From positions 1 to 64,000 of the forward strand of contig JAFPVR010000109.1 of NCBI GenBank assembly GCA_017395245.1: a stretch of 64,000 nucleotides of DNA. Reading direction: 5' to 3'. The DNA is from Bacteroidales bacterium (GTDB lineage: Bacteria; Bacteroidota; Bacteroidia; Bacteroidales; WCHB1-69). A model generated the notes under the pieces. The model saw only the letters and a list, made by a program, of their open reading frames with translations, searched no databases and had not been told where the DNA came from. The translations under genes were made by a program, and so were the position numbers. Positions 1-64,000 of this stretch are shown piece after piece (position 1 is the stretch's first letter; the number at the start of each line of letters is the position of its first letter).

Positions 1-178
1 GATTCAAGATTCAAGATTCAAGTCTCAAGTCTTAAGTCTCAAGTCTTAAGTCTCAAGTCTCAAGTCTCAAGTCTCAAGTCTCAAGTCTTAAGTCTCAAGT
101 CTTAAGTCTCAAGTCTTAAGTCTCAAGTCTTAAGTCTCAAGTCTCAAGTCTCAAGTCTCAAGTCTCAAGTCTTAAGTC
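1..178. repeat. Heptamer tandem repeat array (AAGTCTC/AAGTCTT)
   Basis: The first part is three to four copies of GATTCAA, followed by about 22 copies of a 7-base unit alternating between AAGTCTC and AAGTCTT. The array extends beyond the window start. Its last unit supplies the stop codon of ftsK on the minus strand, so the array begins exactly at the end of that gene. The same 7-base periodicity recurs at three other intergenic sites in this window. Confidence 0.9.
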
Positions 179-2782
179 TCACAACAATTGCAAATCCGCG
201 AGGTGTTGCCGAAGTTCCGCCTCGGTCTTGATGAGGACTTGGCGGGGTTTGCTGCCGCTGCCGGGACCGACGATCTTGAGGTCTTCAAGCTGGTCCATGA
301 TGCGGCCGGCACGGTTGTAACCGAGGCTCAGCTTGCGTTGGATCGAGGAGGTGGAACCCTGCTGGGTCTGCACAATCAGCGTGGCCGCCTCTATCAGCAT
401 GGGATCGAGCTCGTTAGGATTCACGGACTCTTCTCCACGGTTGCTGCCTTCTTCGCCCGGCTCGGGCACGTCGGGCAGCTCGTACGGCTCACGCAACGGA
501 CGCTCAATCGCCTGTTTCTCGATGAACTCCGCAATCTGTTCGACCTCGGGGGTGTCGACGAAGGCGCACTGCAGACGCACCACGTCGCTGCCGGTGGAAA
601 TGAGCATGTCGCCCTTGCCGATGAGCTGGTTGGCGCCCGTGGCATCCAAAATCGTCTTGGAATCGACGCCTGACTGCACGCGGAAGGCGATACGGGCGGG
701 GAAGTTGGCCTTGATGCTGCCGGTAATGATGTTCACCGACGGACGCTGCGTGGCGATGACCAAGTGGATGCCGATAGCACGGGCCAGCTGGGCCAGACGG
801 GCAAGAGGCTGTTCCACCTCACGACCGGCTGTCATAATCAGGTCGCCGAACTCATCGATGACCACTACAATGTACGGCATGTAGCGGTGTCCGAACGCCG
901 GCGAGAGCTCACGGGCGCAGAACTTGGCGTTGTATTCCTTAATATTACGCATCTTGGCGGCCTTCAGCAGGTCGTAGCGCGCATCCATCTCCACACAGAG
1001 GGAGTTGAGCGTGCGCACCACCTTCTTGGTGTCGGTGATGATGGCGTCGCCATTGTCGGGCAGCGTGGCCAAATAGTAATTCTCGATGGCCGAATAGAGC
1101 GTGAACTCGACCTTTTTGGGGTCGACCAGCACAAACTTCATCTCGCACGGGTGCTTTGTGTAAAGCAGCGAGGTGATGATGGCGTTGAGGCCCACGGACT
1201 TACCCTGACCGGTGGCACCGGCGACCAGCAGGTGCGGCATCTTCGCCAAATCGACCACAAACGCCTCATTGTTGATGGTTTTGCCCAAGCCGATTGGCAG
1301 CGCGTAGTTATTCTTCTTGAACTTTTCGGAATTGATAATCTCGCGCATGGAGACGATGTTCGGGTTCTTGTTGGGCACCTCGATACCGATGGTACCACGC
1401 CCCGGAATCGGCGCGATGATACGGATGCCCAACGCGGCCAGACTCAGCGCAATGTCATCCTCCAAGTTCTTGATCTTGCTGATGCGGACGCCCTCTTTCG
1501 GCACAATCTCATAAAGCGTGACCGTGGGGCCGACAACCGCCGATATACTCTTGATGGCAATGCCGAAACTGAGCAGCGTCTTCTCGATACTCATCTTGTT
1601 TTCAAGGAGTTCCTTCTTAATCAGTTCCTCCGTAGAGGCGGTGAAGGGATAATCCTTGAGCAATTCGACCGGCGGGAACTCGAAATGGGAAAGCTCCTTG
1701 CGCGGATCGTAGGGTTCGAGGTTGCGAACTTCCTCGGGAGTGGTGGCATGAACGGGCGCTTCGTCCCCCTCGCTATCGTCAAGATCTTCCGCAATATCGC
1801 CCTCGTTCTCCGTTTCAACATCCGCAGGATTGTCATTATTCATGTTGACAATCTCAAACGGGATATCCTCGGTGGAGGGAACGGGTTCGTCATTGGGGAA
1901 AATATCGTCGGGGGTAAGGATGTCTTCGCCGCCAACCTCCTTATCGTCAGAGTCTTTGTTGTCCACTAAATCGTATTTTTTCGGGGCGTACTCCTCACTG
2001 AGCTCGCCCTGGTTGGTGGTGTACATATCGGGCAAATCCTCCCGTTGGAAGCGGGGTCCGGCGACCGTCTGCATGGCCTCATCGCGCTTTTTCTCAGCCC
2101 GTTTCTCTCGTCTGTCAACAGCCCATTGTTGAATACCGCCGAAGACTCCCACGAAGGAGACATCATAGCAGAAAAGGAGGATGAGAAAGAAGAGGGCTAT
2201 GTCGATGAGGATAGTGAACGCCCAGCCGACATGTTCGACGAGATATTGGGCGATAAAGTTGCCGAATTGACCACCGAGGAAGGAGTTGTCGGTGCCGAAC
2301 GCGAAGAGGCCGAGGGTGATGGAGACCCAGGCCATGGTCATGACGGTGGCGAAAGTCGTGAGCCCGAGCGGCAGCAGGGATTTCCCGGAGACAAGCCGGA
2401 TACCATATAGTAAGATAAGGAAGGGGAATCCGACAGAGGCCACCCCGAAGAAGAACTGGACAAAGAAGTAGGACAGGGCTGTTCCCACCCCTTTGGCGAG
2501 GTTGGGGGCATCCTGCGCGCGGTCGCCCACCATGTAGGAGACGCTCTCGTGGGCGTTGAAATAAAACGAGAAAATGGACAGGAAGAGCAAAACCGAGAAC
2601 AAAATGAGCATCACGCCATAAAAGATGATCATCTTGTCGCTCGAAAGGAACTTCCAAAGGGAGAACCCTGACGAAGAACGGGACTTCTTCGCGGAGGATG
2701 ACTTTCGCGTGGATTTCTTCGATGCGCCGCCTTGCGAGTCGGCGAACTTCTTCACATTTGAGGTATTGGATTTTTTAGGCAT
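179..2782 (-). CDS. ftsK: DNA translocase FtsK
   Basis: This is an 867-residue FtsK/SpoIIIE-type translocase that pumps DNA during chromosome segregation at the division septum. The N-terminus is basic and Ser-rich (MPKKSNTSNVKKF), followed by about four membrane segments (roughly residues 48-200), an acidic linker, the alpha/beta motor with a Walker A GATGQGKSVG near residue 521 and Walker B VVVIDEFGDL, and a C-terminal winged-helix gamma domain (from about 800; STSSIQRKLSLGYNRAGRIMDQLE). The frame stays open upstream to 3097, but that extension runs through a minus-strand promoter at 2802-2809 and into exbB, so the ATG at 2782 is chosen. The stop codon lies in the heptamer repeat. Sure of the family; the role is inferred from it. 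Confidence 0.95.
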   Translation of the reverse strand: MPKKSNTSNVKKFADSQGGASKKSTRKSSSAKKSRSSSGFSLWKFLSSDKMIIFYGVMLILFSVLLFLSIFSFYFNAHESVSYMVGDRAQDAPNLAKGVGTALSYFFVQFFFGVASVGFPFLILLYGIRLVSGKSLLPLGLTTFATVMTMAWVSITLGLFAFGTDNSFLGGQFGNFIAQYLVEHVGWAFTILIDIALFFLILLFCYDVSFVGVFGGIQQWAVDRREKRAEKKRDEAMQTVAGPRFQREDLPDMYTTNQGELSEEYAPKKYDLVDNKDSDDKEVGGEDILTPDDIFPNDEPVPSTEDIPFEIVNMNNDNPADVETENEGDIAEDLDDSEGDEAPVHATTPEEVRNLEPYDPRKELSHFEFPPVELLKDYPFTASTEELIKKELLENKMSIEKTLLSFGIAIKSISAVVGPTVTLYEIVPKEGVRISKIKNLEDDIALSLAALGIRIIAPIPGRGTIGIEVPNKNPNIVSMREIINSEKFKKNNYALPIGLGKTINNEAFVVDLAKMPHLLVAGATGQGKSVGLNAIITSLLYTKHPCEMKFVLVDPKKVEFTLYSAIENYYLATLPDNGDAIITDTKKVVRTLNSLCVEMDARYDLLKAAKMRNIKEYNAKFCARELSPAFGHRYMPYIVVVIDEFGDLIMTAGREVEQPLARLAQLARAIGIHLVIATQRPSVNIITGSIKANFPARIAFRVQSGVDSKTILDATGANQLIGKGDMLISTGSDVVRLQCAFVDTPEVEQIAEFIEKQAIERPLREPYELPDVPEPGEEGSNRGEESVNPNELDPMLIEAATLIVQTQQGSTSSIQRKLSLGYNRAGRIMDQLEDLKIVGPGSGSKPRQVLIKTEAELRQHLADLQLL

Positions 2783-2801
2783 ATTAACATTTTTCAACGA
2801 A

Positions 2802-2809
2802 CAAAAATA
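2802..2809 (-). promoter_or_regulatory. TAnnTTTG promoter element for ftsK
   Basis: The minus strand reads TATTTTTG here, matching the Bacteroidetes -7 consensus TAnnTTTG, 20 bases before the chosen ftsK start. It forms a divergent promoter pair with the exbB promoter about 100 bases away. Confidence 0.65.
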
Positions 2810-2911
2810 CAATAAATATGACATTCGCACGTTTTGATTGCGTGATTTATATAAACACCGCAATGTTAGAAAAAAAAACTTTGGAGAAGATTTTTTTAGC
2901 CAATAAGAACG

Positions 2912-2919
2912 TATTTTTG
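2912..2919 (+). promoter_or_regulatory. TAnnTTTG promoter element for exbB operon
   Basis: TATTTTTG matches the Bacteroidetes -7 consensus and lies 18 bases before the exbB start codon. The surrounding 2783-2936 region is AT-rich and carries no gene. Confidence 0.65.
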
Positions 2920-2936
2920 CGTAAAATTTTTGAAGT

Positions 2937-3638
2937 ATGAAATTGATGACAGTTTTATTAGCGGCAGTGAAAGATTCAATGGCGGTGGGAGCCGCCCCGG
3001 AGCCGCATATCGAGGAAACCTCGTATTTCCAGCTGGTGTTCGCCGTGAACAGCCTGTGGATTATCATCCCGCTGATCGCGATGCTTGCGTTCGCCATCTA
3101 TTTCTTTGTAAAGAAGTGGTTAGTGGTGAACCGCGCCTCGCAGGAGGACGGCAACTTTATGAACAACATCCGCGACTTCATCCATGACGGCAAGCTGGAT
3201 TCCGCCGTCGCGCTGTGCCGAAGCACCAACAACCCCACGGCCCGCATGATTGACAAAGGTCTCAGCCGTCTCGGTCGTCCGTTAGACGACATCCGCACGG
3301 CTATTGAGAACGAGGGCAACTTGGAGGTGGCACGTTTGGAGAAAGGTGTATCCGCTTTAGCCACTATCGCTGCCATCGCCCCGATGTTAGGCTTCTTGGG
3401 AACCGTCGTCGGTATGGTGGGCGCCTTCCACAACATGGCCGCCGATCCCAACAACTTCAACATCGGCACCCTGTCGTCCGGCATCTACACCGCCATGATC
3501 ACCACCGTGGGTGGTCTTATCGTCGGCATTGTCGCCCTGGTTCTCCACAACATCCTGATTTCCAGAATCTCCAACGTTGTCTATATGTTGGAGGTGCGCA
3601 CCACCGAGTTCATGGACCTGCTCCACGAGAACGCCTAA
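2937..3638 (+). CDS. exbB: ExbB/TolQ/MotA-family proton channel protein
   Basis: A 233-residue inner-membrane protein that, with ExbD, converts the proton gradient into energy for TonB-dependent outer-membrane transport (known role of the family). Three membrane segments are visible: about residues 30-60 (WIIIPLIAMLAFAIYFF), 138-168 (ALATIAAIAPMLGFLGTVVG) and 183-209 (AMITTVGGLIVGIVALVLHN). The Gly/Ala/Pro-rich second helix is the hallmark of the MotA/TolQ/ExbB domain. It is first in an exbB-exbD-tonB-like operon: exbD starts 12 bases after its stop. It could equally be named TolQ; the neighbouring ExbD and C-terminal TonB-like protein favour an energy transducer set. Confidence 0.9.
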   Translation: MKLMTVLLAAVKDSMAVGAAPEPHIEETSYFQLVFAVNSLWIIIPLIAMLAFAIYFFVKKWLVVNRASQEDGNFMNNIRDFIHDGKLDSAVALCRSTNNPTARMIDKGLSRLGRPLDDIRTAIENEGNLEVARLEKGVSALATIAAIAPMLGFLGTVVGMVGAFHNMAADPNNFNIGTLSSGIYTAMITTVGGLIVGIVALVLHNILISRISNVVYMLEVRTTEFMDLLHENA

Positions 3639-3650
3639 AACCCCGCGGCC

Positions 3651-4091
3651 ATGGCTATCAAGATGCAAAACCGCATTGATCCGACGTTCAGCGCGACCTC
3701 CATGTCCGACCTGGTGTTCCTGCTGCTGATCTTCTTTATGCTCACCTCGACGATGATCTCGCCCAACGCCATCAACCTGGTGCTGCCTAAGAGCACCGCC
3801 GACAGGCAGCTGTCGAACCGGCAGTTGGAAGTCTATATCGACGCGGATCTCAACTATTATGTGAACCCTGAGGGTTCCGCAGCGCAACCCACCGCTTACG
3901 AGGATCTTCTCCCCGTCCTGATGGATGCCGTGACGAAAGTGAGCACCGACCAGAAGAACATCGTCCTCCGCGCCGACAAGAGCGTGCCTATTGAGAACGT
4001 CGTCGCCCTGATGGACGTGCTCAACGAATTGAATGAAAACTTCCCCGAGGAAGATAGATATAAAATGGTACTTGCCACAGAAGCCAAATGA
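3651..4091 (+). CDS. exbD: ExbD/TolR-family protein
   Basis: A 146-residue protein with one N-terminal membrane helix preceded by the key acidic residue (SMSDLVFLLLIFFML, Asp about residue 20) that takes part in proton flow in ExbD/TolR proteins. The rest (about 45-146) is a periplasmic domain including VLRADKSVPIENVVALMDVLNE, typical of the family. It is the second gene of the exbBD operon and its end overlaps the next gene by 4 bases (ATGA), which suggests translational coupling. Confidence 0.9.
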   Translation: MAIKMQNRIDPTFSATSMSDLVFLLLIFFMLTSTMISPNAINLVLPKSTADRQLSNRQLEVYIDADLNYYVNPEGSAAQPTAYEDLLPVLMDAVTKVSTDQKNIVLRADKSVPIENVVALMDVLNELNENFPEEDRYKMVLATEAK

Positions 4092-4786
4092 TTAAAACTA
4101 ACGAGAATAGGAAAGACAACGTGATTGCATGGTGCACGACGAGCGGCATCATGGCATTGCTGTTGATTTTGCTTCTGGCATGCAGTCTGAAGACGCAAAT
4201 CCCCCCGCCGCCGCCCAAGCAGATGGTCTATGTGGACATCGCACCCGTAGGTGGTGGCGGAGGTGGCGGTACCCCTCAGGTGGCCACGAACCCGAAACCC
4301 GCTTCCGGACAAAACTATGCCACCCAGAACGCGCAGGACGCCCCGGCTGTGAGCCACTCCAACCGGACTTCCACGAACCAGCAGACCCAAACCACGCCTG
4401 CCGAACCGAAACCCGACCAGTCGTCCATGTATCATGGTCGCGGCGGCACCGGTAGTGGCGGTGGACAAGGCAGCGGTATCGGCAGCGGCACGGGCTCCGG
4501 CCTCGGTCCCGGCGAAGGTGCGGGAAGTGGCGGCGGGGTCGGCTATGGCAGCGGACATCGCGGAATGATCAATAACATCGACGCTACCGTCAATGAGGAA
4601 GGACAAGTCTGCGTGGAGGTGCACATCGCCGCCGACGGCCACATCATCGATGCCCGCGTCATCAACAACAACACGTACAAGACGACCATCACAAACCGCA
4701 ATATCCAACAACAGTGCGTAGCCCGCGCCAAACAAGCCCGCTACAAACCCGGCAAAGAGGAGCTGCGAATTATCGTGTTCAGCTAA
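4088..4786 (+). CDS. TonB-like energy transducer, Gly-rich
   Basis: A 232-residue protein with a short cytoplasmic N-terminus, one membrane helix (about 16-34, TSGIMALLLILLLACSL), a Pro-rich stretch (IPPPPPKQ), a long low-complexity linker rich in Gly/Ser (GSGGGQGSGIGSGTGSGLG) and a C-terminal domain of about 85 residues (AADGHIIDARVINNN... to the end) that resembles the TonB C-terminal fold. This is the layout of TonB-family transducers, which link ExbBD in the inner membrane to outer-membrane receptors. It overlaps exbD by 4 bases. The final Arg/Lys-rich segment (ARAKQARYKPG) matches the TonB 'A.kv.f.P' signature. Family call is good; the partner receptor cannot be told. Confidence 0.75.
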   Translation: MIKTNENRKDNVIAWCTTSGIMALLLILLLACSLKTQIPPPPPKQMVYVDIAPVGGGGGGGTPQVATNPKPASGQNYATQNAQDAPAVSHSNRTSTNQQTQTTPAEPKPDQSSMYHGRGGTGSGGGQGSGIGSGTGSGLGPGEGAGSGGGVGYGSGHRGMINNIDATVNEEGQVCVEVHIAADGHIIDARVINNNTYKTTITNRNIQQQCVARAKQARYKPGKEELRIIVFS

Positions 4787-4800
4787 AACGTGAGACTTGA

Positions 4801-4826
4801 GGGGATTCGAAAGAGTTCCCTTTTTT
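4801..4826 (+). terminator. Weak intrinsic terminator after tonB-like gene
   Basis: GGGGA and TTCCC can pair around a 10-base loop and are followed directly by six T residues. The stem is only 5 bp with one G-T pair, so this is a weak candidate. Confidence 0.35.
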
Positions 4827-4849
4827 GTGCAATGAAAACACAAAAAATG

Positions 4850-4857
4850 TATCTTTG
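4850..4857 (+). promoter_or_regulatory. TAnnTTTG promoter element for folC
   Basis: TATCTTTG matches the Bacteroidetes -7 consensus. The predicted transcript would start just before the heptamer repeat array, giving folC a 5' UTR of roughly 110 bases made almost wholly of repeats. Confidence 0.6.
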
Positions 4858-4865
4858 CCATCCTC

Positions 4866-4970
4866 TACTTGAAACTTGAAACTTAAAACTTAAAACTTGA
4901 AACTTAAAACTTGAAACTTAAAACTTGAAACTTAAACTTGAATCCTGAATCCTGAATCCTGAATCCTGAA
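4866..4970. repeat. Heptamer tandem repeat array in folC 5' UTR
   Basis: About 10 units of a 7-base repeat (CTTGAAA / CTTAAAA) followed by about four units of TGAATCC. One unit is shortened by a base. It lies between the folC promoter motif and the folC start codon. Confidence 0.85.
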
Positions 4971-4975
4971 ACCCT

Positions 4976-6268
4976 ATGGAATCCTACCACGAGATATTAA
5001 ACCGCATCTTCACCGCCTACCCGATGTACCACAAGGTCGGGAGCGCGGCATACAAGGAAGGGCTTGAGAACATCGAAACCCTGCTTGATATTTTGGGCAA
5101 TCCCCAGCGACAGCTGCGCTGCGTACACGTGGCCGGAACCAACGGAAAAGGTTCCGTTTCCTCGTTCCTGTCGTCTTATTTCCAGGAACTTGGCTACAAA
5201 ACCGGACTCTTCACCTCGCCGCACCTCGTCGATTTCCGCGAGCGTATCCGCATCAACGGGGAGATGATTTCCGAAAAGGCGGTGCTCGACTTTTTCGAAC
5301 AGTATCAGGAGAAGTTCCAGCATTTGGAGCCCTCGTTCTTCGAAATCACCACCGCGTTGGCGTTCAACTACTTTGCCGAGCAGAAAGTCGATTTCGCAGT
5401 CATCGAGGTCGGATTAGGAGGTCGGTTGGACTCCACCAACGTAATCACTCCCCTACTCTCCGTCATCACCAACATCTCACTTGAACACACGCAGATGTTA
5501 GGCGACACCATCGCGAAAATCGCCTACGAGAAGGCCGGCATCATCAAGGACAAGGTGCCCGTGGTCATCGGCGAATACCATCCCGAGAGCTTCCCCGTGT
5601 TCGAGGACGTGGCCCTCAAGCACGACGCGCCAATGTTCCCCGCCAACGTCAACTACGAGACCATCAACAACGACGGGATGCTGGACATCTACAATAAGGA
5701 GACCCACGAGAAAGTCTATACCCTCTACACCCCGTTCAAGGCCCACTACCAGGACAAAAACATCCTCACCTTCTTCCAGGCCGCGAAAGTGTTGGAGTTC
5801 ATCCTCAACATCCAGGAGGATAAAATTGCGGATGCTGTAAAGAATATGCAGCAGAACACCGGGCTGGCCGGCCGCTGGCAGGTTCTGTCCGAAAAGCCGC
5901 GTACCCTTTGCGACGTGGGCCACAACTACGCCTGCCTGAAGCATTCCATGTCCAACATCTACGAAGAGATGCCCTCCGCAGACAGCAAAGTCCACGTGGT
6001 TTTCGGCATGGTCAGCGACAAGGACATCGACCACATCCTGCCACTGCTGCGCAAGGAGTTCATCTACTACGTCTGCCGCGCCCACATCGAACGGGCTATG
6101 GACCAAGAGAAGCTCGCTACAAAAATGCGGGCAGCTGGCCTGAACTGCACCACGTATCCTTCAGTGCAAGAGGCGGTTGACGCAGCAAAGGCGGCAGCCT
6201 CGGACGAGGACGTGATTTTCATTACGGGAAGCTGCTTCGTCGTCGGCGAGGTGTTATCGGAGAATTGA
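4976..6268 (+). CDS. folC: Folylpolyglutamate / dihydrofolate synthase
   Basis: A 430-residue Mur-ligase family enzyme. It adds glutamate to folates (and often dihydropteroate to dihydrofolate) using ATP in the cytosol. The P-loop HVAGTNGKGSVSSFL is near residue 50, FTSPHLVDFRERIRING follows, and the Mg-binding/Mur-ligase segment VIEVGLGGRLDSTN (about 145) and NISLEHTQMLGDT are all diagnostic. The C-terminal domain contains GRWQ and LCDVGHNYACLKHSM. Length fits the family. It is a single-gene transcription unit with a repeat-filled leader. Confidence 0.93.
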   Translation: MESYHEILNRIFTAYPMYHKVGSAAYKEGLENIETLLDILGNPQRQLRCVHVAGTNGKGSVSSFLSSYFQELGYKTGLFTSPHLVDFRERIRINGEMISEKAVLDFFEQYQEKFQHLEPSFFEITTALAFNYFAEQKVDFAVIEVGLGGRLDSTNVITPLLSVITNISLEHTQMLGDTIAKIAYEKAGIIKDKVPVVIGEYHPESFPVFEDVALKHDAPMFPANVNYETINNDGMLDIYNKETHEKVYTLYTPFKAHYQDKNILTFFQAAKVLEFILNIQEDKIADAVKNMQQNTGLAGRWQVLSEKPRTLCDVGHNYACLKHSMSNIYEEMPSADSKVHVVFGMVSDKDIDHILPLLRKEFIYYVCRAHIERAMDQEKLATKMRAAGLNCTTYPSVQEAVDAAKAAASDEDVIFITGSCFVVGEVLSEN

Positions 6269-6282
6269 ATGTATAAAAAAAC

Positions 6283-6420
6283 TTCCTTAAGCAGCCCTGA
6301 AAGGGCAAGGCTATGTCAGCCCAGGGTGGAGCGAAGCGGAGCCCTGGGATGTAAGTCCAGGGTAGCGAAGCGGAGCCCTGGGATGTAAGCCCAGGGTAGC
6401 GAAGCGGAGCCCAGAAGTCG
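6283..6420. repeat. Intergenic dispersed repeat with AGCCCAGGG modules
   Basis: Begins with CTTCCTTAAGCAGCCCTGAAAGGGCAA, a module that recurs in altered form at 56565 and 59211. It continues with three tandem copies of a roughly 36-base unit reading GTCCAGGGTAGCGAAGCGGAGCCCTGGGATGTAA, whose CCAGGG and CCCTGG ends can pair. It fills the folC-Omp85 gap. Confidence 0.8.
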
Positions 6421-6448
6421 GATAACCAACAACGAACGATGAACGACG

Positions 6449-7954
6449 ATGAATAAAACAATCATTACCGTTTTTTTGTTATTGAGCACGTTTTTCGTGT
6501 TCGGACAATCATCGTATATCGTTGTAAACGAGCAGGATTCCGCGTTGCTGCGCGATGCTAAGGTCCTCGGGCGGAAAAACCAGACGCTGACATTGGAAAA
6601 TTACCCGCAGAGCGCCGAAAAAATCGTACAATTCCTTGAAAACCACGGCTATCCGTTCGCATCCATAAGCCTCACCACCGAATGGCCGAACGATTCCACA
6701 CCGCAATACGTCATGCACATCGACCGGGGACGCTACACGAAAGTCGATTCCATCGTGCTGAAAGGCAACATTAAACTGAGCAAGAGTTTCCTTTGGCCGT
6801 ATCTCGGGCTGCGGCGCAAAGCCCCCTATTCGGAAAAGACCGTGCAGGCCGTCGCGCAAAAATTGTCAGAATTGCCCTTCGCGACCGTCATCCAAGCGCC
6901 GGGAATCTCCTTCGAGGACGACAAAACACTGTTGTACATCTATTTGGACAAACGGCAGGTCAACCGTTTCGATGGCTACATCGGGTTCGAGCCCGTGAGC
7001 GAGCTGACGGGAAAGCTGGCCATTAGCGGAGAACTGTCGTTAGCATTGCAGAACGTATTCCACATAGGGGAGCAACTGTCCTTAGAATGGCGCAGCAGCG
7101 AGCGATACTCTCAATATCTGAACGTTAGCGCCGATTTCCCCTACCTTTTCCGCACCCGTTTCGGTCTCGACGGGCGCTTCCGCCTCGACAAGCAGGACAC
7201 CACATACCTGACCCTCAACTACGGTTTCGGCATCCCCTACCATTTCCGCCACGACAGCTACCTGCGACCTTACATCGACGTCACGCAGTCGCAGCTGCTG
7301 AACCCGTCCGGCAGTCAAACGCTGGCGGACACCTCCTGCATGGGTTACCGTAAAATCCTCTACGGATTGGACTTGCGGGTAACGCAGGTGGACTACCTCT
7401 ACAATCCGAGTCGCGGTTTCGACATCTGGGCGAACTTAGCGGCAGGACGGCGAACCTTGGAGCCGGGACGGAATGTCAGCGAAGAGGAGACCGCCGGATT
7501 GGAATTGGTGAAAACCTCCTACCGACTGACTGGTGGGGTGACGGGCTATATTCCTATTTACAAGCAGTTTGTGATGATGTTGCGGGTGCAGGCGGGCTCA
7601 CTGCTAAGCGGTCCGCACTACCGCAACGAGATGTTCAAAATCGGCGGGGAAGGACAAATCCGAGGCTTCCGGGAAAACGAACTCTACGCGAGTACCTACC
7701 TGCTTTACACGGCGGAACTGCGTTATCTTTTCGGTCACAACTCTGACGTGCACCTCTTCTTCGATGGGGGTGCCTACGAGCAGCAAGGTGTTTACAATTA
7801 CCTGAAAGACACGCCGTTCGGATTTGGAGCGGGAGTAAATATCGGGGTGCGGAGCGGCGTTTTCTACTTCGAGTACGCCCTCCCGCGACAAATGGGAAAC
7901 AAAATATCCTTCAAAACGGGAAAGATTCACTTTGGCGTGAAGGTGAAATTTTAA
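6449..7954 (+). CDS. Omp85/BamA-TamA-like outer membrane protein
   Basis: A 501-residue exported protein. Residues 1-19 (MNKTIITVFLLLSTFFVFG) form a signal peptide. The region about 30-130 resembles a POTRA-type domain (QSAEKIVQFLENHGYPFASISL) and the remainder is a beta-barrel with alternating aromatic strands. Near the C-terminus, GGEGQIRGFRENELYAS matches the conserved (V/I)RG(F/Y) motif of the Omp85 lid loop, and the chain ends in a barrel-closing KIHFGVKVKF. Family members insert or move proteins through the outer membrane; this short version with about one or two POTRA repeats is closer to TamA or surface-antigen D15 proteins. Its 3' end overlaps greA by 4 bases, tail to tail. Confidence 0.75.
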   Translation: MNKTIITVFLLLSTFFVFGQSSYIVVNEQDSALLRDAKVLGRKNQTLTLENYPQSAEKIVQFLENHGYPFASISLTTEWPNDSTPQYVMHIDRGRYTKVDSIVLKGNIKLSKSFLWPYLGLRRKAPYSEKTVQAVAQKLSELPFATVIQAPGISFEDDKTLLYIYLDKRQVNRFDGYIGFEPVSELTGKLAISGELSLALQNVFHIGEQLSLEWRSSERYSQYLNVSADFPYLFRTRFGLDGRFRLDKQDTTYLTLNYGFGIPYHFRHDSYLRPYIDVTQSQLLNPSGSQTLADTSCMGYRKILYGLDLRVTQVDYLYNPSRGFDIWANLAAGRRTLEPGRNVSEEETAGLELVKTSYRLTGGVTGYIPIYKQFVMMLRVQAGSLLSGPHYRNEMFKIGGEGQIRGFRENELYASTYLLYTAELRYLFGHNSDVHLFFDGGAYEQQGVYNYLKDTPFGFGAGVNIGVRSGVFYFEYALPRQMGNKISFKTGKIHFGVKVKF

Positions 7955-8448
7955 GAAATCTCCAGGATTTCCATCCCGACTTCGCCTTGCGGGGTGTTGA
8001 ACGTGACAATATCGCCGACTTTTTTGTTCATCAGCACCTTGCTCAGCGGCGAGAGAAACGAGATTTTGCCCTGCATAATGTTCGCCTCATCGACCCCGAC
8101 AATCTGATACGTGAACAGCTGGCCGTTTTTAAGGTTCTTGTACTTGACAGTGGCTCCGAATGCCACATCGTCTTGTCGTTGCGGGTCATAGTCGAGGACA
8201 CGGGCGGAATGGATGCGCTCTTCCAACAGGCGGAGTTTGCCCGTCAGATAGTTATTGTTGACGCGGGCATCGTTGTTGTCCACGCCCTCATACTGTTTGC
8301 GTTCGGCCAAAATCTCCTCGCGCTCAGCTTTCAATGCCTCCAGTCCGGCGGTGGTGACGAAATTCTCGACCCCGGCGGGCAGGAACGCCCTCGGCGTCAG
8401 CATCGGGACCTCTTCCTGGTCGCCCTCTTTGACAAATCCTCTGCTCAT
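7951..8448 (-). CDS. GreA/GreB family transcription elongation factor
   Basis: A 165-residue protein with an N-terminal coiled-coil (about 30-85, TTAGLEALKAEREEILAERK ... KLRLLEERIHSARVL) and a C-terminal FKBP-like domain (about 95-165, GATVKYKNLKNGQLFTYQIV ... PLSKVLMNKKVGDIVTFNTP). This is the Gre factor layout; such factors bind the secondary channel of RNA polymerase and stimulate cleavage of backtracked RNA. The acidic tip expected between the coiled-coil helices is present (EGVDNNDARVNN). A basic/acidic N-terminal extension of about 28 residues (MSRGFVKEGDQEEVP) resembles the GreB-like factors of Bacteroidetes. Single gene, convergent with the Omp85 gene. Confidence 0.88.
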   Translation of the reverse strand: MSRGFVKEGDQEEVPMLTPRAFLPAGVENFVTTAGLEALKAEREEILAERKQYEGVDNNDARVNNNYLTGKLRLLEERIHSARVLDYDPQRQDDVAFGATVKYKNLKNGQLFTYQIVGVDEANIMQGKISFLSPLSKVLMNKKVGDIVTFNTPQGEVGMEILEIS

Positions 8449-8529
8449 CGCTCGTTATTTTTAGGACAAAAAGATATTATTTGGCCATTGGCTGCTGACC
8501 GTTGGCTGTTATCCATCATACAACAGCTA

Positions 8530-9087
8530 TCATTTCTCAATACGGAAAGATTTGGCAATCTCGTCTTTCTGGAGTGGGGCGATCTTATCAACGTCGCAAA
8601 CGAGAATCACGTAACTCAGTTCACGGCCCCCGTTGAAAGCGAGAACCACAACATTTAAAGGCAATCCGTTAACTTTTGCGACACCCGACACTTCTCTGGC
8701 GTCGTATGACTGGAATGTGGTCTTTTTCATCTTGCTCCACTTAGCATTCTCCAAGGCATCCTTCATGACGATTCTCATAAGATCTTCGAGGTCCTCATCG
8801 GCATAGATATCCATGAAAGCATACGTCCGAAAAGAATCTTCCGCTTGGCTTGTCAGATAAATAGAGGCCGTATTATCCTCCTCGTCTGTTTCCACTTCAA
8901 CTTCCCAGCCGGAAGGTGCGCATATCGACATAGAACCCGCCTTCACCGTTTTGCATTGGGCGTAAAGGCTTGCTGGCGAGGCAAGCACGGACAAAACAAC
9001 GACCATCAACAAAAAGCCGAAGACCTTGATAGCTTGTTCTTTCCATTTAGCAACAAATTGACTTTCAGTATTTTCATAATTCATCAT
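8530..9087 (-). CDS. Exported hypothetical protein
   Basis: A 185-residue protein not assigned to a named family. Residues about 20-43 are a hydrophobic stretch (VFGFLLMVVVLSVLASPASLYAQ) that looks like a signal peptide or a single membrane anchor, with a likely cleavage before CKTVKAGS. The rest is a compact alpha/beta region (MSICAPSGWEVEVETDEEDN ... FNGGRELSYVILVCDVDKIAP) somewhat like PsbP/DcrB-type small periplasmic proteins, but this is only a resemblance in pattern. A second ATG (residue 2) could also be the start. It is divergent from mfd. Confidence 0.6.
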   Translation of the reverse strand: MMNYENTESQFVAKWKEQAIKVFGFLLMVVVLSVLASPASLYAQCKTVKAGSMSICAPSGWEVEVETDEEDNTASIYLTSQAEDSFRTYAFMDIYADEDLEDLMRIVMKDALENAKWSKMKKTTFQSYDAREVSGVAKVNGLPLNVVVLAFNGGRELSYVILVCDVDKIAPLQKDEIAKSFRIEK

Positions 9088-9170
9088 ATTGATATACCCT
9101 CGTTCGTGTCGGGCGCAACTGTTGGTGAATAATCATAAAAAAAAGGTTCTTTCCCCATCACATTTTCAAC

Positions 9171-9201
9171 TTGCAAAAATATGAAATAATTCGTACCTTT
9201 G
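9171..9201 (+). promoter_or_regulatory. Full Bacteroidetes promoter for mfd
   Basis: TTG at 9171-9173 and TACCTTTG at 9194-9201 are separated by 20 bases, which matches both halves (-33 TTG and -7 TAnnTTTG) of the primary sigma factor promoter of this phylum. It lies 14 bases before the mfd start codon. Confidence 0.75.
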
Positions 9202-9215
9202 CAACCTTTTTGACT

Positions 9216-12200
9216 ATGACCCTAAACGAACTTAAAAAAAGATATTATAAACCTGAGGTTGAGCAACTTACAAAGCTACTCGGACTTCAGCAGAAGGACA
9301 GCGTGGTGGCGGTGAGCGGCGTGAAAGGCTCCGCACAGGCTTTCCTGGCGGCGCAAGCGGCCGAAAAACTCGCGAGCACGCAGCTGTTCCTTTTCCGCGA
9401 CAGCGAGGAGGCGGCCTTCTTCTATAGCGACATGGAGGTGCTGCTCAACGACCGATCTAACTCGCTGCAGGACAAGCGGGTACTTTACCTGCCATCGTCC
9501 TTCAAACGCAACAGCCGCTGGAGCGAAACCGATTCCTCCAACGTGAAGCTCCGCGCCGAAATCCTCCACAAGCTCTCCCAACCCAACCAGAAGCCGCTCA
9601 TTCTCGTCTCCTACCCCGAAGGCGTTGCGGAAACCGTTGTCACCCAAGAGTTTATCGACCGAAAATCCTTTTCTGTGAAGCGCGGCGAGGAGATTCTCTC
9701 CGACGATTTCCTCAACAAACTCTACGAGTTAGAGTACCTGCCGGAAGACTTCGTCTATGAGCCCGGACAGTTCGCTTGGCGCGGCAACATCTTCGACATC
9801 TTCTCCTACTCCGAAGAATACCCCATCCGTATCGAGTTCGAGGGCGACCGCATCGACTCCATCCGCTTCTTCAATCCCGAAACGCAACTGTCTGTCAGAG
9901 AGGTGGATCAGATTTATATTATGACCCCCATCGTGCAGTCGGAGGATTCGGGCGAGCGCGTGCCGTTCTTCTCCGTCCTGCCCGAGAATTGCATTGTCTG
10001 GCAGATGCACGCCGCCAATATCGCCTCCACCATCCATACCGCCTATCAGGATATTGTTGATAATGAATACTTTGCCGAAAACGAGATTCCCATTATCAAC
10101 AAGAAAACCTTCCTGAAGGAGGTCTCTAGTTTCCAGCGGGTTTATGTCAACACATCGGAGGTTGACTCCCCTGTTCTTTCGTTGGAATTCAACATGCAGC
10201 CGCAACACGATTTCGACAAGAGTTTCGACTACTTGCTGCTGGAATGGATTGACAATCTGGAACATGGCATCCAAAACTACTTCCTGTCGGAAACGCAGTC
10301 GCAGCTCGACCGCCTCTACAAGGTGATGCTCGACATTCTGGAAAAGTACAACCGGCAGAACGAGGCGCGGTTCAAGATTGAACAACTTTATACGCCGATA
10401 CGGCAAGTGCTGCACGAAGGTTTCACCGACAGCGAGCGCAAAATCGCCCTCTACACCGACCACCAGTTCTGGAACAAGTTCCAACGCGTGGTGCTCAACG
10501 ACCGCTACAAGAAGAGCGAAGCCCTGACTCTCAGGGAGATATACGACTTGCAGCCCGGCGATTATGTAACGCACATCGACCACGGCGTCGGTGTCTATCA
10601 GGGGTTGGAAAAGAAGCAGATGGGCGACAGCACGCAGGAGGTCATCAAAATCAGCTACAAAGACGGCGACACCATTTACCTGAGCATCCACGCGCTGCAC
10701 AAAATCAGCAAGTATGTGGGCAAGGATGGCACGCCGCCGACCATCCACCGGCTGAGCTCCGGCACGTGGGAGAAGCTGAAGGAGCGTACCAAGAAGAGAG
10801 TCAAGGAGTTAGCCATCGACCTAATCAAGCTCTACTCCGAGCGCAAGGCCAAGAAAGGGTTTGCCTACTCGCCCGACAGCTACCTGCAGAGTACGTTGGA
10901 GTCATCATTTATCTACGAAGACACCCCCGACCAGGTCAAGACCTTAGCCGAAGTGAAGGCCGACATGGAGAGCGACCATCCGATGGACCGCCTCATCTGC
11001 GGCGACGTGGGCTTCGGCAAGACCGAAATCGCCATCCGTGCGGCATTCAAGGCCGTTTGCGACAGCAAACAGGTGGCCGTTTTGGTGCCCACCACCGTGC
11101 TCTCGATGCAACACTACTACACCTTCCGCGACCGTCTGGCCAACATGCCGTGCAATATCGCCTATATCAACCGATTCCGCAGCACCAAGGAAATTAAGGA
11201 GACCTTGAAGAAGGTAAAAGAAGGCCAAGTGGACATCCTCATCGGCACGCATCGGTTGTTAAGTAAAGACGTGGTTTTCAAGGATTTGGGACTTTTGGTC
11301 ATTGACGAGGAACAGAAGTTCGGGGTGGCAGCCAAGGAGAAGATCCGCGAGATGCGCACCACCATCGACACCCTCACCATGTCCGCGACGCCCATCCCGC
11401 GTACGCTACAGTTCTCGCTCATTGGGGCCCGCGATATTTCCGTCATCACCACGCCCCCGCCCAACCGACAGCCCATCGACACGCAGGTGCACGTCTTCGA
11501 CGAGGACATCCTCCGCGACGCCATCCAGTTTGAGTTAGACCGTGGCGGGCAGGTCTTTGTTGTCCACAACAAGATACAGAATATCAAGGAATTGTCGGGA
11601 TTAATCCAACGATTGGTTCCGAAGGCGCGAATTGCCATCGGGCACGGGCAGATGGAGGGCGACCAACTCGAAAAGATCATGACGCAGTTCATCAACGGCG
11701 AGTACGACGTGCTGGTTTCGACCACCATTGTGGAGTCCGGCTTGGACATCGTGAACGCCAACACGATGATCATCAACGACGCGCAGAACTTCGCGTTGAA
11801 CGTGCTGCACCAGCTGCGCGGGCGCGTGGGCCGCAACAACCAGAAGGCCTACTGCTATCTCTTCATCAAGCCGTGGGACACCCTCAACGACCAGGCGCGC
11901 AAGCGGTTGCAGGCCATCGAACAGTTCTCGGACATCGGCAGCGGCATCCACATCGCCCTCCGGGATTTGGACATCCGTGGTGCCGGCGACATCCTCGGTG
12001 CCGACCAAAGCGGCTTCATCAACGAGATGGGTTACGACATGTACCAGAAAATCCTCAACGAGGCCATCCAAGAGATGAAAGACAGTGGGGATGAGGCGCT
12101 TAACGACCTGCAGATGGCCGACAACAGCGCGTTGTTGCGCCGCGAGTGCTCGTTAGAAACCGATATCGAGGCGCTGTTCCCCTCAACGTACATCTCCAAC

Positions 12201-12602
12201 GTCACCGAGCGCATGAACCTCTACAAAGAGCTGGAATCCATCCGGGATCCGCAGAAACTGGAGGATTTCCGCAAGAAGATCACCGACATTTTCGGGCCGA
12301 TGCCCCGCGAGACCGAGGAGCTGATGCAGACCATCCCATTGCGCATGCTCGCCGCCGACCTCCATTTCGAGAAGATCGTCCTCAAGAAGCGAACTTTCCA
12401 CGGCTACTTCACCGGCAACTCGCAGTCCCGCTACTTCCAATCCGACGAATTCGGCAAGTTCCTGCTTTTCATGCAGATGAATCACCCTGTCGTGCAGCTC
12501 AAGGAGGCCAACCACAAGCTAATCTGCAGCATCCACAACATCCCGACGTTCAAGGCGGCGTACCATTGGTTGGGGAAGATGGAGCAGGCGGTTAGGAGTT
12601 AG
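9216..12602 (+). CDS. mfd: Transcription-repair coupling factor Mfd
   Basis: A 1128-residue ATPase that removes stalled RNA polymerase from DNA lesions and recruits the UvrABC excision repair system. Visible parts in order: UvrB-like N-terminal module, the RNA polymerase-interacting domain (YDLQPGDYVTHIDHGVGVYQG), translocase lobe 1 with Walker A CGDVGFGKTEIAIRAA (about 595) and DEEQ box (VIDEEQKFGV), lobe 2 with VVESGLD-like motif IVESGLDIVNANTMI and QLRGRVGRN, and the C-terminal TRCF domain. The ATG at 9216 is preferred over an in-frame ATG at 9171 because the latter overlaps the -33 promoter element. Length is normal. Confidence 0.96.
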   Translation: MTLNELKKRYYKPEVEQLTKLLGLQQKDSVVAVSGVKGSAQAFLAAQAAEKLASTQLFLFRDSEEAAFFYSDMEVLLNDRSNSLQDKRVLYLPSSFKRNSRWSETDSSNVKLRAEILHKLSQPNQKPLILVSYPEGVAETVVTQEFIDRKSFSVKRGEEILSDDFLNKLYELEYLPEDFVYEPGQFAWRGNIFDIFSYSEEYPIRIEFEGDRIDSIRFFNPETQLSVREVDQIYIMTPIVQSEDSGERVPFFSVLPENCIVWQMHAANIASTIHTAYQDIVDNEYFAENEIPIINKKTFLKEVSSFQRVYVNTSEVDSPVLSLEFNMQPQHDFDKSFDYLLLEWIDNLEHGIQNYFLSETQSQLDRLYKVMLDILEKYNRQNEARFKIEQLYTPIRQVLHEGFTDSERKIALYTDHQFWNKFQRVVLNDRYKKSEALTLREIYDLQPGDYVTHIDHGVGVYQGLEKKQMGDSTQEVIKISYKDGDTIYLSIHALHKISKYVGKDGTPPTIHRLSSGTWEKLKERTKKRVKELAIDLIKLYSERKAKKGFAYSPDSYLQSTLESSFIYEDTPDQVKTLAEVKADMESDHPMDRLICGDVGFGKTEIAIRAAFKAVCDSKQVAVLVPTTVLSMQHYYTFRDRLANMPCNIAYINRFRSTKEIKETLKKVKEGQVDILIGTHRLLSKDVVFKDLGLLVIDEEQKFGVAAKEKIREMRTTIDTLTMSATPIPRTLQFSLIGARDISVITTPPPNRQPIDTQVHVFDEDILRDAIQFELDRGGQVFVVHNKIQNIKELSGLIQRLVPKARIAIGHGQMEGDQLEKIMTQFINGEYDVLVSTTIVESGLDIVNANTMIINDAQNFALNVLHQLRGRVGRNNQKAYCYLFIKPWDTLNDQARKRLQAIEQFSDIGSGIHIALRDLDIRGAGDILGADQSGFINEMGYDMYQKILNEAIQEMKDSGDEALNDLQMADNSALLRRECSLETDIEALFPSTYISNVTERMNLYKELESIRDPQKLEDFRKKITDIFGPMPRETEELMQTIPLRMLAADLHFEKIVLKKRTFHGYFTGNSQSRYFQSDEFGKFLLFMQMNHPVVQLKEANHKLICSIHNIPTFKAAYHWLGKMEQAVRS

Positions 12603-12620
12603 GAGTTAGGAGTTAGCAGT
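12591..12620. repeat. Short heptamer repeat GTTAGGA
   Basis: Four tandem units of a 7-base repeat (GTTAGGA, the last degenerate) that include the mfd stop codon. Same period as the larger arrays at 1, 4866 and 62420. Confidence 0.75.
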
Positions 12621-12632
12621 TGGCGGTTCCCC

Positions 12633-12658
12633 GTCCCTGCAAGCGACGTGTTCGTCGC
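12633..12658. repeat. REP-like hairpin, left copy
   Basis: Contains GCGACG-TGTT-CGTCGC, a perfect 6-bp stem with a 4-base loop, preceded by CCCTGCAA. The 25 bases 12633-12657 are repeated exactly, in inverted orientation, at 13766-13790 on the other side of the transposase gene. Confidence 0.85.
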
Positions 12659-12703
12659 GCCGAGTGAAAGTTTTCGCCCTGCCGAGCCAAAGCAAATTAT
12701 TGC

Positions 12704-12711
12704 TACTTTTG
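12704..12711 (+). promoter_or_regulatory. TAnnTTTG promoter element for RAYT gene
   Basis: TACTTTTG matches the Bacteroidetes -7 consensus and lies 24 bases upstream of the start codon of the transposase gene. Confidence 0.55.
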
Positions 12712-12735
12712 CACCTTGAAACAAAAGAAAAATTT

Positions 12736-13737
12736 ATGAAACCTAAAGACAAAAGACCTCTGCCGAAGGCACACCGCCGCTGCCTTCAAAACGACTACCA
12801 CGGGCGGTGCATCTACATGATCACATTATGCACAGAAGGGCGTCTCCCGATATTGGGCACACTGGAAGGCGACTATCCTGAAGCCGCATTCATCCGCCCC
12901 ACCCTGCTTGGAGAAAAGGTTTTGCAGTGTTGGAAAGACATTCCCACATTGCAGAAACAATTTGCCGCGAAGAAAAGTGAGCGCACAGGCGAGAAGTGCC
13001 AGCGCAACATTTCGTTGATAGCCGCCCAACTTATGCCCGACCACTTCCACGGAATCATCTTTGTGAGAGAGGAGATGGACATTTCCGTGGGAGATGTGGT
13101 GAGAGGGTTTATGGTAGGCTGTACAAAAGCTTACAATGCCCTGCTACCCACACCTCCTGACGAGAAGCCTTTGAAACCGTTATGGGAAAAAGGTTACCAT
13201 GACAGGATTCTGCGCCACGCTGGGCAGCTGCAAAACATGATCAACTATGTGTGGGACAATCCTCGTCGGTTGATGATGAAACGACAGCACTCCGACTGTT
13301 TTGCTGTGCTTCGGAATGTCAGATTTGGAGGGCATACGTTTTCAACAGTAGGCAATCTGCATTTGTTGGATTATCCTCTTTGCGCCGTTCATGTCAGAAG
13401 CAAATGGTCGGACTCGGAGAGGCGGAACTACATGAACCGTTGTATCGTGAAGGCAAGACAAGGAGCTGCGTTGATTGGCCCTTTCATCAGCCCGTGGGAA
13501 AAATTGGTGCTGGAGGCCGCTTTGCGGGAAGGACTGCCGGTGATCCAGCTCGTTCCTAACGGTTTCTCAAACTACTACAAACCCTCAGGTGGTTTCCTCG
13601 ACGCATGCAGTCGAGGAAAAATGCTCTTTATGACAGAGGCCACCTCTGAAGACCCCTTTTCCAAACGAATCACGCGCAAGGAGTGCATCGCACTGAATGC
13701 CCTTGCCGAAGAGTTGGCCTCGCAACAATCCGGCTGA
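12736..13737 (+). CDS. RAYT-type REP transposase with C-terminal DprA-like domain
   Basis: A 333-residue protein. Residues about 1-185 resemble the Y1 (IS200/REP-associated) transposase domain: NDYHGRCIYMITLCTEGR, the metal-binding His pair in LMPDHFHGIIFV (His103, His105), and the helix with the candidate catalytic Tyr in NMINYVWDNPRRLMMK. Residues about 205-333 form a separate Rossmann-like domain (AALIGPFISPWEKLVLEAAL ... LPVIQLVPNGFSNYYKPSGG) that recalls DprA/SMF folds; the sequence continues to a helical end (ALNALAEELASQQ). The ATG at 12736 follows a promoter at 12704; an upstream in-frame ATG at 12664 precedes that promoter. It is bracketed by an inverted pair of REP-like hairpins, which is the classic arrangement for a RAYT acting on its own REPs. 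The domain fusion function is unknown. Confidence 0.75.
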   Translation: MKPKDKRPLPKAHRRCLQNDYHGRCIYMITLCTEGRLPILGTLEGDYPEAAFIRPTLLGEKVLQCWKDIPTLQKQFAAKKSERTGEKCQRNISLIAAQLMPDHFHGIIFVREEMDISVGDVVRGFMVGCTKAYNALLPTPPDEKPLKPLWEKGYHDRILRHAGQLQNMINYVWDNPRRLMMKRQHSDCFAVLRNVRFGGHTFSTVGNLHLLDYPLCAVHVRSKWSDSERRNYMNRCIVKARQGAALIGPFISPWEKLVLEAALREGLPVIQLVPNGFSNYYKPSGGFLDACSRGKMLFMTEATSEDPFSKRITRKECIALNALAEELASQQSG

Positions 13738-13764
13738 GCTCCGTTCGGGTGGTCTGGTGGCGGC

Positions 13765-13790
13765 ACGACGAACACGTCGCTTGCAGGGAC
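13765..13790. repeat. REP-like hairpin, right copy (inverted)
   Basis: CGACG-AACA-CGTCG forms a 5-bp hairpin followed by CTTGCAGGGAC. The 25 bases 13766-13790 are the exact reverse complement of 12633-12657; similarity continues more weakly on both sides (for example GGAACGG here and CGGTTCC on the left). Confidence 0.85.
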
Positions 13791-13794
13791 AGGA

Positions 13795-14219
13795 ACGGAT
13801 AAGGGTTTTTGGTAAAAGTTCCCTGCTAATTTGTGGCAAGACCAGGTGAACCAAGGCGAAAAAAAGTTCTTCATTTCAAATTCACGTTTCTTTTTGTTCA
13901 GAATGGCGAATGAAGCTCTGTAATTTCTTTTCTAAAGATACAACAAAACGGGGCGGTTGTCAAGAGGGAATAGTCAAAAAAATGGAGTGTCGGTTGACAG
14001 GGAATATCGCACCACCCCACTGACACGGATTGTCAGTACGATTTTCCATCCATTTCTGACAAAGGAAAGCGAATATTTTTGTACTTTTGCCACGTTGTAG
14101 GCATCGGGCCAAAGACGGATGAGCGGCTGCACAAAAGCACTGACAGAAGTGGCTTTTGCCGCAATTGAAATCCCGGCCCAAGCATCGCAACGCAGCTGAC
14201 AAACGTAAACTAAGGCAGA
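13795..14219. other. Intergenic stretch without a supported gene
   Basis: No convincing reading frame is seen here on either strand. It holds one TACTTTTG promoter-like octamer at 14082-14089 pointing right, toward the small ORF at 14220. Base composition changes from GC-rich to mixed at about 13900, which marks the left edge of the defence island. Confidence 0.5.
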
Positions 14220-14492
14220 ATGATAATAGACAACAAGCAAAGCTACGGCTCCAACCCGGACGTCAAAACGGTCTGGGATTGCATACTCTCTTATACCGAC
14301 CCGTCCGCGAGAGTCGGGCGGATGGACGTTGTGACAAGAATGACATACTCTAACAAAACTGGTTTTGTTGAGAAAGAGAATTGCACTATCATCCACGACT
14401 GTTGTATTGGCAACGTATTCACACATCTAATTGCGCCCAAAGTATATTTCCAAATGCTGCCATATTCTCAAAAATTGTATCTTTGCAAATAA
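14220..14492 (+). CDS. Small ORF of doubtful status ahead of defence operon
   Basis: A 90-codon frame with a purine-rich AAGGCAG ahead of its ATG and a promoter-like TACTTTTG 130 bases upstream. No family is recognised. The first two thirds (NPDVKTVWDCILSYTDPSAR) look protein-like, but the last part reads through the SNF2 promoter motif (LPYSQKLYLCK), so the 3' end is unlikely to be under selection. It could be a remnant, a leader peptide or chance. Confidence 0.25.
   Translation: MIIDNKQSYGSNPDVKTVWDCILSYTDPSARVGRMDVVTRMTYSNKTGFVEKENCTIIHDCCIGNVFTHLIAPKVYFQMLPYSQKLYLCK
14478..14485 (+). promoter_or_regulatory. TAnnTTTG promoter element for defence operon
   Basis: TATCTTTG matches the Bacteroidetes -7 consensus and lies 18 bases before the SNF2 helicase start. 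No other promoter of this type was seen between the five overlapping genes that follow, so it may drive all of them. Confidence 0.65.
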
Positions 14493-14503
14493 AATAAGGT
14501 TGA

Positions 14504-17413
14504 ATGAATGACATCACCCCATATCACGCAAAATACTTTGCCCATTATCTGACAAGGAGACTTCCTGCCAATAATCTGGACAAGTTGACCGCTTCGTTGC
14601 ATGATGCGCAAGTCGATTTAACCCCTCATCAGATTGACGCGGCTTTGTTTGCGTTTAAATCGCCGCTTTCGAACGGGGCGATTTTGGCGGACGAAGTTGG
14701 TCTCGGCAAAACCATTGAGGCGGGTATCATTCTTTCACAGCACTGGGCGGAGCACAAACGCCGTCTGCTGATTATTTGCCCTGCCAATTTGCGCAAACAG
14801 TGGTCAGCGGAATTACTGGAGAAATTCTTTCTCCCTTCATGTATTCTTGAGACCAAAAGTTTCAATGAGGAAATTGAAAGGGGAAACTTGAACCCCTTTG
14901 ACAGAAAGGAAATTATTATTTGCTCGTACCAGTTTGCCAAATCGAAAGCCCCTTATCTCCACCACACTGCTTGGGATTTAGTGGTCATTGATGAGGCTCA
15001 TCGGCTTCGGAACGTTTACAAACCCAACAATAGAATTGCCAATGCCATTAAAAACGCCCTTTTGAAACGTAAAAAGATACTTTTGACGGCGACTCCACTA
15101 CAGAATTCAATCTTGGAATTGTACGGTCTGGTCTCCATCATTGATGATTTCGTGTTTGGAGACCTGAAAAGTTTCAAGAGCCAGTTCAGCAAGGTATTGA
15201 CCGAAAGTGATTATCACTTGCTGCGTGATCGTTTACAACCGGTCTGTAAGAGAACCTTGCGCCGTCAAGTGTTGGAATACATTAAATATACCAAACGTAT
15301 TGCCATTTGCGAGGAATATTATCCCACTGATAACGAGCAAAAATTATACGAACTGGTTTCTGCATATCTGCAACGCCCCAAATTATATGCTTTACCCAAC
15401 AGCCAACGCCAACTGATGACTATGGTGCTTCGCAAATTGTTGGCTTCTTCAACGTATGCTATTTATGGAACATTTACAGGGTTGATAAACCGTCTTGAAG
15501 ACGTTCTCCGTCAACAAGACGTGACGATTGCTTCTGAAGAATTGACAGCCGATTTTTGTGGTGAATATGATAGTCTTGACGACAACCTTGACTATTGGCT
15601 GAATGATGACGAAGAGATGACATCTCAGGTCTGCGAACCGACTTACAAAGAAATGCTCCATCAATTCGAAATCGAGAACATACAGAATGAACTTGCTGAA
15701 TTACGCGAGTTTCAGGCACTTGCCGCCAAAATCCGCAAAAACAGCAAGGCAGAGCATCTCTTTGTCGCATTGAACAAAGGTTTTGAGGAGCTTGAAAAGT
15801 TGGGAGCAAACAAGAAAGCCCTGCTTTTCACCGAATCGAGGCGGACACAGGATTTCCTGTTCGAACTGTTGGAGAAAAATGGTTACCAAGGGAAAGTTGT
15901 TCTGTTTAACGGTTCCAACACTGACAAGCAATCGACGGCCATTTACAAGGCATGGTTAGAGAAATACAAGGGAAGTAGCAAGATTACCGGTTCAGCGACT
16001 GCTGACAGAAGAGCGGCCATCGTGGAATATTTCCGCGACAATGCCACCATTATGATCGCCACCGAAGCCGCCGCCGAAGGCATCAATTTGCAATTTTGCT
16101 CCCTGGTGGTAAACTATGACATGCCTTGGAATCCGCAGCGCATCGAGCAGCGTATCGGGCGTTGCCATCGTTATGGACAAAAGCACGATGTGGTGGTGCT
16201 CAACTTCCTCAACAAGCGCAACGCTGCCGATGTGCGCGTGTATGAACTCTTGGACGAAAAATTCAAACTGTTCAGCGGGGTGTTCGGTGCCAGCGACGAA
16301 GTGTTAGGCAGCATCGGCAATGGCGTAGATTTTGAGAAACGAATTTCGCAGATTTACAACGAATGTCGTACAACGGAAGAGATTGAAAAAGCTTTCGACC
16401 AACTCCAGGAAGAGCTACGTGCCGAGATTTCCGATAAAATGTTGAAAGCCCGTTCAGCCTTGCTTGAGAACTTCGACGAATCGGTGAGCGAGAAACTGAG
16501 ACTACACCTTGCCCAGAGTATTTCAAACCTCAGTCTTTTTGAAAAACGCTTATGGGATTTGACTCGCTATGCTTTGAGTGGACAAGCCTCGTTTGATGAG
16601 GAGACGCATTCGTTTGTCATGGGCGACGGGGAGTCCTATTGCATGGTGATACCTAAAGAGGGCGAGAAGAAAAGCGATGTCGCGCTTCCCGACCATGCGC
16701 AGATTTACCGTGCAGGACATCCTTTGGCGCAAAAGATTTTGAACGATTGCAGACAGTTAACGTTGCCGTCGCATGAAGTGGTTTTCGACTATACGAACAC
16801 GCCTGTCAAGGTGGCGTTGCTTGAGCAGCAGATTGGAAATTCGGGATGGATGCGGGTGGACAAATACACCATCGAGGCCTCGGAACCGGAGGATTATCTG
16901 CTCATTTCTTGTTTTAATGACGATGGCAACCAAATTCCATCGGAAGTGGCCGAAAGGATGTTCTCGCTCTATGCGCAGGAAGGAAAACGGGCTTTAATGG
17001 GCGATGAAATTGCCACCGTTATCGAACGCAACCTGCAACAGCAAAAGGAAGAGGCCCGAAACGAGAACGAAGAGCGCAACCGCCAGTTTTTTGACACGGA
17101 AATTGAAAAGCTTAACCATTGGGCCGATGATGTGAAGTTGGGGTTGGAACGTGAGATCAGCGACCTTGACGCGGAAATCAAACTTCGCAAATCGGAGGCG
17201 CGGAAAACGAGCCGCTTGGAAGAAAAGGTGGCGGCACAACGATTGGTGAAAGACCTCGAAAAGCGCCGCAGCGAGAAACGCCGCAATCTGTTTGACGCAC
17301 AGGATGAAATCGATGCCCAAAAAGACAAACTTTTCGACGAAGTGGAAAAGACCCTGATGCAGAAAGGTATCAAAGAGGAAACATTGTTTAATTTAAGATG
17401 GAGAATAATATAG
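14504..17413 (+). CDS. SNF2-family helicase (RapA/HepA-like), defence-associated
   Basis: A 969-residue superfamily 2 ATPase. The N-terminal lobe holds Walker A in ILADEVGLGKTIEAG (about residues 60-74) and a DEAH box in VVIDEAHRLRN (163-166), followed by motif III (LLTATPLQN). The C-terminal helicase lobe ends with ATEAAAEGINLQFC and QRIGRCHRYGQ (about 548). The last 200 residues are a charged coiled-coil (RNENEERNRQFFDTEIEKLN). SNF2 proteins translocate on double-stranded DNA and remodel bound proteins. It is the first gene of an operon with a type III Mod and Res and overlaps mod by 16 bases. Its DNA is less GC-rich than the core genes. A role in protecting against foreign DNA is inferred from context only. 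Confidence 0.88.
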   Translation: MNDITPYHAKYFAHYLTRRLPANNLDKLTASLHDAQVDLTPHQIDAALFAFKSPLSNGAILADEVGLGKTIEAGIILSQHWAEHKRRLLIICPANLRKQWSAELLEKFFLPSCILETKSFNEEIERGNLNPFDRKEIIICSYQFAKSKAPYLHHTAWDLVVIDEAHRLRNVYKPNNRIANAIKNALLKRKKILLTATPLQNSILELYGLVSIIDDFVFGDLKSFKSQFSKVLTESDYHLLRDRLQPVCKRTLRRQVLEYIKYTKRIAICEEYYPTDNEQKLYELVSAYLQRPKLYALPNSQRQLMTMVLRKLLASSTYAIYGTFTGLINRLEDVLRQQDVTIASEELTADFCGEYDSLDDNLDYWLNDDEEMTSQVCEPTYKEMLHQFEIENIQNELAELREFQALAAKIRKNSKAEHLFVALNKGFEELEKLGANKKALLFTESRRTQDFLFELLEKNGYQGKVVLFNGSNTDKQSTAIYKAWLEKYKGSSKITGSATADRRAAIVEYFRDNATIMIATEAAAEGINLQFCSLVVNYDMPWNPQRIEQRIGRCHRYGQKHDVVVLNFLNKRNAADVRVYELLDEKFKLFSGVFGASDEVLGSIGNGVDFEKRISQIYNECRTTEEIEKAFDQLQEELRAEISDKMLKARSALLENFDESVSEKLRLHLAQSISNLSLFEKRLWDLTRYALSGQASFDEETHSFVMGDGESYCMVIPKEGEKKSDVALPDHAQIYRAGHPLAQKILNDCRQLTLPSHEVVFDYTNTPVKVALLEQQIGNSGWMRVDKYTIEASEPEDYLLISCFNDDGNQIPSEVAERMFSLYAQEGKRALMGDEIATVIERNLQQQKEEARNENEERNRQFFDTEIEKLNHWADDVKLGLEREISDLDAEIKLRKSEARKTSRLEEKVAAQRLVKDLEKRRSEKRRNLFDAQDEIDAQKDKLFDEVEKTLMQKGIKEETLFNLRWRII

Positions 17414-19065
17414 CTATGCCCCAAAACAAACCACAAAAACTTGAACTCACCTGGATTGGCAAGGACGATGAGCACGAAGCCATCGAGCCTCGCATCCTCA
17501 TTGAAGACCCGAAATACAGCTACGGCGACACCGATAGCGGAAATATGCTCATCCATGGAGACAACCTTTTGGCGCTGAAGGCTTTGGAGCAGCAATACTC
17601 CAACTCCATCAAGTGCATCTATATTGATCCACCTTACAATACAGGTGCTGCTTTTGAGCATTATGATGACGGAGTAGAACATTCAATTTGGTTGTCCTTA
17701 ATGCGCGAAAGATTGGAAATTATCCATAACCTATTGGATAAAACAAATGGTTCATTGTGGATTTCGCTTGATGACAACGAACAAGCCTATTGTAAAGTGC
17801 TTTGCGATGAGATCTTTGGAAGGAAAAATTTTGTGGCTAATGTGATTTGGGAGAAAAAGTACTCTCCCCAAAATGATGCGAAATGGCTTTCGGATAGTCA
17901 TGATTTTATTTTGGTGTATGCAAAAAACAAGGAAACATGGCGTCCGAATTTATTACCTCGTTCAGAGGAAATGAATAGTAGGTATAAGAATTTGGACAAT
18001 GACCCAAGAGGCCCTTGGAAGACAGCGGATTTTTCTGTTAGGACATATAATGCCAGTTGTGATTATCCGATTACATTGCCAAGTGGCAGAATAGTCACTC
18101 CACCGGAAAGTAGAGCTTGGGTGTCAAGCAAAGAGCGTTTTGCGGAACTAGTTGCAGACAATAGAATTTGGTTCGGGAAAGATGGGAATAGTGTTCCTGC
18201 TGTTAAGAAGTTTTTGTCAGAGGTCAAGCAAGGCATGACCGCTATGACAATTTGGAAATATACAGAGGTAGGTCACAATCAAGATGCAAAAAAGGAAGTT
18301 AAAGCATTTAATATAGATGATGTTTTTGAAACTCCCAAACCAGAACGCCTTATAGAGCGTGTCCTCACACTGGGCAGCAACCCCGGCGACCTCGTTCTCG
18401 ACAGTTTCCTCGGTTCGGGCACCACGGCAGCCGTGGCGCAGAAGATGGGCAGGAGATACATCGGCATTGAGTTGGGCAACCACGCCTACACCCACTGCTA
18501 TCCGCGCCTGAAGATGGTCACCGACGGCACCGACCAAGGCGGCATCAGCAAGGCGCAGAACTGGAAAGGCGGCAGCGGCTTCAAGTTCTATGAGTTGGCC
18601 CCAAGTCTGCTGAAGCAAGACAAGTTCGGCAACCTCGTCATCAACAAGGAATACAACGCCGACATGCTGGCCGCTGCCATGGCCAAGCAGGAAGGCTACA
18701 TCTACCAGCCCGACACCGCGCTCTACTGGAAACAGGGCCGCAGCTCGGAGCACGACTACATCTACACCACCACGCAGTTCCTCACTGTCGAAAGCCTTGA
18801 CGCCATCAGCGAGACCATGCAGGAGGACGAAAGCCTTCTCATCTGCTGCACCGCCTTCCAAAAGGAGTGCGCTTCCCACGCCAAGAACATCACGGTGAAG
18901 AAAATCCCACAGATGCTCCTCGGTCGCTGCCAGTTCAACAAAGACGACTACTCCCTCAACATCATTGACATGCCCCAATTGGATGTCGAATCTGATGAAG
19001 ACTTCGAGGAAGAAACCCCAATCATCGAAAAAGAGAATAAAGAAATACAGACTTCGTTATTTTGA
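17398..19065 (+). CDS. mod: Type III restriction system DNA N6-adenine methyltransferase (Mod)
   Basis: A 555-residue beta-class methylase: the catalytic motif IV IYIDPPYNTG (about 75-85) comes before the target-recognition region, and the SAM-binding motif I LVLDSFLGSGTTAAVAQKMG (about 330-350) follows. This order and length fit Mod subunits, which both recognise DNA and modify one strand. The middle part (about 17640-18350) is clearly AT-richer than the ends of the same gene, as if the target-recognition domain had been swapped. Its ATG overlaps the SNF2 gene; the ATPase gene begins 19 bases after its stop. Sure of the family; the recognition sequence cannot be told. Confidence 0.92.
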   Translation: MENNIAMPQNKPQKLELTWIGKDDEHEAIEPRILIEDPKYSYGDTDSGNMLIHGDNLLALKALEQQYSNSIKCIYIDPPYNTGAAFEHYDDGVEHSIWLSLMRERLEIIHNLLDKTNGSLWISLDDNEQAYCKVLCDEIFGRKNFVANVIWEKKYSPQNDAKWLSDSHDFILVYAKNKETWRPNLLPRSEEMNSRYKNLDNDPRGPWKTADFSVRTYNASCDYPITLPSGRIVTPPESRAWVSSKERFAELVADNRIWFGKDGNSVPAVKKFLSEVKQGMTAMTIWKYTEVGHNQDAKKEVKAFNIDDVFETPKPERLIERVLTLGSNPGDLVLDSFLGSGTTAAVAQKMGRRYIGIELGNHAYTHCYPRLKMVTDGTDQGGISKAQNWKGGSGFKFYELAPSLLKQDKFGNLVINKEYNADMLAAAMAKQEGYIYQPDTALYWKQGRSSEHDYIYTTTQFLTVESLDAISETMQEDESLLICCTAFQKECASHAKNITVKKIPQMLLGRCQFNKDDYSLNIIDMPQLDVESDEDFEEETPIIEKENKEIQTSLF

Positions 19066-19084
19066 ACAAGAAAAACTTGGAATT

Positions 19085-20410
19085 ATGACACATATAGTAA
19101 TAAAGAATGTAGGCCCAATCAAGAACGTGGAGTTCGACTTGAACAAGATCAACGTGTTCATGGGCCCTCAAAGCAGTGGCAAAAGCACCATCGCGAAAAT
19201 TATCAGTTATTGTTCATGGTATGAAAAGAATTACATTCTCTCCGCAAAGCCCCTCAAGAATTTTTATGATGAATTACTGGAGTTCCATAATTTAGAAGAC
19301 GCCTATTTCAGTAATGAATCGTATATTGAATACAACAGCCGGAACTGTCATATAGTATTTTGCGGGAGTGACAAGGGAAACGTAAAAATAGAGGCGACAT
19401 TTGATGCTGATAATGTTTTCAAAAACGAGAAGATCGAATATATTCCTGCTGAAAGGAATATCGTCGCCATTCCTGGCATTGGGGAATATAATAAAGGGCA
19501 TAATAACATATTGGGGTTCCTTTACGAATGGTTTGATGCTAAAAGGGAAAAGAAAAATGCGACAAAATTTGCCCTCCCTTTAAAATCGTTAGGCGATATT
19601 TCTTACTATTACACGCAAGAAGATGATGCCGACCATCTTGTTCTCAGTGATGGAAAGGAAATACGACTTCAACATTCGTCAAGTGGTTTGATTTCCACTA
19701 CACCATTGATTGTCGTTTTTGATCACATTATCAATGGGATTTATTTGAAAAAGAGAATCAAATCCCCGTTTGAAATAGTTAACCTGATTGCAAAATTAGA
19801 TTCCTATGATGACGATGCAAAAAAACGCTTCCAAAATTTGTTGAACAAAATGGGCGAGAACCAAGCTCTCATTAATAATTTGAAAGAAAAAATGGAAAAG
19901 CTGGCAATCAACGGTGATGCAACAACTATGAAAAGTTTAGAGGAGCTGGAGAAAAGCATCAGACATTTACAACGAGATATAAGCAATGAGATGGGAATCG
20001 ATGCAGATTATAACTATTCGAAAGTTATCATTGAGGAACCAGAATCAAATCTTTTCCCAAACACTCAACAAGAATTGGTTTACTATATGTTATCTACCTT
20101 AAATAATTCCTCACGAGAACATCAATTGGTTCTGACAACTCATAGTCCGTACATCCTCTTTTCATTGAACAATTGCATGATGGGTGGCTTAGTAAAGGAC
20201 AACATCCCTGAAGAGGAACAGAAAACATTCGATTCCTGTCAAGCTTGGATTGACCCGAAAAAGGTTTCTATCTATGAAATCCACGAAGGTTCATTGAAAT
20301 CTATTCAGGACGAAGATGGCATCATTGAAGATAACTATCTGAACAAGGCCTACAAAGAGAATTCCGCTGAATATCTTTCACTTCTAAACTACTTTGAAGA
20401 TGAAGAATAG
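19085..20410 (+). CDS. AAA-type/ABC-like P-loop ATPase of the OLD/PtuA kind
   Basis: A 441-residue ATPase starting MTHIVIKNVGPIKNVEFDLN. Walker A is FMGPQSSGKSTIAK (about 24-37), the signature-like IRLQHSSSGLISTTPL is near 200, Walker B is VIIEEPESNLFP (about 315-325) and the switch His is in LVLTTHSPYILFSLNN. Between the two halves is a predicted helical/coiled-coil arm. This is the AAA_15/AAA_21 type found in OLD nucleases, Septu PtuA, Gabija and PARIS AriA. No TOPRIM or nuclease domain is fused; the next gene overlaps by 11 bases and may supply it. An upstream in-frame ATG at 18965 lies in mod and was rejected. It sits between mod and res. Confidence 0.82.
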   Translation: MTHIVIKNVGPIKNVEFDLNKINVFMGPQSSGKSTIAKIISYCSWYEKNYILSAKPLKNFYDELLEFHNLEDAYFSNESYIEYNSRNCHIVFCGSDKGNVKIEATFDADNVFKNEKIEYIPAERNIVAIPGIGEYNKGHNNILGFLYEWFDAKREKKNATKFALPLKSLGDISYYYTQEDDADHLVLSDGKEIRLQHSSSGLISTTPLIVVFDHIINGIYLKKRIKSPFEIVNLIAKLDSYDDDAKKRFQNLLNKMGENQALINNLKEKMEKLAINGDATTMKSLEELEKSIRHLQRDISNEMGIDADYNYSKVIIEEPESNLFPNTQQELVYYMLSTLNNSSREHQLVLTTHSPYILFSLNNCMMGGLVKDNIPEEEQKTFDSCQAWIDPKKVSIYEIHEGSLKSIQDEDGIIEDNYLNKAYKENSAEYLSLLNYFEDEE

Positions 20411-21023
20411 GATTTTGGCGGCATATCCGGATTCGGAGTTTGGAACCACTAATGCCCAGCAAATATTTGTTGCAGACTTCACAGAACGTACTAAAAGTGT
20501 GCGAGGTGTAGAAATACATGAAGTTCTACCCAAAGATCCCAAAGACGAGACTATTGACATGGATTGTTGTGCCATCTCTAATGAAACAAACCTTCAAATT
20601 GACTACAATGTGTTTCGTGATAACCAATTCAAAGACGAAGAGGACGAAGACTTGAAACATGGGGAATGTTGTTTGTTTCCAAATGATAATGATGAGAAGA
20701 CGTGGATTTTATTTATCGAAATCAAAGATTGTAAAGGAAGTAGGATATTTAGGTACAAACAGGATGTAAAAGATAAACTGATACTGAATGTAGGAGAATT
20801 TCGGAGAAAAGGAATTCTGCTAAAGAACAATATCTATGGGGTAACCTCCTTCCCTAGAAAAAAAACAGAATTTAATGAAATGATTGTAACAGATCCTACC
20901 GAGTATAAAACTTTTTACAAAAAGTATGGTATTCATCTGGTTCCTACAAATGAAGTTTCAATAAAAGACAATACAATCATAGAGTTTTATAAAAGAAATG
21001 AACCCAACAGCCAACAATATTAA
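20400..21023 (+). CDS. Putative PD-(D/E)XK-like nuclease partner of the ATPase
   Basis: A 207-residue protein with no family that I recognise. Its start overlaps the ATPase by 11 bases and its end overlaps res by 26, so it is surely translated with them. A beta-strand stretch WILFIEIKDCKGSRIFRYKQ (about residues 100-120) carries the (I/V)E(I/V)K signature of the PD-(D/E)XK fold, followed by a helix (DVKDKLILNVGEF), and an acidic stretch (DEEDEDLKHGE) precedes it. Together with the ATPase this would form an ATPase-effector pair as in other defence modules. An alternative TTG start lies 6 bases upstream. The nuclease call is an inference from one motif. Confidence 0.5.
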   Translation: MKNRILAAYPDSEFGTTNAQQIFVADFTERTKSVRGVEIHEVLPKDPKDETIDMDCCAISNETNLQIDYNVFRDNQFKDEEDEDLKHGECCLFPNDNDEKTWILFIEIKDCKGSRIFRYKQDVKDKLILNVGEFRRKGILLKNNIYGVTSFPRKKTEFNEMIVTDPTEYKTFYKKYGIHLVPTNEVSIKDNTIIEFYKRNEPNSQQY

Positions 21024-23673
21024 GCAGCGCATGTCGCTTCGCGAGCCTTTGGGCAAGGCACTTGACGTGGTCGTGAAACTTACAGAGGAATTATCTTTGC
21101 AGAAACCCGAAACCCAAGAGAAAGGCGATTTCTTAAAAACGGAAATGGCAAAGGTGCAAGAAATCTGCCCCCAGTGCAAAGATTTCGAACGTGATTTTCC
21201 TTCTTTTGCTTTTTCAATAGCTACAGGCATTGGAAAAACAAGGTTGATGGGGGCTTGCATTGCCTATCTGTATCTTAAAAAAGGCATCCGGCATTTCTTC
21301 GTATTGGCACCTAACTTAACACTTTACCAGAAACTAATTCGTGACTTTAATGACACTTCGTATGAGAAGTACGTCTTCAAAGGTATTTCGGAATTTGTTC
21401 ATAATAAACCTGTTGTAATCACAGGAGAGAACTACGACCAAGCTCATTCCTTCTTCTCAGAAAAAGAAGTGCAAATAAATGTGTTCAACATCTCAAAATT
21501 CAATTCAGACAACAAGGATAGTAAACGGGGAGCCCCAAAGATGAAGCGTTTGTCTGAGTATTTGGGTCAATCCTATTTCAATTATTTGGCTAATCTTGAT
21601 GATTTGGTTATATTAATGGATGAGGCACACCGTTATCATGCTGATGCTTCTCGCAATGCCATCAATGAATTGCAGCCCATTTTGGGTTTGGAAATGACAG
21701 CCACTCCATACGATGAAAAAGGCAAGTCATTCAAGAACATTGTGTATGAGTACAATCTGGCTGAAGCGCTGGCAGAAGGCAAATACGTGAAAAATCCGAC
21801 CATCGCCAAACGTAGGAATTTCGAGAAGAAAGATCAAACGCCAGAGGAGTTAGATGTGTTGAAATTGGAGGATGCCATCAGTGTACATGAACATACTAAA
21901 CTGCATCTGGAATTATATGCGAAAGAAAATAATGTCCCACAAGTAAAACCCTTTATTTTAGTAGTTTGCAAGAACATACAACATGCTAACGAAACCGTTG
22001 ATTTGATAGAAAATAAAATCTATGATGGCAAATACAAGGGTAAGGTTTTACAGATTGACAGTTCCACGAAAAAGAACGAAGAAATTGACCAACAGTTTGT
22101 TTCGTTGGAAGACCCGAAGAACCAAATTGAAATTGTAGTTCATGTCAATATGCTGAAAGAAGGTTGGGACGTCACCAATCTCTACACCATTGTACCACTA
22201 CGTGCCGCTGATGCCATAACATTGGTTGAACAGACTATCGGGCGCGGCTTGCGCCTTCCCTATGGAGGCAAACGGACAGGAAATGCCGAAGTTGACAAGT
22301 TAACCGTCATTGCCCATGAGAATTTTGACGAAGTCATTAATAGAGCGAAAGATCCAAATTCATTACTTAACAAACTGAGTTATATCGAATTGGACGACAA
22401 TGATTTGAAACCCATTTCAGGCCAAATTGTCAAAGGAAAGACTTCAATACAGGAAAAACTTGACCAAGAAAGACAAAAAGCGGAAATTGAACTTGACAAA
22501 GCCAAAGCCAAGGCGATTTACGATGCTCGTGTAGCCGTGTGGGATGCCATTCCCAAGATGAACACCGTGGTGAAGAACAAGGAGGAGTTGTCAAAACCTG
22601 AAAACATAGAAAAGCTAAAAGACATTACAGAACGTAGTATCAGGGAAAAAGCAAAGGAATCCAATTCTTTATTTGCTGAAGAGGAAGCGGAAAGTCAAAT
22701 TCGGGAAGTGATGCCGGTAATCAATCTCGTAGTCCAAGATTATATTGACAACATCATAGAGATTCCCCGTGTAGTTGTTGAACAGCCAAAAGCAACCGCC
22801 GTTTTTCATCATTTTGACTTGGACACTTCAGAAGGTTTTTCATTTCCCGAATTAAACAATGAAATTGTCCGTATGGGATTGAAGGACAATGAAGTTGAAG
22901 TACTGACTGCTATCTCAAGTGGATATTTTGATGACCCATTGAAAGAAATTGTTGCCCAGTTGATGAATTTTGAGGAGGTGGATTACGATGAAAACGCCGA
23001 TTTGCTATTTCATTTGGCGGGTCAAGCAATTGAGGCAGTGAGGAAGCAAACGCAAGAAGGGAACGATGTCGCCAACAAAGTGCATCAATTCAAAATGGCG
23101 ATTGCCACCCGGATTTATAACCAAATGAAAGAACATTTCACTTTGGAGAAGAAAGGTTATGCAAGTTCCAAAGTGCTTCCATTTGTGGAATTGTTGCCGC
23201 AACATTTAACAGAAGAAACATCATACGGTTATAGGGATTACCGACTTCCGTTTGCCAACAACCAAAAATCCTTGGTGAAGAAATACATCTTTACAGGTTT
23301 TATGAAATCTTATTATTTGAACTACAAATTTGATAGCTCAACAGAATTGGATTTTGCCTTTTTACTTGAAAACGACGATAATATACTGAAATGGCTCCGT
23401 CCAGTTCCAAACCAGTTCAAAATCTATTGGGGAAATGGAACTCATTTGTATGAACCTGATTTTGTGGTAGAAACAAAAGACAAAATCTACATGATTGAGA
23501 CCAAGGCTGAAAAAGATATGAGCAATGAGGATGTGATAGAGAAGAAAAGGGCAGCAGAGGAGTATTGTCGCGTGGTCTCAAAGGTGACAACAAAACCTTG
23601 GCTATATGTTTTAATACCACATGATGCAGTGATTAAAACGAAACAGTTTGAGTTTATAATCAGTTCCTTATAA
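20998..23673 (+). CDS. res: Type III restriction endonuclease subunit (Res)
   Basis: An 891-residue SF2 helicase-nuclease. Walker A is FSIATGIGKTRLMGACI (ATGIGKT 75-81), the DEAH box is LMDEAHRYH (208-211), motif III is LGLEMTATPYD, and motifs V-VI read NMLKEGWDVTNLYTIVPLRA and VEQTIGRGLRLPYGG. The C-terminus carries a PD-(D/E)XK nuclease: LYEPDFVVETKDKIYMIETKAEKD (Asp about 821, E-x-K about 833). This is the full type III Res layout. It is the last gene of the five-gene operon and overlaps the previous one by 26 bases. Res cuts unmodified DNA together with Mod. Confidence 0.9.
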   Translation: MNPTANNIKQRMSLREPLGKALDVVVKLTEELSLQKPETQEKGDFLKTEMAKVQEICPQCKDFERDFPSFAFSIATGIGKTRLMGACIAYLYLKKGIRHFFVLAPNLTLYQKLIRDFNDTSYEKYVFKGISEFVHNKPVVITGENYDQAHSFFSEKEVQINVFNISKFNSDNKDSKRGAPKMKRLSEYLGQSYFNYLANLDDLVILMDEAHRYHADASRNAINELQPILGLEMTATPYDEKGKSFKNIVYEYNLAEALAEGKYVKNPTIAKRRNFEKKDQTPEELDVLKLEDAISVHEHTKLHLELYAKENNVPQVKPFILVVCKNIQHANETVDLIENKIYDGKYKGKVLQIDSSTKKNEEIDQQFVSLEDPKNQIEIVVHVNMLKEGWDVTNLYTIVPLRAADAITLVEQTIGRGLRLPYGGKRTGNAEVDKLTVIAHENFDEVINRAKDPNSLLNKLSYIELDDNDLKPISGQIVKGKTSIQEKLDQERQKAEIELDKAKAKAIYDARVAVWDAIPKMNTVVKNKEELSKPENIEKLKDITERSIREKAKESNSLFAEEEAESQIREVMPVINLVVQDYIDNIIEIPRVVVEQPKATAVFHHFDLDTSEGFSFPELNNEIVRMGLKDNEVEVLTAISSGYFDDPLKEIVAQLMNFEEVDYDENADLLFHLAGQAIEAVRKQTQEGNDVANKVHQFKMAIATRIYNQMKEHFTLEKKGYASSKVLPFVELLPQHLTEETSYGYRDYRLPFANNQKSLVKKYIFTGFMKSYYLNYKFDSSTELDFAFLLENDDNILKWLRPVPNQFKIYWGNGTHLYEPDFVVETKDKIYMIETKAEKDMSNEDVIEKKRAAEEYCRVVSKVTTKPWLYVLIPHDAVIKTKQFEFIISSL

Positions 23674-23758
23674 TTCTCATTTAAATACAACTCACCACGC
23701 ACGAATTTGAGAGAAAAACTCATCACCTAATCAGAAAACCATTTAAATCCCATACATC

Positions 23759-24400
23759 ATGTCACGATTAAGCGATTTATACAAGGCAATGGAGACATTG
23801 CGGAAAGAAGGCCTCTCCCTGAATGAGGATTTGGATCGGCAAGTTAGCGAACTGGAGGAAAACATCATCAAAAAAGAGATTCTTCCTGTCGTCACGGAAA
23901 CCATCGAGCCCTCGCTGAAGCAGGTTCAGCGAGATCTGGTGTTGGTGGTTGACTACCACCCTGGCGAGCCTATCAGTGTGGCATTAAGCCGCAAAACAAA
24001 CATCACCGCACTGATTAACGCAAAACGTCTTGAAGCTGATCCCGATGCTGTCCATAAAGAGGTCGGTCCGAATAAAGTCAAGAGGACAAACATCGCACCG
24101 AGGACCGGACTCTGTGTCACTCGGAAAGACGGTTCAATATTGCAAGAACACGACGCCGCATCAACGTTTACGACTGCCATTATCGAAGCCGGCTTGCAAA
24201 ATGTTAAAGCTTTGGGGTTAATGTTCTCCCATTTTAACATTGTATCGACCACCGATACTCCAAAAAACGGACGAGTGCCTCGAAAAGTCGCTCCAGGCTT
24301 GTATGTCCACACTCACAGCAGCACAATGGACAAAAAGAAAATGTTGGATCGAATCAACAAGGCACTCAATATGGGCTGGACGGTGGAGATTGTCAAATGA
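23759..24400 (+). CDS. Conserved-looking hypothetical protein next to defence operon
   Basis: A 213-residue soluble protein, family not recognised. Residues 1-60 are a charged helical region (MSRLSDLYKAMETLRKEGLS). Residues about 65-213 look like a compact alpha/beta domain (VVDYHPGEPISVALSRKTNI ... GLYVHTHSSTMDKKKMLDRI). No signal peptide, membrane helix or known catalytic motif is seen. It is 86 bases after res and 44 bases before ndpA, so it may be the right edge of the accessory block; its codon use is between the two. Confidence 0.6.
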   Translation: MSRLSDLYKAMETLRKEGLSLNEDLDRQVSELEENIIKKEILPVVTETIEPSLKQVQRDLVLVVDYHPGEPISVALSRKTNITALINAKRLEADPDAVHKEVGPNKVKRTNIAPRTGLCVTRKDGSILQEHDAASTFTTAIIEAGLQNVKALGLMFSHFNIVSTTDTPKNGRVPRKVAPGLYVHTHSSTMDKKKMLDRINKALNMGWTVEIVK

Positions 24401-24443
24401 AAAGTCTGCCATCATCACCACCCACACCCCTAACCACCATCTT

Positions 24444-25466
24444 ATGAGCACCATCTATAACATATCCCTCCACCTTGTGGGGAATTCCGGAGTGGCGGAA
24501 GGACTCGTCCTGGCGCAGGAAGGCCTTCAACTCTCCGACAGCGTGCACGAGCTGCTCACCGACTATTTCCTCTCCCCCTTCTCCTCCGAAGAACTCTTCG
24601 AACTCTACCACGACAGCGGCATCGAGTTCAACGTGGTCTATGGCGCGGCGTCAAGGATCTTCGACGACCCCGAAACGCTCCACGAGCAGTCGGTGAACCT
24701 CGCCAAACACCTCTACGAGCAGAGCTCCCACCCGAAAATCAAGGGCGGCGAGTTCTACACCGTCTATTTCCGCGACTGCATCGTGGATGGCGACACCGTG
24801 GATGCCGTCGGACTGTTCAAGTCGGAGAACAAGGACACTTTCCTGCGGGTGCTGCACGAGGGCGGCAACTTCAACCTCGAGAGCGAGCAAGGCATCAACA
24901 TCAAGAAACTCGACAAGGGCTGCCTCATCTTCAACAAGGAGCGCGAAAACGGCTATGTGGTTGCCGTGGTCGACAACACCAACCGCGGCATCGAGGCGCA
25001 ATACTGGATGGACGACTTCCTGCACGTGCGCCAGCGCAAGGACGGCTATGCGAACACGCAGAACGCGATGGCCATGGCCAAGAACTTCGTCACCAAGGCA
25101 CTGCCCGAACAGTTCGAGGTCTCCAAGGCCGACCAAATCGACCTGCTGAACCGCTCCTTAGAGTTCTTCAAGGAGAACGACACCTTCGAGATGGAAGAGT
25201 TCGCCAACGAGGTCATCGAACAGCCCGAGGTCATCGAGAGCTTCCGCCAGTACAAACGGAGCTTCGAGGAGGAGAACGACGTGGTGATCGACGACAGCTT
25301 CGACATCTCCGACTACGCCTTTCGCCGCCAGCAACGCTCCTACAAGCGCGTCATCCGCCTCGACCGCAAGATCCAGATCATCATCGACGGCAACCGCGAC
25401 CACGTGGAACAGGGCGAGGACGAGCGCGGGAAATTCTACAAGGTGTATTATAGCGAGGAGGAGTGA
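24444..25466 (+). CDS. NdpA-like nucleoid-associated protein (NA37 family)
   Basis: A 340-residue protein. The chain SSHPKIKGGEFYTVYFRDCI and the later EKGCLIFNKE-like segment (KGCLIFNKERENGYVVAVVD) followed by EAQYWMDDFLHVRQRKDGYA are typical of the NdpA/YejK nucleoid-associated family in Bacteroidetes. The last part is acidic and charged (FEEENDVVIDDSF). Family members bind the nucleoid; the precise role is unclear. The ATG at 24444 is chosen; the frame is open upstream to 24240 but that region overlaps the previous gene. GC-rich third positions return here, so it belongs to the core genome. Confidence 0.72.
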   Translation: MSTIYNISLHLVGNSGVAEGLVLAQEGLQLSDSVHELLTDYFLSPFSSEELFELYHDSGIEFNVVYGAASRIFDDPETLHEQSVNLAKHLYEQSSHPKIKGGEFYTVYFRDCIVDGDTVDAVGLFKSENKDTFLRVLHEGGNFNLESEQGINIKKLDKGCLIFNKERENGYVVAVVDNTNRGIEAQYWMDDFLHVRQRKDGYANTQNAMAMAKNFVTKALPEQFEVSKADQIDLLNRSLEFFKENDTFEMEEFANEVIEQPEVIESFRQYKRSFEEENDVVIDDSFDISDYAFRRQQRSYKRVIRLDRKIQIIIDGNRDHVEQGEDERGKFYKVYYSEEE

Positions 25467-25584
25467 CCGTTTCGACCCCACTCCAAGCCTTCCTCTGCGA
25501 AGTGATCCCTTTTTCGGGAAATAACGCCGACATTGCCGCAATCGCCTGAAAAATTTATTTCACGCAACATATCCTCAAAAATAC

Positions 25585-25592
25585 TATTTTTG
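25585..25592 (+). promoter_or_regulatory. TAnnTTTG promoter element for tsaC operon
   Basis: TATTTTTG matches the Bacteroidetes -7 consensus, 19 bases before the tsaC start codon. It could drive tsaC, coaD and the following thioredoxin-fold genes, which are closely spaced. Confidence 0.6.
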
Positions 25593-25611
25593 CAGGTTAA
25601 TTTTTTCTGTC

Positions 25612-26175
25612 ATGGAAGAGGAAGTTGAAAAATGCGTTTCCCTGCTGAAAGAGGGCAAGGTGATTTTGTATCCCACTGATACAGTGTGGGGTATCGGTTG
25701 TGATGCCACCAATGAGGAGGCCATCACGAGGGTGTATCGCATCAAACAGCGCAACGAGAAGAAGAGCATGATTATCCTGCTCGATTCGATGCAGCGGCTG
25801 CCGATGTACGTGCAGAAGATTCCGCTGATTGCGTGGGATCTGCTTGCGCACGTCACCCGTCCCACGACTTTCGTCTACCAGACCGCCTACAACCTGCCGG
25901 AGAAGCTCATCCACGAAGACGGCACCATCGCCGTGCGCATCGTGCAGAACGACTTCTGCCGCAAGGTGATCCGCGAACTCGGGCACCCGCTCGTCTCCAC
26001 CTCGGCCAACATCGCCGGCGAGCCCACCCCGCAGACCTTCGACAAAATCTCGCAAGAGGTTATCAGCCAGATGGATTACGTGGTTTCGCAAGAACAGTCC
26101 ACCTCCGTGGAGTTCAAGCCCTCACGCCTCATCAAGTTCCTCGACGACTACAACTTCACCATTATCCGCGACTGA
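25612..26175 (+). CDS. tsaC: Threonylcarbamoyl-AMP synthase (TsaC/YrdC/Sua5 family)
   Basis: A 187-residue YrdC-domain protein. It makes L-threonylcarbamoyl-AMP from threonine, bicarbonate and ATP, the first step of the t6A37 modification of tRNAs reading ANN codons. The signature is seen in KVILYPTDTVWGIGCDATNE (about 15-34), the basic KQRNEKKSMIILL stretch (about 45-57) and PLVSTSANIAGEPTP (about 126-140). It has only the YrdC domain, without the Sua5 C-terminal domain. coaD begins 3 bases after its stop codon. Confidence 0.9.
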   Translation: MEEEVEKCVSLLKEGKVILYPTDTVWGIGCDATNEEAITRVYRIKQRNEKKSMIILLDSMQRLPMYVQKIPLIAWDLLAHVTRPTTFVYQTAYNLPEKLIHEDGTIAVRIVQNDFCRKVIRELGHPLVSTSANIAGEPTPQTFDKISQEVISQMDYVVSQEQSTSVEFKPSRLIKFLDDYNFTIIRD

Positions 26176-26177
26176 CC

Positions 26178-26648
26178 ATGGAAAAGATCGCTGTATTCGC
26201 CGGTTCATTCTGCCCATTCACCAAAGGCCACGAAGACATTGTGCGCCAGGCACTTCCGCTTTTCGACAAGATTCTCATCGCTGTCGGGCACAACACGAAG
26301 AAACAGGATGTCTTCTCCCTGGAGGACCGCCTAAAATGGATAGACAACATCTTTGCTGCCGACGAAAACGTCTACACCTGCCACTATTCCGGACTGACGG
26401 TGGATTTCTGCCGGAGCGTGAACGCCCGCTTCCTCATCCGGGGGGTGCGGAACGAGCAGGATTTCACCAATGAGCAAACCTTAGCCGAAATCAACAAGCG
26501 TCTCAATCCGGACATTGAGACTGTGCTGTTCTTAGCCTCGCCGGAATGGCGAATCGTCTCCTCGTCAATGGTCCGCGAACTTTGGGCACTCGGCGCCGAC
26601 TATTCCCATTACCTCTCCTACAAGCTTCCCGATTTCCAGACCTTATGA
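26178..26648 (+). CDS. coaD: Phosphopantetheine adenylyltransferase
   Basis: A 156-residue nucleotidyltransferase for the fourth step of coenzyme A synthesis (4'-phosphopantetheine + ATP to dephospho-CoA). The family motif appears as FAGSFCPFTKGHEDIV with His18 of the T/HxGH signature kept; the usual TFDP is SFCP here. VNARFLIRGVRNEQDFTNEQ and the C-terminal EWRIVSSSMVREL are the expected substrate-binding stretches. ATG at 26178 is chosen because it gives the normal family length. Its stop overlaps the next gene's ATG (ATGA). Confidence 0.9.
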   Translation: MEKIAVFAGSFCPFTKGHEDIVRQALPLFDKILIAVGHNTKKQDVFSLEDRLKWIDNIFAADENVYTCHYSGLTVDFCRSVNARFLIRGVRNEQDFTNEQTLAEINKRLNPDIETVLFLASPEWRIVSSSMVRELWALGADYSHYLSYKLPDFQTL

Positions 26649-28093
26649 GCAGACACATCGGCCATATTCTCCTCATTGCCAGCTTCTTGGTAACAACGGT
26701 CTCTCATGCGCAGACACCCGTCACCATTACTGGTACCGCGCCCTTTGCCGCCGGCGAGGAGATACGCCTACTCGTTTTCCACGACCTGCTCAACGGCATC
26801 GCCGACGTGGCCGCCACCGACATTATCGACAAGCACGGCCGATTTGCCCTCAAATACAACACCACGGACATCGAACTCGCGCAGCTCGCCATCCGCACCT
26901 CAAAGGCCGAGTTTTTCATCGTACCCGCCAACAGCTATTCGTTCACCATTACCGTGGACAGCACTCTTTATCAGCTTATTAACCCCGAAAAGTACGGCGG
27001 TTTTCTTCAAATTGAGAATGCCGTAAAGGATACCGGCGACCTTAATTTCAAGATCAACCGCTTCTCGCAATACTTCAGCCAGGTTTCCGACGCCTACGCC
27101 TACGCGATGATTTACGGCTCCGAGGCCAACGTCTTCGACACCGTGCGCGACATTATCGCCAAACAATTTGAATTCCAATACGTTCCGGAGAATTTCTACC
27201 AGTCCTACGGGTACTACACGCTCGGCAGCATTGACCTTCTGCAATACCGCAAAAAACCGATTTATCTGTACCAGAAATACTTCGACAACGACCAGATTCT
27301 GTACAACAACCCCGCGTACATGTCGCTGTTCAACCAGTTTTACGAGGGTTACCTCTACTATTCGCCCTACGTGAGCAAGGAGCTGCTCGACCGCACGATC
27401 AACGAGTCGCCCGACTACCCCACCCTCTTCAACGAGGTGGGCCGCGACCCGAAACTGGCCAACGCCCGCCTGCGCGAACTGGTGATTATCAAGAACTTGA
27501 TTGAGTTTCTCGACAACAAGGAGTTTGACCGCGGCAACATCATCAAAGTGCTTGACTACATCCGCAAAACCTCCTCGTTTGATAAACATATCGCCATCAT
27601 TACCAGCAAGTTGGATCAAATTGAAAAGAACCACGTGACGGCTGAGACGGTCTCGTTCCTCGATGAGAAAGGGCACAAGGCGAAGCTTAAACAATACGAG
27701 GGAACGCCCGTCTATTTGCAAGTATTTCAAACCGACTGCATCAACTGTGTGCGCGAAATGATGATTATCAAGGAATTACAGAAAAAATACGAAGGCAAAG
27801 TCCAGTTTGTGAGCCTCTGCGTGGACCCGAAGAAGTCCACCTACCTGGCTTTTGTCAAGCAATACGGCAAACAGTTCGACTGGCCGGTACTCTACTTCGA
27901 CGCGCAATACGACTGGCTGCTGCAACAGGGCATCGAAACGCTGCCCGACCATCTCTTCCTTAACGCAAATGGCACGGTGTCTATGCGTTATCCGCCCGCA
28001 CCCGAGCAAGGGCTGCCCGAATATCTGCAGATGAACTACCCCAATGACAGCCAAGAAGAAGAAAACCCGATGTTTCAAAATCGTAATAAATAG
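26645..28093 (+). CDS. Exported thioredoxin-fold protein (TlpA/AhpC-like C-terminus)
   Basis: A 482-residue protein. Residues 1-24 are a signal peptide (IGHILLIASFLVTTVSHAQ). About 25-130 is a beta-rich N-terminal domain like the DUF4369-type region of Bacteroidetes thiol-disulfide proteins (TITGTAPFAAGEEIRLLVFH); the middle is helical. The C-terminal third is a thioredoxin fold with Cys365-Ile-Asn-Cys368 (VFQTDCINCVREMM) and VYLQVF ... GIETLPDHLFLNANG. It overlaps coaD by 4 bases and precedes a second thioredoxin gene by 15 bases, so the pair probably handles periplasmic disulfides together. Confidence 0.75.
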   Translation: MSRHIGHILLIASFLVTTVSHAQTPVTITGTAPFAAGEEIRLLVFHDLLNGIADVAATDIIDKHGRFALKYNTTDIELAQLAIRTSKAEFFIVPANSYSFTITVDSTLYQLINPEKYGGFLQIENAVKDTGDLNFKINRFSQYFSQVSDAYAYAMIYGSEANVFDTVRDIIAKQFEFQYVPENFYQSYGYYTLGSIDLLQYRKKPIYLYQKYFDNDQILYNNPAYMSLFNQFYEGYLYYSPYVSKELLDRTINESPDYPTLFNEVGRDPKLANARLRELVIIKNLIEFLDNKEFDRGNIIKVLDYIRKTSSFDKHIAIITSKLDQIEKNHVTAETVSFLDEKGHKAKLKQYEGTPVYLQVFQTDCINCVREMMIIKELQKKYEGKVQFVSLCVDPKKSTYLAFVKQYGKQFDWPVLYFDAQYDWLLQQGIETLPDHLFLNANGTVSMRYPPAPEQGLPEYLQMNYPNDSQEEENPMFQNRNK

Positions 28094-28108
28094 TAAAATC
28101 AACCGAAT

Positions 28109-28618
28109 ATGAAAAAGACCCTTTTTGTCATCCTTTGCATGACGCTCAGTATCAGCCTTTTCGCGCAGGAAGCGAAAGACAAGCATCTCGCCAAACTCCC
28201 CGCTGTCGACATACAGACGTTAGACGGCGCGGTATTCAACACGAAGGACATCCAGAACGACGGCAAGCCCGTGATTATCAGTCTATGGGCGACCTGGTGC
28301 AAGCCCTGCATCGCCGAACTTTTGGCCATTGCCGACGAGTATGAGGAGTGGGTGGAAGAGACCGGCGTGAAACTCTACGCCATCTCCATCGACGATGCCA
28401 AGACGTCCTCCCGCGTGGCCCCCTTCGTGAATGGCAAAGGTTGGGAATACACGGTTCTGTTGGATGTCAACTCCGACTTCAAACGTGCCATGAACGTCAA
28501 CGACGTGCCGTTCCTCTGCATTCTGAACGGCGAAGGCGAAATCGTGTGGCAGCACACTTCATACGCCCCGGGCGGTGAAGAGGAGGTCTACGAAATCATC
28601 AAATCGTTAGTGAAATAG
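28109..28618 (+). CDS. TlpA-like periplasmic thioredoxin
   Basis: A 169-residue protein with a signal peptide (MKKTLFVILCMTLSISLFAQ) and one thioredoxin domain of the TlpA/ResA type: ISLWATWCKPCIAELLAI (WCKPC about 61-65), YAISIDDAKTSSRVAPF and the cis-Pro loop NVNDVPFLCILN. It probably reduces or monitors disulfides in the periplasm. It is followed after 24 bases by a DUF6029 outer-membrane protein gene, an arrangement common in Bacteroidetes. Confidence 0.87.
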   Translation: MKKTLFVILCMTLSISLFAQEAKDKHLAKLPAVDIQTLDGAVFNTKDIQNDGKPVIISLWATWCKPCIAELLAIADEYEEWVEETGVKLYAISIDDAKTSSRVAPFVNGKGWEYTVLLDVNSDFKRAMNVNDVPFLCILNGEGEIVWQHTSYAPGGEEEVYEIIKSLVK

Positions 28619-28642
28619 CATCCGGCACCAAAACCGCATCGT

Positions 28643-30373
28643 ATGACATCGACATCTATCAAACGTTCTCTCATCGTTATCGCGCTGCTGTTCAGCGGTA
28701 TATGGGCCTACGGACAGCACCAGTTCGGCAACAGCCGTATTAGCGGCGACTTCGGCTTCAACGGCATGTATTACATTCCCGACTCCATTATCGGGGCCGA
28801 GCCCGTCGATTCCAAAGTCCGCGGCAACGCCTTCATGGACCTGTTGTACAGTAACGGCGGTTTTTCGGCAGGCATGCGATACGAGTTCTACATGTTCCCG
28901 CTTATCGATTTCGAGAAAATCGGTTACAAAGGGCAGGGAATCAAATACTTTTTCGCCGACTACACCAACAAGTTCGTTTCGGTGACGGCGGGAAATTTCT
29001 ATGAACAGTTTGGTAACGGTCTGACGCTCAGGGCGTACGAAGACCGACAGTTGGGCATCGACAACAGTCTGCTCGGCGCTCGCATCAAGCTTACGCCCTA
29101 CAAGGGCATCTACCTGAAAGCGGTCTGGGGCATGGAACGGGACAATTTCGAGCCCTACCTCGGCCGCAAGGACTTCGTGCGCGGCGCGGACTTGGAGCTG
29201 TCCTTGGGAGAGCTGTTCCCCGTGATTCATGAGAAGGGGTTCATCGCGCGTGTAGGGGCCAACTTTGTGAGTAAGTTCGAAAAATCCGACGAGGACATCT
29301 ATTTCAGCATCGACAACGACTCGATAGTTAGCAACACGGCCTACATCCCGGCTGAGAAGATTCCGCAGAACGTGGCCGCCTGGGCCGCCCGCGCCACCTT
29401 CGGCTACGAAGGTTTCCGCCTTGACGGGGAGTACGCCCGCAAAATCAACGACCCCAACGTCAGCAACAACTTCATCTACAAACCGGGCGAAGCGCTCTTC
29501 CTTTCAGCCACTTACGCCATGAAAGGATTCGGCATCGCGGCCTCCTTCATCCGCGCCGACAATATGGAATATCGTTCGCAACGCTGGATGAACGCCAACT
29601 CCGAGCTGATGATCAACTGCATCCCAGCCATCAACCGGCAGTACTCCTACCAGCTGATTGGCGACTACAGCTACGCCTCGCAACCCAACGACCAAATCGG
29701 CGTACAATTGCAGGTCAACTACCAGATTCCCAAGAAATCGGTCCTGGGCGGCAAATACGGCACCGACATCACCTTCAACTACTCCCGCTTCCACAACATT
29801 GACAAACAGCCAGTTCAGGAGGCCATCGACAACGGTTCCCCATTCGGGACCATGGGCTACACCTCCAAGTTCTTCAAATTCGGCCCCGAACTGCTCTATC
29901 AGGACATCGGATTGGAAATCAGCCACCGCTTCAACAACAAAAAGTGGAAATGGATTCTTGCCTACAACTATATCACCTACAATCTGGAGATTCTGCAAGG
30001 TCATGCCGGCATGATGCGCGGTCATCTGGTCGCCTCCGACCTCTCCTACAAAATCACGCCGAAGCACGCCTTACGTCTTGAAGCCCAGCATCTTTACACC
30101 AAAGATGACGCCGGCAGCAGCTTGTATGCCATGCTGGAATACTCCATCAGCCCGAACTGGTTCTTCTCCGTCGGCGACGATTGGAACTACGGAAACCCGG
30201 ATCCGGAACATAAGACCCACTATTACAACATCTCCTGCGCTTACGTGTGGAACACCACGCGCATCGCGCTGAACTTCGGCAAGACCAAGGAGGGAATCCT
30301 GTGTGTCGGCGGTGTCTGTCGCGCCGTGCCCGCTTCTTTCGGTGCGGGATTGTCAGTGACAACGTCGTTCTAA
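28643..30373 (+). CDS. DUF6029 family exported protein
   Basis: A 576-residue protein with a signal peptide (LIVIALLFSGIWAYGQ) and a beta-barrel-like body. The region AGNFYEQFGNGLTLRAYEDR followed by QLGIDNSLLGARI is the hallmark of the DUF6029 family in Bacteroidetes. Many short amphipathic strands with aromatic ends point to the outer membrane. Function unknown; it follows two periplasmic thioredoxins, which suggests an operon in redox folding or in export of a substrate of it. Its last 4 bases overlap the convergent MMPL gene. Confidence 0.78.
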   Translation: MTSTSIKRSLIVIALLFSGIWAYGQHQFGNSRISGDFGFNGMYYIPDSIIGAEPVDSKVRGNAFMDLLYSNGGFSAGMRYEFYMFPLIDFEKIGYKGQGIKYFFADYTNKFVSVTAGNFYEQFGNGLTLRAYEDRQLGIDNSLLGARIKLTPYKGIYLKAVWGMERDNFEPYLGRKDFVRGADLELSLGELFPVIHEKGFIARVGANFVSKFEKSDEDIYFSIDNDSIVSNTAYIPAEKIPQNVAAWAARATFGYEGFRLDGEYARKINDPNVSNNFIYKPGEALFLSATYAMKGFGIAASFIRADNMEYRSQRWMNANSELMINCIPAINRQYSYQLIGDYSYASQPNDQIGVQLQVNYQIPKKSVLGGKYGTDITFNYSRFHNIDKQPVQEAIDNGSPFGTMGYTSKFFKFGPELLYQDIGLEISHRFNNKKWKWILAYNYITYNLEILQGHAGMMRGHLVASDLSYKITPKHALRLEAQHLYTKDDAGSSLYAMLEYSISPNWFFSVGDDWNYGNPDPEHKTHYYNISCAYVWNTTRIALNFGKTKEGILCVGGVCRAVPASFGAGLSVTTSF

Positions 30374-33300
30374 TCCATTGTAATTCTGGAACTCCAATCC
30401 CGATAGAATTGGCGCATCTGTTTCGCGACGAGGCGGTCGCATTCGATGTCTGATTCGGCATTGATTTCCTCGTAGGGGCGGCAGCGGTCGGCAAAGGTCA
30501 TCATAATCGTGCCCGAACGGAAGATAAGGTCGCCTTTGGGGGAGATGTAGCCCGCGCCCTGAATAAAGATCGGCAGGATGTCGGCGCTCAGTTCCCGCGC
30601 AATGGTGAACGCCCCCTTGTGAAAACGTTGAATTTCGTGGTTAAGCGAACGTGTGCCCTCAGGGAAGATGCAGACGGAGTATCCACGTGCCATCAAGTCG
30701 CGCAGACGCGGCAGGTTGGCCTCCATGCCATCGCCCGCAGGATAATACTCCGCATGACGCACCACCGTTCTGTAGAAGGGATCGCGCCAGACCCAGTCGC
30801 CGGTTATGAACACCAGCTTCGGTGTGAGCGACAACATACTCAACAAATCCAGAAAACTCTCATGGTTGGCAATGATGACGGCCGGCTTGTCGAAAACATC
30901 CGATGGCATTTTGTCCACGTTGAACCGCACACCCGGAATATGACGAAGAATGAAATTCGCATACTTGCACAATACGGTGTGATATTTCAGTTTCTTGGCT
31001 TCTGTAGTCTTCCCAAACGCAAAATAAATCAGCGTGTAAGGAATCACCCACAGAAATACCAACAAAAATATGATACCGACTATCGTCGTGTAAAACAGCT
31101 CTTTAATCGTGACAGGGGTCTCGCGCAGCTCGCCGTTCCGCTTCTTCGTAAGCCAGTCGAAAATGACCGTCGGCAGGAAGGAGGCCATCAGCACGACCGT
31201 AGCCATACCGACGATAGTAACCAACGCAAGCGACTGCAGGGCAGGATGTTTGGCCACCACTAAGCAGCCGATACCCGCGAACATGATGAGCGCGGAAATG
31301 ACCACACTGTGCTTGTAGGATGCGAGCCGAGGCTTGCCCGTCTTGTACTCGTACAGCAATCCCTCCGTGATGAATATCGTATAGTCGTCGCCCTGACCGA
31401 AAATGAACGTCGCCAAGATAATGTTGATGATATTAAACTGAATCCCAGCAAGATACATAATACCGAGAATCCATATCCAGCTGACTGCCAAAGGCAGGAA
31501 GGCCAAGATGGCGAGCTCAATTTTGTGGAACGAAAAGAGCAGAAAGACGAAAACCACCAAACTGCATACAATTCCGATGTAATTGAACGAGCCGCGCAAC
31601 ATTTCCACCAACTGCCGTCCCAAGTCACCGCCGGAAAAGACGAATGCGGCATCATCGTCATCGTCTATGAGCGCATGCACGGCATCTTGGTCGTCGGCAG
31701 TCACGTAATTCACTATCCGCCATCCGTTCTCCGTTTGGTAGATATACTTGTCGGTGAACGGCTCCACAATATCGTTGAACTCCTCAATGTCAGCCACTTG
31801 CGCCCGTTCCTCAAACATTCGGAAGAAGGGAAGGAAGGCGTCATCCGAAAATCCCTGCACTGCGGCCTCGCGTCGCACCTCCTCACAAAGATAAAACCAC
31901 TTGGTATCGCCCCAAAAAGAATTCCAGCGGTCGGCGGCTTCCTGTTGATGTTGCTGCGAAGGAAGCATCTCCCCCACCCCGCTGACAGAGGTAACCGCCT
32001 TGCAGCCAAGGAGTTTCTGCACCAACGAATCGTTGCGGTTGACGGCCTCCTGCAGGGTTTTGCCTTCAGCCACGGCGTACATCGTGCCGGACGACTGCAC
32101 CTGCGAGAGGATTTCCAAGTTCTCGCGTTGGGAAGGGGTCATGTAGTTGATGTGCGACAGGTCACTGTCGAAAGAGGTTTTCTTGGAAAAGTATCCAAGT
32201 ATAATGGTGATTATCAACCCGATGCCAAGAATCCACGGACGGGCTTTGCTGCGGGAGAGATGGAATCCCGTCCACTTCCCGAAGAGGAAATTTTCGGAGG
32301 GTGACGGACGTCTGCGCATCAGTTGCGGCAGGAAAATGAGCACGAAGAGGATGGTGCCGAGCAGCATAAGGGAGGCAAAGAGGCCGAGATCCTGCATGGC
32401 GCGGGCGTCGAGCCAAAGCAAGCAGAGGAAGGCAGCCACGGTGGTGAGGTTGCCGATAAAGAGCGGCAGCACCATTTCGCGCAGTGCCTCGCGCCGGTCG
32501 CCGGTCTCCTTGTAGATGTCGAGGAAATGCAGCGGGTAGTTAGCCACAATGCCGATAAGCACCGAGCCGATGCCCACCACAATGAGGGAGATGCCGCCTC
32601 GAAAGACAGCAATGCCCGCCAAGGAGAACAACGCCCCGAACAGGATGGATGCGCCTACCCAAAGTATGTCGGAGAGACGGCGGTAGTGTAATAGCAAAAT
32701 AAAGAGTATCAGCACGATGGCAATAGCGACGGCGGTGATGGAGTCACGCTTGATTTGCGCGGCATTGGTGGCGGCTATCAGTGGTCCGCCCACGGAAGCA
32801 ATCGCCACACCAGGGATTTCCGATGAAACCTCAGCGGCCTTCTCGTCCAACCATTTCGACAGTTTCCCGTTGTTATAGCTCTCATTCGCCCCGTATGGGC
32901 TGTCGAACGTGACAATGCCGTGTTGCCCGTCGGCGGTGAAAAGATAGCCGTCGATGACTTGGAAAGAGTCGTTGAGTTTCAGGGAGTTGAGACGTTGCAA
33001 TGCAGGGGTGAAGAGCTGCAGAGGATCGGACGGCAGCGTACGCATCAAGATACCAGAAGTTGGGAACATCAACATCTGCTTTCCAGCTGAGAGTCGCTCC
33101 TTCACGAAATCTGGAGTTTGTAAGAGCGAATCAATACGCTGGTAATCAGCCTCTTCAAGTAGATACGGTAGGTGCGCGTAGACAGCGTCCATTAGGTCGA
33201 AAACCTGGGTTTCATCCATGGTGACGCTGACATTTTCCGCCATGTCACTCGCTTCGAGGATTTCACCGAAACGCTGCATGGCCTCCTCCGCGGCCTCCGT

Positions 33301-33549
33301 ATCCAAAGAATCACTCTCGGCGGCAGAAAAGACAACGACGATGCGGCTCTGCGCGGCAAACTGCTGATAGACCTCCTGATACTTACGGTTTTCCTCGCCG
33401 TTGGGCAGGAATTTGGCAATATCCTCCTCGTAGCGCACCCGCGTGGCAAGAAACGCGAACAAGGCGGTCAGCGCGATGACCAATGAAACTGTGAGCCAGC
33501 GCCGTCTCGCAAGAAAATCGTAAATATGCAGAAAGAGATTGGTCATCAT
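30370..33549 (-). CDS. MMPL/RND exporter fused to PlsC-type acyltransferase
   Basis: A 1059-residue fusion. Residues 1-830 form an MMPL/RND-like transporter: a helix at 16-33 (WLTVSLVIALTALFAFLA), a periplasmic loop, five to six helices around 265-420, a second loop and a second helix set around 640-830 containing FIFGQGDDYTIFITEGL, the charged proton-relay type motif. Residues about 885-1059 are a 1-acylglycerol-3-phosphate acyltransferase domain with NHESFLD (about 893-899) and FPEGTRS (about 959-965). Such pairs occur as separate genes in aryl polyene/flexirubin clusters; here they are one chain, without other pigment genes nearby. It likely moves or builds a lipid. It overlaps the amidase gene by 4 bases. 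Confidence 0.85.
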   Translation of the reverse strand: MMTNLFLHIYDFLARRRWLTVSLVIALTALFAFLATRVRYEEDIAKFLPNGEENRKYQEVYQQFAAQSRIVVVFSAAESDSLDTEAAEEAMQRFGEILEASDMAENVSVTMDETQVFDLMDAVYAHLPYLLEEADYQRIDSLLQTPDFVKERLSAGKQMLMFPTSGILMRTLPSDPLQLFTPALQRLNSLKLNDSFQVIDGYLFTADGQHGIVTFDSPYGANESYNNGKLSKWLDEKAAEVSSEIPGVAIASVGGPLIAATNAAQIKRDSITAVAIAIVLILFILLLHYRRLSDILWVGASILFGALFSLAGIAVFRGGISLIVVGIGSVLIGIVANYPLHFLDIYKETGDRREALREMVLPLFIGNLTTVAAFLCLLWLDARAMQDLGLFASLMLLGTILFVLIFLPQLMRRRPSPSENFLFGKWTGFHLSRSKARPWILGIGLIITIILGYFSKKTSFDSDLSHINYMTPSQRENLEILSQVQSSGTMYAVAEGKTLQEAVNRNDSLVQKLLGCKAVTSVSGVGEMLPSQQHQQEAADRWNSFWGDTKWFYLCEEVRREAAVQGFSDDAFLPFFRMFEERAQVADIEEFNDIVEPFTDKYIYQTENGWRIVNYVTADDQDAVHALIDDDDDAAFVFSGGDLGRQLVEMLRGSFNYIGIVCSLVVFVFLLFSFHKIELAILAFLPLAVSWIWILGIMYLAGIQFNIINIILATFIFGQGDDYTIFITEGLLYEYKTGKPRLASYKHSVVISALIMFAGIGCLVVAKHPALQSLALVTIVGMATVVLMASFLPTVIFDWLTKKRNGELRETPVTIKELFYTTIVGIIFLLVFLWVIPYTLIYFAFGKTTEAKKLKYHTVLCKYANFILRHIPGVRFNVDKMPSDVFDKPAVIIANHESFLDLLSMLSLTPKLVFITGDWVWRDPFYRTVVRHAEYYPAGDGMEANLPRLRDLMARGYSVCIFPEGTRSLNHEIQRFHKGAFTIARELSADILPIFIQGAGYISPKGDLIFRSGTIMMTFADRCRPYEEINAESDIECDRLVAKQMRQFYRDWSSRITMD

Positions 33550-34733
33550 TTCACCAATTTCACCGCTTCCGAAACGGGGATTTTCTGGTCGCCCTTGAAG
33601 GCAATGACAAATGCGTCAGGGTATTTCGATTTAAGGGAAGCCAGTATTTCCTTCGCCGATTGCAAGTTAGACTCGCTTCCGGCGGTATATTTCCACAGGC
33701 CGCCCTCATAATAGCGGTTCACCTTTGGGATGTCCTTGAAGCGTTTGTCGGTGAGCGCGATTTTGTCCGGCACCGCCATAAACTGCACCATGAAGCGGAC
33801 AGCGTCAGGACTAACAGGCGTGTTCGCTATTTTGGCCGTTTCGTTATCAGCCTTCTTATCTGACTGATTATCAACATGATTATTAGCGTTGTTATCATTT
33901 TTTGTTTCGGGTTTATCGTTTTTGGATTCTTGTTTTTTGGGCTCGGGGATGGAGACCCTGTCGCCGGTCATTTGTGTGTAGTAGGCTGCAAAGCCTCGGT
34001 AGATGGCGTCGGCAATTTCCTTCTTATGCTGCTCGTCGGTGAGGAACTTCTCCTCGGTGGGATTCGACAGGAAACCCATCTCGATGAGGATGCTGGGCAT
34101 GGAGACAGACCATAGCACCCAGTAAGGGGCCTGTTTCACACCACGGTCAAGCAGATGGGTGACACCGACGAGGTTTTTCTGCACCTTGTCGGCCAAGAGG
34201 ATGGAGTTGTTGAGGTAGGCTGAGGAGTAGAGCGAAAACATGACGGCGGATTCGGGGGAATCGGGGTTGAAGCCAGCGTAGTTTTCCTTGTAGCCCTCCT
34301 CCTTGAGCATGGCGGAGTTCTCGGCACGGGCCACGGCAAGGTTCTTCTCCGACTTGCTGAGACCCATCACGTAGGTCTCAACGCCATGTGCGGAATGGTT
34401 GTCGTTGGCGTTGCAATGAAACGAGATGAAAAGGTCGGCATGGTGGTTGTTGGCAATCTTGGCGCGGTTGTAGAGTTCCACGAAAACGTCGGTACTGCGG
34501 GTGTATATCACCTTGACATTCGGACAGTTATCGCTGATCAGCTTGCCGGTTTTGAGGGCGACATCGAGGGCGACATCCTTCTCGCGGGAGTATGTGCCGA
34601 GGCATCCGGGATCCTTTCCGCCGTGCCCCGCGTCAATCACAACTTTGAAGATTTTGCCGTCTTTCTGGGCGTTCGAAGGAAAGGCAAGAAAAGTTATGAA
34701 CAAGCATACGAATAAAAAAAATTTTGAGTTCAT
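33546..34733 (-). CDS. N-acetylmuramoyl-L-alanine amidase with SPOR-like domain
   Basis: A 395-residue exported hydrolase. Residues 1-22 are a signal peptide (FFLFVCLFITFLAFPSNAQ). The Amidase_3 domain (about 28-225) shows the zinc ligands: VVIDAGHGGKDPGCLG, SREKDVALDVAL, LFISFHCNANDN, and the catalytic Glu in LIEMGFLSNPTEE. A low-complexity Asn/Lys linker (ETKNDNNANNHVDNQSDKKA) follows, then a SPOR-like peptidoglycan-binding domain (about 310-395, VRFMVQFMAVPDK ... NRYYEGGLWKYTAG). It cleaves the amide bond between muramic acid and peptide stems, usually at the septum. It is the first gene of a two-gene minus-strand operon with the MMPL exporter. Confidence 0.92.
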   Translation of the reverse strand: MNSKFFLFVCLFITFLAFPSNAQKDGKIFKVVIDAGHGGKDPGCLGTYSREKDVALDVALKTGKLISDNCPNVKVIYTRSTDVFVELYNRAKIANNHHADLFISFHCNANDNHSAHGVETYVMGLSKSEKNLAVARAENSAMLKEEGYKENYAGFNPDSPESAVMFSLYSSAYLNNSILLADKVQKNLVGVTHLLDRGVKQAPYWVLWSVSMPSILIEMGFLSNPTEEKFLTDEQHKKEIADAIYRGFAAYYTQMTGDRVSIPEPKKQESKNDKPETKNDNNANNHVDNQSDKKADNETAKIANTPVSPDAVRFMVQFMAVPDKIALTDKRFKDIPKVNRYYEGGLWKYTAGSESNLQSAKEILASLKSKYPDAFVIAFKGDQKIPVSEAVKLVK

Positions 34734-34752
34734 CCCATTCGGTTTTTTTGAT

Positions 34753-34760
34753 TATCTTTG
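34753..34760 (+). promoter_or_regulatory. TAnnTTTG promoter element for lptD
   Basis: TATCTTTG matches the Bacteroidetes -7 consensus and lies 49 bases before the lptD start. Confidence 0.5.
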
Positions 34761-34775
34761 CTGATTTTTTTGGCG

Positions 34776-34783
34776 CAAAATTA
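34776..34783 (-). promoter_or_regulatory. TAnnTTTG promoter element for amidase
   Basis: The minus strand reads TAATTTTG, 42 bases upstream of the amidase start. It interlocks with the plus-strand lptD promoter, so the two genes may compete. Confidence 0.5.
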
Positions 34784-34809
34784 ATACTATTGACTTTATA
34801 AAACGACTG

Positions 34810-37416
34810 TTGGTTAAAAAATTATACACACTGGATTTTTCATATTTATGGACGCTTCTTATAGCGTTCACATTCAGTGTGTTGTGCCTTGACGCGACGG
34901 CGCAGGCCCCCAAGTCCAGACGGCCGGCGCGGGCCCATACCGACACCACCGCACGCGCCCTGCCCCGCCCCGAATCCGCGCCTGCCGACTCCGTTTCTCC
35001 CGCTTCCCCGAAGGTCATCTCCCCCAACGCCATCTCCTCCACGGTCGAGTACAGCGCGAAAGACTCCGTCGTCAACGACCTGCAGAACCGCTACACCTAC
35101 CTCTTCGGTGATGCCGTAGTGAAATACGAAGACATGGAGCTCCGCGCCGACTACATCGAAATCGACTTCAAAAACAGCGAGTTATATGCCAGCGGCGTGG
35201 CCGACTCCACTGGGCGACTGCACGGAACCCCCGTCTTCATCCAGACCGACGCCAACTACCATGCCCGCGAAATCAAGTACAACTTCCAGACCAAGAAGGG
35301 CAAGATCACGCACGTCATCACCACGCAGGACGACGGCTACATCCACGGCGAGCAGGTCAAGAAGATGGGCGACAACGTGGCTTACATCAAAAAGGGCAAA
35401 TACACCACCTGCGAGCTCGACGACCCTCACTTCGAGATCTCGTTCTCCAAAGCCAAGGTCATCCAGCACGACAAAATCCTCATCGGGCCGGCCTACCTGA
35501 GCTTCACCGGCGTCCCCACCCCGCTCGCGCTGCCCTTCGGTTTCTTCCCGTTAGACTCCAAGCACAAATCCGGTTTGGTGATGCCCTCCTTCGGACAGGC
35601 CAACACCATGGGCTTCTACCTCAACGACTTAGGTTTCTACTTCGCTATCAACGACAATGTCGACCTGCTGCTTTCGGCCGACATCTACACGCGCGGCAGC
35701 TGGGGTTTGAAGGCCAAGTCGAACTACGCGTTCCGCTACAAGTGCGCCGGTGCCGTGGAACTCGGTTACTCGCGCATCCTCACTGGCGACCGCATCGACA
35801 CCGCAAACTTCAAAAAGTCAAATAGTTATAAGATCTATTGGGACCACAAGCAGGACAGTAAGTCGCACCCGCGCACCCGCTTCACCGCCCACATCGACGT
35901 GCAGAGTTCCAACTACGCCAAATACACGATGACCTCAGCGGAAGACTACCTCTCGAACCAGTTCACCTCCACGGTCAACCTCTCCACCTCCGCCGCCGAC
36001 TTCTTCTTCGTGGACGCCACCGTCTCCTACTCGCAGAACACCAGTACCCACGCCGTCAACCTCAAACTGCCGAACCTCAACATGTCTGTAGCGCAGTTCT
36101 ACCCCTTCCGCAAGAAAAACAAGGTCGGACAGCTGAAATGGTACGACAATATTTCCCTGAAGTGGACGTCGCAGCTCATCGGGCAGATCAACACCGCCGA
36201 CTCGCTCTTCTTCAAGCCCATCACGTGGCAACACTTCGAGACCGGCATGATGCACATCATCCCGCTCACCATCCCCATCAAGATTGCCAAGACCATCAAC
36301 TGGAACACCAACGTCACATTCACCGAAAAGTGGTACCTGCAGCACTACACGCGACACATGGAATGGGACACGGCAGTTTCCCAGACTCCAGTGCTGGTGC
36401 AAGACTTCAACCGCAAGTTCGGCGCGGTACACGACCTCTCCATCTCCTCCAACCTAACCACCAAGGTCTATGTGATGTTCGCCTTCAAGAAAGGCGGGGC
36501 CGTCCGCCACATTATCACCCCGACGCTGAACTTCACTTTCCAGCCGGTGCTCAACGGTCGCCACAACGCGCAGTTCGTCAACCCGATGACCGGCGAGATC
36601 GTGGAGTACAACTATTACGACAACTCCATTTTCGGACCCGGAACCAGCCGGATGTCGGCGCGGGCGCAGGTTTCGTTCGGCAATAACCTGGAAATCAAGG
36701 TGCGGTCGAAGAAGGACACCATCACGGGGATGAAAAAGATACCCCTCATCGACAACTTCAACATCTCCATGTACTATGATTTCGCCGCCGACTCCATGAA
36801 CTGGTCCACGCTCACCATGTCGGGCCGCAGCACCCTCTTCAAGCAGCTCTACCTTACATACAGCTTCATCTTCGACCCCTACAGCATCAACAACGAAGGG
36901 CGGCGCGTGAACGTCACCGAGTGGGACGCCAACCACCGGTTGCTGCGCTTCTCGTCGGGAACCTACAGTATCTCCCTGAACTACCGCATCGACCAGAACA
37001 CCTTCCCGTCGAAGGACCCGGAGCGGCAGAAGTCGCGGCTGCCGTGGTCGCTGACCTTCAACTACTCGTTCACCTACGGCATCAACGACAACCTGGACTA
37101 CTACCGGCTCATCTACTACGGCGAGGATTTGAAACCCTACAAGAACAACATGGTGCACACGTTGAACGTGAACGGCGAAATTTATATCACGAAGAAGTGG
37201 AAAGTGGGCTTCACCACCGGCTATGATTTCGTGCAGAAGTCGCTGTCATACACGTCGATCGATGTCTACCGCGACATGCACTGCTGGGAGATGAGCTTCA
37301 ACTGGATTCCCACGGGGTATCGGCGGGGATGGAAGTTCACCGTCAACGTGAAGTCCTCGACCTTGCGCGACGTCTTGAAACTTCCGCTGCACCAAGACTT
37401 CCGGAGCAATCTGTAA
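34810..37416 (+). CDS. lptD: LptD-like LPS assembly outer membrane protein
   Basis: An 868-residue protein. It has an N-terminal hydrophobic signal (WTLLIAFTFSVLCLDATAQA), a Pro/Ser-rich linker and an OstA/LptA-like beta-jellyroll (about 75-215, YLFGDAVVKYEDMELRADYI ... GRLHGTPVFIQTDA) followed by the large LptD beta-barrel (from about 230, PLALPFGFFPLDSKHKSGLV). LptD inserts lipopolysaccharide into the outer leaflet. No ATG fits the signal peptide; the start used is a TTG, and a different rare start nearby is possible. Cysteines are few, as in other Bacteroidetes LptD proteins. Confidence 0.88.
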   Translation: MVKKLYTLDFSYLWTLLIAFTFSVLCLDATAQAPKSRRPARAHTDTTARALPRPESAPADSVSPASPKVISPNAISSTVEYSAKDSVVNDLQNRYTYLFGDAVVKYEDMELRADYIEIDFKNSELYASGVADSTGRLHGTPVFIQTDANYHAREIKYNFQTKKGKITHVITTQDDGYIHGEQVKKMGDNVAYIKKGKYTTCELDDPHFEISFSKAKVIQHDKILIGPAYLSFTGVPTPLALPFGFFPLDSKHKSGLVMPSFGQANTMGFYLNDLGFYFAINDNVDLLLSADIYTRGSWGLKAKSNYAFRYKCAGAVELGYSRILTGDRIDTANFKKSNSYKIYWDHKQDSKSHPRTRFTAHIDVQSSNYAKYTMTSAEDYLSNQFTSTVNLSTSAADFFFVDATVSYSQNTSTHAVNLKLPNLNMSVAQFYPFRKKNKVGQLKWYDNISLKWTSQLIGQINTADSLFFKPITWQHFETGMMHIIPLTIPIKIAKTINWNTNVTFTEKWYLQHYTRHMEWDTAVSQTPVLVQDFNRKFGAVHDLSISSNLTTKVYVMFAFKKGGAVRHIITPTLNFTFQPVLNGRHNAQFVNPMTGEIVEYNYYDNSIFGPGTSRMSARAQVSFGNNLEIKVRSKKDTITGMKKIPLIDNFNISMYYDFAADSMNWSTLTMSGRSTLFKQLYLTYSFIFDPYSINNEGRRVNVTEWDANHRLLRFSSGTYSISLNYRIDQNTFPSKDPERQKSRLPWSLTFNYSFTYGINDNLDYYRLIYYGEDLKPYKNNMVHTLNVNGEIYITKKWKVGFTTGYDFVQKSLSYTSIDVYRDMHCWEMSFNWIPTGYRRGWKFTVNVKSSTLRDVLKLPLHQDFRSNL

Positions 37417-37513
37417 GTTAAGGACTCTGGGCTATATGATTTCGAATCTTACGCGAATAATAAAACGGATAGTATTATTTCTGAACAAAACCTATCCTTA
37501 TTGTTTTTTTTCC

Positions 37514-37521
37514 TACTTTTG
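37514..37521 (+). promoter_or_regulatory. TAnnTTTG promoter element for type II RM pair
   Basis: TACTTTTG matches the Bacteroidetes -7 consensus and lies 29 bases before the methyltransferase start codon. Confidence 0.6.
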
Positions 37522-37550
37522 CACTCTGATTTTGAAATAAAATATTCAAC

Positions 37551-38720
37551 ATGGATTTTATAGATTTGTTTTCCGGTGCAGGTGGTCTTTCGGAAGGGCT
37601 TAAAGAAGCAGGGTTTCACCCCCTTTTTGCCAACGATGTTGTATCCACATACGCTATCACTTATAAACAGAACCATCCGGGAACCAAAGTAACAACAGCG
37701 GACATTCGGACGCTTGATGCAGAACAAATACGAAAAGACTTAGGCATTGAACGCGGGCAGCTTGATTTGATGGCTGGCGGTCCCCCATGTCAAGGTTTCA
37801 GCATCAATGCCCCAGTGCGCAGCAAGAACGATGCCCGCAATCATCTGTTCAAAGAGTATCTTCGTTTTGTGGATGCTTTTGCCCCTCGCTTCGTACTCAT
37901 TGAAAACGTTCCTGGATTAGTATCATTTGAACATGGCGAAACCCTTAACGCCATCTTGATGTCATTAAGCGATCTTGGTTATGGGGTTGACGTACGTATT
38001 CTCGGAGCAGCTTATTACGGCGTTCCTCAGATGCGTTGGCGTACTTTCATAATCGGAAGTCGAGGTTCTGAACTCCCAACCAACGCGTTTCCTTCGCCCA
38101 TATATCATGCGCCAATCAAACCCAACTTTACGACCACCTACAACGGTCGACAATTAGTTCAACTGCCTAATAGCGAATTGGAGGCTAAATTCACAACCGT
38201 ACGCGAGGCCATTGGTGATTTGCCCCCTCTGAAAAGTGGTGTGCGCGGCTTGCGAGTGAAAAAATATGCATGCGAGCCTTTTTGCGAATATCAAGTAAGA
38301 TCCCGTATTGGGTCGTCAGGAGTTTATAATCATGAAGCACCGCGTCTCGCCCCCATCAATTTGGAACGCCTGAAATATATCAAACCCGGTGGCAATTGGA
38401 CTGACATTCCCGAGGATTTGCTTCCCAAGGGCATGAAACAAGCGAATAAAGGTGACCACACGAAACGGTATGGACGAGTAGAAGCCGATGGCTTGGCATC
38501 AACTATTCTTACCAAATGCGACCCCCACTGGGGCGCTTACTTCCACTACGAACAAGATCGTTCTTTTACAGTACGTGAAGCCGCCCGAATCCAATCTTTC
38601 CCCGACCATTTCATCTTCTATGGCAACACCGCCGAGCAATTCGCACAGGTAGGCAATGCAGTGCCACCATTGTTGGCCCAAGCTGTCGGTTTGAGTATTA
38701 AAAACCTTTTAGAATCATAA
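37551..38720 (+). CDS. DNA (cytosine-5) methyltransferase of type II RM system
   Basis: A 389-residue C5 methylase with all conserved motifs in order: I DLFSGAGGLSEGLKEAGF (4-21), IV GGPPCQGFS with the catalytic Cys (about 80), VI LIENVPGL, VIII QMRWRTFIIGSR, IX near FTVREAARIQSFPDHF and X QVGNAVPPLLAQA. It transfers a methyl group from SAM to cytosine carbon 5 and protects host DNA from the nuclease encoded 7 bases downstream. Less GC-rich than lptD and dnaE on either side, which suggests acquisition. Confidence 0.93.
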   Translation: MDFIDLFSGAGGLSEGLKEAGFHPLFANDVVSTYAITYKQNHPGTKVTTADIRTLDAEQIRKDLGIERGQLDLMAGGPPCQGFSINAPVRSKNDARNHLFKEYLRFVDAFAPRFVLIENVPGLVSFEHGETLNAILMSLSDLGYGVDVRILGAAYYGVPQMRWRTFIIGSRGSELPTNAFPSPIYHAPIKPNFTTTYNGRQLVQLPNSELEAKFTTVREAIGDLPPLKSGVRGLRVKKYACEPFCEYQVRSRIGSSGVYNHEAPRLAPINLERLKYIKPGGNWTDIPEDLLPKGMKQANKGDHTKRYGRVEADGLASTILTKCDPHWGAYFHYEQDRSFTVREAARIQSFPDHFIFYGNTAEQFAQVGNAVPPLLAQAVGLSIKNLLES

Positions 38721-38727
38721 TCAAAAT

Positions 38728-39636
38728 ATGGCAGGATACATTTCAGAGTTTTTCGGCTATCGTTCCGAAGACAAAACAAAAAAAGCATTAAAAGCAGCTG
38801 CAAGCAAGACATGCCCCTTCATCGGCAGTTTCTGCACAAAAATACTCGCACGTAGCAAGGATATTGCAGGAGTCTGCACTGTCCGACAAAAGACTAAGGG
38901 ATCTCCAGATGTAATATGCTGTCCAATACGCCTATATGCAGAAAACTACAAAATGCTGCATGAGATAGCTCTCTTGGCCTTCAAGCAAGAGCTCGGTCTC
39001 TATGCTGGACGTTCTGCCATTGAGAAAGCCAAGAAAGAAGGGGCGGCCATTGCCGTATTTGGAAAAGGTTGGGGAGGTGAACTTCGACTTCCTCAACGTC
39101 GTGGAACAGGTTCTTATTTTGTCGACTGGGTATTAGCGCGTCTTGATGGCAAGGGAAACTTGGCAGAGTTCACCGCAATTGAAGTACAGACCATTGATAC
39201 GACTGGAAATTACCAAACAGCCAGAGATGCTTTACTTACGAAACGTGAGTTGGTAAGCGACACTGTAGGTTTGAATTGGGAAAACGTATCAAAACGAATA
39301 ATACCGCAAATCATCTACAAAGGACAAGTTCTCCAACGCGAAGAGCTTTGTCACACAGGGGTGTTCTTTGTGGCACCCGACCCCGTTTATCGTCGCGTAA
39401 TCGATCGTCTTGGGGGGAAAGACAAACTACCAACATTTCCGTCACAACCCGCAAGCATTCATTTTATTTCATACGATAAGGCAGGAGACAAGATAGATGG
39501 GGAAAACACTCCTTTAGGCATCATTGAGGAACTTTGTACAACTGTGTATAAAGTTCAAGAGGCTTTTTCTTCATTGACATTACCAGAAGCAGGTGTTTAC
39601 CAAGAAGCGATAACGAGGAGTCTTTACGGTAATTAA
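38728..39636 (+). CDS. NotI-like type II restriction endonuclease
   Basis: A 302-residue protein resembling NotI. The N-terminus has Cys29, Cys36, Cys50, Cys64 and Cys65 (CPFIGSFC, GVC, ICC); NotI has an iron-binding four-Cys motif in the matching region (known from its structure). The PD-(D/E)XK core is in GSYFVDWVLARLDGKG (Asp about 135) and FTAIEVQTIDTTGNY (E-x-Q variant). This supports a GC-rich target like that of NotI or EagI, but the target itself is an inference. It starts 7 bases after the methyltransferase, forming a standard RM pair. Confidence 0.8.
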   Translation: MAGYISEFFGYRSEDKTKKALKAAASKTCPFIGSFCTKILARSKDIAGVCTVRQKTKGSPDVICCPIRLYAENYKMLHEIALLAFKQELGLYAGRSAIEKAKKEGAAIAVFGKGWGGELRLPQRRGTGSYFVDWVLARLDGKGNLAEFTAIEVQTIDTTGNYQTARDALLTKRELVSDTVGLNWENVSKRIIPQIIYKGQVLQREELCHTGVFFVAPDPVYRRVIDRLGGKDKLPTFPSQPASIHFISYDKAGDKIDGENTPLGIIEELCTTVYKVQEAFSSLTLPEAGVYQEAITRSLYGN

Positions 39637-39654
39637 TTAAAACAATAAACAAAT

Positions 39655-42600
39655 ATGGGCAAATTCACACATCTCCATGTGCATACACAGTACTCGATTT
39701 TGGACGGCATGTCGGCGATTCCGGCGCTGATTGACAAGTGTTTGGCAAACGGCATGAACGCCATGGCCATCACCGACCACGGGGTGATGTACGGCATCAA
39801 GGAATTCTCCGACACCGTCAGCAAGAAGAACGGCAAAGTGAAGGACGAAATCAAAGATTTGGAGAAAAAGCTGCCGGAGCTGACCGACGAAGCGGAAATT
39901 GCGGAATGTCAGGCGAAAATAGACGCGTTGAAGCAGAAAATCTTCAAACCGATATTCGGATGCGAGGCGTATGTGGCGCGCAAGACAAAGACCAACCCCG
40001 AGGGCAGCCGTCTCGTGCATGAGCACAAGGAGAACGGCAGCGGATACCATCTCGTCGTGCTGGCCAAGAACGAGATTGGCTACCATAACCTCTGCAAAAT
40101 CATCTCGTTGGGCTGGATTGACGGCAAATACTACCGGCCCCGCATCGACCGCTCGTTGTTGGAGCAGTACCACGAGGGGCTGATTGTCTCCTCCGCTTGT
40201 CTGGCCGGAGAGGTGCCGCGCAACATCACCAACGGAGATTACGAGAAGGCCAAGGAGGCGGCACTGTGGTTCAAGAGCATCTTTGGAGACGACTACTATC
40301 TTGAAATACAACGACATAAAACCGACAAGCCCGGCGGCGATCGCACCGTATACGAGCAACAGAAAGTGGCCAACGAGGGCATCCTGCGCTTGGCCGCCGA
40401 GACCGGAATCAAGGTCATCGCCACCAACGACGTGCACTTTGTGAACGAGGAGGACGGCGAGGCCCACGACCGGCTCATCTGTCTGAGTACCGGCAAGAAA
40501 TTCGACGACACCGACCGCATGCACTACACCAAGCAGGAATGGCTGAAGACACCCGAGGAGATGGAGGCCATCTTCGCCGACGTGCCCGAGGCACTGGCCA
40601 ACACGCAGGAAATCGTCGATAAAGTCGAGGTTTATCAGCTGAAGCACGCCCCCATCATGCCAATGTTCGAGATTCCCGAGGAGTTCGGCACGGTTGAAAG
40701 CTACAAACAGAAATTCAGCGAGGAAGACCTCCGCGCCGAGTTCGAAAGCGACGAAGGCGGTAAAGGCCGAATCGAGAAGTTAGGCGGGCTGGAGCGCGTC
40801 TACCGTATCAAGTTGGAGGCCGACTACCTGCACAAACTCACCATGGAGGGCGCGGTACAGCGTTACGGCGACCCCGTGGATCCCGAAATCCTCGAACGCA
40901 TCGAGTTCGAGTTAGGGGTGATGCGCAACATGGGCTTCCCCGGCTACTTCCTCATCGTGCAGGACTTCATCGCAGCGGCCCGCGCCATGGGCGTCTCCGT
41001 GGGTCCGGGCCGTGGCAGCGCCGCCGGTTCCGTGGTCGCCTACTGCCTGAAAATCACAGATGTAGACCCGTTGAAGTACGACCTGCTGTTCGAGCGTTTC
41101 CTCAACCCCGACCGTATCTCCCTGCCCGATATCGATGTCGATTTCGACGACGAGGGCCGCTACAAAATCCTCGACTGGATCACCCAGAAATACGGCAAGG
41201 AGAAAGTGGCGCACATCATCACCTACGGCACCATGGCCACCAAATCGAGCCTCAAGGACGTGGCTCGCGTACACGACCTGCCCATCCCCGAGTCTGACCG
41301 CCTCACCAAGATGATTCCGGTGAAGTTCCCCGAGGATCCGAAAACCCACAAGGCCCCGAAAGTCAACATCCAGAGCTGTTTGGACAACGTGCCGGAGTTC
41401 AAGGCCGCCTACGACAGCAGTCCGCGGATTCACGACATCATCCACTATGCCAGCCAGTTGGAGGGAACCGTGCGACAGGTCGGCATCCATGCCTGCGGTG
41501 TCATCATCGGCGCCGACGACCTCACCAAGTTCGCGCCGCTTTCCACCGTGGAAGACAAGGAGGCGAAGGAGGACATCATCGTCACCCAGTACGAGGGCTC
41601 TGTCATCGAGGACGTGGGTCTCATCAAGATGGACTTCCTCGGCCTCTCCACGCTCACCATCCTCAAGGAGGCCATCTCCAACATCAAGAAATCCAAGGGG
41701 ATAGACGTGGACATCGACCACATTCCGCTTGACGACCCCGAGACCTACAAGCTCTACTGCGACGGCGACACCGTGGGTACGTTCCAGTTTGAATCCGGCG
41801 GCATGCAGAAGTACCTGCGCGAACTGCAACCTTCTACCTTTGAGGATCTTATCGCTATGAACGCCCTCTATCGTCCGGGCCCGATGGACTACATCCCGCA
41901 GTTCATTGACCGCAAGCAGGGCCGCGAAAAAATCGAGTACGACATCCCCGTCATGGAGAAATACCTGAAAGACACCTACGGCATCACCGTCTACCAAGAG
42001 CAGGTGATGTTGCTGTCGCGACTGTTAGCCAACTTCACACGCGGCGAGTCCGACACGCTGCGTAAGGCGATGGGCAAGAAACTGAAAGACAAGCTGGACG
42101 CGCTGAAGCCCAAATTCATCGAAGGCGGCAAAGCTAACGGCCACGAAGAGAAAACGTTGCAAAAGATTTGGGCCGACTGGGAGAAGTTCGCCTCCTACGC
42201 CTTCAACAAGTCGCACGCCACCTGCTACTCCTGGGTCGCGTACCAGACGGCCTACCTCAAGGCGCACTACCGCGCCGAGTACATGGCCGCCAACTTGACG
42301 AACAGCGTCACCGACATCAAGAAAATCACCACCTACATCGAGGACTGCCAGAAGAGCGGCATCACCGTCAAGGGGCCCGACATCAACGAATCGGACGAAA
42401 CCTTCACCGTGAACAAGGACGGTGATATCCGATTCGGTTTGGCGGCGTTGAAAGGGGTCGGGTTCAGCGCGGCGAGCAGCATCGTCAACGAGCGCAACGC
42501 CCACGGTCCGTACACCAGCATCATGGACTTCTTCGAGCGCGTGAACCTCGCCAGCTGCAACAAGCGCTGTCTTGAATCGCTCGCCTACGCAGGCGCGTTC

Positions 42601-43479
42601 GACTGCTTCAAAGACATCCACCGGGCACAATACTTCATTGTCAACGACAAGGGCCGCAACACCATCGACATGCTCATCTCCCGTGCCACCTCCAAGGAGA
42701 AGAACGCCGCCCAAATCGATATTTTCGCGGAAATGTCGGAAGAGGATGCTGGGCAAGTGGAGGACACGTTCGTTTTCCCGCAGTGTGACCCGTGGAACTA
42801 CTACGACCAGCTCAAATACGAAAAAGAAGTGGCCGGCTTCTTCATCTCGGGCCATCCGCTCAAGGAGTACCAAGTCATCATCGAAAGCTTTACCAATGCG
42901 GACATGTCCGTGATGGAGGACACCGAATTCCTGTCGCGCGCCGCACAGAGCGGCAAGGGCATCCAGGTGGCCGGCATTGTGAGCAGCGTCATGAGCGGCA
43001 TCAGCAAGACCGGCAACCCTTACGGCAAGGTAGTTTTGGAAGACAACAACGGCACGTGGACGTGGTTCCTGCGCGGCTCCAACTTCCAGAAATTCGAATG
43101 GTTGCTGAAGACCGGCAACCGCGTGTTTGTCAACGCATCCGTGAAGCAGAACAGTTGGAAAGACAAGAACACCCACGAGGACGTGGTACGCTACGACGTG
43201 AACCCCGTGCAAATCTACCCGCTGAACGAAGTGTACGAAAAGCTCTGCAAGGGGGTGCAACTGCAGCTGCAGCTGAGCGACATCACGGCTTCTTTGGCGT
43301 TGAATATCAAGGACATGCTGGAGAAGCACTCCGGCAAGATTCCCTTCAACATCCGCATTTTCGAGCGTGACAAGGTCTTCTACTCCGACTTCTTCAACTT
43401 CGCCGCGAAGGTTGACCCCGAAAGTTTTGTCAGAGATTTCACGTTGCCGGCTGAGTATAAGTTGGTATTGGAAGGGTGA
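39655..43479 (+). CDS. dnaE: DNA polymerase III alpha subunit
   Basis: A 1274-residue replicative polymerase. PHP domain: KFTHLHVHTQYSILDG at the start and NAMAITDHGVMYG. Catalytic palm/fingers: SVGPGRGSAAGSVVAYCL and LPDIDVDFDDEGRYKILDW (three catalytic Asp) and SHATCYSWVAYQTAYLKAH. The C-terminal OB-fold (IQVAGIVSSVMSGISKTGNP) is present and the chain ends at a Pro-rich region. Normal length. It follows the NotI-like gene by 18 bases but is a core gene; no promoter motif was seen directly ahead, so it may depend on the upstream unit or on an unrecognised promoter. Confidence 0.95.
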   Translation: MGKFTHLHVHTQYSILDGMSAIPALIDKCLANGMNAMAITDHGVMYGIKEFSDTVSKKNGKVKDEIKDLEKKLPELTDEAEIAECQAKIDALKQKIFKPIFGCEAYVARKTKTNPEGSRLVHEHKENGSGYHLVVLAKNEIGYHNLCKIISLGWIDGKYYRPRIDRSLLEQYHEGLIVSSACLAGEVPRNITNGDYEKAKEAALWFKSIFGDDYYLEIQRHKTDKPGGDRTVYEQQKVANEGILRLAAETGIKVIATNDVHFVNEEDGEAHDRLICLSTGKKFDDTDRMHYTKQEWLKTPEEMEAIFADVPEALANTQEIVDKVEVYQLKHAPIMPMFEIPEEFGTVESYKQKFSEEDLRAEFESDEGGKGRIEKLGGLERVYRIKLEADYLHKLTMEGAVQRYGDPVDPEILERIEFELGVMRNMGFPGYFLIVQDFIAAARAMGVSVGPGRGSAAGSVVAYCLKITDVDPLKYDLLFERFLNPDRISLPDIDVDFDDEGRYKILDWITQKYGKEKVAHIITYGTMATKSSLKDVARVHDLPIPESDRLTKMIPVKFPEDPKTHKAPKVNIQSCLDNVPEFKAAYDSSPRIHDIIHYASQLEGTVRQVGIHACGVIIGADDLTKFAPLSTVEDKEAKEDIIVTQYEGSVIEDVGLIKMDFLGLSTLTILKEAISNIKKSKGIDVDIDHIPLDDPETYKLYCDGDTVGTFQFESGGMQKYLRELQPSTFEDLIAMNALYRPGPMDYIPQFIDRKQGREKIEYDIPVMEKYLKDTYGITVYQEQVMLLSRLLANFTRGESDTLRKAMGKKLKDKLDALKPKFIEGGKANGHEEKTLQKIWADWEKFASYAFNKSHATCYSWVAYQTAYLKAHYRAEYMAANLTNSVTDIKKITTYIEDCQKSGITVKGPDINESDETFTVNKDGDIRFGLAALKGVGFSAASSIVNERNAHGPYTSIMDFFERVNLASCNKRCLESLAYAGAFDCFKDIHRAQYFIVNDKGRNTIDMLISRATSKEKNAAQIDIFAEMSEEDAGQVEDTFVFPQCDPWNYYDQLKYEKEVAGFFISGHPLKEYQVIIESFTNADMSVMEDTEFLSRAAQSGKGIQVAGIVSSVMSGISKTGNPYGKVVLEDNNGTWTWFLRGSNFQKFEWLLKTGNRVFVNASVKQNSWKDKNTHEDVVRYDVNPVQIYPLNEVYEKLCKGVQLQLQLSDITASLALNIKDMLEKHSGKIPFNIRIFERDKVFYSDFFNFAAKVDPESFVRDFTLPAEYKLVLEG

Positions 43480-44035
43480 GTTTCGTCAGTCCGCCTTTGT
43501 TGCCCATCACGAACAGTTCCGTGTTGCCGTCGTTGGTTATCAGCTCCACATACAGCGGCTGGTTTTTCGTGAAACGCTGGCAGAGAAAACGGTCGCCGGG
43601 CTTTAGTTTGGCGTTTTCAGACGTAACCACCTCAAACAGACTGTTGCCTAAATATTTGAGTTTGCAGCGGCGGTTGGGATTCCATGCGATTTCCACTTGG
43701 TTATCGACATCCAAATCCTTGGTATAAAGCGATTTCGAGACCACGCGGTGCGATGACTGCACGCTTTCCACCTCGCAGTAGTCCGATACAAAGGTCTCCC
43801 AGTCGGGAAAGCCTACAAAGCGAGCGAGGATGTCGAGGGTGCTGGGGCGCACGGAAGCATAGCCTTCCACGTACCCCCAAAGCCGCTTCAGCGTGGATGC
43901 GCTGAGGGTCTCCTTCAGCCGTCCCTGGATTTCGCCCGACAGGAAGATGAAGTCGTTGGAGGTGGTCACCGTGTGGTTGGCCGACTCTTCCACGAGTTGG
44001 CGCATCAAAGTGATATGTTGCGGATTCACAGGCAT
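43439..44035 (-). CDS. Conserved Bacteroidetes protein with HTH-like segment
   Basis: A 198-residue soluble protein. The N-terminal part (about 12-75, SASTLKRLWGYVEGYASVRP and LDILARFVGFPDWETFVSDY) is typical of a family widespread in Bacteroidetes in which this segment looks helix-turn-helix-like; the C-terminal part (about 95-198) is a beta-rich domain (GDRFLCQRFTKNQPLYVELI). ATG at 44035 is used because a promoter TATTTTTG lies at 44057-44064. The longer frame to 44137 would run through it. Its end overlaps dnaE, tail to tail, by 41 bases. It shares the AGAACC operator with two other transcription units, so it may be part of one regulon or the regulator itself. Confidence 0.65.
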   Translation of the reverse strand: MPVNPQHITLMRQLVEESANHTVTTSNDFIFLSGEIQGRLKETLSASTLKRLWGYVEGYASVRPSTLDILARFVGFPDWETFVSDYCEVESVQSSHRVVSKSLYTKDLDVDNQVEIAWNPNRRCKLKYLGNSLFEVVTSENAKLKPGDRFLCQRFTKNQPLYVELITNDGNTELFVMGNKGGLTKLTLPIPTYTQPAT

Positions 44036-44056
44036 GGTTCTCAAAATTTGCAGCCG

Positions 44057-44064
44057 CAAAAATA
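44057..44064 (-). promoter_or_regulatory. TAnnTTTG promoter element for the 43439-44035 gene
   Basis: The minus strand reads TATTTTTG, 21 bases upstream of the chosen start codon. Confidence 0.6.
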
Positions 44065-44088
44065 GCAAACATTCGGATATAACGAACC

Positions 44089-44105
44089 GGTTCTTTTTCG
44101 GTTCT
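44089..44105 (-). promoter_or_regulatory. Operator candidate AGAACC-N5-AGAACC, copy 1
   Basis: On the minus strand the 17 bases read AGAACC-GAAAA-AGAACC. It is a direct hexamer repeat with an 11-base period. The inner hexamer ends 24 bases before the TAnnTTTG element of the 43439-44035 gene, replacing the -33 element. Two identical-in-layout copies occur at 45981 and 46220. Confidence 0.55.
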
Positions 44106-44122
44106 TTTCTGCAATCGCCGTT

Positions 44123-44150
44123 GTAGAGACGTGCCATGGCGCGTCTCTAC
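44123..44150. repeat. 28-base palindrome, copy A
   Basis: GTAGAGACG ... CGTCTCTAC with the centre GCCATGGC; one mismatched pair in an otherwise perfect inverted repeat. Confidence 0.8.
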
Positions 44151-44167
44151 TTTTATCGTTCGCCATT

Positions 44168-44195
44168 GTAGAGACGTTGCGCGCAACGTCTCTAC
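44168..44195. repeat. 28-base perfect palindrome, copy B
   Basis: GTAGAGACG ... CGTCTCTAC with the centre TTGCGCGCAA; perfectly self-complementary over 28 bases. It shares its nine outer bases on each side with copy A and could act as a bidirectional terminator or protein-binding site between the divergent genes. Confidence 0.85.
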
Positions 44196-44225
44196 CTTTG
44201 ACGTTCACCAACCGCCAAAAAATAT

Positions 44226-44233
44226 TATTTTTG
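44226..44233 (+). promoter_or_regulatory. TAnnTTTG promoter element for kinase
   Basis: TATTTTTG is only 5 bases ahead of the ATG at 44238, so the transcript would be leaderless or nearly so if this start is right. Confidence 0.5.
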
Positions 44234-44237
44234 CCGC

Positions 44238-45728
44238 ATGATTGAAAATCCCGACGACATTTCCACCTCCGGGTTCGTCCCATCCTCCGAATACGCCGTT
44301 TCAGGTCGGTTTTCGGGGCACAGCGAACTTCCTTCGCGAGGCTATTGCCGGCTGTTCAAAGCGCAGCGAAACGGTCAATGGTTCGTGCTGAAAGCGTTGA
44401 AGCCGGAGTGCCAACAAGACCTTGTCTATCAGGGAATGCTCGAAAAAGAGTACGACCTGATGATGCAGCTCAACCACCCGAACATCGTGCGCATATACAG
44501 CAAAGAGGAGGAACCGGTGGCGGGCGTATGCATGGTGATGGAGTATGTGGATGGCCGCACGTTGGGTGACTTTCTAGAGGAAAACCCTCCACAGAATGTC
44601 AGAGAATCGGTGACGCGTCAGATTCTGGAGGCCATCGGTTACTGTCACGGCAAGCAAATCATCCATCGCGACCTCAAACCCTCCAACATTTTGGTCACGT
44701 TTAACGGCAACAGTGTCAAGCTGATTGACTTCGGATTGTCGGACAGCGACCGTTACGCCGTATTGAAGGAGCCCGCCTACACCAAGGCTTACGCCGCGCC
44801 GGAGCAGCTGTCGGGAGCGGAAGTCGATAACCGCACCGACCTCTACGCTTTCGGACTGATTCTGAAGCAGTTGTTCCCGAATCGCTACGGGCGCGTGGTC
44901 CGCAAATGTCTGCAACCGAAGAAAGAGAACCGGTATTCGTCGGCGGAGGAGGTGATGAGGGCGATGGAAAGTTGCGCAAAAAGGAGAAAGGTGATGCCGT
45001 GGAGGATTGTTATAACGGTCGCTGCTGTCGTGTTGTCCGTTTTATTGTTTTTTCTTTATATGAACCGCGAAACTACTGTCCCTTTGCAACCATCGACGGA
45101 ATTGCCATCTTCAGTCCGAGACACCGTTTTTCTTGCGTCACCGTCCCAGACGCATAGTCAAAAAGATACACCATTGCCTGCACACGAAGAAGAAAGTGAC
45201 CAATCGTATGTTATTGAGAAACCGTTGACGACCGTATCAAGCTCTGTGGACCCGCAGGCTGTGGTGGCGCGGCAACAACGCAACGACTCCATTCTGAACA
45301 CTATAAAACAGGGAGAAAATCATGAACAAGAAGCGCTCGAAAATGCGATTTATAACTTCAAATTCACCATTGACAGTATGTTCAAGCCGGTGGATTTGTA
45401 TGTAAAAAGCGATGAGGTAAAAACCTCTAACATTCTGCGTGATCTGATTTACATTGCCGAATACAGGTCTAAGATTCGCGAATGCCAGATTCGAAGTCAG
45501 TTGCCGAAATCCAAGCGGAATAGTTTCTTCAACTACGCCAACGACCAAATCGAGGCGAAGAAAAGATCATACACACAAAAATATCCTGCCATAATCAAAT
45601 ATCCCAATGAGCAGCAGGTTAGGGAACCTGAAAAATACCAGCTGATCTGGGAGCAGAGCCAAAAATATCAGCAAGAGGGACAAAAGTTATATCTGGAGTG
45701 GAAAAGGCTGATGAGCTCAATTCATTAA
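44238..45728 (+). CDS. Membrane-anchored Ser/Thr protein kinase
   Basis: A 496-residue Hanks-type kinase. The kinase domain (about 22-250) shows the ATP-anchoring Lys in GQWFVLKALKPE, catalytic loop YCHGKQIIHRDLKPSNILV (about 137-155), DFG (LIDFGLSD) and APE (YAAPEQLSG). A single membrane helix follows (about 256-276, RIVITVAAVVLSVLLFFLYM), then an extracytoplasmic Ser/Thr-rich linker and a helical C-terminal region (QSQKYQQEGQKLYLEWKRLM). Glycine-loop residues are reduced (SGHSELPSRG). No substrate is obvious; the helical exterior could be a sensor. Monocistronic. Confidence 0.88.
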   Translation: MIENPDDISTSGFVPSSEYAVSGRFSGHSELPSRGYCRLFKAQRNGQWFVLKALKPECQQDLVYQGMLEKEYDLMMQLNHPNIVRIYSKEEEPVAGVCMVMEYVDGRTLGDFLEENPPQNVRESVTRQILEAIGYCHGKQIIHRDLKPSNILVTFNGNSVKLIDFGLSDSDRYAVLKEPAYTKAYAAPEQLSGAEVDNRTDLYAFGLILKQLFPNRYGRVVRKCLQPKKENRYSSAEEVMRAMESCAKRRKVMPWRIVITVAAVVLSVLLFFLYMNRETTVPLQPSTELPSSVRDTVFLASPSQTHSQKDTPLPAHEEESDQSYVIEKPLTTVSSSVDPQAVVARQQRNDSILNTIKQGENHEQEALENAIYNFKFTIDSMFKPVDLYVKSDEVKTSNILRDLIYIAEYRSKIRECQIRSQLPKSKRNSFFNYANDQIEAKKRSYTQKYPAIIKYPNEQQVREPEKYQLIWEQSQKYQQEGQKLYLEWKRLMSSIH

Positions 45729-45980
45729 ATTATTCGAAGATATGTAGTTCATAATAACCATCCACAAAAGCATCTTACCGTCTATATCAACAACAACCTC
45801 AAGAGTTTTGGAATGGCGTATAGTTTTGACATTCTGCGCCAATCTGCGAAATCTGCGGGAGAAAAAAAAATCGTTTCTTTGTCGCACATATCAAATATTT
45901 TTCCTAACTTCGCCGCTGTTATTCCGAAATGGAGTCGCAGAACGGAATTATTAACTTAAATCATTGTGATATAAAGAATT
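45729..45980. other. Intergenic stretch, no gene seen
   Basis: AT-rich sequence without a convincing reading frame, hairpin or promoter octamer. It ends at the first plus-strand AGAACC operator. Confidence 0.5.
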
Positions 45981-45997
45981 AGAACCAAAAAAGAACC
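45981..45997 (+). promoter_or_regulatory. Operator candidate AGAACC-N5-AGAACC, copy 2
   Basis: Reads AGAACC-AAAAA-AGAACC. The inner hexamer ends 34 bases before TATCTTTG at 46032, ten bases (one helical turn) farther than in the other two copies. Confidence 0.55.
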
Positions 45998-46031
45998 AAT
46001 TTAGAAATATGTAGCAAAAGCGTTTTCGCTT

Positions 46032-46039
46032 TATCTTTG
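46032..46039 (+). promoter_or_regulatory. TAnnTTTG promoter element for structured RNA
   Basis: TATCTTTG matches the Bacteroidetes -7 consensus. The sequence right after it forms the 5' arm of a long hairpin. Confidence 0.6.
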
Positions 46040-46041
46040 CA

Positions 46042-46183
46042 GTTCGAAACCTGGAAAATTTCAAATGCAATGCCAAGAGGAAGCCGAAGATGCTTGCGGT
46101 TTATAGCCGTGAGCTTTCTTTGTTTGGCATTGCAGGTTTTTCCAGGACCTCGAACTCGAAACAATGAAGTTCGCGGTTTTTTT
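46042..46183 (+). ncRNA. Candidate structured small RNA (6S-like rod)
   Basis: The region folds by eye into a rod. GTTCGA (46042-46047) pairs with TCGAAC (46150-46155). CCTGGAAAA (46050-46058) pairs with TTTTCCAGG (46138-46146). GCAATGCCAA (46067-46076) pairs perfectly with TTGGCATTGC (46124-46133), and GGAAGC with GCTTTC closes the inner part, ending in CGG ... CCG near the tip. A promoter precedes it and a terminator-like hairpin with seven T residues ends it (46151-46183). No frame inside is convincing: the 82-codon frame here is broken up by the pairing arms. The shape and size recall 6S RNA or the 6S-Flavo RNA of Bacteroidetes, but an unrelated RNA or a cis-acting leader is equally possible. 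Confidence 0.5.
46151..46183 (+). terminator. Intrinsic terminator of the structured RNA
   Basis: CGAACT (46151-46156) pairs with AGTTCG (46168-46173) around an 11-base loop, followed by CGG and seven T residues (46177-46183). CGAAC is also the partner of the RNA's first six bases, so the terminator stem and the outermost rod stem exclude each other. Confidence 0.55.
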
Positions 46184-46219
46184 ATGCCCTTTCCGGAATC
46201 CTCTGAGAGGGCGAGAAAA

Positions 46220-46236
46220 AGAACCAAAAAAGAACC
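46220..46236 (+). promoter_or_regulatory. Operator candidate AGAACC-N5-AGAACC, copy 3
   Basis: Reads AGAACC-AAAAA-AGAACC, identical to copy 2 over all 17 bases. The inner hexamer ends 24 bases before TACTTTTG at 46260, the same spacing as at copy 1. Confidence 0.55.
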
Positions 46237-46259
46237 TAAAGAGCTGAGGGATAATGTGG

Positions 46260-46267
46260 TACTTTTG
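46260..46267 (+). promoter_or_regulatory. TAnnTTTG promoter element for RiPP-like operon
   Basis: TACTTTTG matches the Bacteroidetes -7 consensus, 56 bases before the first gene of the cluster (46323). No later promoter octamer was seen before the maturase, so one transcript may cover the whole set. Confidence 0.6.
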
Positions 46268-46322
46268 CGGTGTGGAAAAAAGTGAAAGAGATTAAGAGTA
46301 AAAAACATAGTCCATTAATAAA

Positions 46323-46610
46323 ATGAAAAAGATGATACGGTTAGATTTAGACAGGCGTTCTCCTGTGATGGAAATTATAAACATGAGTGAGAATGATGTC
46401 TCGCGCCTTATTTTAGCATTAAAGTTTTGTAATGAAATGTGTAAAGACACGAACCTTGACATCTATACAGAACAGGAAAAAGAAGCAATTCTAAAAAAAA
46501 TGTTGGAGTTGCAAACACTTCTCGAAGATGAATACGGCAAGTGTTCTTCAAAAACAGCGGTTGGTATAGAAGAAGAAATTATAACCAAAGTTGCTTTATA
46601 CTGGAAATAA
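46323..46610 (+). CDS. Small unknown protein heading the RiPP-like cluster
   Basis: A 95-residue protein, no family recognised. It is predicted to be mostly helical (SENDVSRLILALKFCNEMCK; EQEKEAILKKMLELQTLLED), without a signal peptide or membrane helix. It has a start context AATAAAATGAAAAAG and follows the shared operator/promoter. It ends 64 bases before the first precursor. It could be a regulator, a precursor-binding factor, an immunity protein or an unrelated gene; the sequence does not decide. Confidence 0.6.
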   Translation: MKKMIRLDLDRRSPVMEIINMSENDVSRLILALKFCNEMCKDTNLDIYTEQEKEAILKKMLELQTLLEDEYGKCSSKTAVGIEEEIITKVALYWK

Positions 46611-46674
46611 TAAAAAAACGAGAAAGCCGATTCGCGTGAAAGGAGGTAGGCAATAATTTTAAGATTCAAGTACT

Positions 46675-46797
46675 ATGAAAAAGTATCAAAAAGTACAGCG
46701 TCTGGCCTCAAGTGGCACTGCGAATTTCGCCAACTGTCATGGAGATGAACAGACTCAAAGTTATTGTGGTTCAAAATTAAACTACAAAGCTTTCTAA
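46675..46797 (+). CDS. RiPP-like precursor peptide 1
   Basis: A 40-residue peptide, too short for standard ORF listings. It begins MKKYQKVQRLASSGTANFAN, continues with Cys21-His-Gly-Asp, a variable stretch, Cys31-Gly, and ends NYKAF. An AAAGGAGG ribosome-binding site is 27 bases ahead and a conserved leader (GTAGGC ... ATTTTAAG ... TACTATG) precedes it. Two more copies follow in tandem, then an RRE-radical SAM gene. The constant N-terminal half would be the recognition leader and the variable, two-Cys C-terminal half the modified core; this is an inference from the layout. Confidence 0.75.
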   Translation: MKKYQKVQRLASSGTANFANCHGDEQTQSYCGSKLNYKAF

Positions 46798-46858
46798 CAA
46801 AAAGGAAGAAGCCGAAAATCCTTGAAGAGTAGGCACAAATTTAAAACCTTAAAGTACT

Positions 46859-46981
46859 ATGAAAAAGTATCAAAAAGTTCAACGTTTGGCCTCAAGTGGC
46901 ACTGCAAGTTTTGCGAACTGCCATGGGGATGAATCTGCTCCAAGCAAATGCGGCTCTATTTTTGAGTACAGAGCACGATAA
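46859..46981 (+). CDS. RiPP-like precursor peptide 2
   Basis: A 40-residue peptide with the same first 16 residues (MKKYQKVQRLASSGTA), then SFANC-HGD, a variable core and Cys31-Gly, ending EYRAR. Its leader reads GAAGCCGAAAATCCTTGAAGAGTAGGC, nearly the same as the one before copy 3 and before the fourth, IS-disrupted ORF. Compared with copy 1 the constant half is nearly identical in DNA, while the core differs in 9 or more residues between the two Cys. Confidence 0.75.
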   Translation: MKKYQKVQRLASSGTASFANCHGDESAPSKCGSIFEYRAR

Positions 46982-47044
46982 TTCAGGAATAGGAAGAAGC
47001 CGAAAATCCTTAAAGAGTAGGCGTAATTTTAAATTTCAAATACT

Positions 47045-47164
47045 ATGAAAAAGTATCAAAAAGTTCAACGTTTGGCCTCAAGCGGTACCGCAAATTTTGC
47101 CGCATGCAATGGGGATTATCCTCGAAATTACTGTGGTCCTGTGGCAAACTACAAGGCTCGATAG
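47045..47164 (+). CDS. RiPP-like precursor peptide 3
   Basis: A 39-residue peptide with the same 16-residue N-terminus, then NFAAC-NGD, a one-residue shorter core, Cys30-Gly and an NYKAR end. Both Cys, the following Gly, the Gly-Asp pair after the first Cys and the (N/E)Y(K/R)A ending are kept in all three copies, so these are likely the functional points. A strong hairpin at 47175-47207 separates it from the maturase. Confidence 0.75.
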   Translation: MKKYQKVQRLASSGTANFAACNGDYPRNYCGPVANYKAR

Positions 47165-47174
47165 TATTTTTCAA

Positions 47175-47207
47175 AAAGACTGGTGATAAAAAACATCACC
47201 AGTCTTT
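47175..47207 (+). terminator. Attenuator/terminator between precursors and maturase
   Basis: AAAGACTGGTGAT (47175-47187) and ATCACCAGTCTTT (47195-47207) form a perfect 13-bp stem with a 7-base loop, followed by an AT-rich tail with few consecutive T residues. It would end or weaken part of the transcripts after the precursors and so favour peptide over enzyme. Confidence 0.7.
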
Positions 47208-47237
47208 ATTAAAACAAACATCTTAACTGAATTAAAC

Positions 47238-48689
47238 ATGTTAGTTTGTCAATCCAAAAACACGTTCATCAGGAACCATGGTGATTATGTATACATAATC
47301 AACCAGTTTACGAATTCCGATCTTGTACTAAATGAGGCGGGGGCGGATTTCCTCAAAGAAATCAGTAGAGTTCCCCAAGACACAGAAAAAATTATAGATC
47401 GACTTCTAAATCTTTATGGCAGTTCTGTTGACAAGGCAGAATTGCAAGAAGACTTCGAATGTTTCTGTTCGGAATTATCAGAGCAACATTATTTAGTACT
47501 TGGTGAGAATGAAGATGAAATAAAAAAGAAAGATTTAGACTTCAACTATGAACTTTTGAATCTCCAGCAGCCATCAAATGTATTAAGTATTGGAAATGAG
47601 CAAAAAGAAAGAAACACCTCTGATTTTTGGATTTCACGCGCCAACGCAGGAGATTATCAACTAAACGACATTCAATTTGAGTTAACGAGTTCTTGCAATG
47701 AGCGATGCATTCACTGTTACATTCCCAATGCAAGAAAAAATGTTGGCCAAGATATGGATTATAAAGATTTCTGTTCTGTGATTGACCAATTTGTTGATAT
47801 GGGCGGGATTCATGTCGGGCTTAGTGGAGGTGAATGCCTGACTCATAAAAACATTCTTAAAATCATTGAATATTGTCGGAAAAAAGACCTTATAATTACC
47901 ATTCTCAGTAATCTTATCGTCTTACAGGATGAACACATCCCTTTCCTGAAACAAGCAAACATTGCACACATACAGACTTCTCTCTATAGTATGGACGAAG
48001 CCATACACGATAAGATCACAACGATAAAAGGCTCTTGGAGAAAAACCAAAAGTGCAATTGAGAAATTAGTGGCGGCAAATATTCCTGTTCAAATATCCTG
48101 CCCATTGATGAATGCAAACAAAGACAGTTTTGTAGATGTTCTCAAATATGCCGAATCTCTTCATACTATAGCAACAACTGACTATATGATTATGGCAGAG
48201 GCTAATTTTGGTAAAGATAATCTTGCCCACAGGCTATCAATTTGTGATGTTGAACACGCAATGCGTTCTGTTATGGAATACAATCTTAAAAAAGGAAAAA
48301 ACGTCACGTACTCCCCATCGTCAAATATCACAAGCATTAGTGAAAGTATAGAAAAACAACCCGTATGTGGAGCCGCAATAAGTAGTATTTGTGTTTTATC
48401 TTCAGGCGATGTCTGTGCATGCCCAGGATGGAACGACTTGGCTTGCGGCAATATTCACAAACAACCATTGAAAGACATTTGGGAAAACTCGGAGCAGTTA
48501 AAGAGAATCCGAAAAATCACTAAAGGAGACTTCCCTCTTTGTCTGGAATGTGAGGCGGATGACTATTGCACTTTCTGTCTTGAGCGAAACTATAATGAAA
48601 GCGGTGGCGATATGTTCAAGATAAACAAGCATTTCTGCAATGTGGCATTCGCCAATAAGAAAGTGGTGAAAGAATATTTAACAAAATAA
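47238..48689 (+). CDS. RRE-radical SAM-SPASM peptide maturase
   Basis: A 483-residue enzyme. Residues about 1-90 form a PqqD-like recognition element (FIRNHGDYVYIINQFTNSDL, then acidic helices) that would bind a precursor leader. The radical SAM core begins with QFELTSSCNERCIHCYIPNA, the CxxxCxxC cluster ligands being Cys153, Cys157 and Cys160, then VDMGGIHVGLSGGECLTHKN. The C-terminal third is Cys-rich (from Cys377: CGAAISSICVLSSGDVCACP, then PLCLECEADDYCTFC and a final Cys), matching a SPASM/auxiliary iron-sulphur domain. Such enzymes make thioether or C-C cross-links in ribosomal peptides. It lies right after three Cys-containing precursors. No peptidase or exporter is next to it. Its exact subfamily and reaction are not known to me. 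Confidence 0.88.
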   Translation: MLVCQSKNTFIRNHGDYVYIINQFTNSDLVLNEAGADFLKEISRVPQDTEKIIDRLLNLYGSSVDKAELQEDFECFCSELSEQHYLVLGENEDEIKKKDLDFNYELLNLQQPSNVLSIGNEQKERNTSDFWISRANAGDYQLNDIQFELTSSCNERCIHCYIPNARKNVGQDMDYKDFCSVIDQFVDMGGIHVGLSGGECLTHKNILKIIEYCRKKDLIITILSNLIVLQDEHIPFLKQANIAHIQTSLYSMDEAIHDKITTIKGSWRKTKSAIEKLVAANIPVQISCPLMNANKDSFVDVLKYAESLHTIATTDYMIMAEANFGKDNLAHRLSICDVEHAMRSVMEYNLKKGKNVTYSPSSNITSISESIEKQPVCGAAISSICVLSSGDVCACPGWNDLACGNIHKQPLKDIWENSEQLKRIRKITKGDFPLCLECEADDYCTFCLERNYNESGGDMFKINKHFCNVAFANKKVVKEYLTK

Positions 48690-48978
48690 CAACTGGATTT
48701 TATTATGGTTATAACGGAAATTAGCGAATACCATAACAGTGTTCTTAGAACTATCTATTGAGCAATAAGGAGGAAGCCGAAAATCCTGCAAAAGAATAGG
48801 CGAAAATTTTAAAACATTAAAAATATGCATATAATTTAGTGTCCCCCTTTCTTTGGACAGTTTTTCTTCGTTCTTAATATAACTACTTTTCAGGGAAGAG
48901 GCCGCCGGGGCAGCCCCTTCGGGTTGAAAAGTCGATTTGTTATTTTCCGTTCGGCAAAAATACATTTTTTCTCATTGC

Positions 48979-49983
48979 TCACGACACTTTCGTGTAAACC
49001 TCGTCAGGAGTCCGGTAATCAAGACTTTGGTGCAACCTTTTAGTGTTGTAGATGCGGATGTAGTTGTCGATTCCGTGCCACAACTCCACTCCGTCCTCGT
49101 AAGCGTTCAGATAGATGTCATCGTATTTTATGCTGCGCCAGAACCGCTCGATGTAGATGTCGTCAGTCGCCCGTCCGCGTCCGTCCATGCTGATCTTAAG
49201 TTTCGGATTATCAAAATCTTCGCCGACCAATGTCGTGATGAACACCTCGCTGGTGAACTGGCTTCCTTGATCGGTGTTGAAGATTTCCGGTCTGCCGTAG
49301 CGCAGGAAAGCATCCATGGCGATTTCCGCGCACCACTCCGCCTCCATCGTGTTGCTCAGTCCCCAGCCCATGATGCGACGGCTGAACACGTCAATGATGG
49401 CCGCGAGGTACATAAAACCGTGACGCATAGGGATGTAGGTGATGTCCATCTCCCATACCTGGTTCGGACGGACGATGTCGAGTCCGCGCAGCAGATACGG
49501 GTACTTCTTGTGTTCAGGTGCCGCAACGGTTGTCTTGGGCTTCGGGCACATGGCTTCGATGCCCATCAGTTTCATCAGACGTTGCACACGCTTCTCGCCG
49601 ACCCCGTAACCGCGACGTTGAAGTTCGGCCATTATCCGCCGCACCCCGTAATACGGGTAATCTAAATGAATCTCGTCCATTATCCTCATAATCATAAGGT
49701 TAAACTCGCTCTCGCCCACCGGCTTGTAGTAGAAACTCGACCGTGACAAGCCCAGCAGTATGCATTGCTGCAACACGCTGAGCCCCGTGTGATCCGGCTC
49801 CACCATCCGCTTGCGCTCACCGACGGAGGTGTGCTCGGTCACAACTTTTTTTTTAGGAAGTCCACCATCATGTCCAGCTGGCCTATCCTGGCGTGCAGCT
49901 CGTGGATCTCCTTCTCCTTCGACAGGTCGGGTGACTCCTTGGTGAACACCAGCGCAGCCTTCGCCAAAAACTCCTTCTTCCAC
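48979..49983 (-). CDS. IS3-family transposase OrfB (DDE integrase core)
   Basis: A 334-codon frame; the real product is the fused OrfAB made by a -1 frameshift, so the first about 45 codons are probably not used as such. The rve integrase domain has the DDE triad: Asp in QVWEMDITYIPM, Asp in IFNTDQGSQFTSE and Glu in IYIERFWRSIKYDD. HTH_21-type segment DYPYYGVRRIMAELQRRGYG precedes it. The slippery run of nine A (minus strand; T at 49846-49854) just before the orfA stop codon is the expected frameshift site of this IS family. Confidence 0.9.
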   Translation of the reverse strand: MEEGVFGEGCAGVHQGVTRPVEGEGDPRAARQDRPAGHDGGLPKKKVVTEHTSVGERKRMVEPDHTGLSVLQQCILLGLSRSSFYYKPVGESEFNLMIMRIMDEIHLDYPYYGVRRIMAELQRRGYGVGEKRVQRLMKLMGIEAMCPKPKTTVAAPEHKKYPYLLRGLDIVRPNQVWEMDITYIPMRHGFMYLAAIIDVFSRRIMGWGLSNTMEAEWCAEIAMDAFLRYGRPEIFNTDQGSQFTSEVFITTLVGEDFDNPKLKISMDGRGRATDDIYIERFWRSIKYDDIYLNAYEDGVELWHGIDNYIRIYNTKRLHQSLDYRTPDEVYTKVS

Positions 49984-50108
49984 TCGCTTATCTGCTTGGG
50001 TGTCAGTTCATACTCTTTTGACAACTCGTTCAAGGTCTTCTGACCCTTGATGGCTTCTAACGCCACTTTCGCCTTAAATTCAGGCGAGAATTTTCTTTTT
50101 CCTTTCAT
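49839..50108 (-). CDS. IS3-family transposase OrfA (HTH)
   Basis: An 89-residue helix-turn-helix protein (FSPEFKAKVALEAIKGQKTL and LSKEYELTPKQISEWKKEFL) followed by a leucine-zipper-like C-terminus ending DFLKKKL. It is the first part of the transposase; translation slips by -1 on the A9 run right before its stop codon and continues into OrfB. Confidence 0.9.
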   Translation of the reverse strand: MKGKRKFSPEFKAKVALEAIKGQKTLNELSKEYELTPKQISEWKKEFLAKAALVFTKESPDLSKEKEIHELHARIGQLDMMVDFLKKKL

Positions 50109-50321
50109 ACAGCAAAATTATACTTTTTTTGGTTTAACTTGCTGTCCGAAATTTGGGGGGCATTATATGCGCTTGGAATGATGGAAAATCAAACTACAAA
50201 GAAACGTTTTATGAGTATGAGTTGTCTGATTGCAAAAGCGCTTATGATGCAATTCCAGAAGTTTTGAACAAGTATTGATTTGACAGATCACAATGGCGCC
50301 TAATTATTCAATCTTTTTCCT

Positions 50322-50612
50322 ATGAGCCTTTTATCCGACCTCCTATTTCTACGATTTATGAAACGCCGGGCCAAACGCAAAGGGTGCGGTATCGGCGACA
50401 TGGTGATGCTGAAGACCGGCGGACCTGTCATGATGGTGGTGGACGTTGACCTTGAGGAAGCCGAATGCGAATGGTTCTCCGAAAAGGATCAAAAGAAGCA
50501 CCGTAAGTACTTCATGTTTGAAATGCTTGTGAATGTAAACAATCTTGTACCACAATCCAGCATTTTCAAGCAAGAGTATTCTGCAAAGACAAACAAATTG
50601 AAGAAAAACTAA
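50322..50612 (+). CDS. DUF2158-like small protein
   Basis: A 96-residue protein. The middle GIGDMVMLKTGGPVMMVVDV followed by CEWF matches the DUF2158 (YodC-like) pattern 'GD.V.LKSGGP.MTV ... C.WF'. Function unknown. It is preceded by a small gap after the IS-interrupted ORF and followed after 13 bases by the next small gene. Confidence 0.65.
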   Translation: MSLLSDLLFLRFMKRRAKRKGCGIGDMVMLKTGGPVMMVVDVDLEEAECEWFSEKDQKKHRKYFMFEMLVNVNNLVPQSSIFKQEYSAKTNKLKKN

Positions 50613-50625
50613 CAAAACAAACCTT

Positions 50626-51087
50626 ATGCAATCCAAAACCTACACCCAATTATTAGAAGTGGTCACCTGTATGATGACGTACACTGCAAGAGCCTTTAAT
50701 TTTAAGGACAACCCCAACGAAATTGTCTCGTACACCAAAGGCATGAAAGAGTTGGCAGAAGACCTAAAGTTGCTTGGCACAAAAACAATCAATCCTCGAA
50801 TGTGGCAGGAGTATTGTGCTAATATACAAGGTAACACACCAATCACCATACCTTCGTCAGAACTTCCAGCTGAAATGTGGCAAGAGTTCAAGGAAGTGAT
50901 GACGTGCATTGTCCCAACAGTCGCAGTGATGGAAGATAATAGCAATAACCCCGAAATGGTTGCTTACATTCTTGCTCACCAAGTGAAACCCTTATTGGAG
51001 AAGTGTCGATCACTACTCAGCAACGAACACGGTGAAATTCGTGGCAAAAGTTTTATAGAAAAACTTAAAGATCACTTCTTCAAGTAG
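50626..51087 (+). CDS. Hypothetical helical protein
   Basis: A 153-residue soluble protein, family not recognised. Predicted to be almost wholly helical (TQLLEVVTCMMTYTARAFNF; AEMWQEFKEVMTCIVPTVAV; AYILAHQVKPLLEKCRSLLS). No signal peptide or catalytic motif. Thirteen bases after the DUF2158-like gene, so probably co-transcribed. Base composition is AT-rich like the rest of this accessory block. Confidence 0.55.
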   Translation: MQSKTYTQLLEVVTCMMTYTARAFNFKDNPNEIVSYTKGMKELAEDLKLLGTKTINPRMWQEYCANIQGNTPITIPSSELPAEMWQEFKEVMTCIVPTVAVMEDNSNNPEMVAYILAHQVKPLLEKCRSLLSNEHGEIRGKSFIEKLKDHFFK

Positions 51088-51098
51088 TAAATTATCTC

Positions 51099-51224
51099 AT
51101 GAACCAAACATTTTACCGCTTCCTGCATATCCATGAACAGTATCATCGTATGAAATATGAGACAACGAGAAGAGTCTATGACACGTTAAATACCCTACTA
51201 TGTCCGAAAAGAAATGGAAGATAG
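51099..51224 (+). CDS. Very small ORF of doubtful status
   Basis: A 41-codon frame starting MNQTFYRFLHIHEQYHRMKY, 11 bases after the previous gene, overlapping the next ORF by 25 bases. Rich in aromatic and basic residues. No homologue is recognised; it could be a short peptide of the block or chance. Confidence 0.25.
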   Translation: MNQTFYRFLHIHEQYHRMKYETTRRVYDTLNTLLCPKRNGR

Positions 51225-51499
51225 ACAGTCGTGTACCACACAAATATCGTGGTGGTCGTAGAGGGAAAGGCTCGGAATTTCCTCGTCGTGGCATGAATGA
51301 ATACGAAGGCGAGCGGCTCTCCATGGGCAAACATCAGTTCTCGAAACACAAAACAATGAGCTACAACAAAAGTTATGGATGGGCTTCATTGCATATAAAA
51401 TACTTGGATGGACTCCTCAACAAATACGTCAACAGACCGTTTGATGTATGGCTCTGGAGTTTTATACAAAAAAGTAGCCTACTAACGACCAAACAATAG
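51200..51499 (+). CDS. Small basic hypothetical protein
   Basis: A 99-residue very basic protein (KYRGGRRGKGSEFPRRGMNE), family not recognised. The N-terminal half has a nucleic-acid-binding-like composition; the C-terminal half has Trp/Tyr-rich helices (LNKYVNRPFDVWLWSFIQKS). No Shine-Dalgarno-like site is evident at 51200. Confidence 0.4.
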   Translation: MSEKKWKIDSRVPHKYRGGRRGKGSEFPRRGMNEYEGERLSMGKHQFSKHKTMSYNKSYGWASLHIKYLDGLLNKYVNRPFDVWLWSFIQKSSLLTTKQ

Positions 51500-51526
51500 C
51501 AGAAGTTAATTAAATCCTTATCCCTC

Positions 51527-51805
51527 ATGTACCGCAAATTCACCGCATCCCGCGTTTCCGAATCCAACGTGCTGTTCCCGCCCACTATCATCTTCACCGA
51601 TGAGGGCATTACCATCAAAACGCCGGCGCTGCTGCATCACAACACCGACTTCATCCCCTACGAGGCGGTGTCCAGCGTGATGATACACACCCCGATCGCC
51701 GGCTTCTCCACCATCACCTTCTACGCCTACGGGCGCGAGATTCGCGTCCACGGCTTCCTCCAGCGCGAGGTGTGGGAGATGAAGCGGCTGGTGGAGGAGC
51801 GGTAA
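51527..51805 (+). CDS. Small hypothetical protein, PH-like
   Basis: A 92-residue beta-rich protein with a final helix (FLQREVWEMKRLVEER). The pattern of strands (NVLFPPTIIFTDEGITIKTP; AVSSVMIHTPIAGFSTITFY) resembles a bacterial PH-type domain, without certainty. GC-rich codon use returns here, so it is on the core side of the accessory block. Confidence 0.5.
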   Translation: MYRKFTASRVSESNVLFPPTIIFTDEGITIKTPALLHHNTDFIPYEAVSSVMIHTPIAGFSTITFYAYGREIRVHGFLQREVWEMKRLVEER

Positions 51806-51822
51806 GTTTGTGGCCACCGTTT

Positions 51823-53262
51823 TTAGAGTTCCACCGCAAATAAGTCATCCAGGGTAACCTCATTCTGCACCTGTCCGCTATACTCGTTCCGCTTCAACCC
51901 GTATGAGGCTATCAGGGTCAGATGCACGCTTTTCTTGCGCGGTATTCTGTCCACCAATGTCTGCATCCGTTCCCGTAAAACGGTATCGTACTTTTTGTCT
52001 ATGACAAACGGTTTGCCGTAAAACTTTATTTCACAGAGATTTACTACGTTGTCGGCTCTGTCAATGAGCATGTCTATCTGTTGCTTCTTTTCAGGTGACT
52101 CCACAATCCAAGATGAAACCATAGTACTTACTCCTGAAATTCCCAATTTCATCTTAATCTGGGCTATATGCAAAAAACACAGTTCCTCAAAGGCAAATCC
52201 TCTCCATGTATTCAATCGTGATGAAGATGAATTTTTCTGCCAAAATTGCGGTTCGGACATTTCCTTCCCATCCAGAAAGTTGAGATAAGAAATACAGAAG
52301 GGGTCGGTTAGCCGATAACGCTCCACTTTCCGTTCATCGTATGGATAATACGTCGTGATGAAGTCGCTTTCCGACAACCCTTTCAGAATCTCTGTCGCAC
52401 CGCCACCGTCTTTAATGCCAGTATGTTCAAGAATCTCATGCCGTGTGTAGCCCCCTCTTCTTTGGGCAAGCAGACGAATCACTTTCTTATGGTCTTCCGC
52501 ATTTTTGAACAGAGAGCCAAACAACCGGTCGAACTCGTTTCCTAACTTCGCCCCTTTTTCAAAAAGCAATTTGTCAATGTTTTGAGCCGCGCTGTATCCT
52601 TTTTCAAACAGACTCAAATAATGCGGGATTCCACCCAGAACCATATATGCCTGTGCCATGTCATATCGGCTCATTGCGATTTCTTTACTATGGAAATACA
52701 TCTCGCACTCAGCCAACGAGAAGGGATGGAGTTTAATCTCGCAATTCAGTCTGTTATACAATCCTCCCTTGTTATTGATGAGATTGTCCTCCATCCAAGA
52801 AGTTGCGGAACCGCAGACAATCAGCAGGATATTGTTGCGTTTTGATGCCCATCCGTTCCAGAAATGCTCAAATGCGGGGATGAATCTCGAGCGGGCGGTG
52901 TCCATCCACGGAAGTTCGTCAATGAAAACCACAAGTCGCTGACCGTTGTCTTTCTGTTCGAGTAGTTTTTCCAATAGTCGAAATGCCTCAAGCCATGATT
53001 TGGGACTGGTCCCCCCTTGCAATCCGTAATCCTGCAAGGAATAATAAAATGCTTGTAGCTGATCGCGTAGCAGGAATTTTTTGTCGCGGTCGTATGGCGA
53101 CAATCCCGTATGCCAGAATGCGAACCTATCCTTAAAAGTCTCTTTGATCAAATAGGTTTTCCCAATGCGCCGTCTGCCATAAACAGCTACAAATTGTGAA
53201 TTCTCAGCGTTGTAAAATCGCTCCAATTCTGCAATCTCCTTCTTTCTGCCAATGATTTCCAT
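51823..53262 (-). CDS. ATPase_2/DUF234-type P-loop ATPase
   Basis: A 479-residue protein starting MEIIGRKKEIAELERFY. The P-loop FVAVYGRRRIGKTYLIKET (about 25-43) with the RRR-x-GKT form and VVFIDELPWMDTARS (Walker B, about 105-120) identify the AAA/STAND-like ATPase_2 family; a winged-helix segment (RRGGYTRHEILEHTGI) follows and the C-terminus (KKQQIDMLIDRADNVVNLCE then IKFYGKPF) matches DUF234, which resembles a PD-(D/E)XK fold. Role unknown; such genes are common and mobile in Bacteroidetes. Its DNA is AT-richer than trpS. Confidence 0.85.
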   Translation of the reverse strand: MEIIGRKKEIAELERFYNAENSQFVAVYGRRRIGKTYLIKETFKDRFAFWHTGLSPYDRDKKFLLRDQLQAFYYSLQDYGLQGGTSPKSWLEAFRLLEKLLEQKDNGQRLVVFIDELPWMDTARSRFIPAFEHFWNGWASKRNNILLIVCGSATSWMEDNLINNKGGLYNRLNCEIKLHPFSLAECEMYFHSKEIAMSRYDMAQAYMVLGGIPHYLSLFEKGYSAAQNIDKLLFEKGAKLGNEFDRLFGSLFKNAEDHKKVIRLLAQRRGGYTRHEILEHTGIKDGGGATEILKGLSESDFITTYYPYDERKVERYRLTDPFCISYLNFLDGKEMSEPQFWQKNSSSSRLNTWRGFAFEELCFLHIAQIKMKLGISGVSTMVSSWIVESPEKKQQIDMLIDRADNVVNLCEIKFYGKPFVIDKKYDTVLRERMQTLVDRIPRKKSVHLTLIASYGLKRNEYSGQVQNEVTLDDLFAVEL

Positions 53263-53290
53263 AACGTATCTTGTGAATTTTATTTCGCTG

Positions 53291-53298
53291 CAAAGATA
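53291..53298 (-). promoter_or_regulatory. TAnnTTTG promoter element for ATPase_2 gene
   Basis: The minus strand reads TATCTTTG, 29 bases upstream of the gene start at 53262. Confidence 0.6.
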
Positions 53299-53414
53299 AT
53301 AAAAATACCAATATTAGAGATATAAGATTTTTTATTTCTCTAAATTTCGGTTTATTCCATACATTTAGATGATTAAAAACAATTTGAATCCTCTCGCTGA
53401 TCCCCAAAAAATTG

Positions 53415-53422
53415 TATCTTTG
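53415..53422 (+). promoter_or_regulatory. TAnnTTTG promoter element for trpS
   Basis: TATCTTTG lies 23 bases before the trpS start codon. Confidence 0.6.
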
Positions 53423-53445
53423 CCGCCTTTATAAAAATATGGTAT

Positions 53446-54441
53446 ATGGACAGAGTTGTTAGCGGCATCCGGCCGACCGGATTCTTACATTTGGGCAACT
53501 ACTTCGGTGCCCTCCGAAATTTCATCAAGATGCAAGAAGAGAACGAATGTTTCTTCTTTATCGCTGATTATCACTCACTTACGACACATCCCACACCTGC
53601 CGATCTGCAGTCGAACGTCAGGAATATCCTTATCGAATACATCGCCGCGGGCCTCGACCCCGAGAAGGCGACCATCTACGTGCAGAGCGACGTGCCGCAG
53701 GTGTGTGAACTCTCGCTGCTGCTCTCTATGAACGTCTATGTCGGCGAACTGCAGCGCGTGGCCTCCTTCAAGGAGAAAGTGCGCCGCCAACCCGACAACG
53801 TCAATGCCGGCCTCCTCACCTACCCCGTGCTCATGGCCGCCGACATCCTGCTGCACCGCGCCGACAAGGTGCCCGTGGGCAAGGACCAGGAACAGCACCT
53901 CGAAATGACCCGCGATTTCGCCCAGCGCTTCAACCGCATCTACAAGCACGAGTATTTCAAACTGCCCGTGGCTTACAACTTCGGCGGCGAGCTGGTGAAA
54001 ATCCCCGGTCTGGACGGCTCCACCAAGATGTCCAAGTCCGATAACGAGAACTCCTGCATTTTCCTCGCCGACGCGCCGGAGGTGATCCGCAAGAAGGTGA
54101 TGAAAGCCGTCTCCGACAGCGGTCCCACCGAGCCTGGTCAACCTAAAACCCAGGCCGTAGAGAATCTCTTCCAGCTGATGAAGGCCGTCTCCGCGCCCGA
54201 AACGCTGCAATATTTCGAAGACCAGTACCAGAACTGCGCCATCCGCTACGGCGACATGAAGAAGCAGCTCGCCGCCGACATCACGGCCTTTGTACAGCCT
54301 ATGTACGAACGCATTTTGGAGCTGCGCGGCCAGGACGAATACATCCGCAAGGTGGCCCGCCAAGGTGCCGAACGCGCCCGCGAAAGCGCCGCCAAAACGG
54401 TGAAGGAAGTGCGTGAAATCATCGGTATCAAATCCTTCTAA
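53446..54441 (+). CDS. trpS: Tryptophanyl-tRNA synthetase
   Basis: A 331-residue class I aminoacyl-tRNA synthetase that charges tRNA-Trp. The HIGH-like motif is GFLHLGNYFGALRN (about 12-25) after SGIRPT, and the KMSKS loop is STKMSKSDNENSCIF (about 190-205). PVGKDQEQHLEMTRDFAQRF is the conserved tryptophan/ATP pocket region. Length is normal. The VWA protein gene follows 9 bases later, probably co-transcribed. Confidence 0.95.
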   Translation: MDRVVSGIRPTGFLHLGNYFGALRNFIKMQEENECFFFIADYHSLTTHPTPADLQSNVRNILIEYIAAGLDPEKATIYVQSDVPQVCELSLLLSMNVYVGELQRVASFKEKVRRQPDNVNAGLLTYPVLMAADILLHRADKVPVGKDQEQHLEMTRDFAQRFNRIYKHEYFKLPVAYNFGGELVKIPGLDGSTKMSKSDNENSCIFLADAPEVIRKKVMKAVSDSGPTEPGQPKTQAVENLFQLMKAVSAPETLQYFEDQYQNCAIRYGDMKKQLAADITAFVQPMYERILELRGQDEYIRKVARQGAERARESAAKTVKEVREIIGIKSF

Positions 54442-54450
54442 TCGTCTGAG

Positions 54451-56544
54451 ATGTCGTTACTTACACAGTATCCGCTCTGGTTGGCGGTTTTCGCCGTGCT
54501 GTTGGGTGTAGGTTACGCCCTGTTCCTCTATTACCGCAACGACAACGTCGCTTTTGAGAAACGTTCCCGCATCATCATGGCCTCCCTGCGCGGCATCGCC
54601 ATGGCCCTGCTCGCCTTCCTGTTGCTCGCGCCCATGCTCAAGATGATCCGCAAGCAGACCGACAAGCCTGTCATTATCTTCTCCATCGACAACAGCGAAT
54701 CCATCGCCGCCGGCAAGGATGCCGTCTGGTACACTTCCGACTACCCCAAGCAACTGCAGAAGGTCGTTAGCGAGCTGGCCAAGCAGTACGACGTGGATGC
54801 CTACCTCGTAGGCGATGAAAACCAACTCGTTGACAACGAAAAAGTTAACGTAAACTTCTCCGACAAATCCACGAATCTCTCCGCACTGTTCGACGACATC
54901 AGCCTGCTCTATGCCAACCGTAACGTCGGGGCGGTGGTGATGCTCACCGACGGCATCTACAACATCGGCTCCAACCCGTACTATGCTGCACAAAAGACAG
55001 ACTTTCCGGTCTATACGGTCGCGCTCGGCTCCGACGAACAGGCCACCGACCTCTTCATCGCCGACATCGTGCACAACAAGGAGGTGCTGAAGGGCAACCG
55101 CGCGCCCGTGGAGGTGAAGGTGCAGGCGGGAAAATTAGCGGGCAAGACCGCCAAGATCACCGTCTCCGACGACAAGGGCGAAGTCTTCTCCAAAACGCTG
55201 CAAATCTCAGGGAACCAATACTTTGAAACGGTCTCTTTCCTTGTGGATGCCCAACAGACCGGCGTCAAGAAGTTCAAGGTTGACCTGGACGAGTTGGAGG
55301 GGGAAATCACCCACAAGAACAACCACACGCAGTTCTTCATCCGCGTGATTGAGTCAAAAGACAAGATTGCCATCGTGTATGACGCGCCGCACCCCGACAT
55401 AGCCGCCATCCGCTCCGCACTGGAACTCTCTGAAAGCTACGACATTACCGTGGCTTCTGTAGATGAGTTCAAGGAGAATCCTTCCGCTTTCGGGCTCATC
55501 GTGTTGCACCAGCTGCCCTCGAAGAAGCATCCGGCCTCGTCGCTACTGTCGCAAATCCGGCAGGGCGGCGTATCGGCATTGTATGTCATCGGCACCCAGA
55601 CCGATCTGAACGCCTTCAACGGGCTGAACACGGGCTTGCAGGTGACGCAGAACAAGAGCATGACCAACAACGCCACGCCGGCCTACAACAGCAACTTCAT
55701 GCTTTTCTCGTTCTCCGAGGAGGCGCAGCAGCTACTCCCCACCCTGCCGCCGCTGCAGAGTCCGTTCGGCACCTACAAGGCCGCCGTCTCCGCCAACACC
55801 TTCATGACCCAGCGCATCAGCGGCGTGGAGACTAAATACCCGCTCATTATGTTCAACGACGCGAACGGTGCGAAGACGGGTGTTATCTCCGGCACTGGCC
55901 TCTGGTCATGGAAGGTCTATGACTACGTGAACACCCAGAACCACGACGCTTTCAACGAAATCGTGGACAAAATGGCGCAGTATCTCGTGGCCAAGAACGA
56001 CAAGAGTCCGTTCCGGGTGCGCCACAACGCCGTCTTCGCCGAGAACGCGCCCGTGGAGTTCTCCGCTGAGCTCTACAACGAGAGCCACGAGCTGGTGAAC
56101 ACCCCCGACGTGAAGCTCACCATCAAGGGCAGCGGCGACACCACCTACGACGCACAGTTCTCCAAACAGAACAACGCTTACTACTTGAATATGGGCGAGT
56201 TGCCCGTGGGCACCTACACTTGGACCGCCAAGACGCAACTCGGCACCAAGAGTTACGAGAAGAGCGGCAGTTTCTCCGTGCAGGAAATCTTCGTGGAGAC
56301 TGCCAATCTCGTCGCCAACCACGACCTGCTGAAGAGCATCGCGCAGACGAGCGGCGGTAAGTACTTCGACCGCAGCGAGTTGGAAAACGTGGTCAAGGAA
56401 ATCAAGGCCAACGACAACATCAAGCCCGTGGCCTCCTACCAGAAAAAGTACTCCATGCTGCTGAACTCCCCGTGGTACCTCGCGGCCATCGTGCTGCTGT
56501 TGGGGATTGAGTGGTTTTTAAGGAAGTGGCACGGAGGGTTCTAA
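54451..56544 (+). CDS. Membrane protein with VWA-like domain
   Basis: A 697-residue protein. It has two N-terminal membrane helices (about 8-27, LWLAVFAVLLGVGYALFLYY; about 45-63, LRGIAMALLAFLLLAPML), a von Willebrand A-like region with the metal site start VIIFSIDNSESIAAG (about 75) and VVMLTDGIYNIGSNP, several Ig-like beta domains and a C-terminal helix (WYLAAIVLLLGIEWFLRKW). Similar large proteins occur in Bacteroidetes near BatA/BatB-type genes. It probably has a periplasmic adhesive or sensing function; that is inferred. Confidence 0.7.
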   Translation: MSLLTQYPLWLAVFAVLLGVGYALFLYYRNDNVAFEKRSRIIMASLRGIAMALLAFLLLAPMLKMIRKQTDKPVIIFSIDNSESIAAGKDAVWYTSDYPKQLQKVVSELAKQYDVDAYLVGDENQLVDNEKVNVNFSDKSTNLSALFDDISLLYANRNVGAVVMLTDGIYNIGSNPYYAAQKTDFPVYTVALGSDEQATDLFIADIVHNKEVLKGNRAPVEVKVQAGKLAGKTAKITVSDDKGEVFSKTLQISGNQYFETVSFLVDAQQTGVKKFKVDLDELEGEITHKNNHTQFFIRVIESKDKIAIVYDAPHPDIAAIRSALELSESYDITVASVDEFKENPSAFGLIVLHQLPSKKHPASSLLSQIRQGGVSALYVIGTQTDLNAFNGLNTGLQVTQNKSMTNNATPAYNSNFMLFSFSEEAQQLLPTLPPLQSPFGTYKAAVSANTFMTQRISGVETKYPLIMFNDANGAKTGVISGTGLWSWKVYDYVNTQNHDAFNEIVDKMAQYLVAKNDKSPFRVRHNAVFAENAPVEFSAELYNESHELVNTPDVKLTIKGSGDTTYDAQFSKQNNAYYLNMGELPVGTYTWTAKTQLGTKSYEKSGSFSVQEIFVETANLVANHDLLKSIAQTSGGKYFDRSELENVVKEIKANDNIKPVASYQKKYSMLLNSPWYLAAIVLLLGIEWFLRKWHGGF

Positions 56545-56559
56545 TGCAGAATGATGAAT

Positions 56560-56641
56560 GATGAATGACTCCTTGAGCAGCCTCGAAGAGGCAAAACGCG
56601 CGAAGCGCAATTAACCCCATACAAGCGAAGCGCAGTGTGGG
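56560..56641. repeat. Dispersed repeat, CCTTGAGCAG module
   Basis: Contains ATGAATGATGAATG followed by CTCCTTGAGCAGCCTCGAAGAGGCAAA and CGCAATTAACCCCATACAAG. The same order of modules recurs at 59191-59290, and the hairpin module also opens the repeat at 6283. Confidence 0.75.
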
Positions 56642-56663
56642 GCGTTTCAAAACAATGATAAAT

Positions 56664-57308
56664 ATGAAAAAGACCATAATAACCTTCCTGATAATCGCAA
56701 CGGCCCTTATCGCCCCCGCCCAGCAGATCGCCCTGCTGAAGTACAACGGCGGTGGCGACTGGTATGCCAACCCGACATCGCTGCCGAACCTCATCAAGTT
56801 CTGTAACCAGAACTTAGGGATGTCGTTGGAGGCGAAGCCTGCCACCGTGGAGGTCGGCAGCGCGGACTTGTTCCGTTACCCGTTCGTTCACATGACGGGC
56901 CACGGCAACGTCGCCTTCACTGACGCGGAAGCCTCGAACCTGCGCACCTACCTCATCGCCGGCGGCTTCCTGCACGCGGACGACAACTACGGCATGTCGC
57001 CCTACATCCGGGCGCAGATGAAGAAGGTGTTCCCCGAACTGGAACTCGTGGAACTGCCCTACAACCACCCGATTTTCCACCAAAAGTACAACTTCCCGAA
57101 CGGTCTGCCCAAAATCCACGAGCACGACAACAAACCGCCGCAAGCCTTCGCCCTTTTCTGGGAAGGGCGCATGGTCTTCCTCTTTACCTACGAGTGCGAC
57201 CTCGGCGACGGCTGGGAGGACTTCATCGTCCACAAGGACTCCGAGGCCACCCGCACCAAAGCCCTGCAGATGGGCGCGAACATCATACAGTATGTGTTCT
57301 CGAATTGA
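56664..57308 (+). CDS. DUF4159 exported protein
   Basis: A 214-residue protein with signal peptide MKKTIITFLIIATALIAPAQ. The body matches DUF4159: QIALLKYNGGGDWYANPTSL, FVHMTGHGNVAFTDAEASNL and LIAGGFLHADDNYGMSPYIR. This fold resembles glutamine amidotransferase-like domains. In-frame starts at 56655 (ATG) are also possible. Known members sit next to BatA-like membrane genes, which fits the VWA gene just upstream. Confidence 0.85.
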   Translation: MKKTIITFLIIATALIAPAQQIALLKYNGGGDWYANPTSLPNLIKFCNQNLGMSLEAKPATVEVGSADLFRYPFVHMTGHGNVAFTDAEASNLRTYLIAGGFLHADDNYGMSPYIRAQMKKVFPELELVELPYNHPIFHQKYNFPNGLPKIHEHDNKPPQAFALFWEGRMVFLFTYECDLGDGWEDFIVHKDSEATRTKALQMGANIIQYVFSN

Positions 57309-57312
57309 GACT

Positions 57313-57627
57313 TTACGCGAACTCGTATTGCAGAATCGCGACATTCAGGGCATCTTCCAACTTGCAGATAGTTTCCAGTGAGAGATTTTCCTCCCCTTTT
57401 AAAAGTCGGGAGATATATTGCGGCGAACAGCCCATCCTGTCGGCAAGGTCTTGTCTGGAAAGACCTTGTCTTTTCATTGCCATCGCTGCTTTAATGGCTA
57501 TTTTGCGGGAATATTTCAGCCAACCTTTTGCTTTCGCATAACGGAGTCGTTCCTCTTCCACCCGCCATTCTGAAGGTTCTTCTGTTTGATAACGGCTCAA
57601 CCGAGCAATGGCCTCTTCTAATGTCAT
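57313..57627 (-). CDS. XRE-family HTH protein, likely antitoxin
   Basis: A 104-residue protein with a C-terminal Cro/CI-type helix-turn-helix (QGLSRQDLADRMGCSPQYIS then RLLKGEENLSLETICKLEDA) after a helical N-terminus. The ATG at 57627 is preceded by a strong AAGGAGGTAGAATT ribosome-binding site. It follows the upstream gene with a 4-base overlap (ATGA), a typical toxin-antitoxin arrangement with the toxin first (HigBA-like order). Confidence 0.8.
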   Translation of the reverse strand: MTLEEAIARLSRYQTEEPSEWRVEEERLRYAKAKGWLKYSRKIAIKAAMAMKRQGLSRQDLADRMGCSPQYISRLLKGEENLSLETICKLEDALNVAILQYEFA

Positions 57628-58166
57628 AATTCTACCTCCTTCCGATAATCGGTGAAACTGTCTTCGTCGAACACACGCTCCTGAATCAGGAAATTCCTGA
57701 CTTTTTCCATTTTTTCCAATTCTTGTAACGTATGTTCCCGTTCCTGCATTGTTCTTGTCAGCTTTATAGCGCCTCCCGTAATGATATAGATTCCCATGCT
57801 CAGTTTGATGGCGTACAAACGGAGCCAACTTCTGCGACTTGGGAGACCTTTTTCTTTCCCGAGCAACATCTCACTGATACGATTGTTGTCAAGAGGACGA
57901 AAGAAATGGTCAAGATTAGCGTCGGGTGAGATGTCCATGATAATACACGCCATTTCATCCCTGTCTTCCATGGTCTGATAGATTGCATCTTCAATATTGG
58001 TGATTCTGAAATAGGAAATCAAATCATCCATGTTCTGCATAAAAAAGTCGGCCAGCCATTCTGCATCTTGCCATTGAGAGAGCACTTTTTGGAGGGCATT
58101 CTCGTTATCCTTGTTAAAACGAACCGCCCACAAACGGCCATCATCTAATACTTTGTCAAATGTCAT
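57624..58166 (-). CDS. Putative toxin of a type II toxin-antitoxin pair
   Basis: A 180-residue protein without a signal peptide. The segment RSWLRLYAIKLSMGIYIITG followed by GAIKLTRTMQEREHTLQELE has the pattern of a small RelE/Gp49-like beta-sheet domain, as in proteins paired with XRE antitoxins in Bacteroidetes. Residues 1-100 are helical (QWQDAEWLADFFMQNMDDLI). It overlaps the HTH gene by 4 bases. The toxin call rests on this pairing and fold pattern, not on a proven family match. Confidence 0.6.
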   Translation of the reverse strand: MTFDKVLDDGRLWAVRFNKDNENALQKVLSQWQDAEWLADFFMQNMDDLISYFRITNIEDAIYQTMEDRDEMACIIMDISPDANLDHFFRPLDNNRISEMLLGKEKGLPSRRSWLRLYAIKLSMGIYIITGGAIKLTRTMQEREHTLQELEKMEKVRNFLIQERVFDEDSFTDYRKEVEL

Positions 58167-58198
58167 TGTTTTTGGTTTTACAAATTATTATAGTCCCG

Positions 58199-58206
58199 CA
58201 AAAATA
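58199..58206 (-). promoter_or_regulatory. TAnnTTTG promoter element for TA pair
   Basis: The minus strand reads TATTTTTG, 33 bases upstream of the putative toxin start at 58166. Confidence 0.6.
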
Positions 58207-58323
58207 CACTTTTTTCGTTAACGCAATCTATAGGTTGCATTTTTTTCAAGAAAGGAGCTTTGACCGTTTTATCACAACCCCGCATTGTCAACTTTTGCCC
58301 ACTAACCATTACCCAAAAAAGTG

Positions 58324-58331
58324 TATCTTTG
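58324..58331 (+). promoter_or_regulatory. TAnnTTTG promoter element for EEP-family gene
   Basis: TATCTTTG lies 22 bases before the start codon at 58354. Confidence 0.6.
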
Positions 58332-58353
58332 CCCGTTTTTTTGAACCCGAATT

Positions 58354-59187
58354 ATGAGAAGAATATTTTACACCATGATGATGATGTGGATATGTCTCGC
58401 GCCCACATTCGCGCAGAAGGACACTATCACCGTCATCTCCTTCAACATCCGCTACAACAACCCCGGCGACGGCGACAATATCTGGGACAACCGCAAGGCC
58501 AGCTGCGTCAAGATGGCCCAGATGGAGAATCCCGACTTTCTCTGCGTACAGGAGGCCTACTTCGTGCAGCTCGACTATCTTGACAATAATCTCCCTGACT
58601 ACCAATATATTGGTGTGGGACGCGACGACGGCAAACAGGGTGGCGAGCACATGGCCATCCTCTATCGCAGCGACCGCTACGAAATCATCGAGCACGGCGA
58701 CTTCTGGCTGAGCGCGACCCCTGACGTCTGCTCGCGCGGGTGGGACGGTGCCTGCAACCGCATTGTCACGTGGGGTTACTTCCGCGACAAAAAGACCGGC
58801 AAGACCCTCTACTGTTTCAACACGCACCTCGACCACGTGGGCGAAGTGGCCCGCCGTGAGTCGCTGAAACTCATCCCCGAACGCATCAAGAGCATCGTCA
58901 CCGACAGGAAGGCTCCCGTGTTCCTCACCGGCGACTTCAACTCCACAACCGAGAACGCCATCTTCAAACCGTTGAAGAAGATGATGAAGGAGGCCCGCGA
59001 GGACGCGCCCGTCACCGACCACCGAGGCACCTTCAACGGATGGGGTAACGCGCCCAACAACATTGTCATCGACCAGATTTTCTACCGCAACGCCACTCCC
59101 CTGCTCTACCAGACCCTCGACTCCGACAAATACGGCCGCTGGCTCATCTCCGACCACTACCCCATCAAGGGCGTGTTCGTACGGTAA
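58354..59187 (+). CDS. Endonuclease/exonuclease/phosphatase family protein
   Basis: A 277-residue protein with a signal peptide (IFYTMMMMWICLAPTFAQ). EEP-fold motifs are in order: VISFNIRYNNPGDGDN (Asn), DFLCVQEAYFVQL (catalytic Glu), NTHLDHVGEVARRESLKLI (His), PVFLTGDFNSTTEN (Asp-x-Asn) and WLISDHYPIKGVF (final Asp-His). Exported members hydrolyse phosphodiesters of sugars, lipids or DNA; the substrate cannot be told. Confidence 0.85.
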   Translation: MRRIFYTMMMMWICLAPTFAQKDTITVISFNIRYNNPGDGDNIWDNRKASCVKMAQMENPDFLCVQEAYFVQLDYLDNNLPDYQYIGVGRDDGKQGGEHMAILYRSDRYEIIEHGDFWLSATPDVCSRGWDGACNRIVTWGYFRDKKTGKTLYCFNTHLDHVGEVARRESLKLIPERIKSIVTDRKAPVFLTGDFNSTTENAIFKPLKKMMKEAREDAPVTDHRGTFNGWGNAPNNIVIDQIFYRNATPLLYQTLDSDKYGRWLISDHYPIKGVFVR

Positions 59188-59190
59188 ATG

Positions 59191-59290
59191 ATGAATGATG
59201 AATGATGAATATTCCTTGAGCAGTCCCGAAGGGACAAGAGCTCGGTAGCGCAATTAACCCCACACAAGGCGAAGCCGTAGTGTGCCCCCC
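59191..59290. repeat. Dispersed repeat, CCTTGAGCAG module
   Basis: ATGATGAATGATGAATGATG followed by TTCCTTGAGCAGTCCCGAAGGGACAA and CGCAATTAACCCCACACAAG. The TCCCGAAGGGA part is a short hairpin. It matches the copy at 56560-56641 module by module, with changes. Confidence 0.75.
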
Positions 59291-59313
59291 ATAACCGTAA
59301 AACCGTATAAAAA

Positions 59314-60594
59314 ATGAATACCGAAGAAAGGTCCCGAATCATAACGTTAGTGAAACGTGAGGTGGTGCCCGCGATTGGGTGCACCGAACCGATGGCCGTG
59401 GCATTGGCCGTGGCGAAAGCCAAAGAGGTGCTGGGCGGCGTGCCCAAACGAATCACCGTGTCGTTGAGCGCGAACATGCTCAAGAACGCCATGGGCGTGG
59501 GCATTCCCGGCACCGGAATGGTGGGCCTTCCCATCGCCATCGCCCTCGGCGCGCTGGCCGGAAAGTCCGAATACCAGTTGGAGGTGCTGAAGGACATTAC
59601 CCCCGAACTTGTGGAAGACGGCAAGGCGTTCATCGCCCAGAACCGCATCAAAATCCTGCAGAAAAAGGACACGGATGAGAAGCTCTACATCGAAATCGAT
59701 TGCCACAACGGCGACGACAACGTGCAGGTGGTCATCAGCGGGATGCACACCCATTTCAGCTATATCGCCAAAAACGGCGAGGTGCTCTTGGACGACCGCG
59801 TGAAAACCGAGACCAAAACCGAAGAAGAAGACCCGAAATTGGACATGCGCACGGTGTATGATTTCGCCACCACTGCACCGATTCCGGAAATCCATTTCAT
59901 CCTCGAAACAGCGGAGCTGAACAAGCGGGCGGCGGAAATGTCGCTGAACAACCGGTTCGGACACGGACTGGGCCGCACCATCTTCATGGAGCCCAAGTCG
60001 CAGTTCTTCGGCAACGGCATCTATTCCAAGATTTTGTCCTACACCTCGGCAGCGTGCGACGCACGTATGGCGGGCGTGAAGGTGCCGGTGATGAGCAACT
60101 CCGGCAGCGGCAACCAAGGCATTGCAGCCACCTTGCCGGTATGGGTATTCGCCAAAGAACGACTCAAAAGCGAGGAGGACCTCACCAGAGCGTTGATGCT
60201 CAGCCATTTGACGGTCATCTACATCAAGCAGAGTTTCGGACGGCTGTCGCCCCTGTGCGGGTGCGTGGTGGCTGCCACGGGCTCCGCATGCGGACTCACC
60301 TACCTGATGGGCGGCACCTACGAGCAGATTGTCTATGCCGTGAAGAACATGATTGCCAACATCACGGGCATGATCTGCGACGGCGCCAAGCCGAGCTGCT
60401 CGCTGAAGGTGGCCACCGGCGTCTCCACGGCGGTGCTCTCCTCCATGCTGGCCATCGAGGACGAGGTCGTGACCTCCGCAGAAGGCATCATCGACGACGA
60501 CGTGGACCGCTGCGTGCAGAACATGGCGAGCATCGGCACCCTCGGCATGGTCGCCACCGACAGCCTCGTGCTGGATATCATGACGCGGAAATAA
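59314..60594 (+). CDS. L-cysteine desulfidase-like protein (UPF0597/CdsB family)
   Basis: A 426-residue protein of the serine dehydratase alpha-like family. VVPAIGCTEPMAVALAVAKA (Cys about 24), the Cys-rich LSPLCGCVVAATGSACGLTY (about 310) and MICDGAKPSCSLKVATGVST (about 355) are the expected iron-sulphur ligands. Members break down L-cysteine to pyruvate, ammonia and sulphide, or act on related substrates. Length is normal. It starts an independent unit, next to a dispersed repeat. Confidence 0.88.
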   Translation: MNTEERSRIITLVKREVVPAIGCTEPMAVALAVAKAKEVLGGVPKRITVSLSANMLKNAMGVGIPGTGMVGLPIAIALGALAGKSEYQLEVLKDITPELVEDGKAFIAQNRIKILQKKDTDEKLYIEIDCHNGDDNVQVVISGMHTHFSYIAKNGEVLLDDRVKTETKTEEEDPKLDMRTVYDFATTAPIPEIHFILETAELNKRAAEMSLNNRFGHGLGRTIFMEPKSQFFGNGIYSKILSYTSAACDARMAGVKVPVMSNSGSGNQGIAATLPVWVFAKERLKSEEDLTRALMLSHLTVIYIKQSFGRLSPLCGCVVAATGSACGLTYLMGGTYEQIVYAVKNMIANITGMICDGAKPSCSLKVATGVSTAVLSSMLAIEDEVVTSAEGIIDDDVDRCVQNMASIGTLGMVATDSLVLDIMTRK

Positions 60595-60618
60595 GGAGCC
60601 GCCTTCCCGAAAAAATCG

Positions 60619-60626
60619 TATTTTTG
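60619..60626 (+). promoter_or_regulatory. TAnnTTTG promoter element for acyl-CoA synthetase
   Basis: TATTTTTG matches the consensus, 22 bases before the start codon at 60649. Confidence 0.6.
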
Positions 60627-60648
60627 CCGACTTTTTAAAACGGATACT

Positions 60649-62409
60649 ATGCAAGTGACGCGATTGTTCGACATGCTTGAGCGCGACCTCAAGGAGTTCC
60701 CGAAAGAGGACGCGCTGTGCTGCAAAGAGAACGGCATCTGGGTGAAATACAGCACCGAAAAATATGTGCGGATTGTCAACGACCTGTCGTACGGACTGAT
60801 GCAACTCGGCATCAAGAAAGGCGACTGCGTGGCCACCATCACCCCGAACCGGCCCGAATGGAACTTCGTCGACATGGCCATTATGCAAATCGGGGCCATC
60901 CACGTGGCCATCTACCCTACCATCAGCGAGAGCGACTACCGCCACATCTTCGACGATGCCGACGTGAAGCTCATCTTCGTGGCCGGCTGGGACCTGCTCC
61001 GCAAAATCACCCAGATTCTCGAAGACAAGCCCGAACTGAAGGACAAAGTCTACACCTTCCGCAACCTCCGTGGTTACAAGCACTTGAACGAGGTTGTCGA
61101 GCTCGGCCGCGCCAACCCCGCCCCGCAATACCTCAAAGAGATCAAGGACAGTATCAATCCCGACGACGTGGTGTCGCTGGTCTACACCTCCGGCACGACG
61201 GGCTTCCCGAAAGGCGTGATGCTCAGCCACCACAACTTTCTCTCCAACGTGGAGGCCATCCTGCCCATCATCCCGACAACCGAGAACAACCGCATCCTCA
61301 GCTATCTGCCGCTGTGTCACGTGTATGAGCGCATGATGAACTATGCGTGGCAGTATCTCGGGCTGCCGATTTACTACGCCGAAAGCCTGGCCAAAATCCA
61401 GGAGAACATGGTGGAACTCAAGCCCGACATCTTCACCACGGTGCCGCGTCTTTTGGAGAAAGTGTATGACAAAATCCTCGCGAAAGGACATAAGCTGCCC
61501 AAAATGAAACAGCGGATTTTCTTCTGGGCCAACGAAATCGCGCTGCAGTACGGCGACAACCCCGGCAAACGTTACGACCGCAGGCTGAAGATAGCGCGCA
61601 AACTGGTGCTGAGCCAATGGAACAAGGCTTTGGGCGGCAACCTGAAGGTCATTGTGACAGGCGGTGCGGCCATCCAGCCCCGCATTTCGAAGGTGTTCTG
61701 GGCCATGGGCATCCCCGTATTGGAGGGCTACGGTACCACGGAGACCTCGCCGGTCATCGCCGTGAGCAACTTCTTCCAAGGCGGCGTGGAGATCGGCACT
61801 GCCGGTCCCGTGCTCCCCGGCACGCGCGTGCGCATCGCCGACGACGGCGAAATCCTCACCAAGGGGCCGCACGTGATGAAAGGCTACCACAACCTGCCCG
61901 AGCAGACCGCCGAGGTTATCGACCCCGACGGCTGGCTGCACACCGGCGACCTCGGCGAGCTCACCCCCGAGGGCCGTCTCAAAATCACCGGCCGCAAGAA
62001 GGAGATGTTCAAGACCGCCTTCGGCAAGTACGTGGTACCCACCATCATCGAGAACAAGTTCCTCGAAGATCCGCTCATCGACAACATCCTTGTGGTCGGC
62101 GAGAACAAGCAGTTCGCCGCTGCCCTCATCGTGCCGAACTTCATCGACCTGCGCAGCTGGTGCACCAACAAGGGCATCCCCTACACCACCAACGAGGAGA
62201 TGATTGAGCACCCCGACGTGCTGAAGAAATACAAGCAGATTGTGGACGAGTTCAACAAGTGTTTCGGCGACACCGAGAAGGTGAAACGCTTCCTGCTGAT
62301 GAACCACGAATGGTCCATCCAGTCGGGCGAGCTCACCCCCACCCTCAAGCTCAAGCGCAACGTCCTCATCAAGAAATACGAGGCCCAAATCGAAAAGTTG
62401 TTCACCTAA
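60649..62409 (+). CDS. Long-chain fatty acid-CoA ligase
   Basis: A 586-residue AMP-forming enzyme that activates fatty acids with ATP and CoA. The P-loop-like motif VSLVYTSGTTGFPKGVMLSH (about 178-197), the middle VLEGYGTTETSPVIAVSNFF (about 361) and the hinge WLHTGDLGELTPEGRLKITG with RKKEMFKTAFGKYVVP (about 430-470) are those of the ANL superfamily, long-chain acyl-CoA synthetase branch. No membrane helix. Monocistronic. Confidence 0.93.
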   Translation: MQVTRLFDMLERDLKEFPKEDALCCKENGIWVKYSTEKYVRIVNDLSYGLMQLGIKKGDCVATITPNRPEWNFVDMAIMQIGAIHVAIYPTISESDYRHIFDDADVKLIFVAGWDLLRKITQILEDKPELKDKVYTFRNLRGYKHLNEVVELGRANPAPQYLKEIKDSINPDDVVSLVYTSGTTGFPKGVMLSHHNFLSNVEAILPIIPTTENNRILSYLPLCHVYERMMNYAWQYLGLPIYYAESLAKIQENMVELKPDIFTTVPRLLEKVYDKILAKGHKLPKMKQRIFFWANEIALQYGDNPGKRYDRRLKIARKLVLSQWNKALGGNLKVIVTGGAAIQPRISKVFWAMGIPVLEGYGTTETSPVIAVSNFFQGGVEIGTAGPVLPGTRVRIADDGEILTKGPHVMKGYHNLPEQTAEVIDPDGWLHTGDLGELTPEGRLKITGRKKEMFKTAFGKYVVPTIIENKFLEDPLIDNILVVGENKQFAAALIVPNFIDLRSWCTNKGIPYTTNEEMIEHPDVLKKYKQIVDEFNKCFGDTEKVKRFLLMNHEWSIQSGELTPTLKLKRNVLIKKYEAQIEKLFT

Positions 62410-62419
62410 TAACCTTTGC

Positions 62420-62535
62420 CCCCGAATACCGAATCCCGAATCTTGAATCTTGAATCCTGAATCCTGAATCCTGAATCCTGAATCTTGAATCCTGAATCTT
62501 GAATCCTGAATCCTGAATCTTGAATCCTGAATCTA
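62420..62535. repeat. Heptamer tandem repeat array (TGAATCC/TGAATCT)
   Basis: About 16 tandem units of a 7-base repeat alternating TGAATCC and TTGAATC/TGAATCT. It fills the gap between the acyl-CoA synthetase and cysS; no promoter octamer was seen between the array and the cysS start. Confidence 0.9.
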
Positions 62536-62550
62536 AGATAAATCAACAAT

Positions 62551-64000
62551 ATGAACAAAGAAGACAACAAAAATAAAGTATTCTTATTCAACACCTTAAG
62601 CAAGCGAAAAGAGCTGTTCAAACCCATCACACCTGACCATGTGGGGTTGTATGTCTGCGGTCCGACGGTCTATGGCGAGCCCCATCTGGGCCATGCGCGC
62701 CCGGCGGTAACCTTCGACGTGGTGTTCCGCTATTTCACACACATCGGCTACAAAGTGCGCTACGTGCGCAACATCACCGACGTGGGTCATCTGGAACACG
62801 ATGCCGACGAGGGCGAGGACAAGATTGCCAAGAAGGCCCGTCTGGAACAGTTGGAGCCTATGGAGGTGGCGCAATACTACATGGACAGCTACCACCGCGC
62901 CATGGACGCGCTCAACGTGAAAGGACCCTCCATCGAGCCCCGCGCCTCCGGCCACATCATCGAGCAGATCGAGATGGTGCAGAAAATCCTCGACAAGGGC
63001 TACGCCTACGTGTCGGAAGGCTCCGTCTATTTCGATGTGGAGAAGTTCGACAAGGACTTCGGTTACGGCAAGCTGTCAGGCCGTGTTTTGGCCGAGCTGA
63101 TTGCCAACACCCGCGAACTCGACGGGCAGAGCGAGAAGCGCAACCCCGCCGATTTCGCCCTCTGGAAGAAGGCTGCACCGGAACACATCATGCGTTGGAA
63201 CTCCCCGTGGAGCGTCGGTTTCCCGGGCTGGCATATCGAATGTACGGCCATGAGCACCAAATACTTGGGCGAACAGTTCGACATCCACGGCGGCGGCATG
63301 GACCTGCTGTTCCCGCATCATGAGTCGGAAGTCTGTCAGAGCACCGTGGCCAACGGCAAGAGCTCCGTCAAATACTGGATGCACAACAATATGATCACCA
63401 TCGAGGGGCAGAAGATGGGCAAGTCGTTAGGCAACTTCATCACCCTCAACGAGTTCTTCACCGGCAGCCACCCCAAATTGGAGAAGGCCTACTCGCCGAT
63501 GACCATCCGCTATTTCGTGTTGCAGGCCTCCTACCGCGGCACCGTCGATTTCAGCAACGCCGCGCTGCAGTCCGCCGAGAAGGGCTTGGAGAAGCTCTAC
63601 GACGCTGAACGCCACCTCAACAGCCTGAAGCCGGGGGCAACCTCCACCGAGAACATCGAAGCCTTGCAGGAGCGCTGCTACGAAGCGATGAACGACGACT
63701 TCAACACCCCGAAGGTGATTGCCGAACTCTTTGACGCGGTGCGCATTATCAACGCCGTGAAGGACGGTCACGCCACCCTCACCGCCGACGACATCGAGTT
63801 GCTGAAGACCACCTTCCGCACCTTCTTCTTCGACATCCTCGGCATCAAGCCGGAAACTGAGCAGGGCGATACCCGCGAGCACGATGCCTTGGAGAAGGCC
63901 ATGCAGCTGGTTTTGGAGATGCGCAAGACCGCCAAAGCCGAGAAGAACTGGGCTCTGTCGGACAAGATTCGCGACGACCTCAACGCCGCCGGCATCGTGG
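62551..64000 (+). CDS. cysS: Cysteinyl-tRNA synthetase (3' end beyond window)
   Basis: The first about 483 codons of a class I aminoacyl-tRNA synthetase for tRNA-Cys; the frame is open at the window edge. [20 protein letters not shown] has the zinc-ligand Cys and the HIGH motif; [20 protein letters not shown] and [17 protein letters not shown] are diagnostic for CysS; the KMSKS loop appears as [14 protein letters not shown] at 62551 is the first start after the heptamer array. Confidence 0.93.

Follow-up and report, generated by a model that had tools for sequence, protein, structure and literature searches.

A Probable Radical SAM RiPP System of an Unnamed Family, with Cys-Bearing Precursors on a Compact Mobile Cassette

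Introduction

Do the three small ORFs that precede a radical SAM enzyme gene in a Bacteroidales genome encode the substrates of that enzyme and, if so, what might be done to them? The window (the whole 64,000-nucleotide stretch analyzed here) corresponds to contig 97 of a 3.78-Mb, 129-contig genome. The original prediction had read the locus as RiPP precursors with an RRE-radical SAM-SPASM maturase, a reading upheld by the protein domains, by the co-occurrence of peptide and enzyme, and by the evidence that the peptides are coding. With a fused PqqD-like RRE and a linked coding precursor, the locus has the sequence features of an RRE-dependent radical SAM RiPP system. The original prediction did not extend to the two other peptide subfamilies described below, to carriage by plasmids and phages, to the DUF805b RNA elements ahead of peptide genes, to the amidohydrolase of many relatives, or to the adjoining IS element. 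It probably represents an unnamed family, in which a leader-guided radical SAM enzyme changes the Cys-bearing half of the peptide and the genes form a compact mobile cassette.

In the scheme that we propose, the peptides would be made on the ribosome, and their N-terminal half (around Tyr4 to Ala11) would be bound by the PqqD-like RRE at the N-terminus of the enzyme. The radical SAM center, aided by the iron-sulfur clusters of the SPASM domain, would then act on the half with the Cys residues, most likely forming a sulfur link at one or both of the conserved Cys. The precursor and maturase cassette presumably moves between hosts, within the genus of the window by apparent swapping at one chromosomal locus, and, for a sister subgroup, by way of conjugative plasmids and of phages. 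What is new is the peptide family, its carriage across phyla by mobile elements while the core stays closely similar, and a lone phage precursor; the enzyme architecture is familiar. Neither the peptides nor the cassette are described in the portions of the open-license literature consulted (including PMC10352776, PMC8326336, PMC7470986, and PMC13381572), and an earlier account may exist, for example in a subscription radical SAM atlas.

Locus and Peptide Genes

The three small ORFs and then the enzyme gene follow one another on the forward strand (Table 1); this tandem arrangement, as originally described, was confirmed by the ORFs themselves, the Pfam domains, and the invariant Cys residues of the enzyme. 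The cluster had been taken to start at 46,323, a position which belongs to a 95-aa ORF not shared by any of the 10 related loci used for comparison (best E 0.18), and this ORF was rejected as a member of the system. A repeat at 48,765 was likewise rejected as a fourth peptide, as it precedes a DUF2158-type gene interrupted by an IS element. The latter lies outside the system, yet breaks the operon. The stretch is AT-rich, with a GC content of 0.375 versus a window mean of 0.503.

Table 1. Features of the peptide and maturase locus, in window coordinates.
Feature	Position	Strand	Remarks
TAnnTTTGC motif, candidate operon promoter	46260..46268	+	Basis: position
Precursor peptide 1	46675..46797	+	40 aa; same protein in L019 and L021
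DUF805b RNA (RF02914), 5′ region of peptide 2	46802..46835	+	40.6 bits
Precursor peptide 2	46859..46981	+	40 aa; among the four group-1 clusters, present only in the window
DUF805b RNA, 5′ region of peptide 3	46990..47023	+	41.2 bits
Precursor peptide 3	47045..47164	+	39 aa
Stem-loop, candidate terminator/attenuator, between peptide 3 and enzyme	47175..47207	+	Spacer folds at -18.6 kcal/mol
Radical SAM maturase	47238..48689	+	483 aa; Pfam domains, invariant Cys, structure model
DUF805b RNA before interrupted DUF2158-type gene, 3′ of enzyme	48767..48802	+	43.9 bits
IS element (IS3-like by eye)	48835..50164	-	Replaces about 248 bp of DUF2158-type gene; compared with L020 9585-9956

The peptides had been called near-identical. 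This holds for residues 1-16, which are the same in all three (MKKYQKVQRLASSGTA), but not for the whole peptides, which are 65-77% identical over their full length. Each possesses Cys21 and Cys30/31, the latter followed by Gly, and a C-terminal end of the form (N/E)Y(K/R)A(F/R). Pfam and NCBIfam models gave no match to the window peptides, in agreement with the earlier remark that the leader is not a recognized one, and the double-Gly (GG) cleavage site was correctly reported to be absent from all three. GG-leader RiPPs are known from the same order, Bacteroidales, where they occur with peptidase-containing ABC transporters and where clusters of the radical SAM type are the commonest (PMC10352776, in part); the window system differs in possessing no GG site, and no such transporter was seen.

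A second comparison is with lasso peptides, whose leaders pair with discrete RREs and whose leader motif YxxPx(L/V/I) is also found in most leaders of the plasmid- and phage-associated subgroup described below (group 3; sections of PMC13381572). The window leader reads YQKVQR and departs from the fuller motif YxxPx[L/V/I/F/A], with Val in place of the Pro and Arg in place of the hydrophobic residue. Neither a lasso cyclase nor a B2 peptidase was seen among the neighbors read here.

Maturase and Probable Chemistry

The PqqD/RRE domain of the enzyme (residues 30-85) scores 23.6 bits, just above the Pfam cut-off of 23.4, and reaches 30.4 bits in the relative L027. It is followed by Radical_SAM (residues 148-304, 75.7 bits) and SPASM (residues 377-438, 37.6 bits) domains. 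The protein contains the motif CNERCIHC and an eight-Cys region at its C-terminal end, and in an alignment of 16 homologues Cys 153, 157, 160, 377, 385, 395, 435, 438, 444, 447, and 467 are invariant, the set which would be expected for one radical SAM cluster plus two auxiliary clusters.

CteB, PapB, SkfB, AlbA, and StsB resemble the window system in combining RRE, radical SAM, and SPASM domains with a small Cys-bearing precursor adjoining the enzyme gene. The enzyme nevertheless falls below the cut-off in the best 25 of 53 NCBIfam families, and the curated cut-offs of the sactipeptide and ranthipeptide maturase models are far from reached: the scores are 84.9 against 850 for AlbA, 64 against 625 for StsB, and 54.9 against 300 for SkfB, while the relative L027 scores 58.9 against 340 for PapB. 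A fold search with the predicted structure returned the thioether enzyme CteB as the best match, and SkfB is the best sequence match among solved structures; in structural alignments, the window enzyme is 14-20% identical to CteB and SkfB. An earlier structure model, built from nine close sequences, had a pLDDT of 56.6 and was left out of the fold search. The leader sets the present family apart from ranthipeptide and sactipeptide systems, and its precursors carry 2-4 Cys. The enzyme was also considered as a prokaryotic viperin (pVip) and rejected, the match (E 1.4e-14) spanning only the shared barrel at residues 145-296; a viperin domain comes without RRE and SPASM, both of which the enzyme has.

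Thioether formation is plausible. Across 17 precursors, the invariant columns are M1, Y4, A11, A19, C21, and C31, and the core lacks a conserved aromatic position. It is somewhat unlikely that the enzyme makes some other change, such as a carbon-carbon link, an epimerization, or a cyclopropane, with the Cys residues assisting or acting later, since both Cys are among the few invariant columns, the core offers no conserved aromatic residue, and the predicted structure is best matched by a thioether enzyme. The Cys residues had originally been proposed as thioether acceptors, which must be revised, Cys being the donor in thioether RiPPs (PMC8326336, as represented by the part drawn on here). As the three subfamilies of precursors have few invariant residues in common, the chemistry might differ between them.

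Relatives and Enzyme-Peptide Pairing

Group 1, the window type, comprises L019-L021, with enzymes 87-89% identical to that of the window. Group 2 (L022-L027, 52-54%; also L028, truncated at a contig end) has precursors reading roughly MKxYKKVExxAKNAPxGSYAAGCP...CxxCE. G095 (L035), whose enzyme is 44% identical and whose precursor reads MKKYQKPKVVAKNNPQGSYAAGCP..., bridges the groups. Group 3 consists of L036-L040, L068, the plasmids, L083, and L084; its enzymes are 32-35% identical to the window enzyme and its precursors lie near MxYxKPxxLAQSTxxMAECRPNSKPSGRPCNPPxPGGR.

A peptide of this kind is present at 26/26 enzyme loci with readable flanks (17 from Bacteroidota, 7 from plasmids, and 2 from IMG/VR records), contrary to the possibility raised beforehand that homologues of the enzyme never neighbor such peptides. 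L028, in which the enzyme is truncated at a contig end, is excluded from the 26, and loci with equal contig positions (L019/L020/L021/L025 = G005/G028/G008/G009) were counted once. A survey of 393 genomes from the window's order located the group-3 precursor in G221, G235, G244, G341, and G414, which are exactly the genomes possessing a group-3 enzyme (E <= 1e-50), and in none of the remaining 388 (Fisher p 1.3e-11). A phylum-wide profile search matched 2/395 genomes, one of them new (G588). The pairing of enzyme and substrate is thus well supported.

Mobile Carriage

Conjugative plasmids that carry the group-3 two-gene cassette come from E. coli (5 records), Salmonella (1), and Photobacterium (1). 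The four enterobacterial plasmid records opened are IncF-type by typing. The enzymes of CP099011, CP058084, CP057902, and CP057912 are identical. Between E. coli and Photobacterium the precursor protein is identical, with 17 synonymous changes in its gene, and enzyme identity is 77%. The cassette is flanked, in the three enterobacterial plasmids compared, by serine-recombinase sequence on its upstream side and by a second, incomplete and diverged copy of that sequence (79-83% over 311 bp) on its downstream side; a search for such a copy on the Photobacterium plasmid found none. In L083, the cassette lies among Mu-like phage genes (GemA, both terminase subunits, an Rz-like spanin, and a transglycosylase), and in L084 among three tyrosine-recombinase genes. 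The plasmid and Mu-like phage cores are closely similar, around CRPNSKPSGRPCNPP. GC contents of cassette versus locus were 0.307 vs 0.443, 0.313 vs 0.390, and 0.372 vs 0.620. In the tree, L083 forms a group with G244, G221, G341, and G588 that leaves out G235 (support 96/89); the entire group-3 branch has 85/99 (not starred), and two outgroup rows are very long-branched.

In the genus of the window, apparently the same chromosomal place holds a group-1 cluster in L019 and a group-2 cluster in L025, the downstream DNA being 94% identical, and other cargo in G024. An IMG/VR scan with the window enzyme gave no relative, and among 23 records matched by this query in a phage collection none covered 80% of its length. 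Since plasmids and phages yielded no cluster of the window type, the case for group-1 mobility is drawn from the comparison of loci and the low GC content. The E. coli plasmid enzyme found nothing at 1e-20 in the phage collection, and an IMG/VR pattern scan for the group-2 peptide was empty. In 20,395 complete E. coli genome records, no match to precursor plus enzyme was obtained, though five E. coli plasmid records elsewhere carry the cassette; the 4-kb plasmid region matched 2,772 such records, none covering 80%, and the matches listed are insertion-sequence, recombinase, or other small pieces.

A lone precursor, MIYTKPKILAQSTVQMAECRPNSRPSGRPCNPPKPGGV, is carried by the 94-kb phage contig L085 (= G818), not far from a DNA polymerase gene; 36/38 residues are as in the Bacteroidota locus L036. 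L090 and L091 represent the same phage ORF, and a second group-3 pattern used on IMG/VR again returned this orphan alone. A whole-contig profile search found no maturase on this record, which may be incomplete; a weak and different radical SAM match lies about 17 kb from the precursor.

Among RiPPs, it would be unusual for a two-gene unit modifying a peptide to cross phyla on plasmids and phages while its core stays closely similar. The cassette is small enough to be expressed whole in laboratory E. coli, is already carried by plasmids of this species, and allows one to ask directly if mobile elements are served by radical SAM RiPPs. As the precursor has no listed feature in any of the 7 plasmid records (the PLSDB gene table is incomplete), such systems may be overlooked.

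Possible Role of the Product

The neighbors read or scanned, including 19 Bacteroidota neighbor proteins, gave no sign of an exporter, peptidase, or immunity gene; for the plasmids, the PLSDB gene tables are incomplete. The original statement that no exporter or peptidase is linked to the locus is borne out for the adjoining genes. Both functions may be supplied by genes elsewhere in the genome. The annotation of L082 includes one CPBP-family protease, at a distance of >6 kb. The absence of these genes from the neighborhoods covered, together with the lone precursor on a phage contig, leads us to favor, tentatively, a product which acts inside the producing cell over an exported bacteriocin.

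That the modified peptides are cleaved by a housekeeping protease, leave the cell through exporters of the host, and act on neighboring cells as a bacteriocin or signal is unlikely. Such a role would suit a cluster that holds several paralogues whose cores differ, and the different alleles at one locus across the genus (L025 vs L019), and antibacterial sactipeptides are known (PMC6231123, in part); three copies with differing cores also fit an exported antagonist or signal more generally. Against it stand the missing exporter, protease, and immunity genes among the neighbors read or scanned, and a degree of conservation unlike that of an arms race: the protein sequence of peptide 1 is the same in two further species-level genomes, and E. 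coli and Photobacterium share one precursor protein where their enzymes have diverged to 77% identity.

More speculatively, the cassette could be cargo in conflicts between mobile elements and hosts, its modified intracellular peptide shielding cell or element (from phages, for instance) and the lone precursor of the phage serving as a decoy which occupies the host maturase or else borrowing that maturase; we regard this as fairly improbable.

An amidohydrolase (PF04909) is encoded near the enzyme in L019, L022-L028 (truncated by the contig end in L026), and L035, or 9/12 of the group-1, group-2, and G095 enzymes. L020, L021, and the window have none near the enzyme; searching the rest of the window's genome gave no match, an empty result which alone proves little, and none was found in the 6 Bacteroidota group-3 loci searched. 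It is not common to the whole family, and may act on the peptide, by trimming or altering it, in the strains that have it. A homologue (E 1.8e-18) on a Thiodictyon plasmid adjoins PqqD-radical SAM, second radical SAM, and YcaO genes. These neighborhoods, and the conservation of the group-3 core between phyla, would fit a precursor of a small redox or metal-binding, cofactor-like compound with the amidohydrolase as processing enzyme. We consider this quite improbable, given that the amidohydrolase was not matched in the window, its genome, or the group-3 loci searched, that the cores differ strongly between subfamilies, and that no linked cofactor-using enzyme was noticed.

Coding Evidence and Expression Elements

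Compared with L019, L021, and L020, respectively, peptide 1 shows 8/0, 11/0, and 8/3 synonymous/non-synonymous changes, and peptide 3 shows 1/0, 15/7, and 13/2. Between peptides 1 and 2 of the window, the first 16 codons differ by 4 synonymous and 0 non-synonymous changes, the remainder by 11 and 15. These counts indicate that the leader is constant, that the paralogues diverge in their second half, and that each peptide is well conserved across genomes. The core is therefore variable, as had been claimed, between paralogues, but not between genomes. A motif regex composed after the peptides were seen matched 31 of the 3,003 ATG starts considered in 472 kb of partly overlapping loci, every match lying at an enzyme locus or at the phage orphan, and 0 of 65,453 starts in shuffled DNA (20 rounds, codon-block shuffling). 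It fails on two true precursors, L026 and L083.

The possibility that the small ORFs are untranslated repeats, for instance around a structured RNA, and that the enzyme has a different substrate is already largely refuted and extremely improbable: a conserved RNA element does sit before ORFs 2 and 3, but selection acts at the codon level, as expected of coding sequence and not of the bare repeats once envisaged, the peptide is kept at L036 and L037, loci without the element, and peptide and enzyme co-occur.

This element is the DUF805b RNA, the three window copies of which exceed the gathering score of RF02914 (35.6). It is 35 nt long and, at that score, lies before 11/17 precursors of groups 1, 2, and G095, beginning 55-57 nt upstream of the start codon; it is absent from the two group-3 loci scanned, L036 and L037. 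The copy 3′ of the enzyme has counterparts in L019 (5256-5291) and L020 (9527-9562). At least four matches above the cut-off occur in the window's genome, three of them at the locus (150 of 1,855 first-look candidates scored), versus 0/14 control genomes, 7 of which have weaker matches. The same element thus precedes these precursors, but is named after a different gene context, and no link of DUF805b to peptide genes was found in the literature searched.

The sequence TAnnTTTGC is the Bacteroidetes promoter consensus; 27 matches occur in the window where 8.1 are expected. A stem-loop such as that between peptide 3 and the enzyme gene is predicted in 8/8 folded precursor-enzyme spacers (window, E. 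coli, Photobacterium, L022 over its first 120 nt, L035, L037, L038, and L068), and could allow the substrate to be made in excess over the enzyme.

Upstream hairpin and the TAnnTTTGC motif

Upstream of the cluster, which comprises three two-Cys precursor peptide genes and a PqqD/radical SAM-SPASM maturase gene, a TAnnTTTGC motif at position 46032 is directly followed by a long conserved hairpin (Table). Close copies of this hairpin occur in L019, L020 and L021 (relatives with the window-type enzyme), in the group-2 locus L025, which has two, and in L071; five further, more diverged copies are found elsewhere in the window's genome. Comparison of the hairpin to Rfam gave no match at E <= 1. The window contains 27 TAnnTTTGC motifs, where 8.1 are expected, and none of 100 shuffles held as many, an excess in sequence which is fitting for a candidate promoter element.

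The Rfam element DUF805b (RF02914), found before peptide genes 2 and 3 of the cluster, also stands ahead of other genes at L069 and L074 (Table), in the genus and genome of the window, and is therefore not specific to RiPP genes.

Table. Positions of RNA elements, an insertion and radical SAM gene sets in the window and at other loci
Feature	Location	Remarks
Long conserved hairpin	window 46040-46170	131 nt; folding energy -55.1 kcal/mol (z -7.2)
IS element, IS3-like by eye	window 48835-50164	replaces about 248 bp of DUF2158-type gene
DUF805b RNA elements before other genes	L069 2154-2190 and 2719-2754	
DUF805b RNA element before another gene	L074 1501-1537	
PqqD gene, two radical SAM genes and ABC transporter	L093 1436-5512	Macrococcoides plasmid
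Consecutive genes: PqqD-radical SAM, a second radical SAM, amidohydrolase and YcaO	L094 2629-7002	Thiodictyon plasmid pTs417
290-aa protein, weak radical SAM match	L092 1883-2755	phage contig also carrying lone precursor

Flanking genes

A protein kinase gene and a neighboring gene lie upstream of the cluster in the window (43439-45728) and in L019-L023; the kinase was called by PF00069 in the window and in the group-2 loci L022 and L023, and by eye in L019-L021, and the adjoining gene is without a clear Pfam match. In the relatives, a DUF2158-type gene comes after the maturase; its counterpart in the window is interrupted by the IS element. Positions 51200-51499 hold a shortened form of a 310-aa gene present in L019, L020, L021, and L025; a Pfam search with the L019 protein returned no match.

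The 3′ end of a 92-aa gene (about 85-185 bp) is duplicated downstream in relatives, the loci being the window (51719-51804), L019, L020, L025, L070, L071, and L072. Inserted genes, that for an AAA-type ATPase among them, precede several of these repeats, an arrangement that looks like serial integration at the gene end.

Other regions and replicons

Judged by eye, the low-GC stretch at 17398-23673 carries an apparent type III restriction-modification system in which two genes, one of them for an AAA-type ATPase, separate the putative Mod and Res subunits. Radical SAM gene sets were also located on plasmids (Table), and on that of Macrococcoides the two radical SAM genes flank a 40-aa hypothetical peptide.
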